This document shows, in pieces, positions 1-60,000 of a stretch of 60,000 bases of DNA (positions are counted from its first letter, which is position 1; every line of letters starts with the position of its first letter). Location: assembly GCF_026151205.1 (NCBI RefSeq), contig NC_087080.1, positions 8,771,720-8,831,719 of the forward strand, given 5' to 3'. The notes beneath the pieces are model-generated. The model did not search any database. It saw only the letters and a list, made by a program, of their open reading frames with translations, and was not told the origin of the DNA. Made by a program: the position numbers and the translations under genes. The stretch is from Bolinopsis microptera. Taxonomy: Eukaryota > Ctenophora > Tentaculata > Lobata > Bolinopsidae.

Positions 1-164
1 AATAAATCGAACAGTTACTATCACAATTTCCAGAGCACAGCATGATAACAAAGTCAAAAGAAACACAATGAAGGTAGGTTACGAACACCACAATATAACA
101 ATCATACTAACAACTGAATTAAGTTTATTCTGACGACGGGCAGCCCTGATGTGCTCCGTGATCC

Positions 165-619
165 TCAACGAGCGACCACTTGTAATAGAGGTGTTATGTC
201 ACGTGACACCGATCCTTCGTGTAAAATGTCGTGAATGAGGAACCCCTTGTCAGCCATCACGTTGTCACCAACACTCAGCTTCTGCAGTTTAGCACTGTCC
301 ACTACAATCTCCTTATCGGTTGTGCCACCAGGATAGCAGCGGCTGACGTACGTGATTGCCCCACTGGGCGCAATTCCTATCAGTAACTTGGCTGTGTGCT
401 GAGCTGGAGAGGGAACAGAAAGATTAAGCAGGGGCATTGTATCAGGTACGAAAGCAGAAGAGCTGTACTTCACGTTGCAAGTTCATCATTAAATATACAC
501 TGATAGGTATGATCGACAGAACTTACACTTATAATGGCTGTAACATTTGGCGCCCGACTCAATGTTGGACGGAGCTTCAATTGGGACCTGTGGATTGTAG
601 GAACTTTCAATTGCTACAG
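165..619 (-). pseudogene. DDE_Tnp_4-type (PIF/Harbinger-like) transposase fragment
   Basis: This is part of a DNA-transposon nuclease. Two exons can be read on the minus strand: 619-527 and 403-165, joined over a 123-bp intron (donor GTAAGT at 526-521, acceptor CAG at 406-404). The splice gives the continuous family motif YSHYKSQHTAKLLIGI, followed by an ITYVSRCYPGGTTDKEIV block and VMADKGFLIHDIL. These match the Y-S-x-Y-K...G-I-x-P-x-G...S-D...D-K/R-G-F layout of the DDE superfamily endonuclease (DDE_Tnp_4). The reading frame stops at 165, soon after the MADKGF motif, so the last third of the catalytic domain is missing or out of frame. An upstream acceptor at 622-620 suggests a further 5' exon that I could not place. 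Probably dead. The family is secure; the exact superfamily is inferred. Confidence 0.75.
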
Positions 620-712
620 CTGCAATAACAAAATGAACATCAAAAATCTCACCCCTCCGTAATTGCGCGCCGCCGATATTTGGATACGAAACATGTATCA
701 AGCTTCGCATCG

Positions 713-1180
713 TTGTAGCGCGATGCACTACTGGGCCGCGCCGCGCATCAAATAATTCTTCTCGCAACAAAAAACACGAAATTTACCTGGGGACCCCAGG
801 CTATTATGTTCATAAAGATTCGGCGGAATGACAGGCTGAGCGCCGCCCAGTTATAACATGTAACACGAAATGCACCACTGGGCCTCACCGAGCTGCGAAG
901 GATCAACATTGTGAATCAATTCGCATCGGCAATCAATCACAATGCTTGGAGGACTTCGCCGCTTCGACGCGCCGCGCAAACTATGAAATAGCATTCTTGC
1001 TTCGCAGAGCAACGATCTCGATTAATTGACGATGTCAATTCATGGCAGCTCGGCGCGGCACAGTAGCGCATTTTGCTGATCTAGCTGTGAGAAGCCTCAT
1101 TCATCATTGAGTGCGCGGCGCGGCACAGTAACGCATCGCGCTACAACGATCTCGACGGATTGACATCGTCAATCAATCAC
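713..1180. repeat. Dispersed GC-rich repeat, several degenerate copies
   Basis: Words such as TAGCGCGATGCACTACTGG, CCGCGCCGCGCATC and GATTGACATCGTGAATCAAT recur in both orientations at about 713-770, 868-935 and 1,120-1,180. Related copies lie at 1,578-1,690 and 36,421-36,524. The GC-rich copies stand out in AT-rich surroundings. No reading frame or clear terminal inverted repeat was found, so the class (SINE or MITE) is open. Confidence 0.65.
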
Positions 1181-1185
1181 AATGC

Positions 1186-1523
1186 TAAAGTAAAGTAAAG
1201 TAAAGTAAAGTAAAGTAAAGTAAAGTAAAGTAAAGTAAAGTAAAGTAAAGTAAAGTAAAGTAAAGTAAAGTAAAGTAAAGTAAAGTAAAGTAAAGTAAAG
1301 TAAAGTAAAGTAAAGTAAAGTAAAGTAAAGTAAAGTAAAGTAAAGTAAAGTAAAGTAAAGTAAAGTAAAGTAAAGTAAAGTAAAGTAAAGTAAAGTAAAG
1401 TAAAGTAAAGTAAAGTAAAGTAAAGTAAAGTAAAGTAAAGTAAAGTAAAGTAAAGTAAAGTAAAGTAAAGTAAAGTAAAGTAAAGTAAAGTAAAGTAAAG
1501 TAAAGTTAAGTTAAGTAAAGTAA
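1186..1523. repeat. (TAAAG)n microsatellite
   Basis: About 67 near-perfect pentanucleotide copies, with two TTAAG variants near the 3' end. Copies of the dispersed GC-rich repeat flank it on both sides. Array length is likely to vary between individuals or assemblies. Confidence 0.97.
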
Positions 1524-1577
1524 ATTTTATGACATCACATCATCACACATGTTTAAAAATATCATTGCACATCGCAT

Positions 1578-1690
1578 TGTAGCGCGATGCACTACTGGCT
1601 CGCGCCGCGCATATTCTCGCAACCACGTAGATCGGCGAAATGCACCACTGGGCCTCGCCGAGCTAGGAAGGATTGACATCGTGAATCAAT
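1578..1690. repeat. Dispersed GC-rich repeat, second flank copy
   Basis: Contains the same ordered blocks as the copy at 36,421: TAGCGCGATGCACTACTGG, CTCGCAACCACGTA, AGATCGGCGA, and GGATTGACATCGTGAATCAA. It adds an AATGCACCACTGGGCC block that is also present at 868. This is an ordered multi-block match, so it is a real repeat family. Confidence 0.7.
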
Positions 1691-2049
1691 ACATTGCACT
1701 ATGTGAAAAAATATATAAAAATATTTCCCCACCAACATTAATTTATCGAATACAATATATTTAAAAAATTATCGAAAACATTATCCTATTTCATATTTTC
1801 TTTCCAGTGGAATAACGATATATAAAACAATTCTTTGCCACACAAGGATGAAACCAAAGATAATTGTTATGTTTTTTCTTTATTTTTAAAATATTAATTA
1901 TTCAAACAATTTACACAAAATTGTCACAATATTATATGTAAAAACGACCCTTCATAAAATCAATATATTCCCTATCTCAAATATTGGGAGAAACATTTGA
2001 AAATCACCCTTGGCCTTGTGACTCCAAATTCAAATCTAAACTATTTATA

Positions 2050-2268
2050 TTAACATAGTTCTTTCTCGCACCTCTGTGTTCCCGGAGAGAAATCACTGTT
2101 GTTCTTATCCAACAGCGTCTGAATATCTTTGACCTGTGTTATATTCCATCTTACTAGCCAGCTTCTTCACCAGTCTTTCAGCTTCACCACCCATTCCACC
2201 AGACGTTGAGAAAACTAACGGCGTGAAGCTTCCTTTCTCTATTTCAAGAACCCTTGCATTGTAACACC
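2050..2268 (-). pseudogene. Retroelement C-terminal fragment
   Basis: Minus-strand translation gives CYNARVLEIEKGSFTPLVF, then STSGGMGGEAERLVKKLA and YSDAVG. A one-base frame change follows, then IRTTVISLREHRGARKN. The order E-x-G-S-F-T-P-L-V-F-S...G-G-M-G...Y-S...I-R...R-G is a block I associate with the carboxyl end of ORFs in invertebrate retroelements; that association is from memory of the family. The frame break and lack of an upstream polymerase domain show a decayed fragment. Confidence 0.6.
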
Positions 2269-2269
2269 G

Positions 2270-3510
2270 TTTTTCTCATTTTCATGGGACTGGTACATTT
2301 ATACTATACATGCAGTCCAGGCTCACTATATACCATATACCTCAATAACTATGCATACAATCCTTGATAGTTATCTTGATCTAGTATCTTTGTTTCACAC
2401 AATAGAGCATAAGTTTTGTGGTTTATCCACTGGGCTTAGAGTTTGTGTTTAAGCTACCAAATTTTATTATTATTATTATTATTATATACCATATACCTCA
2501 CTATATATTCCATATATATGCTCAATTTAATGATTTTGTTGTAACGCATATTCTAATTAATAGTCTTGCACAATCAAACAAAAATTTGTTTCTCTTACAA
2601 ATGTTTTGAGAGACAAGAATTTTAATGAAAATTATATTGTTCACATTACATGGGTATTATATCTTTTTAACTGTTATGATTTGAATGCTAGATAGCTGAT
2701 TTGCTCCAGAAAAACACTTTCTTTGAAATTTTACTCTAAAATCACGCCGCTGCTTAGGTGCTGCCCCCGCACACACATAGGGGAGGTACTGGTGGTGTCG
2801 GCTTCGCTATAACTACTCAGTCAAGGATCCTGTTGCCCCTGTAGTTTAATTTATTGATTTTTGTAAAAACTTTAAACGATTGTAATGGCGTGTGATGGTG
2901 TTTGTATCATTATTATTTGATTTGATTTGATTTGATTGGTTTATACATGTTCATAAATTATGTGGCATGCAAGTACACATCTATACTAAGAACAATCATA
3001 TCAGTATTTTCTTGAAGTTTCATATCTATCGTATATCTCTCTTAAAATCCGAAAGTTTCTCTCTAAGTACAACCACCGCCCATGTGAAAATTAGAAAGTT
3101 GCATAGTAACGAGGGTGAAAATTCATACATAATCATGTGCAAGGATTTTGGAGCGATGTTTTAATCAAGTTACATTTAAATTGGCTATATCTTCAGGTGT
3201 GAAGGCTTTCAAAGAATAATATCAGTTTCCTCCTTGGGACCACAGGGTTTCTAGTTATATAATAATGGATGAAACTTGGCTTTTCTGGATACATTTTACC
3301 ATCATGGTTCAACAAATTGATATTAATATAAAAGAAATGAGAACGAGTTATGAAATAGTGAATTGTAACAATATCAAATTATAAAGTCATTGCTCTCATC
3401 CTTTGTTTCTTGATATTATTGTGACAAATATCCTTTTCGGTATACTTTGTAACAAAATTTGTATACCTAATGCTCCTACTAATAATATACACTTTACTAG
3501 TAGAGTAAAC
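2270..3510. other. Intergenic, upstream of SURF4
   Basis: No gene seen. It includes a short (ATT)n tract at about 2,464-2,485. It also holds the promoter and 5' UTR of the downstream SURF4 gene, but no promoter element could be assigned. Confidence 0.5.
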
Positions 3511-5785
<2,275 letters not shown>

Positions 5786-8700
5786 AGAGAAAAACTCCTG
5801 ACGATGAGGATCTGGATCTCATTTCCTGCTATTACTTACTGCTAATTATCGCTAATTAGTAATGATTATCGCTAATTAGCAGGGATTTCTATTAATTGTT
5901 GCTGGACAATTTCGGGGGTTAAATAATTTAAATTCTAATTTCATGAGCAGCTACTGGTCTGTCGACTAATATTTTAAAGGTATTTGAATGGAGCTTTTTA
6001 AGATTTTTGATGGTTTTAAATTTTGTCACAATAAGAATATGGATTTAAATAACCAACTGTAAGTTTAATGAAGCGTCATGTAGATTATCAGAATTTCAAA
6101 CTTTGAATCCTGCCCTCAACATCACTACTCACCACCACTACTCACTACTACTCACTACTCACTGCTCACTACTCTCGCATTGTAATGTAGAGAATAACAC
6201 TTGTACTGGTTTTCAAGCAGTCTGTTCCTTACCCTCATTAACTAGCCAAGCACTTTCTCAACCTTTAATTGAAGAAAACCTACAAAGTCACTAGTACTAA
6301 TTGCCTAGTTCATACTCAGCTAACTCATGTTATGTAGTGCAGATTTTCTCACGGTTGCTTCCGGACCTGAGAAACAAATAAATAAACATCCTGATAAATT
6401 TGATCCTCGGAAATCAAGTCGATTTCTGGGATTGTATTTATAATAATATCAGGCCAATTATAAAATATAGATGCACTTACATTTAATTCACATAAGGTAA
6501 GTCATGTGTAAAGTGTTGTTTATGTTTGTGTAATTACTGTGTCTACACACTCTACTGTAAACATTGCACATCACTGCACCCTACCTAATAGCACTGTATA
6601 ATACCGCAGCAACAGACGTTATTATTATGTATGTACAACAGCATGTTGTACTGTAGTAGTACAGGTTCACGGATAAAACCACTTAGAATAAAACTCACCC
6701 TGATCACATTCCAACGAAATGATTTTAACTAGCTTATCCGTCAGATAAACAGCTCACTCGCTGTACCCTAACTGCTAACGGCCCTTAAATGTTCCCCCCA
6801 TCTAGCGACTAAGTGAGAAACTGTCTAGTGTCTAGTGTCCAGGTGCTAAATACACGGCTTGTAGTCTCGTGGTAACTCTACACAAAGAATATACATTTAA
6901 ATGTTCCAAGGGGTCTCACTTTGATCTAATTTGACTGTACAACAAAAGGCAGCCCCCCCCCCCCCCCTTATAATTTATATTTATTGTTGTACAGAGCCCT
7001 TCAGTCTGAGAGTGGGTGCTGTTTGTAAATTCTTTCTTAACGTTCATGTATCTTACTACATGGTCATGATGTACAATGTACACAAAGTAGTGATCATGTA
7101 ACATAATCCATCAAATCGTTATAAGTGTTGCAATACCCAGGAATGAGGAATCAGACCATTCTTTACAGTAATTAGCATTTAGCATGTACAATGTGTACCA
7201 TTTGTAGTAGGTTGACTGGTTGAGGGCACTCTAATCTACATATCTAATCTACATATCTAATCTACATCTCTAATCTACATATCACTACAACCCACTTTCA
7301 TGTACCTCAGTCTACAGACTTCTTCAGATAAATACTATATTATTTAAACAGCAACTTATAATGCCCAGTTAAAGTTAAAGGAATATAAATTCTAATAAAG
7401 AGGTAGCCTCGTGGTAAATGGTCTGTATTATGTTGAGAGTATTACACAGATTAAGTATAATATGTTATAGAATTCTTTCAATTGTATGATATTACAAATT
7501 TCAACATACTTTCTCGTTTATATTTGAGTTGTTATTGGCTTAACTGTAATATTTAAAAATCCCTGTTCCTCAGTAACCTCGCTCTATAATTTGGCATTCT
7601 TCTTTTAGTCCGGATAATTTCGATTACGCCATTAATGAAATAGCGGAAACATTTGCGAACAAATTCTGATATGTTTTTTTAGATTTGTTAATATTTTTAT
7701 TACTTTCACAAATAGCCCAAAATTGGATAGCGAAAATACTTCCCCAAGCTTTTAAATATAATATAATTTCTGGAATTTACATCATTCCAGATTTTACTTG
7801 AACTAAAAAGATGTAAACGTAAGTGATGAGATGAAATTTCACAATCCAGTGAGCAACACGTGCTCTCTCTAGCACGCCCTCCGATCTACCTGATAGTTGT
7901 GTAATATTGAGTGACTTCCAGCACTGTATTATTGCGACACAGCTTGCCACGCAGCTTGCTTACGTCAATCCAGACAACTTGCGTACAATTTAATAGTCCT
8001 CATTACTTTCGTTCCTTTATTGCAGGCTCAGTATAACCATTACGCCTGATAAAATATATTGACATATATTTATGTAGCTATACATGTGAAATTACATCGG
8101 AATTTAATGTTACTGAATTCTTACACATTTCTCGGATAGAGCCCAGCTTTCGTTTTGTAGTGCAGTACCACTTGTGTACCATTAGTTCTCTACCGTGTCT
8201 GACGTCTGTATCAATTTAGACTTATTTGGGCTTATGAATCGTGGACATTTTTCATGTCACTCCATAATCGTTCTGGGCCGTCGTATTATTCATTATTCAT
8301 ATAGCGTTGATAATACTAATAAATATAATAATAAGATTCTTATTGTTACACGTACAACTTACAAGTAAGGGATAATGGACTCTAAAGGCGTGCCCTTGTA
8401 TTTCTGTGGTTATGTCGCAATAGTACCAGTATGTTCTAGACTGTTCTAGTCTGTTCTATGTACAGTGAAGATTCTACACACAAATCTTTCCTGTGATTAG
8501 CAGCTTGTTAGACCAAATATAGACAAAAGATCTTGCTATGTCACGTGATACCCAAATAAGGAGACATTGCCCGAGATCTTCAAATTATAAACTTTACTAA
8601 GTGCCGTGTCTAATCACATAATACACAATAGCCTAATAGCCGGTAACACGTAATAATCAGCCCTTATACACACCATTATAAAATATAATACACACATGCA

Positions 8701-11535
8701 TTACATGTTATAGCTTTATAGGTAAACTACTAATAGTTAAATCGTGTAATAAAGTATGAAACGGTGTGGCATACTATGCACACTGTGCACCAGCTGCAGT
8801 ACTGGATGTTGTGCAACTCAGTGTACATGATTTTAACAGTGCACAGATTGCGTAATGTGATTAGTATAATGAGGGTAATATGAGCACGTATCTTATAATT
8901 TATTGATTTATTTTTCTTAGCTTTTCTTACTGGTCGATCACAACAGTTTAAACTTTTAACGTTCCAATCAAATTTCATATCTTGTTTTACTTCTAGTATA
9001 GTACTAGGTTCACAGTAATGAAATTTAAATGAATGTGTACATTACTCATCTCCAACTGTAATTAAATATGTAATAATCTATTAACTTTAATTAGGTTAGT
9101 AATGAAGGTGTAGTGTAAACCGCTGGTTACTGTTGTAGATTATTCCATTCTGGGATGAACGATATTCTGCTTGATATTCTATATTTTATTAGAATAATAC
9201 TGTGCAAGAGAAATCACGTTGCTGATAATAATAGTTTTCGGTTCTCAGTAATAAGGTTCTACTCGCGGTCTAAAAGCCATCCTTAAACGAACATATTGTT
9301 TTAATAAAGTAACTATTATGTATCTAAATGATGTTTAAAATATCCAGACTCCCACGTTTTATTGTTCACCAGCTGGTCCTGTTAATTTAGGGGCCGATGT
9401 TCCAATAAAGAGTCTCCTTTCTTTCACACATAACCCCGGTGGTTCAGTGAAATATAAAACCGGTTCAGATTCTGCGCTGGTTTGACACGTATTGTCCAGC
9501 TGTGTCCTGCAGCAGCAACTGTTTGTGTTCTCATTTCGCCACGTGGACTGTATAGTGTAAACAATGGTGTAAATAATGGCGCTTGTAAACGTAAACGATG
9601 CGGCTTGTAACTCTACAGTGTAAGGTTTTATTGTCCTCATTTAACATGATGACAATCTCTCTGTAAACACGTAGTTTTTATAATGTAGTTTAGAATGTAA
9701 CATCACTGATCGGAAACAAATACTACGTTAATACTGTACATCATCAGATTGTATTGATTCCCATTTCTCACGTACACTGGCAGATAAGCATTTCAGGGGT
9801 TTGGGTTTAAAGCATTGGTCACGGTCAATGTACATGTATAATACACATACTAGATGTATACACATCTCTAGTACACCACAGAGATGGCTGGAGATTTGCT
9901 TTGAAATTTTCAATTAAGGTCCCGAGTTTCCGCCTCAAGAATTAGCGATTAGTTGCACAATAACTAGCGTACAATAAGCCGTCGCATCTTCCGTTACTAA
10001 TGCTGACGTTGATCTGGTATATACCGTGGGTAATTGGTAGATTATGGAACGCGCACACGAAATTTTTGTTAGCGCGCGGTGATTTTGTAATACGCGCGCA
10101 TGATATGCAAGCTAGGCACGGCATGGCAGGCCGGATCTGAATATAATGTCAAATTATACAATGTAATTAGTTAATTGAATAGATTTACGTGGAACTGAAC
10201 GTTTTCTTCGTGTTATTACTTATTCTTCTTGTATAGAAAGCTACTTGCTAGTGAGGTGGAAATTAATCTTTAAACTTCAATTATTAACTACAGTAGAGCT
10301 GAACAAATAACAAACTAAACTAATAAAATTATGTTGCATTAATTATTTTATTCATAAGATTACATCAAATTGCTAATGATAATATTCTTTGAAAATAAAA
10401 AACATACAATTACTAATTTGCTCACAAGTTGTCATGTTCATTCGGAAATTATCAAATCGGACAAATTTGCTTAATAATAATATACTCAAAAATTTAAATT
10501 TCTTGCGTAACTTCTCCGTATATATACTTTGCGATACAATAGAGATTTCTTTCAAAATATTTAAACGTTCTACCAAACATCGATATTATATTTAACATGC
10601 TGAAATACATTCCACAAAACTTCTGAAGTTATACATGGGTCGTGGGCTCCCAGAAATATGGGTTGTGGGCTCCCAGCAAAGACGAGTTTGAATTCAAATG
10701 AATGTCATTAAATTTCTAAATGTACGCAAAAAAGGACGTACATGAAAAAACTCCAAAAGTCTTCGCCTAAATGTAATTTATTGGCCATCGGTCAAAATAG
10801 TTCGTTTCATATGCGATAAATTTAAATTACAATACACCATATCCAGCAATCAAATATTCGTTGATATATAAAGCATAATAAACGTCATCAATTTTGTTTA
10901 GTCATAAAATACAAATTTACGAAATATCTTTAAAATCTGAAAAACGCATGCATTTGAAAAAGGTTAAATACGGGACTTTGCTTCAGGACTCAGCTAAAAT
11001 TGCAAGAGCCCTAAAAATTGGATTTCTTTTGGGCTCGAACAACACATAAAAAAAGGACTTCTGTCAGGCCATTGTCGACAAACATCTCTGCAAAGCATCC
11101 TTAAATAACATTCTTCGACAGAAATACAGTTTTTTATTTTATTCCATATTTTACAAAAACTCTGTCTTAACGAACATCAGCTTTAAACTTTACTTTACAT
11201 TTCATACTCCATAGTGTTATTCTGCTACTTTTCACCATTTCATCATAAACTGAACTGTCACTCACTAATTCTAGCTACGTTAAAAATGTAAACCCATTCC
11301 AAAATCATGATCACTCAGATATTATATTCTACGCTCGCGGTACAATCCCCCTGACACTCTTCTCAATAATGAGCTCAGCTGGGAATATATCAGGACATAT
11401 CCTCTATCCTACCTCTACAGAGGCCATCTGTAAGTTGTATCTGTTCTCCGGAAACCGGTCCGCACTGTGAACTATTACTCTAACTAACCAGTCTCTAACT
11501 AACCAGTAACCAGTATAACTAACCAGTAACCAGTA
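5786..11535. other. Gene-poor intergenic stretch
   Basis: No supported gene was found on either strand; reading frames here are short and lack recognisable motifs. It holds the SURF4 3' UTR, a degenerate ACTACTC repeat at 6,120-6,175 and a 14-base C run near 6,954. Further repeats are four copies of an ATCTAATCTACAT unit at about 7,233-7,281, a GGGTYGTGGGCTCCCAG doublet at 10,636-10,677, and a CTAACTAACCAGT cluster at 11,476-11,533. Confidence 0.55.
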
Positions 11536-14500
11536 TCACAAGTAAATCTGCATGACATTAGCAATGTTCCTCCTACAGAGCGGGCACTGGGGTTGTTCCA
11601 CATTCCTTACCTTTTCACTGCACTCCAGACACAAGCAACAGTGCCTACACGGCAGCAGCACTGCACACTTCATGTTCACAGTACATATCACGCACAGTTT
11701 CTCTTCTCTTTCAGTGTTTAGTTGCTCCTGGAGCTCTTCTTCTGGTGTCTGAGGTTCGGTGGGAGGGGCAGGTGGGGTGAACTGGATAGTCTGCGGAGGA
11801 GGGGAGGTGGGGCTGGGGTGGGGTTGAGTGGGGTTGTACCACTTCCAGAATGTGATGAGACCTGCAAGAAGGAGGTTAGTAAGACAGATCAAGTGGGTCA
11901 GGCAGCGTAGTGAGGCCTGTAATTCAGATAGATCTGACTCTGACTTGGGTTTATTAGAGCTCATCTTAACAACCAGCCTACTAAGTAACAACACATCAAC
12001 AATACATAGTATGACAGAAATGTGACGTCTAGCATTGAAATACACTGGCGGACCATCACGCCACAACCTAATCTGTTGACTGTCAAATACATAGTCAAAA
12101 GAAAGATTGACTCATGACGAAGATAAGATTAATAATAATTATGTTATGCTTGCGTGATACTGGTAAATAAGTCATACAACGATTACCAACAACAAAAAAA
12201 GGGAAAAAAAAGAAAAAAAGATTAATAATAATAGAAAACATCAAGTTTTACTGTAAGCCCACTAACCTATCAGTATAGTGACGAGGCCGCCGGGTATAAG
12301 TACACTAAAAGTAGCGTGAAGGAGGTATATAGTGAACTCCATTAGAGAGAGTATAGGCTGGAAGATCAGGAGAAATAGCTGAACTGTGTAGAAGTAAGCG
12401 TGATAAAACAGAGACACGATCAGTTGAACACTCAGCACTATTACCATCTGAAATTTCATGTTTGTTATTGACTGGGAGAGTACAACCATTGTAAGAGCTC
12501 GCAAATAATACACAACTGAACTTGGTTGCTATGTCATAATTACACTATATCAGACAATTTTGAAAATCTACACAAGTCTTAGATCCTTTTTATATACCCA
12601 TGACTAATTTTATACTCATTACTAATTTTCGTACGACTGTCTAGCTCAGAAGATTTAAGTGATCTGACTCTTAAGACTATTATAAACATATTTAAGTAAC
12701 CTTAATGTTCTCCAGCTCTAGCTCGTAGTACTCCACAAGTACACAGAGGTTGAAGAATATCTGAGAGGGAACGTTGAGGACCTTCGTTAGGACCAGGATT
12801 AGACTCGAACAAACTGTCTCGAACATAGTCGGGAGGATCTGAGGAGAAGGAGAGTTAATATATTTGAGAGCTACTGAAACCATGCTTGAGGGGCGGGATT
12901 GTTGGTGGTATACGCATGATTATTTGTAAATATAATTACACAATCTACAACGCCACTGCTGCAAGCTGTCGGCCCCACAAATAGATCAATTTGACTAAGT
13001 TTGCACATTTTTCAACATGGTTGTTCCAAAAGTTTCAGTATTGTGTCTAACAAGTATTTTTCTCCGATAGTTTGATATTTTGGTTTCAGTAATTTCCTAA
13101 AATAGTTTCGACTATCCAAGTTTAATAAGGTTAGGAATAATGCAGCATATTCTACAGATTCCACCATCCGTTATACATCACATACCTCCAGCTAGCTGAA
13201 TACCTCCAGCTAGCTGATTGCATATGACTTGATTAATCATATTTTAGTCATCACTGCTTGAGAGTTAAGACACAGACCTAATATGATCATATATAAGGAA
13301 TACAATGAATACAAATTTCATATCTTAAGTTACAACAGTAACTGTCAAGATAATAAATATAATAATATTATAACTCGCCCCTCTCCATAATAATTATATT
13401 AATATTAACAAATATAAATGGAATTTGACTATATTTAAAACTTCGTTTTATTTGATAATCTTCGTTATATCGCCACTTTCATAGGGTACCCTTGTTCATA
13501 TGATTTGCTTACATTTTGACTTGGTTACGGCTGTGTTCAAATATGCGTGCTTATATATCTGTCTTATACATTGCTATGTAATATACTGTAGTTAGGCTAC
13601 TGGACAACCTGGCTATTTATTAGACATGATTAGCGGAGAAAACACCGCTTACAATTGTCTACAAGTGCTTTACATGCTATTATATCAATGAGAGCTAATG
13701 GGGTAAATGTTATCCAGTCCTGTGAGCATATTGTAGACCAATTAGCTAATTACCAATTAACCTGGCAACGCACTCCTGTCCATATATTAGTAAGATCTTC
13801 TTTATTTCTTTCAAGCGATTTAGTTTTGTTACAGTTTACACAGAGTACACTTTGCTAGACCAGACATTTCTACATTCGGATCACATAGAATTCTGCCTTT
13901 AAATAAGACAATCAAGAACCCCATTGAATTTTGCGTTACAGGAAATAGTCATACGTTTTAGAGAGTGTCTAATAAACACATTATACATTATACAGACAAC
14001 AAGTTTCCTTCTATTTTTAGTGATTTGTTATGTAAATCATTGCAGTCCACATACTCTTTCTTTTAAATTTAGATACGATCTGCTTGATTTTGCAGATGAA
14101 AAGAAGAGCTTAGTGATTTTACGAGCAGACTTTAAGTTCTCCTCCGCGGCCGAATACCATCCTTACTGTCGATTTCATATCAAACGTCAGCTAACCCTCA
14201 CCACAACTCTTCCTCAACATAATAGATTTATATGTTAATACATATTACATAGTGCATAATATGTTAAAATGCATTATATCACTCCTAGTTCAGTATTTCA
14301 TTGTCACCATCTGTTTACACTGACTGTTCGTGGACTGGTAGTTGAACTACCACTTTCTCCGAGCCCAGTTTATAATCGTGTTAGTTACTCTAGGTAGTTA
14401 AAGACCGCTGGAGTGCTGGAACTGTTGCTTCCAGAGTCCTTTACACTCTATTCTGTTGTTGTGGTCTGTGTTTATGTGTTATTAGAGTGCCTTGTAACTA

Positions 14501-17500
14501 TTGTTATCCACATTCGTCAGCATTGTGATATAGTGGAATAACTTGTTTAATGTTGGCCTTTCTTTTAATTCCGTTTTATTCTGTCTTTGTGGTAGTCTAC
14601 ACGAGCAGTTGTTTCATTATAACCTCCCCCGAGTCGGTGTCCCCCGCTCCTAAATTAATGATATTCTATAAATAGAAGATTTGCCGCACATTAATTATGA
14701 CAGCCTCAATCGAAATAACCGCAAATCACCAGTATCATCTGATAATTCAGATAACAATCGTATGATATATTAATGTAGCATGCTTATCCGTCTGTTCCAA
14801 GAACTGGTACATCTGTAACCGTTATTACGTGAAATCAGGCTCGTATTCTGATGAATATAAGCTTACTGATATTATGATGATCAGTTCTGTTGAGTAGGTT
14901 TTAGATTTCGCTTTCATCTTCCACCCCTCCTGTACAATGTACATGAACAGTTTATGTCATTAGTTGATATTGAGTAGTGGGAGTAACGCAATGTTGTGCA
15001 CATTGTATAGTTGTACAGCTACATTTGCGTGACAATACGATAGCTAATTAGCTATATTTGCAATACCAGTCTTTATTGGACTGGTTATTGAGCCGTAAAT
15101 TGACAGTTTGATTATTGAATCAGATAGACCAATAATATTATTATTGCGGTGAACTGTCACAAATTATCTGCATACATCAGGTTTGTCTATAGTACGCAAC
15201 ATTCCAACAAATATATAGGAAGACGATTGTTCTGACAATTTCTGTGCCTTACCGCTTGGAATGTATATGCTGTATTATGACTAATGATCCAACTTATACT
15301 CTGGATTGTGTAGTACCAGTTAAAACATAGACTGCTTGATACAGAAGTAGTTTGTTGTTTGAATAGCCCTCATTATATGGCTTTTGTTTGTATGTCACGC
15401 TTGTAACGTTGGTAATATTAAACAACCATCTAGCCGCTGGTCGTTGTTTTGGTTTTGTTCTCATGCCAATAGTTCTTTGATCACGGGATTTACCCTTATT
15501 GTTTGATATCCTGTGTAGACTTGCCTCTAATCTTGCTGTACGTTATATTTGTGTGGTAGTGTACGTGTGTTACTTTGGTAGATTGAATATTCTTACTGGT
15601 TAGGATGGGCGGTGTGGCGGTACAGAAACTATGCTCCCTGAAAAACAAAGCTATCGCTATCATTCCCATCGGGGCAGAAGATAAGGCTGAGTTGCAACGA
15701 ATGGAGTTTGGGTTTATTATGATGCATTGCATCGCTTCTACCGCTGCCAGCCGATGGTAAGCTGTACGAAAACTTTAACTTTCAGAGTAATTTTCTACTT
15801 TCACAAGGTGCGTTTTGGTATGTACTTATTGTACATTTTATTGTCAGCGACAACCAACCAATAAAATGGCTCTTATTCTCTTTCAGGGTCGACGAATTGT
15901 TGAAGTTCAAAGTGCCAGCGGCTGGAGTGACATTGACTGCTCTACTTTTATCTGTTTGCTACTGAATTGGGTGTATATTGTGATGCTGAGCAGAACTTTA
16001 TTTAACGTGCTTATTTGAGGGATTAACCATCTGATATTACGAAATGGAGATAAGTGAGTGTAGGCCGAGGAGAGCACACTTCAGAAAATTGAAAAGAACA
16101 CTTCAGAAAATTGTAACGTTAGTTTTGAGTTTTAATTTTAATGTCTGGTTTACAATACGATAGGCAGAATATAGCTGTTCATAGCTCAATGTTTTTTCTT
16201 CGAAATGAGAGTCTTCAGTGTACCAATTACCTGACCAATTTACCAACGTTCCAAATTGAAACATACGTCTATTGTAAATGGATCATTCAAAATTTAAAGA
16301 CCACTTATTTATTTGTACTTGTTATTTTGGGACTGCGAGACGTGTCCGTTTGCGCGTCAAAACAAAACGCTCGCTCGTCAACGTGGCGCGCAGTAAATGT
16401 GCTCACAATGGTAATTTGTGTGCTTTGTACAAGATCAGTAGATATAGCGTGTTACATTTTAGCTCTTTTCCCTATTGTAATAAATACAATTCATCGCCAT
16501 TTATGATTCGCCATGAATATTGAATATGTTTAATTTGTTATTAACTCCCTTCAGTTCAGGCTCAAACTCAGACGAAACGTCTAGCAATAAGCTAATAAGT
16601 CTATTCTAATTGAAATGTTACAAAATTACTACGATGCATTACGATATAAGATAATAATCAGAATTTAGAAGCTCACCGACATTTGAGGTTTAGGCTGCCA
16701 GACCATAAGAAATATTCAACATCGAGAAGATTATCATCGAGAATATTATTATTGATAATGTTAACGCCCCACTAAGCCTGCTAAAGACGCTCATTATGAC
16801 TAAAAAATTCTAGCTGGCGCTTTAAAGAAGGCTATTGTTCTTATAGTTTTTGTTAAAACTGTGTAAAACTGCTGTCCTCAAGTCTCCTCTGATCTGCAAT
16901 CATCCAACAAGAGCTATATAACAATACCTGTTGCCAATGACTATACAATTTGTTCATGGTCCGCTCATGGTCCACTCAGATCCACCGAGTATCGATCAAG
17001 CTTGTCAAACAAAGGGGGACAGCAAAGTTATTACATTTTGAAGCTTTGCCCGCAAGTGCTGTGGAGCAGGGTCTATTTCGCAGAACTACTCGAGTATACT
17101 ATACTTAGTATGTACTATGTATATACTATACTATACTATACTCTAAGCTTTTAACTCTAAACTCTTTTAATACTTTCAACACTACTATATAACAAATAAT
17201 TTGAGATCATGAATACGATGTAGTTACATTGAAACGTCGAGTAAACTCCTTTCCCTAATAAGAGCATTTTCACTTGTCGCAACAACCGGGATAAAGATAA
17301 TTTTACACAGAATAAATTACAACAATGCGACTCATAAATAATACTCCAATCCGGATTTTACATACTCTAAGCGAGGGACTCAATAGTTTATATAAGTCAA
17401 TCAACTGGATCACATCATTAATCAATCGTCACTGATTGAGTGACGTGATATGGCTCGACAATGATAGCTCTTTATTTAGAAATAAATATTGTTCAAATTT

Positions 17501-20370
17501 CTCTAAAACTCTGGTCAGTTTCAACTTTCAGTAGAAATTTCCATACAGCCGAGAACGCCTAACAGCTTGCAGTGTACAAATCTCCAATTTTTACGCAAGC
17601 TTATCAATATCAATCACATGTTAACATATTAAACAAATGTAAAGTAGTTACCTGGCAGCATGATATCTGTAGAGCCCGTATAATAAAGTAGGTGATGTAC
17701 TTAGCAGACGTTATCAGGCTTATCAGCGTATTGAAGATAAAGTTACTGCTTTGCTCCATCACTGACTTCAATATTATCTGAAATTAATAATCTCCTTTAT
17801 TTCAAAATACAGGTACAAGTTTATTTGACAAAATTCACGTAATAACTCCGTTATCGCTAAAACCACAAAAAAAAAAGCAGCTTAATAATCACAGGTAACC
17901 ACTAACCGTAGACACTAATACACTTATAGTTTATACGCAATCTAAAACACGAGTACACAATGGTGTGAATAACCAATAATCTACACTACACGTTTATCGT
18001 GTGCTGTAAACCATCACATAAACAGAAACTTTAATTAAAATAAGTTAATTAGAGTTAAACGTGGAATAATTTATAACATGAGAGAAATTATTTAAAATAA
18101 AGCAAGTAAATTAATTACCCAAGAAACACCAGAGAGGTCGAGGAAAGCAAACTTTAGCTCCATAAGATAAGAAACTGTTTGAGCTGTGTAGAATTCACTT
18201 GGTATAAGATACGTGAACACACCGCCAACTATCTTACTCCAGTCCAGTAGAATACGTAACACCTACAGGGGATACGTTACTGTTAAATACGTAACACATA
18301 GATATAGAGGGGATATGTTACTGTTAAATACGTAACACATACAGGGGATACGTTACTGTTAAATACGTAACGTCGTAACACCTAATAGGGATATGTTACT
18401 GTTAAATACGTAACACATACAGGGGATACGTTACTGTTAAATACGTAGGGGGGGGGGGGGGGGGAGCCAAGTGGATATTTGTAGATATTTGTAGATTAAT
18501 GTAGTATGGATAATCCACGAAAAAAGTGGATTCGACATTCTACAAATTTATACATTTATCTCCAAAAATTCAGTAGAATTTCTGGGCACATATTTGAGAT
18601 TACATTTTTTGTAGATAAATGTAGATATTTGTAGATTATTATCAATGGATAATTCACGAAAATTCTACAAATTCTACAAATTTATACATTTATCTCCAAA
18701 AATTCAGTAGAATTTCTGGGCACATATTTGAGATATACATTTTTTGTAGATAAATGTAGATATTTGTAGATTATTGTAATGGATAATTCACGAAAAAAGT
18801 GGATGACATTATCCAAATATCTACAAATATCCACTTGGCCCCCCCCCCCCCCCCTACGTAACGTCGTAACACCTACAGGGGATATGTTACTGTTGAATAC
18901 GTAACACCTACAGGGGATATGTTACAGGTAAATAAGTTAGAAGGGAATATAGAAGAGAATATTATTATGATCACGCCAAAAATTAATTATTCAGAATGAA
19001 AATATTAAAAGTTGTCTTGTGTAGTCAATAAGCAATTACCTCACCATGTACATTAAAGTTATTAGATTGATTTGACACAACTATTCAATGAGGGCGAACA
19101 AGCTGAGACTACATGAAACTGATGCTGGCGATATTACAAAATGAAGGGTTGCTTGCGGAGTATGACATTTGAAGGGCTGCTCCTACTACCCGACCTTGGT
19201 TTCAGACGTTACATAATGTAGTCAGTATCTCCTGACCAGTTATTCAGTTAACAACTCTACAGTTATTCAGTTAAGAACAGTGGGTATTGACTCGACAAAT
19301 TAATAGCCTTTAAAGGCAAGGAATTATAATCATTGGTCACTGGTCAGTCAGAGATATCTTACTATCTGATGAGTCGGAGACAGATAAGAAATGTAACATA
19401 GTAAGAGATAATATAAACCTATTTTGGTAGATCCATTGGCACTCAACAACTATGATGACATAGTATCTTGCTGTGATGCATTGTCAAAGTTTTTTTTATA
19501 GGAGATAAGATAGTACTAAGAGAATTTATTGTCAGGATATAGTACTATGATAACAGTATACTACAGATATAACATGTGGCTTTATCATTTAAAAGGAGAG
19601 AACTAAGCTGCTTAAGTTTTCAAATAAACAAAATATACACTCAGCTACTAGAGTACAAACACTATTCAAGGAATTAGTAATAGTACATCAAAATATGTAT
19701 AACTATTAACTACCTTACAAGACATTTTTGTGGCGGACCAATTTGCGACGACCGAAATTTTGGCGGTCCGAAAAAATGGCGAAATTGAACAAAAACCGTC
19801 ACATTTCGGACGTCACAGAAAATAAGGGTATTTTTCATCATTTTGTTTTCTGACACAAAGGAAATTCAAAATTTTCTAAAAATCGGTAAAATCATGTTGA
19901 AACAAAATGAAACTTATAAATCGATTTCTTCATCTTCCTCTAAGGGGTCCGGCTCGACTCTTTCAGTTTCACTTATTGAGTTTGGTATTAAATTGTTTAT
20001 CTTCACTTAGTCTCTTATAAGACGTTTATGTTAGCACATAAATGTAATTTATTGTAAACAGTAAATTTAAAACGTATTACTTGACATTAAATTCATCATG
20101 GAATATTGTGTTTATTTGTCCCACCATCATATCACTAACTTTTCAAGAACAAAATGAATCGATGAAGCCACAATTATTGGAATAAGCTAAAAATAATGCG
20201 ACGGATTCTATTACGACGACCGAAATTTTGGCGGTCCGAAAATATGGCGAAATTTCGGGAAAACCGTCGCATTTCGTACGTTATGAAAAAGTCTTGTAAG
20301 GTATTGATAACTATTATTTAATTATTACCTGGTAGGCTATTTCATCGCGGTACAGTAAATTCAAAGACAT
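11536..20370 (-). CDS. RNF26: RNF26-like multipass RING E3 ubiquitin ligase
   Basis: RNF26-type proteins sit in the ER membrane and ubiquitinate partners through a cytosolic C-terminal RING. Exons on the minus strand: 20370-20329, 18262-18119, 17777-17652, 12838-12701, 12447-12267, 12072-11536. The first four junctions are GT-AG and phase 0. The N-terminal 250 residues are a chain of hydrophobic segments. The last exon has one more hydrophobic stretch, a Pro-rich linker, a short acidic helix, then a C3HC4 RING: CVIC, PCRHCCLCLEC, CPLC. It ends in a hydrophobic NVMQIYL tail, as the family does. Length is about 388 residues against about 430 in vertebrates. Two doubts remain: the junction of exons 5 and 6 does not match in phase (exon 5 ends in phase 1, exon 6 opens in phase 0), and the first ATG at 20,370 may be preceded by another exon (a potential acceptor precedes it). 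Confidence 0.78.
12839..17651. other. Large intron of the RNF26-like gene
   Basis: About 4.8 kb of AT-rich sequence between exons 4 and 3. Apart from the small plus-strand gene at 15,605-15,965, I see only a CCTCCAGCTAGCTGA doublet near 13,187-13,217 and an ACTATACT-rich tract at 17,096-17,142. Other open frames (for example 13,924-14,238 and 16,141-16,506) lack any coding signature. Confidence 0.5.
15605..15965 (+). CDS. Small two-exon gene nested in an RNF26-like intron
   Basis: Exon 1 is 15,605-15,756 and exon 2 is 15,887-15,965. The donor is GTAAGC, the acceptor is TTTCAG, and the intron is 130 bp. The phases match (two bases plus one give Trp), yielding a 76-residue protein. It starts MGGVAVQKLCSLKNKAIAII and ends in a hydrophobic VTLTALLLSVCY segment, consistent with a small membrane or tail-anchored protein. 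The ATG has G at +4. An AATAAA lies near 16,479. The exon has a balanced codon composition unlike the surrounding AT-rich intron, which is why it stands out. I do not recognise the family. It runs opposite to the host gene. It could be a processed or decayed exon pair, but the intact splice phase argues for a working gene. Confidence 0.5.
18263..18940. repeat. Tandem array derived from an RNF26-like splice acceptor
   Basis: Units of about 35-45 bp containing ACACMTACAGGGGATAYG followed by TTACTGTTAAATACGTA recur from the edge of exon 2 (18,262) to about 18,935, interrupted by a MITE at 18,448-18,855. On the minus strand several units contain the same CCCTGTAGGTGTTACGTA (or CCCTGTATGTGTTACG) that forms the real intron/exon border, so acceptor-like copies are repeated within the intron. 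Confidence 0.8.
18448..18855. mobile_element. MITE with G/C-run terminal inverted repeats
   Basis: A 408-bp non-coding element. The left end is a 17-base G run followed by AGCCAAGTGGATATTTGTAG. The right end is the complement, CTACAAATATCCACTTGGCC followed by a C run. The 6-bp TACGTA stands on both sides (18,442-18,447 and 18,856-18,861), a candidate target-site duplication, though TACGTA is also part of the host array. Inside, a block of about 100 bp starting TTCTACAAATTTATACATTT occurs twice. Confidence 0.8.
19711..20303. mobile_element. MITE with TACCTTACAAGAC termini
   Basis: Terminal inverted repeats TACCTTACAAGAC and GTCTTGTAAGGTA bound a 593-bp element in the first intron of the RNF26-like gene. 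Subterminal blocks (CGACGACCGAAATTTTGGCG, GGTCCGAAAAWATGGCGAAA) appear near both ends as direct copies. No open reading frame of note. No clear target-site duplication. Confidence 0.75.
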
Positions 20371-21017
20371 ACTCTCATCCAACACGAAACAAGCTAAAAT
20401 GCTGAACCAACTCTGTAGTATAGGGTGGGGGCCATGCTGGGAACATAATGTGATTATGAAGTGTAATTATGTAATTTTGAAGTGAGCGGTACTAGAAGTT
20501 ACTAGAAGTCACAAACCGGTCAAACCACTCTTTTTACCTTACCTCATATATTGATTAGATTAAAAGGAAGGTACAACGGAAATCTAAAAGTCGTGTTTTA
20601 TTTAACACGTACTATGCCATTACACCACTGTAATATATTCTAAAAAGCCCTGAATACTGAGAACATATGTTCTGTTATATTAATAGAGAAACGAGGTGCT
20701 GCAATATGTAATTGTGTAAGGCGTCCTTGAAGTAACATAAAGTAATATGCTGTGTCAATGCTATCAACGTGAACATTACACACAGACAGTTGATAAGTGT
20801 TAGAATCGGGGGTGTTACACAATACTACAGTTACACTATGCGGAACATACTAGAGCGATGTAGAGATTTACTGTTACAAACTGGCTAAGTTGTAATCACT
20901 ATACTATACTAATATACTACTAAACTATACTACTTCTAATTTAACGAGTTTCCGAAATTAAGGCTGGAAATGGAATGTGGAAGCTTAGAAGAGATTTAAA
21001 CCAAATGAGAAAAGGAA
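20371..21017. other. Region upstream of the RNF26-like gene
   Basis: About 650 bp between the proposed first coding exon and the N gap. It should contain the promoter or 5' UTR exon. No distinct element identified. Confidence 0.4.
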
Positions 21018-21117
21018 NNNNNNNNNNNNNNNNNNNNNNNNNNNNNNNNNNNNNNNNNNNNNNNNNNNNNNNNNNNNNNNNNNNNNNNNNNNNNNNNNNN
21101 NNNNNNNNNNNNNNNNN
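21018..21117. other. Assembly gap of 100 N
   Basis: Exactly 100 N bases, the usual placeholder for a scaffold join of unknown size. Sequence quality falls sharply on its right side. Confidence 0.99.
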
Positions 21118-22680
21118 ATTAATTTAAAAACTCGGTTTTGGGTCTTAGGATAGTTTTTATTTTACATTTTTAGAAAATTGTACACATGACTGGAGATATG
21201 GGAAAGTTATACTTTTACTCAATTTTACTTACCCCCCCCAAAAAATGTCACCTGGCCCCCCCCCCAAAAATGTCTTTTTATAAATTCTGGTTTGAGCTAC
21301 AACCCACCAAAAAAAGGGGGAGGTTTTAACCCCCCAGCCCCTAATAAACAAACTTATTTAGCATTGAGGTAAATTGGAAAAAGCTTTGGGCCTAAAGGAA
21401 TTTATTTTTATTTTATCAACCCAATAAAAAATCCCCAAAAAAATTTTCTAAATTATCCCCCCAAAAAATGTCAATTTTAAAAACCTGATCAAATTTACTC
21501 GGGCTTTTCCTAAATGCAATGCATACCCCCACATTTCTTTAACAGTTGATGTTTAATATTTTAAACAAGTCCCAAAAAAACAAGAAAGCATTAACGCACA
21601 CCATGCGAACAAAAAAAAAAATGTTGACTTTTTTTGGGGGGGAAAAAAAAAAAATGACTTTTCTTTGGGGGGCATTCATAGGTTTACCATAAACTAGAAG
21701 TACCAAAAACCCGTAGTTTTTTAAAATTCAATTTTGTAAAAGAAAATTTCAAATCTAGTTAAGAAAGGTCAGATAAAAATTATGGGTTGGCTTTTTAAAA
21801 ACAAAAACGGCCTAAAATTTCCCCAAAAAAGCAGGATGATTTTTTTTAAAAAAATCCCAAAAAAAGAATTAAAAATGCCAATTTGCAAAATTTTTAAAAT
21901 CAATTTAAAATCCATTTTTTTTTTTGTGCCAATTGTTAAGTTTTTTAACTAGTTTATCAAAACTACGGGGGTTAAATTTTTTTGACTGAGTTAATTTTTC
22001 CCCCGTAATTTTGGGGGTATTCAAAAAAAAAGCCCCCCAAAAAATTAACAAAAAGTAAATTGACTTAAATTCCCCCCAAACCCTTTTTTTTTTTTTAAAA
22101 CAGAGAGAAAATTCTGGTGACCCCTTTTTCAAAAAATAGGTTTTTTTTTGTCCCGAAGGGGGGTTTTAAAATTAATAATTGAGAAAAATTCAAATTAAAA
22201 AAAACCCCTGTTTTAGCGGGGACGTTTTAGGGTGGTGCACTGATTTTTTTAGGGGGTGATTAGGGTTTTTTTTGAGGTACTTCCTTTGTGAGTGAATGTT
22301 TTTCAAGTAGCTTAATTTTTTTTAAATAAGAAAAACCAAATTTTTACTAGGGGGACAAAAGATAAATGGGCCCCCCTTTTACTTTTTGTATTTTATCACA
22401 CTTATAGAGTTGAACTTTTTTTAGGGGTGGTTTTTAAAAAGGGGGACCCCCTTTTTCAACGTCAAAAAAATTGTACCTGATTTTATTTTCCATATTTCCA
22501 AATCTTCCTGGCAGGCTAGAAAAAGGTTTTAAATATTATTCCTAGACACTTCAGAACCCTGTAAATTTAGCCCTAACTCGGCAATCTGGGCCCAAAAAAC
22601 AGGTGACGTTTTAGGGGCGGGTTTACCCGTAACACGTTAATCAATTTTAGAGTCCATATTAATAAATTTAAATCATAAAA
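21118..22680. other. Low-quality homopolymer-stretched sequence, first block
   Basis: Runs of three to nine identical bases make up much of the text, with poly-A, C, G and T all expanded. Flanking DNA on the other side of the gap is normal. Reading frames here are artefacts of the runs. No genes can be supported. Confidence 0.75.
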
Positions 22681-23660
22681 TCCAATAGAAACCCCCCAAT
22701 AACTATTAGAAAATCAAGCACCTCATACTCGTCGTAATGAGGTGACAAACGTCAAACAACAGTCTGCAGTTTTCTTCATACTTTATCCACTTTCAGACAG
22801 TCCAGAAAACTTCCAGAAAGTAGGATTTGAACAGGATAACATGGAGTGGATCTGTGGAGCCATCCTTCTGCTATCTTGTACTCGAGGAAGCAGCATCTTG
22901 GTGGAATCGTGCAGGTTCCATTTGTAGTGAGCGAAGGTAGGATTGGTTGAAGAGGTCCCGATCCATGTAGACTCTTAGAAATGCAGGAACTCCACCATGT
23001 TCTGTAGGAAGAACCGCCAAGCCATGGAGATGTAATTGTTTGAATTTCCGGTCCATCGCTTGCTTGTGGTTGCAGGAGTCCATAGGATAGGGGGATGTGC
23101 CAGTTTATCGTCAAAACAGGCCGTGCCGGCAAAGATCTGAGTGAATAGGTTGTACGAGGGCCGAGGTTCCATCCAGGATCAGGTGTTCAGCGTTCAAGAG
23201 AGCAGAGGTATCTCGAGGGTGTTCCAAAGAGGAAGGAGCGTCTGATTTGGGCGGAATAGTCGGAGTCCCAGAGCAGGAACAGGTTTTCCAGAGTTAGTAT
23301 TGATGTAGTGTGAAGATAGCTGTAGTTGCTTCTCGGTCACGGGGATTTAAAAGGATGTCGACGATGTCGGTTAGCATCCGGACTGCTTCGTTGAAACCAT
23401 CCTGTTATCTGGCAGCCAAGCTTAGCTCTCGACTCAAAAGACATGCCAGATACTGCCTCTGTGCACAAGTATATAGTAGGAGGGTCAGCGGTAGCAGCGA
23501 GTTTTTTTCAGAGCCTGTTAAGCTACGTGGACACTGGGCAGTTCGTCTCATAAAGGTTCTTGTGGAGGAGTACTTCTAATACAGTTGATGTTGTCAGAGT
23601 CCGGTTCGTCAATTCTTACAGACTTTGTCCTTCGAACGTTGGGTCTGCGATGGGAAGTAA
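22681..23660 (-). pseudogene. Legible island, possible retroelement protein remnant
   Basis: This kilobase has normal base texture between two damaged blocks. Minus-strand frames overlap in pieces: one gives KFKQLHLHGLAVLPTEHGGV then PAFLRVYMDRDLFNQSYL, another QNGTCTIPPRCCFLEY. The pieces have the feel of an LTR-retroelement (BEL/Pao-like) linker between polymerase and integrase, with frame changes. The resemblance is weak and I would not insist on it. No intact gene. Confidence 0.25.
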
Positions 23661-26600
23661 AGTAAAATTCGGGGAAAATTTATTGAACTTTTAAAAAAAG
23701 GCCAAAAAACTAAAAAATTTAATAACTTTAAATTTTTAATTTTTTAAAAGATTTGGGGGGGAAACCAAGGGGAATTGAAAAAAAAAAATTTAAGTTTGAA
23801 AATAAAAAAACCTCCCCCTTTTTAATACTCCGAGAAAAAAAAAACTTTTTCCCTTTTAGCTTCCCCGGAAAAGAAAAGGGTTTTTTAAAAAATTTAAAAG
23901 AAAACGGAAAAAACAAAATTTTTCAATTCAAATTTGTTTTTAACCGCAAAAAATTTTAATTGATTTCATCAAAAAAAAAACCCCACCCCTTTTTTGCCCC
24001 ACCCCCCCCAAAAAATTTTCGGGCCCATCCTGTACCCCCCGCGGGGGTGGGTTTGGGTCGCGCGGGGGGCGCGCCAATTTTTTTTCATTTGAAAATTTGT
24101 TTGGGGCAAAAAAACGTTTTTTTTAAAAAGGGGGTTTCAAACCCGAAAATTTACTAGAAATTTGGGGAAGAAAACCATATTTTCCCCCAATTTTCAGTTT
24201 TTGGGGGCCCAAAAAACGGGCCCAAAAAAATAAACCCTATTTTATAAGTTTTTTCATTTTCCTAATGGGGAAAAGGGAAGGGGGTTTTTGGAAAAACCGG
24301 GGGGAAAAAAAAGGGGAAATTTTTCAAATAAGGGGGAAAGTAGTTTCCTTTTGTTTTTTTAGTTTTTCATGTTTTAAAATTTACGGCCCTTTTTCTGGAA
24401 TTTTTTTCCGGGTTTAAAGGGAGCCCAAGGAAAAAATTTGAAAAAAGGGGAAATTTAAAGGGATTTTAAGGAAAATTTTTCGGGGGGGTCATTAAATTGA
24501 AACCCCCAAAAAACCCGGTTTTTTCATTTTTTTAAAGGGGCCGGGAAGCTACCCGCTTGAAAGGGGGGACTAAAGCAACTTGAAACCCGAGGGAAAAAAA
24601 AACTTTTTTTCCAAGGGTTCGGGTTTCGGGAATTCAGGGGGAAAAAGGGGGGAATTTTCCAAATTTTAAACGCTCGGTCTTTCAAATTTTTTCCCGGGCA
24701 CATTTCTCCATAATTTTCCCGGGCCCCGGGAAGAAAGGGCCCGTTTTTGTGGGTTAAAAAAAACTATTTTTTTTGCGAGGGGGGAAACCGGGCACCCCCG
24801 AAAACCTTTTTTAAAACCCCTTTCGGTTTTCCCCGGGGGGGAAAAAAGGGAAGGGAAGGAAGCTCGAATTTTTAAAAGCCCATGAATTCGGGGGGAAACT
24901 TTTTGGCTTTAAAACCCAAAAAGTGGGGAGGCCCAGGGGGAATTTCAAAACCCGCTAAATCTTTTAACCCAGATTTTTAAGGAAATTTGCCGGGAAAAAA
25001 CCTTTGGGGGGCCCGGGGAGTGGGGGAAATTTAAAGGGACGGGTTTTTTTTGGCCCCCTGATCCGGTTCCTGCCCAAAACAGGGGTAGCTCCGGAAAGAT
25101 CGGGAAACAGGACATTAAGAAGGGGGGGGCCATTTGGGCAAAACCGCCCAAAAAAAATTTTTTTAAAAAAAAAGGGACGGGCAAATTTTTTTTGGGGCCG
25201 GAGGGGGGCAAAGGGTTTGGGAAAAACTTTTTTTTTTTTTGGATTGTGTTTTTTTCTTTTTTCCCTTTTTTGGGATATTTTTTTGGGACCATTTTTTGGG
25301 GTATAAAAACCTTTTAGTTATTTTTCTTTTCCCAAGATTTTGAAAGTTTTTCCCGGGGGTTTTTGGGTTAAAAACTTTAATTTTCCCCGGACGCGGGGTT
25401 TTTTTTTTGGGGGCCCACAAGCCCCTTGATTGGGGAATAAAAAAACAATATTTTTTTTAACTTTTTTTAAGGGGGTCATATTTTATTTTTTTTGTTTTCC
25501 CAGGAATCGAAACAGTTTTAAAATTTGGGCGGGTTACGTTTTTTAAATTTTAAAAAAATTTGGGCTTTTTCCAAAAATTTTTTTTAGTAAAAAAAAACGG
25601 GGGGAAGAAAAAAAACCCATTTTTTCCCAATCAAAAATCAATCGCCAGGAAATTTAATTTTCCTTACAGGGGGGGGGGTTCCCTGGGGGACAAAAACCTT
25701 TAGGGGGCAGAAAAATAAATTTTTTTCCCCACATTCTAGCCTAAAAAATTCCCAAGGGGAAAAACATCTGTGGGGGTCACCCAAATTTTTTCAATGGGGA
25801 GAGGGGGGTTAATTTTAAACCCTTTAATGTCATGGGAAAAAAAATTGAAAAAATTAAAAAACCCTTTTAAGCTTTTGTGAACCCACGAAATAGTTTTTCC
25901 CAAGGGTTTTGGGTTAAAAAAACCGGGTCGACCCCCATCGATCCGAAAAAGTGAAAAGGGAAAGGGGGTAGAAAGGGGAGATTACTTTTAACCGCCCAAA
26001 AAGGGGGGGGGGGTTTAGGGTTGGGGGTGTTTTTTTTAAAAACCAAAAGTAGGCAAAAAAAGGGTTTTAGGGGTTCCCTGCCCCCAAAGGAAATTTTTAA
26101 AGGGGTTGGGGGCTGGGGGATTTTTTGTACCCGAAGGGGCGTTGGTTTGGGGGTTTTAATATAAAAGGTTTCCCTTCTTTTCTTTGATTTTTTTAATCCC
26201 CCTTTTTCCCGGGGGACGAAAAATAAAAACAATTTGTTTGCTGTTTAAAACCCCAACCCATCGAAAACGTGAAAATTTTTCTATGGGAAAAGCTTTTTAA
26301 AATTGTACATTTTTAGGGTCTTTTGAACAAAATCGGGGGGGTTTTAAAAAATGGGGGCCGGGCCTTTTTTTGGGGGGTTTTTTCTTAGGGGCATGGGGTT
26401 TTTAATCAAAACGGGTTTCAGAGCCCCCAGGGTCATGAAAAAAATATGTGGAAATTAAAATTTTGGGGGGCTTTTTTGTTGTTTTTCTAAGGGGCATTTT
26501 GGTTTTTAATCAAAACATTTTTCATTTCATGAACGGGGTTCATTTTTGGAAATTAAATTTTGGGCCGTTTTTTCGTTTCTTAGGGGATGGGTTTTTAAAA

Positions 26601-29600
26601 ACGGGGGGGCCGGGAAGTTCGGGGTTTTTATGGAAATTTTGGAAATTTAACGGGGGGGCCGAATTCGTTTTTTGGGTTTTTGGGAAATGGGGTTTAAAAA
26701 AAATAAAATTGGTCATATAAAAAAATTTATTTTGGGGACATTCCTTAAAAAAATTGAAAAAAAAGGGGGTTTCCCGGTAATAAAAAAAATGATGGGTTTC
26801 CAAAACCCTAAATTTTTGGGAAAAAACCTTGGGGTTTGGGGGGGGACCTGGGGGGCTTTATGTTTTAAATAAAACAAAAAAATTCTTTTTCCCCCCCGGG
26901 AATGGGAGTTTCCCGGGGGGGAAAAATTGGACAGGCTGAGGGGGCCCCCCCCATTTAAGAAAAAGGGGCCCAATGTTTTGATGTTTCAGGGAAGCTTTTA
27001 AATTTTTTTCAAATTACAGGGAAAAGGAAAATAGGGGAAACCAGGGGTAGCGGGGGAAAAAAAATTGTTTTTTCCCCTTTTTTGGGGTGTTTTAAAAAAT
27101 GGGGTTAAAAAAAACCCCCAAGGGTTTCCCAAAAAAAAGGAGCCAGGGGGCACTTTTTCGATTTCACCCTGTTTTCATTAATCTTTTTTAAAACCCCCAA
27201 AACCACAGGTAGCTTATTTTTTTAAAAGGAATGTTACAAACCCCTTTGGCCCCTCAATACTTTTTTTTTGGGGAAAAAGGGGATTTTTTGGTTTAATTTA
27301 AAAAAGGGGCCGGGGCTGCCCCTTTTTTAAACTGTTTTTTAAAAAACAGACCTTGTACTTTGGTGAAAAAATATTTTTGAGGGGTTTCAAAAATTTATTT
27401 TTCTGAATTTTTGGGAAAATTGGGGGTCTTGAAAACCCCGTTTTAAATTTTTTTTCTTAACTTTTCAAATTTTTTGGGGTTGATTTTACCCCCAAAACCC
27501 CTAAACCCTAGGGGGTTACCCAAAGGGGGTCAAAATTTTCCTTTTACTTAGGAGAAAGGGATTTTGGGTTTGTAAAAATTTTTTCTAAAATTTTTTTTAA
27601 AGGGCTTAAGTGCACGGGCTCTTCAGGGGGGATAGCAAAACCCATTTTTGGGAAAACCTATGGTTTTTTTTAAAAGGGGGGGCTCTTTTTTCTCCCTAAA
27701 AAACGGGGGGAAGGGCAAGAAATTTAGTCGGGGGGGGAATTTCACCCCGGGAAATTTTCGGGGGCCCAAATTTTTCTTTTTGGCGTTTTTATGGGCAAAA
27801 TTTTTTAAACTTCTTTGGGGGGAATTTTTAAATTTTTTTTGGGGGAATTTGGAATTTGGAAAAGTAGGGAAGGTTTAAATTCCTCCAAAATAAACCAAGA
27901 TCCATAAAAAAAACTGCCCCCTTTCCGGGTTTTTAAATGAAAATGAATGGGTTTCAAAAAAATTTGGGGGGTTTTTTGCAAAACCCAATTTTAGGGCCAA
28001 AAAATTTGGGGTCTAAGGGGCCCCAAAATAATTTAAAAACCCCCTTGCAAAAACAAAGCCCTTTGGTTTTAAATAATATCAAAAAAAACCTTTTTTGAAA
28101 AGGATAAGGGTGAAAAACCTAATTCCGGGTTGGTTTTTTTCCCCATCAGGGGAAAATTCCTGTTAGTTTTCAGTCCATTGGTACCCCCCAAACCCCCTTA
28201 AGGGGGCCCCCGTTCCGGGGGGAACAAAATTTTTTTTAAGCAAATTTGAAATTTTAAAACATTTACCTGTTAAAAGGGGAAATTAAAAAATTTCGTTTTA
28301 ATTTGGGGGTTAATCAAATATCCCCCTTTTATAAAAAAGGGGTTAGTTAGAAAAATTGTTTTTTTAATTTAAAAAGCTGCTAAACAAAAAACTACAAAAA
28401 ACTAATTTTGGGAGCTTTCCCCCTTTTTGAATTTTGTTTTTTTTTTACCAAAAAAGTAAAAAAAACCCCCTCTTTTTTGAAAAAAACGGGGAAAGGCCTT
28501 TTTCATTGTTTTAACCCCGGGGCGGGGGGGCCCCCGGGAAAAAAAAGGGGGGGGGGAACGGGAAAAAACCAAATGGGGGGGGGACATTTTTAAGGGAATT
28601 TCTTTTGGGGGGGAATTTACGGGGCAAAAAATTTTCCGCTTTTCCCCCCGCGGGGTTATCGGGAAAAATTTTTAAAATTTTTGTTATATTCCCTCTTTTC
28701 AGGGGGGTTAGGGCCGGGGGGAAATATTATAAAATTGCAGGGGGGCTTATTTAAATGAAAGTGGCCCAAAAAACATAAACCCGGGAATGAATTTTGGAGG
28801 GTTTTGGGTACCCCAAAAATTTAAAAGGGATTTTTTTTTTAACGGAAGTTTTTTGGCGGATTTTGGAATCAAATTTTATAAGGGTTTCATCACTTTATTT
28901 TTTCCCGTAAAAAAGGGGAAAACAAAAAGCATTCTTAAAAAAAAAAATTTTTACTTAAAAAAAAGGGGTTTTGGCTTTGGGGTTAAAAAGGCAAAATCTT
29001 GTTTTTCGAAGTGTTTTTTCCAGTGTGTCGATATTTTTTCTTTAAAAATTTTCATAAAACCCGGCGGAATTTCTTTTTTCCAAAAAACTAAAAAAAAAAG
29101 GAAAAAATTTAAAAAAGCAATTTTGGGACGTTTAAAAATCAAAAAGATTCACAAAAATGAATTATAATAATTTTTTTCCCTTTAAAAAAGGGTTTTTTAA
29201 AATGGGGGACGGGTAAAAAAGGACACAAAAAAATTTTGCCAAAAAACAAATTAAAAAAAAACGGGGTTTGTTTTTTGGGAAATTTCCCCATTAAATTTAG
29301 GGGGAAAAATTTTGCCCCAAAATTTTTCAAAGTAATTAAAAAAAGGCTTTTTGCAAATAAAATTTTCCCGTTTTTTTCCCCCCAACTGGTAAAGTTTATA
29401 AAAATTGAAATGCTGGGTTAAAAATTCGGGGGGGAAAAATTTTTGGAGGGGGGGCTTGGGGGAAGGGGGGTTTTTTTAAAAATTTTAAAACCCCTGGCTT
29501 GTTTGTAAAGAGGGGAAGAGGGGGGAAATGTTGGCGGGGGGGTAAAAATTCCAACCTCTTTTTTTAAACCAAAAAATTTTTTTGGGGGGGGACTGCGCGC

Positions 29601-32600
29601 GGGGGTTTTTTTAAACAGGGTGGGGCAAAGCGCCCCAATTTTTATTAATTTTTTTTTTATATTTTTTTAAAAAATTTTTTTATTTAATATATTTTTTGGG
29701 GTTTTGAAACGGGGATACCCCCCTTAAAAAAAATTTTTCCCCCTTGCTTTAAAAAAACATAAACTAAATGGGCCCCCAAAAAAAAAAAAAAAAATTTATT
29801 ATTTTTGTAGAAAAATTTTTGCAAATTTTTAAAAATTTGTATTTTCCCAAAAAAAAAATTTTGAAAAAACCAAAAACCCAAGGGGGCCCCCCCCCGGGGC
29901 CGCGGATTTAAAAAACCAAAAAAAAAAAAATTTTTACGGGTACCACCCTTTTTCCAAATCATTTTTTAAATTTTTTTTAAAAATAAAATTTTTTTAAAAA
30001 AGGAAAAAAATAATGGGGTTTTTCAATGAAAAAAATCAATTTTATTTTTGGGAGTTTTTTTTAAATTTAAACTTGGTAAAAATTTTTTTATTTTTTTGTT
30101 TTTTTTAAATTAAAAAAAACCCGTTTTTTTTTCCGCTTGACTCCCAAAAACCTTTAAACCCCGAAAAAAAAACCGAAAAAAAAAACCAATTAAAAACCCC
30201 GTTTCCCCGGGGTTTCCCCCAAATTTTTAACTGGGGAAATCAGGGGGGTTTTTTTCCCTTTCCCCAAAACCTCGGTAAAAAAGGGGTTTTTTACTGCGGG
30301 CATATCAATTTTCGTTTTAACTTTTTTTATCGAACATCGGCTCTTTAGTTTTTACAAAATTAAATTTTAAACGGGTTTTTTAAAAAAAGGGGTTTAAAAT
30401 TTTTTAAATTTTCGGCCAAGTAAGACCTTGAAACAAGCGGGCTTAAACTTTTTTGGAAACCCGATTTTTTAAAGGGTTCTATGATTTTTAAAACCCCCAA
30501 AAAATAAAAATTGGGAAAATTGGAAAATTCTAAAATTCAAAGGGGCCGGGGCGGGTTTTTACTGCTTGTTTTTTCTTTAACCCGCCCCCCCAAAAATTGT
30601 GAAAAAAAACAGGGGAAAAAAGGGGCCTTGTTGGACTTTTTTTTATGGGCGCGAGAACTTTTTTTTTGAAAAACGCGCATGGGGAAAAATCCCCCCGAGT
30701 GAAGAGCCCCGCAGTGGGAAAGGGTTGGGAAAATTTTGCGCTTTTTGCGGGGCCATTTTGGGGGGCACACTAGTAAAAAAAAAAAAACCTTTAAGGCCAA
30801 AAGGGTGGAAGTCGGGGGGCCCCCACTTTTAAAATTTTTTGGGGGGGGAAAATCGCTCCCCAAAAAAATTTTTTTTGGCCCAAAGGTTTTAAAAAGGGTT
30901 CCTAGCCTGGGGGCTCATTGCGGGGCCCGGCTTTTGAAAAGGGAGTTTTCGGGTTTTTTCGGCGCGGGGCAAAAACCAAGCAACGGGGGAAAAAAATTGT
31001 GGGGGGCGAGTCGGGGGGGGGGCCTTTTCTTTAATTTTGGGTGTTTAACGGGGTTTAAAAATTTTTCGATCGGGGGACGTAAAAAGGCGGGGGCAGCACA
31101 TTTGGGGTGGGGGGGTTCACTGGGAAAAAGATTTCATTCTCGGGGGGGAAAAATTTCGCTTTTTCCACCAAAGAAACCCAAAAGGGGTTTTTTGGCGCCC
31201 CGCTGGGGGGGCGGGGCTTTTTTTCCACAATTTCATTTTCCCCCCCGGGGGTTGGGTTCGCGCGCACTGAAAGGGCGGGGAGGGCAACTTTGGGGGAGAA
31301 ACCAAAATTGGGGCCCACAACCCCAAATTTTTTATAAAAATTTTTTGACTTGTTTCCGCGTTTTTTTTCCCAAAAAGGGCCGTTTGGGGCCCCTTTTTGC
31401 TCAAGTTGGGGTTTTTGCCAATTTTGCGGTCTCGTTAACTGCTTTTCCCGGCCCCAAAAAATTTTTTCCCATTTCCCAAAAAAAATTTTTTTTGCTTTTT
31501 AAAAATTTTTTTTGTTTTTTTTAAAAAAATATAAGGGTAAAAATTTTTAATTTTGAAAAGAAAAAAAAACCTGGGGACGTGGGCGCTTTACATTTTTGCC
31601 CCCGGGGAAATTTCCTCTCGGGGAAAATGTGTGGCTGTTTTTTGGGGCGGGGGGGGGGGCCTTTTTGTTTTGGGTTTATGCTAAATTTTTAGTTTTTAAA
31701 ATTTATTTTTTAAATTTAATAAAATTAAAAAATGTATGGTTTTTTTGGGTGGTAAAAAAAAATTTTTTTTTTTCCCAAAAAATTTTTGCCAAAAAAAACC
31801 CATAATCGGGGTAGGGGGGTTTTCCCGGGTTTCCCCAGGGTTCCTCTTTTTCCAAAAAAAAGGGAAAGGGGAATTTTTAATTTTTGGGGGAACCTTTCCG
31901 CAAATTTTGAAAAATTGTTTTAAACCGAAAATTTGAAATCGGCGCTGGGGTTTTTTTTTAAAAATAAATAAGTTTTTAATTTAAAAAATTCTTTAAAGCC
32001 GTAAATCAAAAGGGAAAAAAATTCGGGGGACCGTTTTTCTTTTTCCCGGTTTTTCCAATTTTTGGCCTTTAAAGGGGGGGAAAAGGGTTTTTTTCCAAAT
32101 TAAAATTTTCTTTTTTCCCTTTTTTTTTGGGAAAAAAGGAAGGGGGGACACGGGCCGCGGTAAAACCTTTTACCCCTTTGGTTTTTAGGGGTTTTTTGGT
32201 AAAAATTTCTTTTCTCTTTTTGGGAATTTATAATTTCCCCGGGATAATTTCAAAAGTGGGGAAAACTTCTTTAAAAAAGGGGGGGAAATTTTGGGGGGGG
32301 ACGATTTGGGGAAAAATTCTTTTTTTTTTAAAAAACTTTTTTTCCTTTTTGGGGTTTTTTTTAGGTTTACTTCGAAAAAACCCAAAGGAATATGGAAATT
32401 TTTTTAAAATCTTTTCAATTTTTGCTTTTTAAAATTTTTTTATTAAATTTTTGCCTTTTAAATTCGGGGAAAAAAGAAAGAAAATATTCAAAATTTTCCA
32501 CAAATTGGGGGAAAAAATTCCCCCTTTTTCGCCCCTTTGAAAAAACTTTGAGGGGGGGAACTTTTTGGGCGTGCGCAAACAATATTGAATCCCGAAAAAT

Positions 32601-35600
32601 TTTTGGGCCAAAAGTGGTTTTTTTAAATATATGGGTTTTGTTTATGCATGAAAAGGGGTTTTTCGGGAAGGAATTTCCCAAAAAAATAATTTGGGGTTTC
32701 CCAAGGGGGGAACCAAATTTTGTTTTAAAAAAAATTGGGTGAAAAAAAAAAAATTTTTTATTTGGTTTTTTTAAAGCTTTTTTTTTAAATTCATTTTTTG
32801 GGGGGGGGGTCCCCACGGGTGAATTTTTGGTTTTTTTAACTTTAAAAAAACTGGGGGCCTATATAAAAAACCAAATTTTTAACCTTTAAAAAACCCAAAA
32901 TTTTGGCCCCCCAAAAACCCAAAGGGGGAGGGGGCCCAAAAAACCAGGGGGGAATATTTAATTCAAAAACCTTTTGTGTTTTTTTTTTTTAAAATTTTAT
33001 TCAAAAAAAAAAAGCAAAAACTTAAAATTTTTTAAAAAAATTTTTTAGGGGAAGGAAAAAAAGGGGGTGGGAAAAAAACTATTCAGTAGTTTTTTTGGGA
33101 AAAATGTTTTAAACCCCCCAAATTTTTATTTTAAGATAAAAAAAATTTTTCCCCAAAAAATTTTTTGAAAAAAAAAAATTTACTTCTTAATAGTTTTTAA
33201 AATCGATTTAAAAAAGTTTTTTTACTTTTTTAAAAAAAGTCAATTTTTTAAAAAAAAACCCCAAAAAAATTTGATGCCCATCTTTAAAGGGGATGTTTGT
33301 AAAAAGTTAAAATTTTTTTTTTTTTAAAATTGAAAAAAACAAAAACTTAAAGGGTTTTATTTTTAAAAAAACGGTGGGTTCGAGTTTTGGCCTGTACGTT
33401 TATATTTTTCAAATTTCTACGGCCATTTAAAATGTGGGGGCTAAAAATTAAATTGGAAAAAAAAAGCGTTTTTAAAACTTTATTTTTACTTAAAAATTAA
33501 CTAAATTTGGGCCCAAAAAACCCCATTTTTAAATGGGTAGGGGGGTGGACCCCCTTCCAGTTTTTCCCCTTTTTCCAAAAAAAAGGGGAAAATAAAAATT
33601 TAATTTTTGGAGGGGACCGTTTTTTCCAAATGAAAAAAGGGTCCCAAAAAATGAAATCGGTGGCTCGTTTTTTTCCCCTTTTTCATTAAAGGGGGTTTTT
33701 AAAGGGTTTTTGGTAAAAAAGTTTTGTTTGTTTTGGGTACTTCAATCAGGGGCGTAAAAAATTTTTTTGGGGTTTCCCGTTGGGGGGTCGTTTAACCTAG
33801 TTTTTTGGGGGGGAAAGGGGGGTTTGGGTTTTATTACAAAAAGGAAATTAGCTGAAGTTTTTTTTTGGAATCTTTTTTTCCCGGGGATTTCCCAGCTTTT
33901 TTTGGGTAGTTTTTCTTAATCTTTTTTCCCAATTGTAAATGAAGGGAAAAAAAGCGGGGCGACCGTTTTTCCTTTTTCCCCCGGTATTTTTTTTGCTTTT
34001 GGGGAAAAAACGGTAAAAAAAATTTTTAAATTTTAAATTTTTTTTGGGTTTGGGAAAGGGGGAGCCCTTTTGGGAAAGGGGGGTTAAACTTTTCCCCCTT
34101 TGGTTTTAAGGGGTTTTTGGGTAAAATTATATTCTTTTTTGGGGTTTTAAATTTAATGTCAGGGTACTTTTTTAAAGTCAAAAATTATTTAAAAACTGTT
34201 TATTTTTTTCTTTTAATAAGGGGGGGAATTTTCCCAAAAAATTTCAAAAAATTTTTTTTCCTTTAAAAAAAAAATTTTCCCCTTTGGGGGTTTTAGGAAA
34301 GGGGCATTTTTGGGTTCGTTTAAACTGAATAAAATAATGCCACTTAATATTTCATTTCAAAGGGGGGGTTTTTTTTTAAATTCTTTTTTAAAAAAGGGGA
34401 ACTTTTTAAAGGGGGTCGGGCAACCCCCAAAAATTTTTTTGGAAAACCCAACAAAAAATGAGAAAAATTTCCCAAAACCTTTCCCCCAAAAGTGAAACTT
34501 TGGGGGGGACTTTTTGGCGGGGGGGGCCCCCCCCAAAAAGGGAACCCGGGGGGAAAACCTTTCTGCTTTTGAAAATTGGTTTTTTTGATATTTGAAAAGG
34601 GCATGAAAAAGTTTCAAATTTTATTTCAAGAAAAAAACTGAAATTTCACAACGGCCCCCTAAATTTTGAAAAAAAAAAGGGGACGAAAAAAAAAAAAGAA
34701 TTTTTTTTCATTGATTTTTAGAAATTTTTCTATCAAATTTGGGGGGGGCGTTTTCCCCAGGGGGGGGAAAAATTTTTCGTTTTTTTAATTTTAAAAACCG
34801 GGGGGTTTTAAAAGGCAAAAAATTTTAAAACCTTTTGGGAAAAGCAGAACGGGGAGCTCCAAAACCCCAAGAAATCCCCCAACACCGAGAATTTTACTAA
34901 ATCCCCAAAATTGACGTTTTTTAAAAAATAATTCTTAAAAAAGGCACAAAATTTTTCAAGGGGAATTTTATTTTTTAATAAAGGGGGAGCAAGCTAAAAA
35001 AATTTTCCCGGTAGATTTTTAAGAATGTTTGGGAAAATTTAAATTTTAAAGGAAAAAAAATTTTCCTAGTTTTTTTGGAAATTTCCCCCTTTTAAATTTT
35101 TTTAAATGGTGTAAAAAAAAATTTTTTAAAAGGGTTTTTACTTTTTTTCAAAAATAAAATTTTAAAAAAAAAACCCCAAAAAACTTTTGCCCGGTCTTCC
35201 AAAGGGGTTTTTTTCTTTGGACGTAATTTTTAATTTTTTTTTTAAAACAAATTTTAAAACAAAAAGTGTAAAAAATTTTTTCAAAAACCTGGGGGTTGGG
35301 GGAAAAAGGGGCCTTTGGAAATCTTTTTATTTGGGAAATTTCTAGGGGGCCCCAATTAAATACAGGCTAAATTGGACGGCCCCAAAAAGCGTTTTTACCC
35401 CGGGGAATTTTTATAATATGTTATATATAGAAAATTAGGGGCCAACTGTCTTTAAAACCCCGGGGGTTTTTTCTAAAAAAAACCCAAATTTTCCGTTTAA
35501 TTCCTGAAACCGGGGAAATTTTTTTTTTGCAGTGGGAATTTGGGTCAAGGGTCCGGGCCCCCCTTGGGAAAAAATTTCAGTTCCCCCCCCCCTAACCGTT

Positions 35601-36170
35601 TTTTTAACATGGTTTTTTTAAAGGCAGGGGGAATTTTGGGGGGCGTTTTTGGGGTTTTTCCCCCGTTTTTCTTTTAATTAAACATTTTGGCGGGGCGATT
35701 TTTTTTAGGGAAAAATTTTTTTAAAAATTTTAAAAAACTTTAAACTTATTTTTTTTTCCTTATTTTTTGGGGAAATCAAATTGGGGAATTTGTTTTAAAA
35801 ATAAAAAAAAAAAAATTTTTTGCTAAAAGGGGACTTCCGATGATTTTTAAAATTGCCAAAAAAAATTTTCCGGGCCCGGAGGTCCCGGCCCCCGGCCGCC
35901 CCTCCGGCCGGAGTGCAGGGCTTGGTGCACAAAAAGAGGGTTTTTTAAGTGTCCCCCAAAGGGGGGGTTAAAATATTTTAAAAAAAGGGGGGTTTAAAAA
36001 TTTTAGAAAAGGGGGGGAAACCTATTTTAATACCCAAAAAAAAATTTTCCCCGGTCTTTTGTTTTTGCCGAAAATTTGTGAAAAATAAAAATTTTTTCAG
36101 GGGGAAAATTTCTGTTTTTAAAAAAGGGGGGTTCCAAAAAAAAAAAAAAACCCCATTTCCCCAGGGAATA
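23661..36170. other. Low-quality homopolymer-stretched sequence, main block
   Basis: About 12.5 kb dominated by stretched homopolymers of all four bases. Long apparent frames such as 30,736-31,524 (+) consist of Gly, Lys, Phe and Pro runs produced by GGG, AAA, TTT and CCC, and are not genes. Texture becomes normal again at about 36,180. A GC-rich patch lies at 35,872-35,933. Real genes could be hidden here but cannot be read. Confidence 0.75.
26330..26700. repeat. Tandem repeat still visible inside the damaged block
   Basis: Blocks TTCTTAGGGGCATGGGG, TTTTTAATCAAAAC, TCATGAA and GGAAATTAAATTTTGGG recur in the same order about every 100-120 bp, three or so times, with differing run lengths. 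The order is kept while run lengths vary, so a true repeat underlies noisy base calling. Confidence 0.55.
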
Positions 36171-36420
36171 CTCCTGAAACATGAAATTTTTTTACAGTCG
36201 ATTTGGACAAGGTCTAGACGCCCTGCAAAGTTTCAGATCTCTAACTCAATTTTAACATGGTTTTTAAGGCACCTGAATATGGGGATTTTGGGTTTTTTTA
36301 CCTAATTTCGTATAACATGCTGGCGCGTATTTTGCGCAAATTTCTAAAAAACCTCCATATAAACTATTTCTTATTCCTGTCATCTTTAACATTGAATTAG
36401 AATGTTTTGAACTTAAATGT

Positions 36421-36524
36421 TGTAGCGCGATGCACTACTGGGTCGCGCGCGCGCATCCAATAATGCTTCTCGCAACCACGTATGCAGATCGGCGAGATGC
36501 GAAGGATTGACATCGTGAATCAAA
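36421..36524. repeat. Dispersed GC-rich repeat copy
   Basis: Starts TGTAGCGCGATGCACTACTGG and ends GGATTGACATCGTGAATCAA, matching the family members near 713-1,690, some 35 kb away. Confidence 0.75.
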
Positions 36525-36965
36525 CTTAAATGTACCTGCTGAACTACTTCCGATGAGTCTTAATGCCTGGAAAACAATAAAGGGGATGTAATAGTATAGG
36601 GGGTTTAAATGGTATTGTGAATAAACAGCAACGGCAAGGGTAATGCTTGCTGCATTGTGATTTTGTTTTACTGCTACATTTGAGCTTGTCTAATTTTTTG
36701 GGTCTCATTTGTCCAAAATTTTTGTCCTTTTGTCGCCGTTGGGGCCCGAGTAGTAGTCAGTTTGTCTCACAAAACACTGTCCGTCAAAAGTAAAATGCTA
36801 AAAAAGACAAAGACAAAATGGACAATATGGACAGTAATTACCCCACCCCCCCCCCCCCCCCCGTCTTAGGTGTCATCTATTTGCTATTTGAACACTTTCA
36901 AATTTCAGATTCTAAGTATAACTAATAATGCGTAGCGATGACGATATCAATACTTTTATTTTCAG

Positions 36966-37033
36966 GTACCAATCCTACTAATATCGGAGGTTGGCAGAAG
37001 GGTTACTTCAGCGTGAAACCTATTAAGGGCTAG
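36966..37033 (+). CDS. Orphan 3'-terminal exon of an unidentified gene
   Basis: After a TTTTCAG acceptor the frame (two carried bases, then TNPTNIGGWQKGYFSVKPIKG and a TAG stop) reads like a real protein end with Trp, Tyr and alternating polar residues. The upstream exons would fall in the unreadable block before 36,180. It converges with the minus-strand kringle gene about 330 bp away. I do not recognise the protein. Confidence 0.35.
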
Positions 37034-37364
37034 AAAAGCAACGTTTATTTCGGAGAGTAGACAGTTGGAAATAGAAAACTTGTTTGATACTTTGTTCGGA
37101 GTGGAAGTGAAGATCTCATTTGTTTTTTATTTAATTGAAGACAAAAATTCAAATCGATGGTAATTAAAGTGATAAAATGTTTTCATTTCTAAAAAGAATT
37201 GTCAGTCAAGACTTGATCCAAATCAACTTTTTAGTGGACTCTTGAAAAGTTGTATCTTTTGAAGTTACCAGCAACTGAAAAGTAAATTGTCAAATAACAA
37301 AACCATAACAATGTGCCTCAAACTTTGAAGTATAACTACAGAGAAGAGTGGCTTATCAGTATTA

Positions 37365-40300
37365 TTAACTGAACCACCTAGAAGAATAACCACAGTCCCT
37401 GAAGAACAGTAGTCCCACACGGGAGAATGTAAGAGCCTCTGGGTAGCACCACGGCTTTTTCTTCCGACCCTCTGGATTCCTAGGAACGGAAATTTGACCA
37501 ATTTGTGTCCAAAAATATTTGTTTGTTACAAATAACCATACAAAATAACAACCATATTTTCACAATTAAATAACCCGTTAAACGAATGAAACTAACCTGC
37601 ATTTGTTGTGGTCGCCTAACGTCATTATAACCATGAGGGTGTGGGTAGTCCCTGCTCCAGTTCTGACACTTGTACAGAGAGTCAGTAGTGTCCACAGGAC
37701 CCAGATACTCTTCTCCGCTTGGAGTACCCGCACACTCCCGTCCAAACTGCAGGTATAGATTTGTTAGTTGAATTGATCTAAACCATGTTCCAAACATCAA
37801 AAGTAGGGTGAGAATCCCTGCCACGTTTTTGGTCAGCTTCGCCGGGGCTCATGTCTTTCCTCGAGGGAGCATTAGTGTCTACAGAAAAACTGACAAATCC
37901 TAGCGAAGTCCAATCCGAACCACATCTTCCATCAGAGGTGGTGCTGGGTCAGCTGGTTACTGAACGGATTGGCCTGGAGAAAAGCATAGTCCTGTCATTC
38001 TAAAGTTAACCATAGAGGGGGTCAGGCGCTGTTCGCTCACGGCTGGTTCTTGGAGCCAACACCCTCGGGCCCACAGAAGTGGGAGCACTGTCGGTGGTGG
38101 CACACCCAGATAACGGACAGTGTCGTCTCCTCTTTCTTCTTGGACTGAATTTGTTTGCTGGTGAGTCAGCTGGCAACAGTGTACATACTTTCATATTCAT
38201 GTTTTCTTCCCCACTTCGCCTACACCTCACTGTATTACTCACTCATTCACTCACATGCCGCCTTAGGGCCGCTACCCAGTTAGAGGGGATCTAACAATCA
38301 GACAAACTGCCAAGCCGTAGGGCCGCTACCAGTTAGAGGGGAATCTAAACAATCAGACAAACTGCCAGCTATTGGAGATATAGCACTTAGATTATTACCA
38401 GCAAACTTAAAATTAGCAATAATTACGTGAACAAAGAAATTGCCAAATTGCGACAAAAAAGGGTCTACTCAAAATTCAAATATCGCATGTAAATTCGTGA
38501 TCAGCACTTTAGTATAGCGCGAAATTGAGCCGCGCAATGACAAAGCTATAACACAAAAACAACAAAGATATGGGTGAATTCCATCAGAGGCTCAGGCATG
38601 CCTGGTAGGTTCCTGACAGCCCACTAGAATGACAGGGGGCAGCCTGTTCTATCGAGTACCCGGGAGAACATCTAGGCATGGGTGGTGTTCTCCCGTGAAC
38701 GAGCATTATGACAGTTTCCCTAACGGGAAACGTCGCTCACCAGGCTTTATTCCTCTGGAGGGGCGGGTCACTAGCCCATGCCAAGTGACCCAAACCTACT
38801 GACACCTACAACCAGAGGAACCCCAATAGACGTTAGTCACTAATGACGGACGTAGCCTCCCAATAGGGAGGTAAAAGTGGGTGCCCCAACTTAAAACAAC
38901 AAAAAAAAAACATCAAAATAAATGCAGCACCATGTTGCACAATTTTTAATTTGGTGATATCGATAGTTGATCAAGCAACAAAAAATATTGAAATAATTAA
39001 GTCCAATCTGTAACTTACTACACTTGGGGACAGTACAGGGGGACCAGTCTTGGTTCCCATATCTCCTGAAATGAAGCAGTAGGGACGTTTACTGTGACTC
39101 CCGAAGTTTCTACAAAAAGTTGTGTCCGGGTTGGAGTCAGGCCTGCTGGTCACATCGTCCAGTTCAGACACTCTACTAAATATTCCGACATGTTGGCTCT
39201 ACCCTTATAGTCGTTGTCCGGTACCAGTGTAGCAGAAATCGATGGTTATGACCGGGCTTGCACTGGATCTGTCCGAGGGGGGTAGGGGGGGCGGGTATCG
39301 GAGATTTCTGGTGTTAGCTGTGGAAACTCAGTTGAGAACTTGCGTTAGTGGACTACACTACATTTACAGTAGAACCCCCGATATACGCGGACCCCGATTT
39401 ATCGCGGAACCCCGATTTACCGCGGATGTTTCTTTCCCCAAACTCCGCGGTAAATCGGGGTTTTACTGTAGGTAACATTTTAGACATTCAAAAAACATTA
39501 ATCTTGGAAAAATCTGGAAATCACTGAAATCTATTTCAAAGGTTATATTAAATTAGATTACTGTAACCATCACCAAAGAAGAATTAATCGTTAAAAACTC
39601 GCCTCAATACGTCTGCCTTCGTGAGTCGTAGCTGTCCCACTTACCACTTTAACCTCCAAAGTGGCCCGTCTCTTTCAGTTCCTTCAAGTCAACATCAGCA
39701 GTGTTTTCAGTTTCTTCTCCGTCAATTGTTACCACCAGCATAGGTCCTGAGTAAAATATAGCTAAAGTTATTGAGATCGGCATAGTTCATACTATTTCAC
39801 GATTCAGAAGCCCCCACCTGCGAATTAATGAAATTAGTGGCCCACTATCATATAATGGCGCAGGAGGGTCAACCTGAAAGGCACATTGCTTTGCCCTCCT
39901 GCCCCCTCGCAAGGATCCAGGAGGTTCATTTCAGAAACAGTGCTTGACCCTCCTGCCCCACCACATGGATAGGAGGTTCATTTCAGAAAAAACAGTGCTT
40001 GACCCTCCTGCCCACCACATGGATTACGGGGGTCACCCACAAAAACAGTGCTTGACCCTTCCTGCCCCACCACATGGATTAGGGGGGTCCCACCCACAAG
40101 ACCATGTGCGCTGCACTTATTTCTACATCGCGCGCGATACGTGTGTGCGTGAAACATGAAATATTACCGCGCCCTACGCCAAGTAGACGAAAAGCGTGGT
40201 CGAAGAGCGAGAGTCGGTACAATAAATAAAACGAGAGTTGGTACATTTAACTGGCATTTTTTAACCGTGGTACAATCAGAATTGAATACAGCCGACACAG

Positions 40301-43300
40301 GATGAGGGGGGGGGGGGGGAATGACTACTGATGGAGACTTTTGAGCACCAATTGGGACGAAAATCATAGGGACTGAAGGTCAAATCGCTGGTGGAATTTA
40401 TCCATTTGTCCCATAAGTACCAAGTTTTGGCGAGTTTTATGTAGTTTTGTATTATCTTTTATTAAATGACTTCTAAGGAGACTTTTGGGTACCAATGGGG
40501 CTAAAAATCTTGGAGACTTGAGGTTAAATTGCTGGCGAAAATTCTGCACTTGTCCCCAAAGTACCCAAAGTCATTGGCTCCCCCCCCCCTCCCCCGGGTG
40601 AGGTGACGGAGAAAAAATAAACTGAGCTCAAGGCTACATTTCCAGATATCCCGCCACGCACCGTCGCTCATGCTGCAAAGTGTGTTGCGAGATGCCCACG
40701 TCATCACACGTAAAACTGTGTTCACGAATACTGAAATGCAGACGAGCAGAACAAACATAACTCTGATCAATATTTTTCATAAAACTTTCAGGATTTGCCA
40801 ATGAGGGAAAAGACAGCACCTGTCCGAGACGCTAGAAATGCATGAATCATAGGTGACATGGATAGGGTAAGAAGTTTTTTAAAACATGAAAATTGTGAAA
40901 GGAAAAGAAGTAGAAATGAGAAAGGTAGATTTAAAATGTTGAGAATCGATTTTGTGCTGAAGAACTCCGTCCGCAGGACGGCTTCCGGCTACTTATGATA
41001 ATTCGAATAAATTTGAGATTCAAACACAAGCTACGAATACGAATGCTTCTAGCAGTGGCATGCTCTTGTTTGCTGCGCATTGGCTGCAATGTATAACCGC
41101 AGTATGAAATGTCAAAAATATTTGAATTTGCTTACCTAGTGGCTTTGTTTGATAAAGCATTACCCTACTTTATATACCGATAAATCAATAATCCCTTTTG
41201 ATTCTTCGGTTTGAGAATTGTGCGGTCACACATCTCTGCAATGTCTGAAAAGGTGGCAGGGACAGTATTGAAATTACTTAAACACTATATTTACAGTTAA
41301 ACCTTGAATACTATAACTAGGGCAGTAGGAACGCCAAAAAGTAGATCATCTGACTAAAACAACTTAACTTCCTCCAAGAGTCTAGTTAGCAGCATTGTAG
41401 CGATAAGATACCACCTAGTTTGAGCTGTCGACACTGAAATAAAACAAACAATTTACTTTTCTCTACTGCAGGGGAATGCAGGTACATTTAAGATTAAAGA
41501 TATCATATATTGTATGTTTTCATCGTGGACTCAGGGGAGAAGTGCAGCTCGAAAAACCGATAAAAAGTCTAAAAACCGTTTGAGCTGGGAGTTAAAGCTA
41601 CCGATCTCGATAAGTGAGGAGTCAGATGTTAGATCGCATGTAACGTGTGTTTCGCCGCCTGAATAGGCAACATGAACTCATATTGCTGGTGAAGGTCTCG
41701 ACCAGATGTAAAATAAAGATACCCCAAATTTGTTATTTTTTAAGCCGATTCACATCGACCAAGTTCTGCTTTGACCTAAATGCTCAAACTTCGTTAATAG
41801 TTGGAAAAATCGTGTTATGCTTGTTACTAAAATAAACTTGTTTGTTTGTGAGAGGGACATCGCGATTTCCCGGATCAGAGGATCACACCCATGAGGGTTG
41901 ATTGTGCATGTGTGACTTGACAAAATTTTCAAATTGCCCGATTTTTTTTCAGTAGGTCACATTACTCGTGACGTGCAAATGTATCTTTTGTCTTTTAATA
42001 GGTCAAGCTCAGAGCTTTAAAGCTTTAAAGACTTCTCCCGTGACAAAGACGGCGACATATATCTTTACTCCAGGAAAAGTCAGAACTCTTTCCACACCAC
42101 ATTCTTAAATGTACACGACAGCAGAACCGACGATGTAGCCCCCACGCCGCAGTCAACTATAATTTTCTGACCCGGAACGAGCCCGCAACTGTAGACAGCT
42201 GCGTGAGCTCTGTACGGTTAGCAGATTTAAGAGCTTATGCAATAAGCAGTCACCGTTCACTCTCATTTTTGACTTTTCTTCTTTTGAACAACAAATGTCC
42301 ATTGAATGATGCCAAGCTAAGCGATTATGATTAGAAAAGTACCGTGATTTACACTGATGCTCATACAAGGACTTGTGGACTTCGTGAATTTGGAGGACCT
42401 GCAGCTGTAATCAGTACTTCACTACCAGATGTGCGAGGCCGAGGTTCCCGTTTGACAACATTACAAGTGGACCACCAGGCGGGATGATCACGCGCTAGTT
42501 GACATGAGATCTGATTCTCCCGGGAAAATTGGGCGAGATGACCGGTGTCCTGTCAGAGGTCACGGATACAAGGATACAAAAATATAAAATATTTTATTGT
42601 ACAATTACAATAGTCGTATAAACTTGACAACTTCGCCTACCATCACGTGGACCCTCGTCAACGAGCAAGTGAAAAATGTGTTCACAGCATTTATATTATA
42701 CGGTAACTACACCATAGATTGACAGCTAAGCGTACAGAAAAACGTCCAACTCCTGACTATAATAAAACTCCGGTATAATAGCGTTTTTGACGGAGCAATT
42801 TAATGGCCTGGAGTAGGAAACTTTGTTGACCGGAATAAATTGATCCGAAAGGCGAAAGATACATATGAGAGCGCCTCATAAGATGGTACCAAAATAATCT
42901 CTGTGAAAAGTCCTTTTTACTTTTTTAAGCGTCAAAAGTCGGTGCACTCTACTTTATCCATCGAAAAAAGGCATCCCCTGGTGGTCGTAAAGTATCGATT
43001 TTTAAGCTGTCTAGGTAGCATCTTTCTGTGCTCTCTGGCAGTCTAAGAAGAAACATTATTATATACGTCTATATACAACTAATCTTATTATAAACAGGAT
43101 CATACATAGTTAATAGAACTCCATTAAGAAAACATCTTAACTACGTAATCTGTGCCTAGTACAACAGTTTCCACACTTCCTACAGCTAGCAATATCCCTT
43201 ATTTCATTTAATCACTCAAATTTCTAAGTTCTAAGTTTCTATATTTAAGCGTCATCAACAGCATATTTGATAATAGTTTGTATTAGGTCTACCACACGCC

Positions 43301-46300
43301 CCCTTTAAATTTACCACTACTATTTAACACAAATTTCTCTTTGTTTGATGAAAAGTTTAAAGAAGCTTTACAACTTAACCTCAAACTAATGCTTCTGTCT
43401 GTCTGCTGCATTTGAGTTTATTTCTAAATGATTCGCAGCTTTCGGTAGCTCCATGTTCAGCCACCATGCCTGAAAAAATTTGGTTCACAATATCTTTGGT
43501 TCCCATAAATATTATGGTTTACCATAATATAAGTCACAAATTTTGTTAATTTCAAGTCAACAACAATATTAGTCGTACCTTAGTTCCAAAAATTTGTGTG
43601 CCCATTATATTGAGCACAATTTATTTGAGCCCCAAAATTTGGGCAGAAAATTTGAACTCATTTGGGCGACCGAAAATTTGGGCACAAATTCTTCGAAAAT
43701 GAACGATTTTCCACTAAAATTTCAGTTAGATATTTGCCTTAGTTCATTATATTCCTTATTATTCCAGTCATTTAGCTTTCAATTTTATTGTTATTCCAGT
43801 TATTTCTATTCATTTAAAATATAAGCCTTTTTACTTGGTCAAGCCATGAATGACAGATTAGAAAACTAAAATTTCAAATATTATTTCACTTGGATATGAA
43901 GGAAAAGCCATCTTTCTATAGATTTCAGGGCCACAGGCCCAAATGCCAAAAGTTTGGTTAGCAAAAAATTTAGCAGACGGAAAGATTTATGCAATTAATT
44001 TGGTCTGCAAAAAATTTGGGCGAGAGGCCCGCTCAAATTTTTTGTTCGCCCAAATTTTTGTGAATTAAGGTATTTTAAGGACCATTTTTCCATATCATTT
44101 AATTTTTTAAATTTATTCAGCTAGCTTTTTTGACTAAAATATTTTCGATCTGGGAAATTATTTAAGGACGAGTCAACATACATACATCAATTACATAGCA
44201 TCACATACATTTACCTATAACACGCAGTAGCGACTTGTATAAATTTAACGATACTTAAATTCGTTAAATCATATATCATGTATATGCTCTGCTGAAATCT
44301 TAGTCTCCTTAAAATAAGTCCTCCCATGAAATTTAGTTTACAACAATTTTAGGCAATTGTTTGACTTAATTTATGGTATAATAGATTTTTCGTTCCTGAG
44401 GAAAGGGAATTTCGGCGGATATAGTAAACACCAGACAAATATTGGTTTATGTAAATTGAGTTACGTTGTTTATCAATGATTCGAGGGCACTGCAACGAGA
44501 ATTAGAACAATTAATCAAAAATTACTGCCTAAACATTTAATGACCAAAACCTAACGAGCTTAACCTCTGTCACTCTTTTTCGGAGATTCAATATCATTTG
44601 ACACAACTCTATGGATTAACTATATGATTTTTAAAATAGGAAAAACTAATCTGGTTGTATCCTAGCAGAACTGATTCTTATATACGTTAAGAACAGTGTC
44701 AGCTGGAATATTCAAGTAAGGTCATTTGTGTGCTTTCTTTTACAACCGAAACAAGGAATTGAAATATCATTGTAAACTAAAACTGACAAGGGTAATCATA
44801 ACATAACATTGTGCTCACAGTGTCACTCCCATTCCCTGAAAAAAGCCCATTTTCTTCCAATAAGACAACAATAGGTATAAGATTGCTCTAACCGTGTTCA
44901 AATGTGTCAACAACGTAGCACCAAATGCATCAACATTAAGAGTCAACCTGTACGTGTACTACGGACTGAACAAGACTATTTCCTCCTAAATGTTCCCTAC
45001 TGTTTCAAATTATAGTAAAACTGAGAGAAGCTTTAGTTACTGTGGACCCTTTGTTTGGAATCCAGCTTCCTTAGCAATTGAGAACATTAACCCGATATCG
45101 TCTTGTTTAAAAGAGAATAAATACGCATCTCTTTGAAAAAGCATTCATATAAGTAGCATATAATAACTTTATCATAAAACCCAAACTTCATAAAAATAAG
45201 TTCTAATGTACATATTCAATATTCATGAGTCGCTTTAGATGGCTTGAACTGAATCTTTACTTAGCTGTCATTAGTTTAGTGCTCAGTGTCAACAAGAATT
45301 GTCATTCTATTTTCCCTGTGATAATATTCAATTTCAAGTCAATATATCATAGTTATTGAATGCCTATATATATCCTGAAGTTAGGACTATGATTTGACCT
45401 GCCCATCCCCTAATTTTGGAAGTTTATATGCTCCTATCGTGAAATGAGGTTAATTGAATGAAGGCTTTTCATGTTATTCTGTATTATCACGTCATCTTAC
45501 ATCACATTATCAGGTCCAGTATATCCATAATTAAGACACCAATTGAATAATGAATGTGAATTTGTTTAGAGAATAAAAATTTAGGTCCGAAAATTTTGAT
45601 CCTTCCCCCCCCCCCCCCCCCCCCCCCCGCCCGCCCCCCCTCTGGCCTTATTTCATTAAATCCATAACACCTGATCTTGAAGTTACTCACAAGGCGAGGA
45701 ACATCCTAGCCTGTCCAGCATCTGGGAGGTCTACACAGGAAACAGTAGCTCATTTAGCTCTAGGTCACCAGGCTGTGACAGTAGTCTTGATGTCCATTGT
45801 CCAACCAGTTCTGCGATTTACAGGTAACATCTAGGTAAAGAATAAGATTAAGTTGAATGTGCTTATGATGGGACCCCGGAGGGCAAGATCAGGTTATAAT
45901 AATATAACACCTTGAATTTTTAATGTACTATATACTATAATATCTGAAAGAATCTCTTCGAATATTTTTCTGTGACAAGTGGATCTTGAATCTTTGAATA
46001 GAGTTGGTGGTTACTGTCTGGTGACATTACACACTCACTTAATCTTCCTCTTGGTCCAAGGGATGTTTTAAGAAGGGCATTAATAACTTCCCTTACTGAC
46101 ATACTTACAACAAAATAGCTGCATTGCTTTGGACTTGTCAGTAGAATGCCTGAAGATCGGTTACCCAACTGTCTACTTGAATGACAACCCAAAAATAGGA
46201 AGAGATCAAGAGGCAGGTCTATAGGAAGAGCTTAAATGTAGTAGAAATGTTACCTACCCTCCGAAGATGTATAAGTAAAGTAATAAAACAGCTCCCGCAG

Positions 46301-49300
46301 ACTAATCTTTTGGATGGAGATCTCGCTAGAGTAACATGTTACTTGGTTCAATCCAATAACATATAAAATTAAAGAGTTTAAGAGTCCAAAATAGGAATTA
46401 ACACAAATATATATTAAATCATTCACTGCAACAATCACTTCATAAAATCATGTAGGAGTATTGATAAGATTGAGTTCCAGATCACCTATATATTGCTGTG
46501 GATGCTAAAATCCTGACACCTCTATAACCCCTAAAAGAAACTATACATGTCATGGGTAATGGATATCATTAGTAGGTAGTTATTGCAAACAGAGTGCTAC
46601 CAAGTGCCACGTCTTATGATTTTCTAGAAATCAGAAACAAAAAGTAAAACTCTAATCAAAATGCTGAGCGGATGAAGCAAAGACTTGAAGAAGAACTAAG
46701 AGACAACCAGAATGGCTTCAGACCTGGTTGCTCTACAACTTCGCACATTCTTGTTCTGTGAAGAATTATATAGGGTCTAAAGGCCATGAGTGTGAAGGCC
46801 ACTATGGTGTTTATAGATTTTAATAAAGCCTTTGACAGTGTACATAAAGGTTTGCTTATTAAGACCAGCCATGACTTATGTTGATAGCCTACGAGCTGAC
46901 ACGGGTCTCAACGACACTGGAGAAATGGGCGGACTTATGGCGGATAGAGTTTTATGGAGACAGCGCATCAATACTCGGACGCTGAAGTAAGTCAGAGTTA
47001 TTAAGATACTTAAAGCAAATGGTATACCAGAATAGATGGTATTACAGGGGTCTTCGAAGTCCTGGTAGGATCAGGATTCGGGAGTACTGCAAAGAGACAC
47101 CTCATACTTGTTCATCATCGTGATTGACTATATCATGACAGTGGCTATAGATGATGACTCAGACTCTGGGTTCACTCTTAAGCCTGCACAGGGTGTAGAT
47201 GGATTTGTGCTGAAAATATCGCATATGTCAAATTCTCAGATGATGGTGCCCTTATCACTGATATAATTGAATGGGGCAAAACTACTCCTGGACAGGCTAT
47301 AGGAAGCAGCAAAAAGTGTGGGGTTAGTCTTGAACAACTCTAAAACAAATCTCATGACTCTAAACACTACAGAGGAAAGTAGACTTTAAAGCTGTTCTGG
47401 AAACCAGCTGGAAAACGTACCTTGGGGGCATAGATATCAACAACTGAGAGAGACTTTAGAGAGACTTTTCAAGAGCAACTATGAAGATCCAAGAGCGTAG
47501 GATGCAACTAGCTTTGCCATATACACTGCCACCTTGAACTAGTTGCTAAGTGTGGGGTACTTAATGAACCTAACCATGGTGTGCTGAGCAGGGGAAGAAC
47601 AGTCATAACTTATGTTGATAGCCTAAGGGCTGATACAGGTTTGAGTAACACTGGAGAAATCACGGGACTTATGGAGGATAGAAATCTATCGAGACAGTGC
47701 ATCAATACTCGGACGCTGAAGCCTAAATTAAGAGAAGTTTAAAAGTTCACAATCATAATTATTATTTAAAATTGCTTCTAATAGCTACTGATAATCAGCT
47801 TGATAGTCGTCTTCCAGCCAGTTTATCAGAAATAAATAAAATGCAGAACCTAACAAAAGGACTAAAATAACTCCAAGATATATTTCATGAAAATTACTAA
47901 ATTTGCATTGGCGCTCGATTCCAAAGAATTTTTGTTAATGATGCGTTGACAAAATGCGCGGCGCGGAAAAATTATCATTTGAAATTGTTTGTTGTTCAAA
48001 CATATTTCATAAAATAATCTGTAATATATAGTTCTAATAGTGTATAAAAAAGAATATCTCAAAATATAACACTAAACAGAGCAAAAACGAGGAATCGCGC
48101 AAAAATTATATCTATTTTGACAATTTCCGCGATTTTAAATAGGAACCATTTAAATATATGAAAACAAAATACGCAAACCATTAAAATCTTGATCCATAAA
48201 TTTTTAATTGTAGAGTCCCCGGTCAATAGTTTGCAAAAATAATTTTATATACGAAAATATAAAGAATTTAAAAATTTATGGATCAATAAATTTAGGGTTT
48301 GCGTAATTTGTTAATTATACTATATGTATAAACATGGTTCCTGTTCAAAATCCCGGAAATTGTTAAAATAGATATGATTTTGCGCGATCCTCGTTTTTGC
48401 TCTGTTTAGTGTTATATTTTGAGATTATTCTTTTTTATACACTATTAGAACTATATATTACAGATTATTTTATGAAATATGTTTGAACAACAAACAATTT
48501 CAAATGATAATTTTTCCGCGCCGCGCATTTTGTCAACGCATCATTAACAAAAATTCTTTGGAATCGAGCGCCAATGCAAATTTAGTAATTTTCATGAAAA
48601 ATATCTTGGAGTTATTTTAGTCCTTTTGTTAGGTTCTGCATTTTATTTATTTCTGATAAACTGGCTGGAAGACGACTATCAAGCTGATTATCAGTAGCTA
48701 TTAGAGGCAATTTTAAATAATAATTATGATTGTGAACTTTTAAACTTCTCTTAATTTAGGCTTCAGCGTCCGAGTATTGATGCACTGTCTCGATAGATTT
48801 CTATCCTCCATAAGTCCCGTGATTTCTCCAGTGTTACTCAAACCTGTATCAGCCCTTAGGCTATCAACATAAGTTATGACTGTTCTTCCCCTGCTCAGCA
48901 CACCATGGTTAGGTTCATTAAGTACCCCACACTTAGCAACTAGTTCAAGGTGGCAGTGTATATGGCAAAGCTAGTTGCATCCTACGCTCTTGGATCTTCA
49001 TAGTTGCTCTTGAAAAGTCTCTCTAAAGTCTCTCTCAGTTGTTGATATCTATGCCCCCAAGGTACGTTTTCCAGCTGGTTTCCAGAACAGCTTTAAAGTC
49101 TACTTTCCTCTGTAGTGTTTAGAGTCATGAGATTTGTTTTAGAGTTGTTCAAGACTAACCCCACACTTTTTGCTGCTTCCTATAGCCTGTCCAGGAGTAG
49201 TTTTGCCCCATTCAATTATATCAGTGATAAGGGCACCATCATCTGAGAATTTGACATATGCGATATTTTCAGCACAAATCCATCTACACCCTGTGCAGGC

Positions 49301-52300
49301 TTAAGAGTGAACCCAGAGTCTGAGTCATCATCTATAGCCACTGTCATGATATAGTCAATCACGATGATGAACAAGTATGAGGTGTCTCTTTGCAGTACTC
49401 CCGAATCCTGATCCTACCAGGACCTCGAAGACCCCTGTAATACCATCTGCAGTTGTGATTACTTAAGCCACTGTGTTTGTGTAGATCAATCGCACTATGT
49501 ATTCTGGTATACCATTTGCTTTAAGTATCTTAATAAGCAAACCTTTATGTACACTGTCAAAGGCTTTATTAAAATCTATAAACATCATAGTGGCCTTCAC
49601 ACTCTTTAGACCCTATATAATTCTTCACAGAACAAGAATGTGCGAAGTTGTAGAGCAACCAGGTCTGGAAGCCATTCTGGTTGTCTCTTAGTTTTTCTTC
49701 AAGTCTTTGCTTCATCCTGCTCAGCATTTTGATTAGAGTTTTACTTTTTGTTTCTGATTTCTAGAAAATCATAAGACGTGGCACTTGGTAGCACTCTGTT
49801 TGCAATAACTACCTACTAATGATATCCATTACCCATGACATGTATAGTTTCTTTTAGGGGTTATAGAGGTGTCAGAATTTTAGCATCCACAGCAATATAG
49901 GTGATCTGGAACTCAATCTTATCAATACTCCTACATGATTTTATGGAGTGATTGTTGCAGTGAATGAATTTAATATATATTTGTGTTAAATTCCTATTTT
50001 GGACTCTTAAACTCTTTAATTTTATATGTTATTGGATTGAACCAAGTAACATGTTACTCTAGCGAGATCTCCATCCAAAAAGATTAGTCTGCGGGAGCTG
50101 TTTTTATTACTTTACTTATACATCTTCGGAGGGTAGGTAACATTTCTACTACATTTAAGCTCTTCCTATAGACCTGCCTCTTGATCTCTTCCTATTTTTG
50201 GGTTGTCATTAGAATTGTCATTCAAGTATTATAACCTGATCTTGCCCTCCAGGGTCCCATCATAAGCACATTCAACTTAATCTTATTCTTATTTCATTTC
50301 ATTATTTCATTTCATTTACCTAGATGTTACCTGTAAATCGCAGAACTGGTTGGACAATGGACATCAAGACTACTGTCACAGCCTGGTGACCTAGAGCTAA
50401 ATGAGCTACTGTTTCCTGTGTAGACCTCCCAGATGCTGGACAGGCTAGGATGTTCCTCGCCTTGTGAGTAACTTCAAGATCAGGTGTTATGGATTTAATG
50501 AAATAAGGCCAGAGGGGGGCGGGGGGGGGGGGGGGGGTGGGGGGAAGGATCAAAATTTTCGACCTAAATTTTATTCTCTAAACAAATTCACATTCATTAT
50601 TCAATTGGTGTCTTAATTATGGATATACTGGACCTGATAATGTGATGTAAGATGACGTGATAATACAGAATAACATGAAAGCCTTCATTCAATTAACCTC
50701 ATTTTCACGATAGGAGCATATAAACTTCCAAAATTAGGGGATGGGCAGGTCAAATCATAGTCCTAACTTCAGGATATATATAGGCATTCAATAACTATGA
50801 TATATTGACTTGAAATTGAATATTATCACAGGGAAAATATAATGACAATTCTTGTTGACACTGAGCACTAAACTAATGACAGCTAAGTAAAGATTCAGTT
50901 CAAGCCATCTAAAGCGACTCATGAATATTGAATATGTACATTAGAACTTATTTTTATGAAGTTTGGGTTTTATGATAAAGTTATTATATGCTACTTATAT
51001 GAATGCTTTTTCAAAGAGATGCGTATTTATTCTCTTTTTAAACAAGACGATATCGGTTAATGTTCTCAATTGCTAAGGAAGCTGATTCCAAACAAAGGGT
51101 CCACAGTAACTAAAGCTTCTCTCAGTTTTACTATAATTTGAAACAGTAGGAACATTTAGGAGGAAATAGTCTTGTTCAGTCCGTAGTACACGTACAGGTT
51201 GACTCTTAATGTTGATGCATTTGGTGATATAATTTGGAGCTACGTTGTTGACACATTTGAACACGGTTAGAGCAATCTTATACTCTATTTGTTGTCTTAT
51301 TGGAAGAAAGTGGGCTTTTTTCAGGAATGGAGTGACACTGTGAGCACAATGTTATGTTATGATTACCCTTGTCAGTTTTAGTTTACAATGATATTTCAAT
51401 TCCTTGTTTCTGTTGTAAAAGAAAGCACACAAATGACCTTACTTGAATATTCCAGCTGACACTGTTCTTAACGTATATAATAATCAGTTCTGCTAGGATA
51501 CAACCAGATTAGTTTTCCTATTTTAAAAAATCATATAGTTAATCCATAGAGTTGTGTCAAATGATATTGAATCTCCGAAAAAGAGTGACAGAGGTTAAGC
51601 TCGTTAGGTTTTGGTCATTAAATGTTTAGGCAGTAATTTTTGATTAATTGTTCTAATTCTCGTTGCAGTGCCCTCCAGGGACAAAAGGATTTCGCGGCAT
51701 GTACGAAATCGCGAAATTTCCCATTCTCCGCGACAAATTTTATGTGTAGTTTAATGTATAGCCTGTTAAATTTCGCGGGTACCGCGAAATTTGGCCAAAA
51801 TTATCGCGAAATCCTTTAGTCCCTGGTGCCCTCGAATCATTGATAAACAACGTAAACTCAATTTACATAAACCAATATTTTCTGGTGTTACTATATCCGC
51901 CGAAATTCCCTTTCCTCAGGAACGAAAAATCTATTATACCATAAATTAAGTCAAACAATTGCCTAAAATTGTTGTAAACTAAATTTCATGGGAGGACTTA
52001 TTTTAAAGGAGACTAAGATTTCAGCAGAGCATATACATGATATATGATTTAACGAATTTAAGTATCGTTAAATTTATACAAGTCGCTACTGCGTGTTATA
52101 GGTAAATGTATGTGATGCTATGTAATTGATGTATGTAATGTTGACTCGTCCTTAAATAATTTCCCAGATCGAAAATATTTTAGTCAAAAAAGCTAGCTGA
52201 ATAAATTTAAAAAAAATTAAATGATATGGAAAAATGGTCTTAAAAATACCTTAATTCCCAAAAATTTGGGCGACAAAAAATTTGAGCGGGCCTCTCGCCC

Positions 52301-55300
52301 AAATCTTTTGCAGACCAAATTAATTGCATAAATCTTTTCCGTCTGCTAAATTTTTTGCTAACCAAACTTTTGGCATTTGGCCTGTGGCCCTGAAATCTAT
52401 AGAAAGATGGCTTTTTCTTCATATCCAAGTGAAATAATATTTGAAATTTTAGTTTTCTAATCTGTCATTCATGGCTTGACCAAGTAAAAAGGCTTATATT
52501 TTAAATGAATAGAAATAACTGGAATAACAAAAAATTGAAAGCAAAATGACTGGAATAATAAGGAATAATAATGAACTAAGGCAAATATCTAACTGAAATT
52601 TTAGTGGAAAATCGTTCATTTTTCGAAGAATTTGTGCCCAAATTTTCGGTCGCCCAAATGAGTTCAAATTTTCTGCCCAAATTTTTGGGGCTCAAATAAA
52701 TTGTGCTCAATATAATGGCACACAAATTTTTGGGAACTAAGGTACGACTAATATTGTTGTTGACTTGAAATTAACAAAATTTGTGACTTATATTATGGTA
52801 ACCATAATATTTATGGGAACCAAAGTTATTGTGAACCAAATTTTTTCAGGCATGGTGGGCTGAACATGGAGCTACCGAAAGCTGCGAATCATTTAGAAAT
52901 AAACTCAAATGCAGCAGACAGACAGAAGCATTAGTTTGAGTTAAGTTGTAAAGCTTCTTTAAACTTTTTCATCACAAAGAGAAATTTGTGTTAAATAGTA
53001 GTGGTAAATTTAAAGGGCGTGTTGGTAGACCTAATACAAACTTATATCAAATATGCTTGTTGATGACCTTAAATATAGAAACTTAGAACTTAGAAATTTG
53101 AGTGATTTAAATGAAATAAGGGATATTGCTAGCTGTAGGAAGTGTTGGAAACTGTTGTACTAGGCACAGATTACGTAGTTAAGATGTTTTCTTAATGGAG
53201 TTCTATTAACTATGTATGATCCTGTTTTATAATAAGATTATTTGTATAGAGTCGTATATAATAATGTTTCTTCTTAGACTGCCAGAGAGCACAGAAGATG
53301 GCTACTAGACAGCTAAAATCGATACTTTACGAGCCACCAGGGGATGCCTTTTTTTCGATGGATAAAGTAAGTGCACCGACTTTTGACGCTTAAAAAAGTA
53401 AAAAGGACTTTTCACAGAGATATTTTGGTACCATCTTATGATGGCCTCTCATATGTATCTTTCGCCTTTCGGATCAATTTATTCCGGTCAACAAAGTTTC
53501 CTACTCCAGGCCATTAAATTGCTCCGTCAAAAACGCTATTATACCGGAGTTTTATTATAGTCAGGAGTTGGACGTTTTTCTGTACGCTTAGCTTGTCAAT
53601 CTATGGTGTAGTTACCGTATAATATAAATGCTGTGAACACATTTTTCACTTGCTCGTTGACGAGGGTCACGTGATGGTAGGCGAATTTGTCAAGTTTATA
53701 CGACTATTGTAATTGTACAATAAAATATTTATATTTTTGTATCCTTGTATCCGTGACCTCTGACAGGACACCGGTCATCTCGCCCAATTTTCCCGGGAGA
53801 ATCAGATCTCATGTCAACTAGCGCGTGATCATCCCGGCCTGGGTGGTCCACTTGTAATGTTGTCAAACGGGAACCTCGGCCTCGCACATCTGGTAGTGAA
53901 GTACTGATTACAGCTGCAGGTCCTCCAAATTCACGAAGTCCAACAAGTCCTTGTATGAGCCATCAGTGTAAATCACGGTACTTTTCTAATCATAATCGCT
54001 TAGCTTGGCATCATTCAATGGACATTTGTTGTTCAAAAGAAGAAAAGTCAAAAATGAGAGTGAACGGTGACTGCTTATTGCATAAGCTCTTAAATCTGCT
54101 AACCGTACATAGCTCACGCAGCTGTCTACAGTTGCTGGGCTCGTTCCGGGTCAGAAATTTAAAGTTTACTGCGGCGTGGGGCTACATCGTCGTTCTGCTG
54201 TCGTGTACATTTAAGAATGTGGTGTGGAAAGAGTTCTGACTTTTCCTGGAGTAAAGATATATGTCGGCCGTCTTTGTCACGGAGAAGTCTTTAAAGCTTT
54301 AAAGCTCTGAGCTTGACCTATTAAAAGACAAAAGATACATTTGCACGTCACGAGTAATGTGACCTACTGAAAAAAAATCGGGCAATTTGAAAATTTAGTC
54401 AAGTTCACACATGCACAATCAACCCCTCATTGGTGTGATCCTCTGATCCGGGAAATCGAGATGTCCTCTCACAAACAACAGTTATTAGTAACAAGCATAA
54501 CACGATTTTCCAATCTATTAACGAAGTTTGAGCATTTAGGGTCAAAGCAGAGACTTGGGTCGATGTGAATCGGCTTAAAAATAACAAATTTGGGGTATCT
54601 TTATTTTACATCTTGGTCGAGACCTGTCACCAGCAATATGATTTCATGTTGCCTTATTCAGGCGGGCGAAACTCACGTTACATGCGATCTGATCATCTGA
54701 CTCTCACGATCGAGATCGGTAGCTTTAACTCACCAGCTCCAACACGGTTTTTTAGACTTTTTTCGGTTTTTCGAGCTGCCCTTCTCCCCTGAGGCCACGA
54801 TGAAAAACATACAATATATTATATCTTTATTCTTTATATGTTACATGCATTCCCCTGCAGTAGTGAAAAGTAAATTGTTTGTTTTATTTCAGTGTCGACA
54901 GCTCAAACTATGGTGGTATCTTATCGCTACAATGCTGCTAACTAGACTCTTGGATGAAGTTAAGTTGTTTTAGTCAGATGATCTACTTTTTGGCGTTTCC
55001 TACTGCCCTAGTTATAGTAGTTCAAGGTTTAACTGTAAATATAGTGTTAAGTAAGTTTCAATACTTCCCTGCCACCTTTTCAGACATTGCAGAGATGTGT
55101 GACCGCACAATTCTCAAACCGAAGAATCAAAAGGAGTTATTGATTTATCGGTATATAAAGTAGGTATGCTTTATCAAACAAAGCCACTAGGTAAGCAAAT
55201 TCAAATATTTTGACAGTTCATACTGCGGTTATACATTGCAGCCAATGCGCAGCAAACAAGAGCTTGCCACTGCTATAAGCATTCGTATTCGTAGCTTGTT

Positions 55301-57358
55301 TGAATCTCAAATTTATTCGAATTATCATAAGTAGCCGGAAGCCCGTCCTGCGGACGGAGTTCTTCAGCACAAAATCGATTCTCAAACATTTTAAATCTAC
55401 CCTTTCTCATTTCTACTTCTTTTCCTTTCACAATTTTCATGTTTTTAAAAAACTTCTTACCCCTATCCATGTCACCTATGATTCATGCATTTCTAGCTTC
55501 TCGGACAGTGCTGTCTTTTCCCTCATTGGCAAATCCTGAAAGTTTTATGAAAAATATAGATCAGAGTTATGTTTGTTCTGCACGTCTGCATTTCAGGTAT
55601 TCGTGACACAGTTTACGTGTGATGACGTGGGCATCTCTCAACACACTTTGCAGCATGAGCGACGGTGCCGTGGCGGGATATCTGGAAATGTAGCCTTGAG
55701 CTCAGTTTATTTTTCTCCGTCACCTCACCCGGGGGAGGGGGGGGGGGAGCCAATGACTTTGGGTACTTTGGGGACAAGTGCAGAATTTCGCCAGCAATTT
55801 AACCTCAAGTCTCCAAGATTTTTAGCCCCCATTGGTACCCAAAAGTCTCCTTTAGAAGTCATTTAATAAAAGATAATATCAAAACTACATAAAACTCGCC
55901 AAAACTTTGGGTACTTATGGGGACAAATGGAAAATTTCACCAGCGATTTGACCTTCAGTCCCTATGATTTTCGTCCCCATTGGTGCTCAAAAGTCTCCAT
56001 CAGTAGTCATTGCCCCCCCCCCCCCCCCCCCCCTCATCCTGTGTCGGCTGTATTCAATTCTGATTGTACCACGGTTAAAAAATGCCAGTTAAATGTACCA
56101 ACTCTCGTTTTATTTATTGTACCGACTCTCGCTCTTCGACCACGCTTTTCGTCTACTTGGCGTAGGGCGCGGTAATATTTCATGTAATCACGCACACACG
56201 TATCGCTCGCGATGTAGAAATAAGTGCAGCGCACATGGTCTTGTGGGTGACCCCCGTAATCCATGTGGTGGGGCAGGAGGGTCAAGCACTGTTTTTGTGG
56301 GTGACCCCCGTAACCATGTGGTGGGGCAGGAGGGTCAAGCACTGTTTTTTCTGAAATGAACCTCCTGATCCATGTGGTGGGGCAGGAGGGTCAAGCACTG
56401 TTTCTGAAATGAACCTCCTGATCCATGCGGTGGGGCAGGAGGGTCAAGCAATGTTCTTTTCAGGTTGAACCTCCTGCGCCATTATAATCACTGCACTGGA
56501 TGTTTTATAAATTGTGACCGATAAAGCTTTGTTAACTTGAACTGGAAACTAAGTAAAGTTCATCCCATTGTGCATGGATGATGACGTACCGACACATGCA
56601 TCAGGACTCTCAGAACTGTCAAAATAAGTGAAGTGGTTCTCCGGACAGGGGGTACATTCAGAAGACCCTCTCACTGATGCATAGGTACCCTGAACAATAA
56701 CAAATAAATGTTCAAATTCATAACGTATTGTAACCAAGATAATTAATTCTCAATGTTTGCTTATTTGTGACGTATAATTAATGGAGAAATAACTTGCCTC
56801 CCTGCATCAAAACTATTTTTGGTATGAATCACGATAAAAGAAGATATTGCATAATAGAAGACTAAAACTCTGACCCTTGGACATCTGATACAGTGAGACC
56901 GTCCACCATTTCCGGGCTGATAGCTGCCCTTGGGACAGAGATGGCACTCTCCGAACACAAGGTAAGTTCCTCTAGGACACTGCTGCTCCTCCGCAAACAC
57001 TGCACATACCACGACCTGGACATAAACATATATCAGGATTATTCTTTAGATGTTTTCTTGGAGGCTCAAGCGTCTCTCAGTCTCTCCGTCAGAAAGTAAT
57101 TATAAAAGCGAAGCCAAACGTTAGGGGTCGTTCACATATTATTACGTAATCACTTTTTGAACAATTTATACCCCCCCCCCTCCGTAATCAGTTTTAAAGA
57201 TAGCTATTGTGTCCAAATTACACTAGCGTAATCATTCGGAAACCCCCTCCCCCTCGGCTGATTACGTAATATGAGTACGACCACCCCTTATTAAATAGAG
57301 ATGTGTACGGTTAATAAATTTGACTCACTGTTAAAAAAGTCAGTAACACAATCTTCAT
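37365..57358 (-). CDS. Secreted protein with Cys-rich repeats and two kringles
   Basis: Exon 1 (57358-57329) and the start of exon 2 (57015-56875) encode a signal peptide, MKIVLLTFLT plus VVVCAVFAEEQQ. Exons 2 and 3 (56689-56590) carry two ephrin-receptor/TNFR-like repeats (CPRGTYLVFGECHLCPKGSY; GTYASVRGSSECTPCPENHF). Exon 4 (39746 to about 39650) joins in phase and encodes an acidic spacer. A kringle exon (about 39260-39019) shows CYTGTGQ, DYKGRANMSEYLVECLNW and NPDTTFCRN. A second kringle spans 37746-37597 (ECAGTPSGEEYLGP, YKCQNWSRDYPHPH) and about 37478-37365 (NPEGRKKKPWCY). Kringles bind proteins or lysine side chains outside cells. Single-base frame breaks occur in kringle 1 (two), in kringle 2 (at RVWDYC) and near the end of exon 4, and the last junction is out of phase: either unpolished indels or decay. 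Intron 3 is filled by a 16.6-kb palindrome. Confidence 0.7.
37850..38920. repeat. GC-richer repetitive DNA between the kringle exons
   Basis: Contains a direct doublet of about 55 bp (CCGTAGGGCCGCTACCAGTT, then AGAGGGGATCTAAC and CAGACAAACTGCCA) at 38,265-38,370. It also contains a block at 38,580-38,890 rich in short inverted pairs (GTTTCCCTAACGGGAAAC, CTCCCAATAGGGAG) that ends before an A-rich tail. This looks like a retroelement end or SINE. No protein match seen. Confidence 0.45.
39367..39468. mobile_element. pogo/Tigger-type MITE
   Basis: A 102-bp element flanked by TA on both sides (39,365-39,366 and 39,469-39,470). Ends are CAGTAGAACCCCCGAT and the near-complement ATCGGGGTTTTACTG, with further CGCGG-containing inverted blocks inside. 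The CAGT start, AACCC motif and TA target are typical of the pogo branch of Tc1/mariner. Confidence 0.85.
39880..40100. repeat. Terminal tandem repeats, left arm
   Basis: Four or so units of about 55 bp built on CTTGACCCTCCTGCCCCACC, ACATGGAT, then either AGGAGGTTCATTTCAGAAA or a GGGGGTCACCCACAAAA variant. Unit spacing varies. Confidence 0.8.
42153..42368 (-). other. Reading frame conserved in both arms, left copy
   Basis: Encodes CKSRYFSNHNRLAWHHSMDI followed by CCSKEEKSKMRVNGDCLLHK. The same frame is open in the right arm at 53,955-54,239. His and Cys are frequent. I do not recognise a domain; it may be a shred of the element's own protein or chance. Confidence 0.3.
43576..44072. mobile_element. 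MITE with TACCTTA termini, left arm copy
   Basis: Ends are TACCTTAGTTCCAAAAATTTG and the inverted CAAATTTTTGTGAATTAAGGTA. Inside are several CAAAATTTGGGC/GCCCAAATTTT blocks in both orientations. It shares the first seven bases with the element at 19,711. Confidence 0.7.
44897..45070 (+). pseudogene. LINE polymerase C-terminal fragment, left arm
   Basis: Reads FKCVNNVAPN, then loses about 13 bp that the right arm retains (YITK codons) between short direct CCAAAT repeats. It continues CINIKSQPVRVLRTEQDYF and FSYCGPFVWN in shifted frames. The pattern (FKC-N-APxY...LR...P...F...GP-x-WN-x-LP) is the conserved tail of many non-LTR retrotransposon polymerases. Confidence 0.65.
45902..46171. other. 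270-bp segment present only in the left arm
   Basis: The left arm reads AGATCAGGTTATAAT, then this segment, then TTGAATGACAACCC. The right arm joins the two sides directly (GGTTATAATACTTGAATGACA in complement). The segment overlaps an 85-codon minus-strand frame (MGCHSSRQLGNRSSGIL onward) of unknown meaning. An insertion in the left arm or a deletion in the right is possible; no clean target duplication was seen. Confidence 0.6.
46661..47722 (+). pseudogene. Non-LTR reverse transcriptase remnant, left arm
   Basis: Fragments in order: NQNGFRPGCSTTSHILVL, stop, ATMVFIDFNKAFDSVHKGLL (finger/palm block A), SGVLQRDTSYLFIIVIDYIM (block B), then NIAYVKFSDDGALIT with the catalytic F-x-D-D box, and a C-terminal TYVDSLRADTGLSNTGEIT at about 47,610. 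The order is that of RTE/CR1-like LINE polymerases. In-frame stops and frame changes show it is dead. A 134-bp insertion splits it at 46,864. Confidence 0.8.
46864..46997 (+). mobile_element. 134-bp LINE 3'-end insertion, left arm only
   Basis: Flanked by TTATTAAG on both sides (46,856-46,863 and 46,998-47,005), while the right arm has one copy of this octamer. The insert encodes TYVDSLRADTGLNDTGEMG and ends near CGGACGCTGAAG, the same 3' end as the resident element at about 47,607-47,722. It fits a 5'-truncated LINE insertion. Confidence 0.75.
48761..49738 (-). pseudogene. Non-LTR reverse transcriptase remnant, right arm
   Basis: Mirror of the left-arm remnant with the same blocks (NGFRPGC, FIDFNKAFDSVHKGLL, KFSDDGALI). 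Here the FDSVHKGLLIKILKANGIPE block is uninterrupted. This copy also keeps about 45 bp (near 49,451-49,500) that the left arm lacks. Confidence 0.8.
51073..51264 (-). pseudogene. LINE polymerase C-terminal fragment, right arm
   Basis: The longer, in-frame mirror of the left-arm fragment: MFKCVNNVAPNYITKCINI, then RVLRTEQDYFLLNVP and SYCGPFVWNQLP. It matches the tail of CR1/Jockey-like LINE ORF2 proteins. No polymerase domain is attached in frame. Confidence 0.7.
51675..51826. mobile_element. 152-bp MITE, right arm only
   Basis: Terminal inverted repeats are CCAGGGACAAAAGGATTTCG and its near-complement ending CCTTTAGTCCCTGG. TGCCCT is duplicated on both sides (51,669-51,674 and 51,827-51,832). 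The left arm has the empty site with one copy (AGGGCA at 44,484-44,489). Inside are CGCGAAATTT blocks in both orientations. Confidence 0.88.
52247..52744. mobile_element. MITE with TACCTTA termini, right arm copy
   Basis: Mirror copy of the left-arm element, with ends TACCTTAATTCCCAAAAATT and CAAATTTTTGGGAACTAAGG. Substitutions distinguish the copies. It was present before the arms became inverted copies. Confidence 0.7.
53955..54239 (+). other. Reading frame conserved in both arms, right copy
   Basis: Same protein core as the left-arm copy (HQCKSRYFSNHNRLAWHHS), 94 codons here because the frames part after the shared part. The upstream sequence is also open (GPPNSRSPTSPC), so the ATG may not be the true start. 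Function unknown. Confidence 0.3.
56225..56475. repeat. Terminal tandem repeats, right arm
   Basis: The complement of the left-end array, with GGTGGGGCAGGAGGGTCAAG in each unit and alternating CACTGTTTTTGTGGGTGACC or TTTCTGAAATGAACCTCCTG spacers. About five units. Confidence 0.8.
57123..57290. mobile_element. MITE with TAGGGGTCGTTC ends
   Basis: The left end AGGGGTCGTTCACATATTA, with TTACGTAATC, is mirrored on the right by GATTACGTAATATGAGTACG and ACCACCCCTTA. It lies in intron 1 of the kringle gene. TTA flanks both sides. Short C runs lie inside. Non-coding. Confidence 0.75.
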
Positions 57359-58669
57359 ATTGTGCGAGAGGAATCAATGCTGTAGAGCTAAATTAAAATA
57401 GGAACGTCTCAATAAACCAAAAACCGCAGGATACTTCAGAGACTTTTTAAAATAAAATTACTCTAGGCCTAGCTAAGATTCGATTAATTTAATCCTTTGA
57501 TTAACTTAATTATTAAAGCTAACTAAACGAATTTGGGGAGTGTTGACTGTTGAGGGGGTCAAGACATCATTTAATTGATATGGCTTCTAAAACTATAATT
57601 GGAGAGAATTGAGTTTAAGTTGACTGTTGAAACACCTGGAGAACTAAACGTAAGTAGGATCAACTATTTTCGCCAGTGGAGTAACTTATAACTAGCTTTC
57701 AGACGTTGGTGCAGGCTATAATAAATACTCGTTTCTCATGATTCATACTCATACTGAGTTTGTAGCATGGAGAACTGAAGTAGAATTCGAAATCTAATAT
57801 TTTAATTCCACGATGAGCATTGTGTTCGTCACTGTAACACATTCGTTCATAAAAGAATATGCACATTACTCTTTGCTCATAAATAAAAATTATGAGTAAT
57901 ATTTCCTTCGTATCATTCAAATATCCACATGACACACCCACACAAGCTGAGATGGACTCAGCAGATGAAATTGAAACGTCCTACATCCGAGCCATCCGTC
58001 GAATGAAGTAAAAAACTTGCCGGCGATTACCAACACAATACCATGGCCACTGTATTTTCATGATCCCTGAGAAGATGTGTTGGTTGCGAGCAGCAGCTGT
58101 GCCTGATAGTGGCAACTCTCGCGGGCTCATTAATCGGCCGCTCTTGGGGGTCGAGAGCGTTCCCGCGTTCTTTAAGCGAGCTATGTCGACTGTTGGACCG
58201 TCTGATAGAACATATGTGTTGTAGTAGTGAGCAGTGGCAGTACTTTAGAATTGCATAGTAAGCCTACTTTATCAGAGGAAAGTAATGCTCAGCTCTGTTA
58301 GTATCGTTCGTGTCCAATTGGATAATTTAATGGGCACAGGAAACAGTTTAATTGGGCAATTAACTGGCTTTATTTGTAATTAGTTTCAGTAATCGGTTTG
58401 GGACTTTACCTCAGCTATGCTCATCATTTCACTTCGAATGAACCTTACTAACAATTACTGAATTACTATCTAATAATAGCAGTACTTTTCAACTACTGCT
58501 AATTCAATTTAGGTTCAATCCTTGCTGTTAATTTCGAAAAACGTAACTTGTCCGACCCTAGTCTTGTTTGTTCACACCTGATAATTAAAAATTATAAACA
58601 CCCAGTCAGCCTCAAAAAGGTTACTAGAAATGAAGGAGCTCCTGGCCTTGGTGGAGGTAAAAATCAAGA
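57359..58669. promoter_or_regulatory. Shared upstream region of two divergent genes
   Basis: About 1.3 kb lies between the start codons of the kringle gene (-) and the 58,670 gene (+), so promoters of both should be here. A slightly GC-richer patch occurs at 58,085-58,200. No TATA box or other specific site can be defended. No gene seen. Confidence 0.4.
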
Positions 58670-60000
58670 ATGAGTCTTAAAAAGAGAGGAGAGAGGAATG
58701 AATTACGTCCCAAGCAAAAGCACAATGCTTTGGTTCCGATTAAAAGCGTTCACAGTAATTTCTTGCTTGAGAAGGACAAGACTAAACGAGTAAAGGTGAG
58801 ATTTAAATTTATTTCAGAATTTGTAGGTTTATTTGTGAATTTAATGATTCTCATACCATGGATAATTTGAATTATCGACTTATGAATTCTAATCGATATC
58901 AAAGAACATCATCACCAACAATCTGTCCCACAAAAGTTTTCTGCAGATTTTAAACTAGAAACTGACCACTCAAAGGCTTCCATTTCAGATTATAAACGAC
59001 GAGCAACATCAGACTTCAAAACGCCTGGAAATCAGAGCTGAGGCTATGATTGAAACACAACACAAAAGTAAAGTTTACTAATAAATAGTAAATAACTTAG
59101 ATCAGAATAAGAAAATGGCTATCATCATAGACCTTTTTGAACTATATCTCTAGTTTTCCGAAACAGACATTCACTTTTAGGTGCGACCCCAAACAGGCAT
59201 CTACAAAAGCGTTTGGAAAGGGCATTCAACGTGCTCAGTGTTAACTATTCCGACAATGGTAATGACTCCTTTGACGATCAACTCCCGCTGTACGGGATGA
59301 AGGTAGGAATGCTAGATAACATTTGGAAAGCTGGGTATCCAAATAATAACGCTAGTGTAATTTTGACACAATAGCCATGTGTTAAACTGATTACGGAGGG
59401 GAGGTGTTAAAAATTGTCCAAAAAGTGATTACGTAATATTTGAACGACCCCTAACACGCTGTATTTCCAGTCATTAAACACCAAGAACCAGAAACCTTCA
59501 CCAACTTCTGGAAATGCGAACCGAAAGAAGAAGATAAGCTCAAAATTAGAGTTTGACAGTTGCATCTTCAATAACAAGGCGCTACTTGAAATTCCTGAGG
59601 AGAAGAAGAAGAAACCGTTCTCCTCATTCGGTGAGACCTCTTTTGCATCTTAAGAATGTTTCAATGAAGCCATTTGATCCCATCATGAGAAATGAATCAA
59701 AAAGCCATACGTTTCCCTCTATGACATATTTTTCTCCATCAGGAATAAGATCGAGTGATTCGCCATACGGAAACAAAACTAAACTTTATGGCGAGGACGT
59801 GATCATAACAGCTAACGATCCCAACGAGAACTCAAGATGTCCTAGTTGCCTTAACAGCGTGTGCTGTTGCTTGAACGAGGTGTACCGCCCGGCTACCTCC
59901 GGTCGTAATACCAGAAAGTACTCAATCTTTAAACAAGGAGTGTTCAAAAACAATACTGGGTTAGCGGTAGTGGGGATACAAAGAGTCCTCAGCCCTCCCT
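58670..60000 (+). CDS. Unrecognised multi-exon gene, 5' part
   Basis: Exons 58,670-58,795, 58,989-59,067, 59,181-59,302, 59,471-59,630 and 59,743 to the window end. All four introns are GT-AG and every phase matches, so the model is coherent. About 247 codons are present and the frame is open at 60,000. The N-terminus is basic and polar (MSLKKRGERNELRPKQKHNA), followed by a helical stretch rich in E, Q and K, Ser/Lys-rich linkers (ANRKKKISSK, PEEKKKKPFSSFG), and a cysteine cluster RCPSCLNSVCCCLNEVY. No signal peptide or membrane segment. I do not recognise the family. Confidence 0.7.
59345..59456. mobile_element. Truncated MITE copy in intron 3 of the 58,670 gene
   Basis: In complement it reads AGGGGTCGTTCAAATATTAC, TAATCACTTTTTGGACAATT and CTCCGTAATCAG, then CTATTGTGTCAAAATTACAC. 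This follows the order of the complete element at 57,123 but stops at about 59,345, so only the left two thirds are present. Confidence 0.7.

Follow-up and report, generated by a model that had tools for sequence, protein, structure and literature searches.

Long near-perfect palindromes are generally thought to be hard to keep and hard to move. Among mobile elements with inverted ends, TU leaves target duplications of about 8 bp and FB of about 9 bp. TU of sea urchin and FB of Drosophila are cited in PMC4079207 as the founding fold-back elements, a structural class that is already established, and most fold-backs are assigned there to the Mutator superfamily. The same paper describes Tetris, a fold-back of Drosophila virilis, as non-autonomous, with tandem repeats in its ends and no autonomous copy found; its ends reach at most 1,735 bp and flank a separate middle domain, and its duplications are 8-10 bp long. 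Galileo, a fold-back-like element of the P superfamily in Drosophila, has inverted ends that are long and repetitive within; according to PMC3573991, many of its copies lack a transposase gene, chimeric copies occur whose flanks do not match, the duplications are 7 bp, and the longest ends in D. mojavensis measure 1,260 and 1,241 bp. The window analysed here (a whole stretch of 60,000 nucleotides, C9:8771720-8831719) holds a palindrome that shares these likenesses and differs from Galileo in its 5-bp duplications and its arms of about 8.3 kb. It is very probably one copy of a young, non-autonomous family of giant fold-back DNA transposons, in which the whole palindrome is mobile and is moved in trans.

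The palindrome and its host intron

The element is a near-perfect inverted repeat of 16,636 bp with exactly placed ends, TATAATGGCGC...GCGCCATTATA (Table 1), and arms of 8,391 bp on the left and 8,245 bp on the right. Self-comparison of the window confirmed what had been proposed from the letters alone, namely a 16.6-kb palindrome with arms of about 8.3 kb present as one insertion, and gave inverted matches nearly throughout: 39851-44490 to 56486-51826 (96.1%), 44483-45842 to 51675-50311 (97.2%), 46180-46864 to 50210-49528 (97.4%) and 47034-49448 onto itself (96.4%). The tip sequence of the family is TATAATGGCG (TATAATGGCGCAGG); read inward, both tips give TATAATGGCGCAGGAGG, followed by tandem repeats of the 54-bp type. 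The central 361 bases have a predicted folding energy of -109.7 kcal/mol, compared with a shuffle mean of -30.4 (z -20; 0/100 shuffles as good), and imperfect pairing runs on into the loop, put at about 62 bp in the first-pass annotation, in the predicted fold. Elsewhere in the window, self-comparison showed an array of matches at 10-bp spacing at 1186-1524. The window also contains a RING-finger frame, for which one homologue, 81% identical, was retrieved.

Table 1 Features of the palindromic element and its surroundings in the window
Feature	Position	Strand	Basis or remark
Host exon 4	39654..39746	-	predicted; numbering of the first-pass annotation
Left target duplicate, TATCA	39846..39850	+	flank comparison
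Whole palindromic element	39851..56486	.	self-comparison, end reading, flanks
Left arm, beta type, error-rich outer part	39851..48241	+	arm comparison, marker typing
Left 22-bp tip	39851..39872	+	identical at 46/50 sites found
Left subterminal ~54-bp tandem repeats, 3.6 copies	39883..40099	+	two overlapping rows, 39883-40079 and 39935-40099
Marker 1, beta-arm insertion	45905..46178	+	query positions 157-274 also a dispersed repeat
Marker 2, beta state	46864..47034	+	~133 extra bases, 51 missing
Centre/loop	48121..48360	+	found in 9/10 copies searched, not in C6a
Right arm, alpha type, reference arm	48242..56486	-	arm comparison, marker typing
Marker 2, alpha state	49407..49547	-
Right subterminal ~53-bp tandem repeats, 4.0 copies	56259..56476	-
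Right 22-bp tip	56465..56486	-	one mismatch
Right target duplicate, ATCA, one base short of TATCA	56487..56490	+	flank comparison
Host exon 3	56590..56689	-	predicted; numbering of the first-pass annotation

The element lies in an intron of 16,843 bp (39747-56589) with GT-AG ends and phase 1, joining predicted exons 3 and 4. Subtraction of the element and four duplicated bases leaves 203 bp, so that the earlier description of a normal short, in-phase intron agrees with the predicted gene structure. Since the element is intronic, the host transcript could carry a 16-kb hairpin.

A dispersed family with a 5-bp target duplication

The genome (264,652,675 bases, or 264.65 Mb, in 232 contigs) was searched with the element's first 400 bases, yielding 43 matches from 51 candidates, 40 of them scored. 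With the 22-bp tip and up to three mismatches allowed, 50 sites were found, 46 of them exact, compared with one for the reversed control; among these sites were 14 facing tip pairs, 15-32 kb apart. The search by end sequence suggested in the first-pass annotation thus returned both other copies and flanking duplications. Ten copies were read, comprising the window copy (C9w, with arms C9w_L and C9w_R) and nine fetched ones. All ten are palindromes with an interior common to the window copy, and one, C6a, has lost its extreme left tip. Five more two-ended copies (C12, C6c, C3, C1b and C7b) were examined at their ends and, for C12 and C6c, in part of the middle as well; three small contigs carry a tip only.

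Comparison of the flanks revealed an exact 5-bp match in 9/14 two-ended copies and in 1/182 swapped pairings. An exact match at 4 bp occurred once in 14, in the window copy, and none of the 14 matched at 2, 3, 6, 7, 8 or 9 bp. The five duplicated bases of C2a are displaced by two; C4, C5 and C12 showed no target duplication, and the right tip of C12 is itself altered. TATCA/ATCA in the window is best read as a 5-bp duplication minus one base. ATCA had been noted at both ends as a 4-bp duplication and set down as weak evidence by itself; the flanking repeat stands, and the length has to be corrected, given TATCA on the left and the exact 5-bp matches at other copies. C4 and C5, lacking duplications, resemble the chimeric copies of Galileo; by analogy, they would be a sign of copies having exchanged sequence.

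Most kept arms are 99.8-100% identical between copies across their outer 2.9 kb; the outliers are C10 and C2b_L, about 0.7% away, and C2a_R, 0.5% away. At the mutation rates familiar for animals, most of the family's burst would fall within some hundred thousand years. The best reading of the near-identical copies is a young family of giant palindromes, recently spread in the genome: near-perfect long palindromes now occupy at least 14 two-ended places through recent multiplication. At C6:3968800-3978500 lies an older relative that retains the inverted layout. It is 75-91% similar to copy C4, and its arms are 96% alike over 544 outer bases and 82-87% alike over short inner ones. C11:12034880-12043611 holds two diverged palindrome centres in inverted orientation, separated by about 8 kb. 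The tips C1:12862040 and C1:12864473 point the same way and are 2.4 kb apart, foreign sequence interrupting the first about 190 bases in.

The invariant tip, the subterminal repeats and the fixed 5-bp duplication lead us to infer a cut-and-join enzyme. The mobile unit would be the whole palindrome, made up of beta arm, loop and alpha arm with the invariant tip and the 54-bp subterminal repeats. An enzyme supplied in trans would recognise the two alike tips and join them to the target with a 5-bp stagger, giving the 5-bp duplication, and the subterminal repeats may take part. Alternatively, the palindrome could be a replication structure, left by a hairpin or by a linear or circular extrachromosomal replicating intermediate. 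The near-identity of most kept outer arms across copies would suit such an origin, as would the self-folding of the tip, for the outermost 115 bases of copy C4 fold better than shuffles (z -4.7, 0/200 as good). However, the neighbouring subterminal stretch of C4, further in, folds no better than its shuffles (z -0.4), no replication gene was seen in the element, the tip has no exact match in viral contigs, and it is a cut-and-join enzyme that leaves an invariant tip together with a fixed 5-bp duplication. We therefore consider a replicating intermediate unlikely and retain movement by an enzyme acting in trans.

Asymmetric inheritance and concerted change of the arms

Each arm was aligned tip-first to the right arm of the window copy, and comparison across the ten copies revealed two inner states, alpha and beta. 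Beta arms carry about 278 extra bases at arm position 6260 (marker 1), and about 133 extra bases with 51 missing near arm positions 6959-7038 (marker 2). At marker 2 every copy has one alpha and one beta arm (10/10, with C7_R typed from a partial, low-quality match), and the orientation of the loop agrees with which arm is marker-2 beta in all nine copies where the loop was found. A single arm carries the marker 1 insertion in 8/10 copies, and both arms carry it in C6a and C7; a genome search (160 candidates, 40 scored) also placed it on both sides of the centre in C3, judged by position, and in older relatives on C6 and C11. With one exception allowed per group, 17 consistent differences separate alpha from beta arms, all at arm positions 6792-8199 of 8,245 and none further outward; for this count C9w_L, C11_R, C2b_R and C7_R were dropped for error, and the tip repeats, a G run and the first bases were masked. 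A smooth rise of divergence toward the loop was considered and dropped, as in binned profiles of the cleaner copies the difference falls mostly within the few hundred bases nearest the loop.

The marker 2 asymmetry and the loop orientation indicate that the palindrome predates its spread and has been inherited whole, as beta-loop-alpha. Since all ten copies combine one alpha and one beta arm, the palindrome is neither remade at each site nor an assembler's mirror, and these two possibilities can be weighed in turn.

If each copy had arisen where it now sits, one arm being duplicated in inverted form (through template switching at a replication fork, for instance), alpha/alpha or beta/beta copies would be expected, and at marker 2 there are 0/10; target duplications at both ends would likewise be unpredicted. 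Such an origin would account for the outer arms of C4, which are 100% identical over 4,353 bp, for outer variants being mostly common to both arms of a copy, and for marker 1 being beta on both sides in C6a and C7 and, judged by position, in C3. This marker 1 state is also present in the old relatives on C6 and C11, however, so it may be ancestral. Per-site duplication is thus extremely improbable. The first-pass annotation had offered inverted duplication as one origin of the palindrome: it fails for individual copies, given their shared asymmetry, and is likely for the founder, which would have arisen once by inverted duplication and then gathered a few differences near its centre.

An artefact of sequencing or assembly was weighed against the state of the sequence around the element. 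The window contains 100 N at 21018-21117, a scaffold gap, after which, as far as about 36 kb (36300), 23-60% of bases lie in runs of at least four, compared with 4-11% before it; these roughly 15 kb appear to reflect very poor raw sequence, not biology. Compared over the outer 2.9 kb with the clean arms of most other copies, the window copy is 99.8-99.9% identical in its right arm and 96.5-96.6% in its left, and C9w_L, C11_R and C2b_R are about 3.5-9% off. The first 2.7 kb of C9w_L contain 54 indel events and 97 substitutions, of which just 27 are transitions, compared with 2 indel events and 4 substitutions for C9w_R, and the differences in C9w_L are densest in its outer part. Real divergence of the left arm is therefore doubtful: from this excess, together with the poor sequence near the gap, the 4% mismatch between the arms is probably mostly consensus error on the left. 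Nanopore reads are described in PMC7229812 as degrading past the junction of an inverted duplicate, a parallel to be read with the proviso that the platform of the present assembly may be another. For assemblers the case is a warning that one arm of a palindrome alone can carry heavy error.

Fold-back artefacts in long reads have been described (PMC12870357), and fold-back chimeric reads, or alleles set head to head, could have given a false mirror; the gap and poor sequence to the left, the error-rich single arms of several copies and the contigs with the tip alone would be in keeping with this. Yet both arms of a mirrored read would be of one type, unlike those of the ten copies, the 5-bp duplications fall beyond the mirrored sequence, and the flanking host exons are predicted to splice in frame. 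Two alleles joined by the assembler, named beforehand as the case that would overturn the insertion, would explain neither the shared asymmetry nor the duplications. We regard an artefact as very unlikely.

The outer arms show a different pattern. Nine substitutions in the first 2.7 kb are common to at least two kept arms, and all nine are in both arms of carriers with both arms kept (C9w_L, C11_R and C2b_R dropped, repeats masked, three further listed sites uncounted as flank bases); five of them, at C10/C2b_L sites, are also present in the dropped arm C2b_R. Six copies carry a 493-bp deletion in both arms, three lack it altogether, and C5 has it on one side only; in C2b_L it is part of a larger change. 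Over the outer 5.5 kb, the kept arms differ in 25 copy-site cases, compared with 14 in which they share a variant, and nearly all of the 25 are confined to a single arm, as expected of new mutations. The concert is incomplete, since a variant at position 3086 is found in C2a_R and again in C5_L. The stretch from 5.5 to 6.5 kb adds 64 differing cases, for most of which the error-rich C6b_L probably accounts. At about position 2963, an insert of some 1.47 kb, its edge duplicated over 40 bp, is present on one side of C5 and on both sides of C6a, where it has twice the length on one of them (L014-L018); it suggests exchange between copies or arms. C5 thus has both the 493-bp deletion and the 1.47-kb insert in one arm only, which also speaks against full concert.

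On the sequence evidence, the outer 6.5 kb appears to evolve largely in concert, with copying from arm to arm as the simplest reading. The outer 6.5 kb would be kept alike by gene conversion or by repair copying from the tips, and roughly the innermost 1.5 kb would escape. The alpha/beta markers offer a natural experiment that separates the part of the palindrome subject to arm-to-arm copying from the part that escapes it, and through them ideas on the cellular replication and repair of giant palindromes become testable. Large DNA transposons are limited by a loss of efficiency with distance, as set out in PMC6431247. We tentatively offer the idea, with a fairly low chance of being right, that the palindrome is a functional state and not a worn-out one: by pairing, the 8-kb arms would bring together tips 16 kb apart and so escape the loss with distance, selection for movement would keep the outer arms alike, and the divergent centre would guard the DNA from collapse. 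If true, a non-coding element would keep moving whatever its size.

Coding content and relation to known elements

Open stretches that overlap the window copy reach at most 136 codons. A Pfam search of ten stop-free right-arm frames gave no family above the cut-off (two weak rows, E 0.057 and 0.098), one right-arm frame had no homologue and another matched no solved structure, and an Rfam search gave no match. No transposase or autonomous copy was found in the element or among the tips followed inward, a set without those at C6:19985967, C41, C51 and C146 and some of those in another repeat family. As none was found in the element, its enzyme would be supplied in trans, as the first-pass annotation had proposed for a giant fold-back; the other copies, the invariant tip and the 5-bp duplications also favour that proposal.

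Several candidates for an autonomous partner were considered. C1:1231659 matches the palindrome family for 213 bases from its tip and C2:14144363 for less, and the 6 kb read of each had no matching inverted tip. C1:12864473 and C9:2098566 were rejected as belonging to partial or interrupted copies of the same palindrome, and five tips in four loci (L049-L052) were rejected as sitting in another repeat, the left flank being the same at all five. At these loci, at C6:18773085 and at other tips, a fragment of the palindrome tip lies inside another dispersed repeat; two of the four loci carry a frame, with a weak, below-cut-off match to a RanBP2-type zinc finger in L051, the one scanned. The extra length of C5, C6a, C7, C10, C12 and C6c is at least partly due to nested elements. 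The C6c frame (L048) is a retroelement by Pfam, and in C5, C7, C10 and C12 there are frames that we take to be FLYWCH/MULE, AlkB and reverse transcriptase. The presumed FLYWCH/MULE-like frame of C5 and C6a lies in a nested insert at one site.

The family has the features of the fold-back class. Long inverted ends make up most of the element (8,391 + 8,245 bp; 10/10 copies palindromic), tandem repeats of about 54 bp lie in the outer ends on both sides of the window copy, and target duplications are present at independent sites (5 bp, 9/14 versus 1/182 swapped). The palindrome family is thus classed as a giant variant within that established class. As for a superfamily, Transib elements make a 5-bp duplication and have CACWATG-type tips; the duplication length fits, and the tip TATAATGGCG does not. 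For the Mutator superfamily the expected duplication length varies, from the 8-10 bp of Tetris to the 4-10 bp given for the IS256/MuDR group; the present length is 5 bp, and none of the 14 copies matches at 8 or 9 bp. No autonomous relative sharing these ends and encoding a MULE transposase was found among the tips read, a subset of the sites. The 6-bp duplication given for Polinton/Maverick and the 7-bp one of the P superfamily and Galileo were each found in 0/14. TDD-4 and TDD-5 leave 5-bp duplications, so that 5 bp agrees with the 4 or 5 bp of Ginger2/TDD, whereas animal Ginger2 elements differ in having 4-bp duplications and ends of 50-180 bp (PMC2836005). Nothing ties the palindrome family to Ginger2/TDD, Transib or IS256/MuDR.

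Arms conserved through gene conversion are also described for the palindromes of mammal and willow sex chromosomes in PMC7023750; those lie on sex chromosomes, whereas the present ones are dispersed copies with target duplications. Dispersed palindromes with such arms and 5-bp duplications were absent from the titles and opening lines of abstracts searched, a literature in which subscription journals are largely unrepresented. Arms of about 8.3 kb, which the first-pass annotation held to exceed those of most known fold-backs, compare with longest reported ends of 1,735 bp in Tetris and 1,260 bp in Galileo: the arms of this family are several times longer than the 1.3-1.7 kb of Galileo in D. 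mojavensis and of Tetris.
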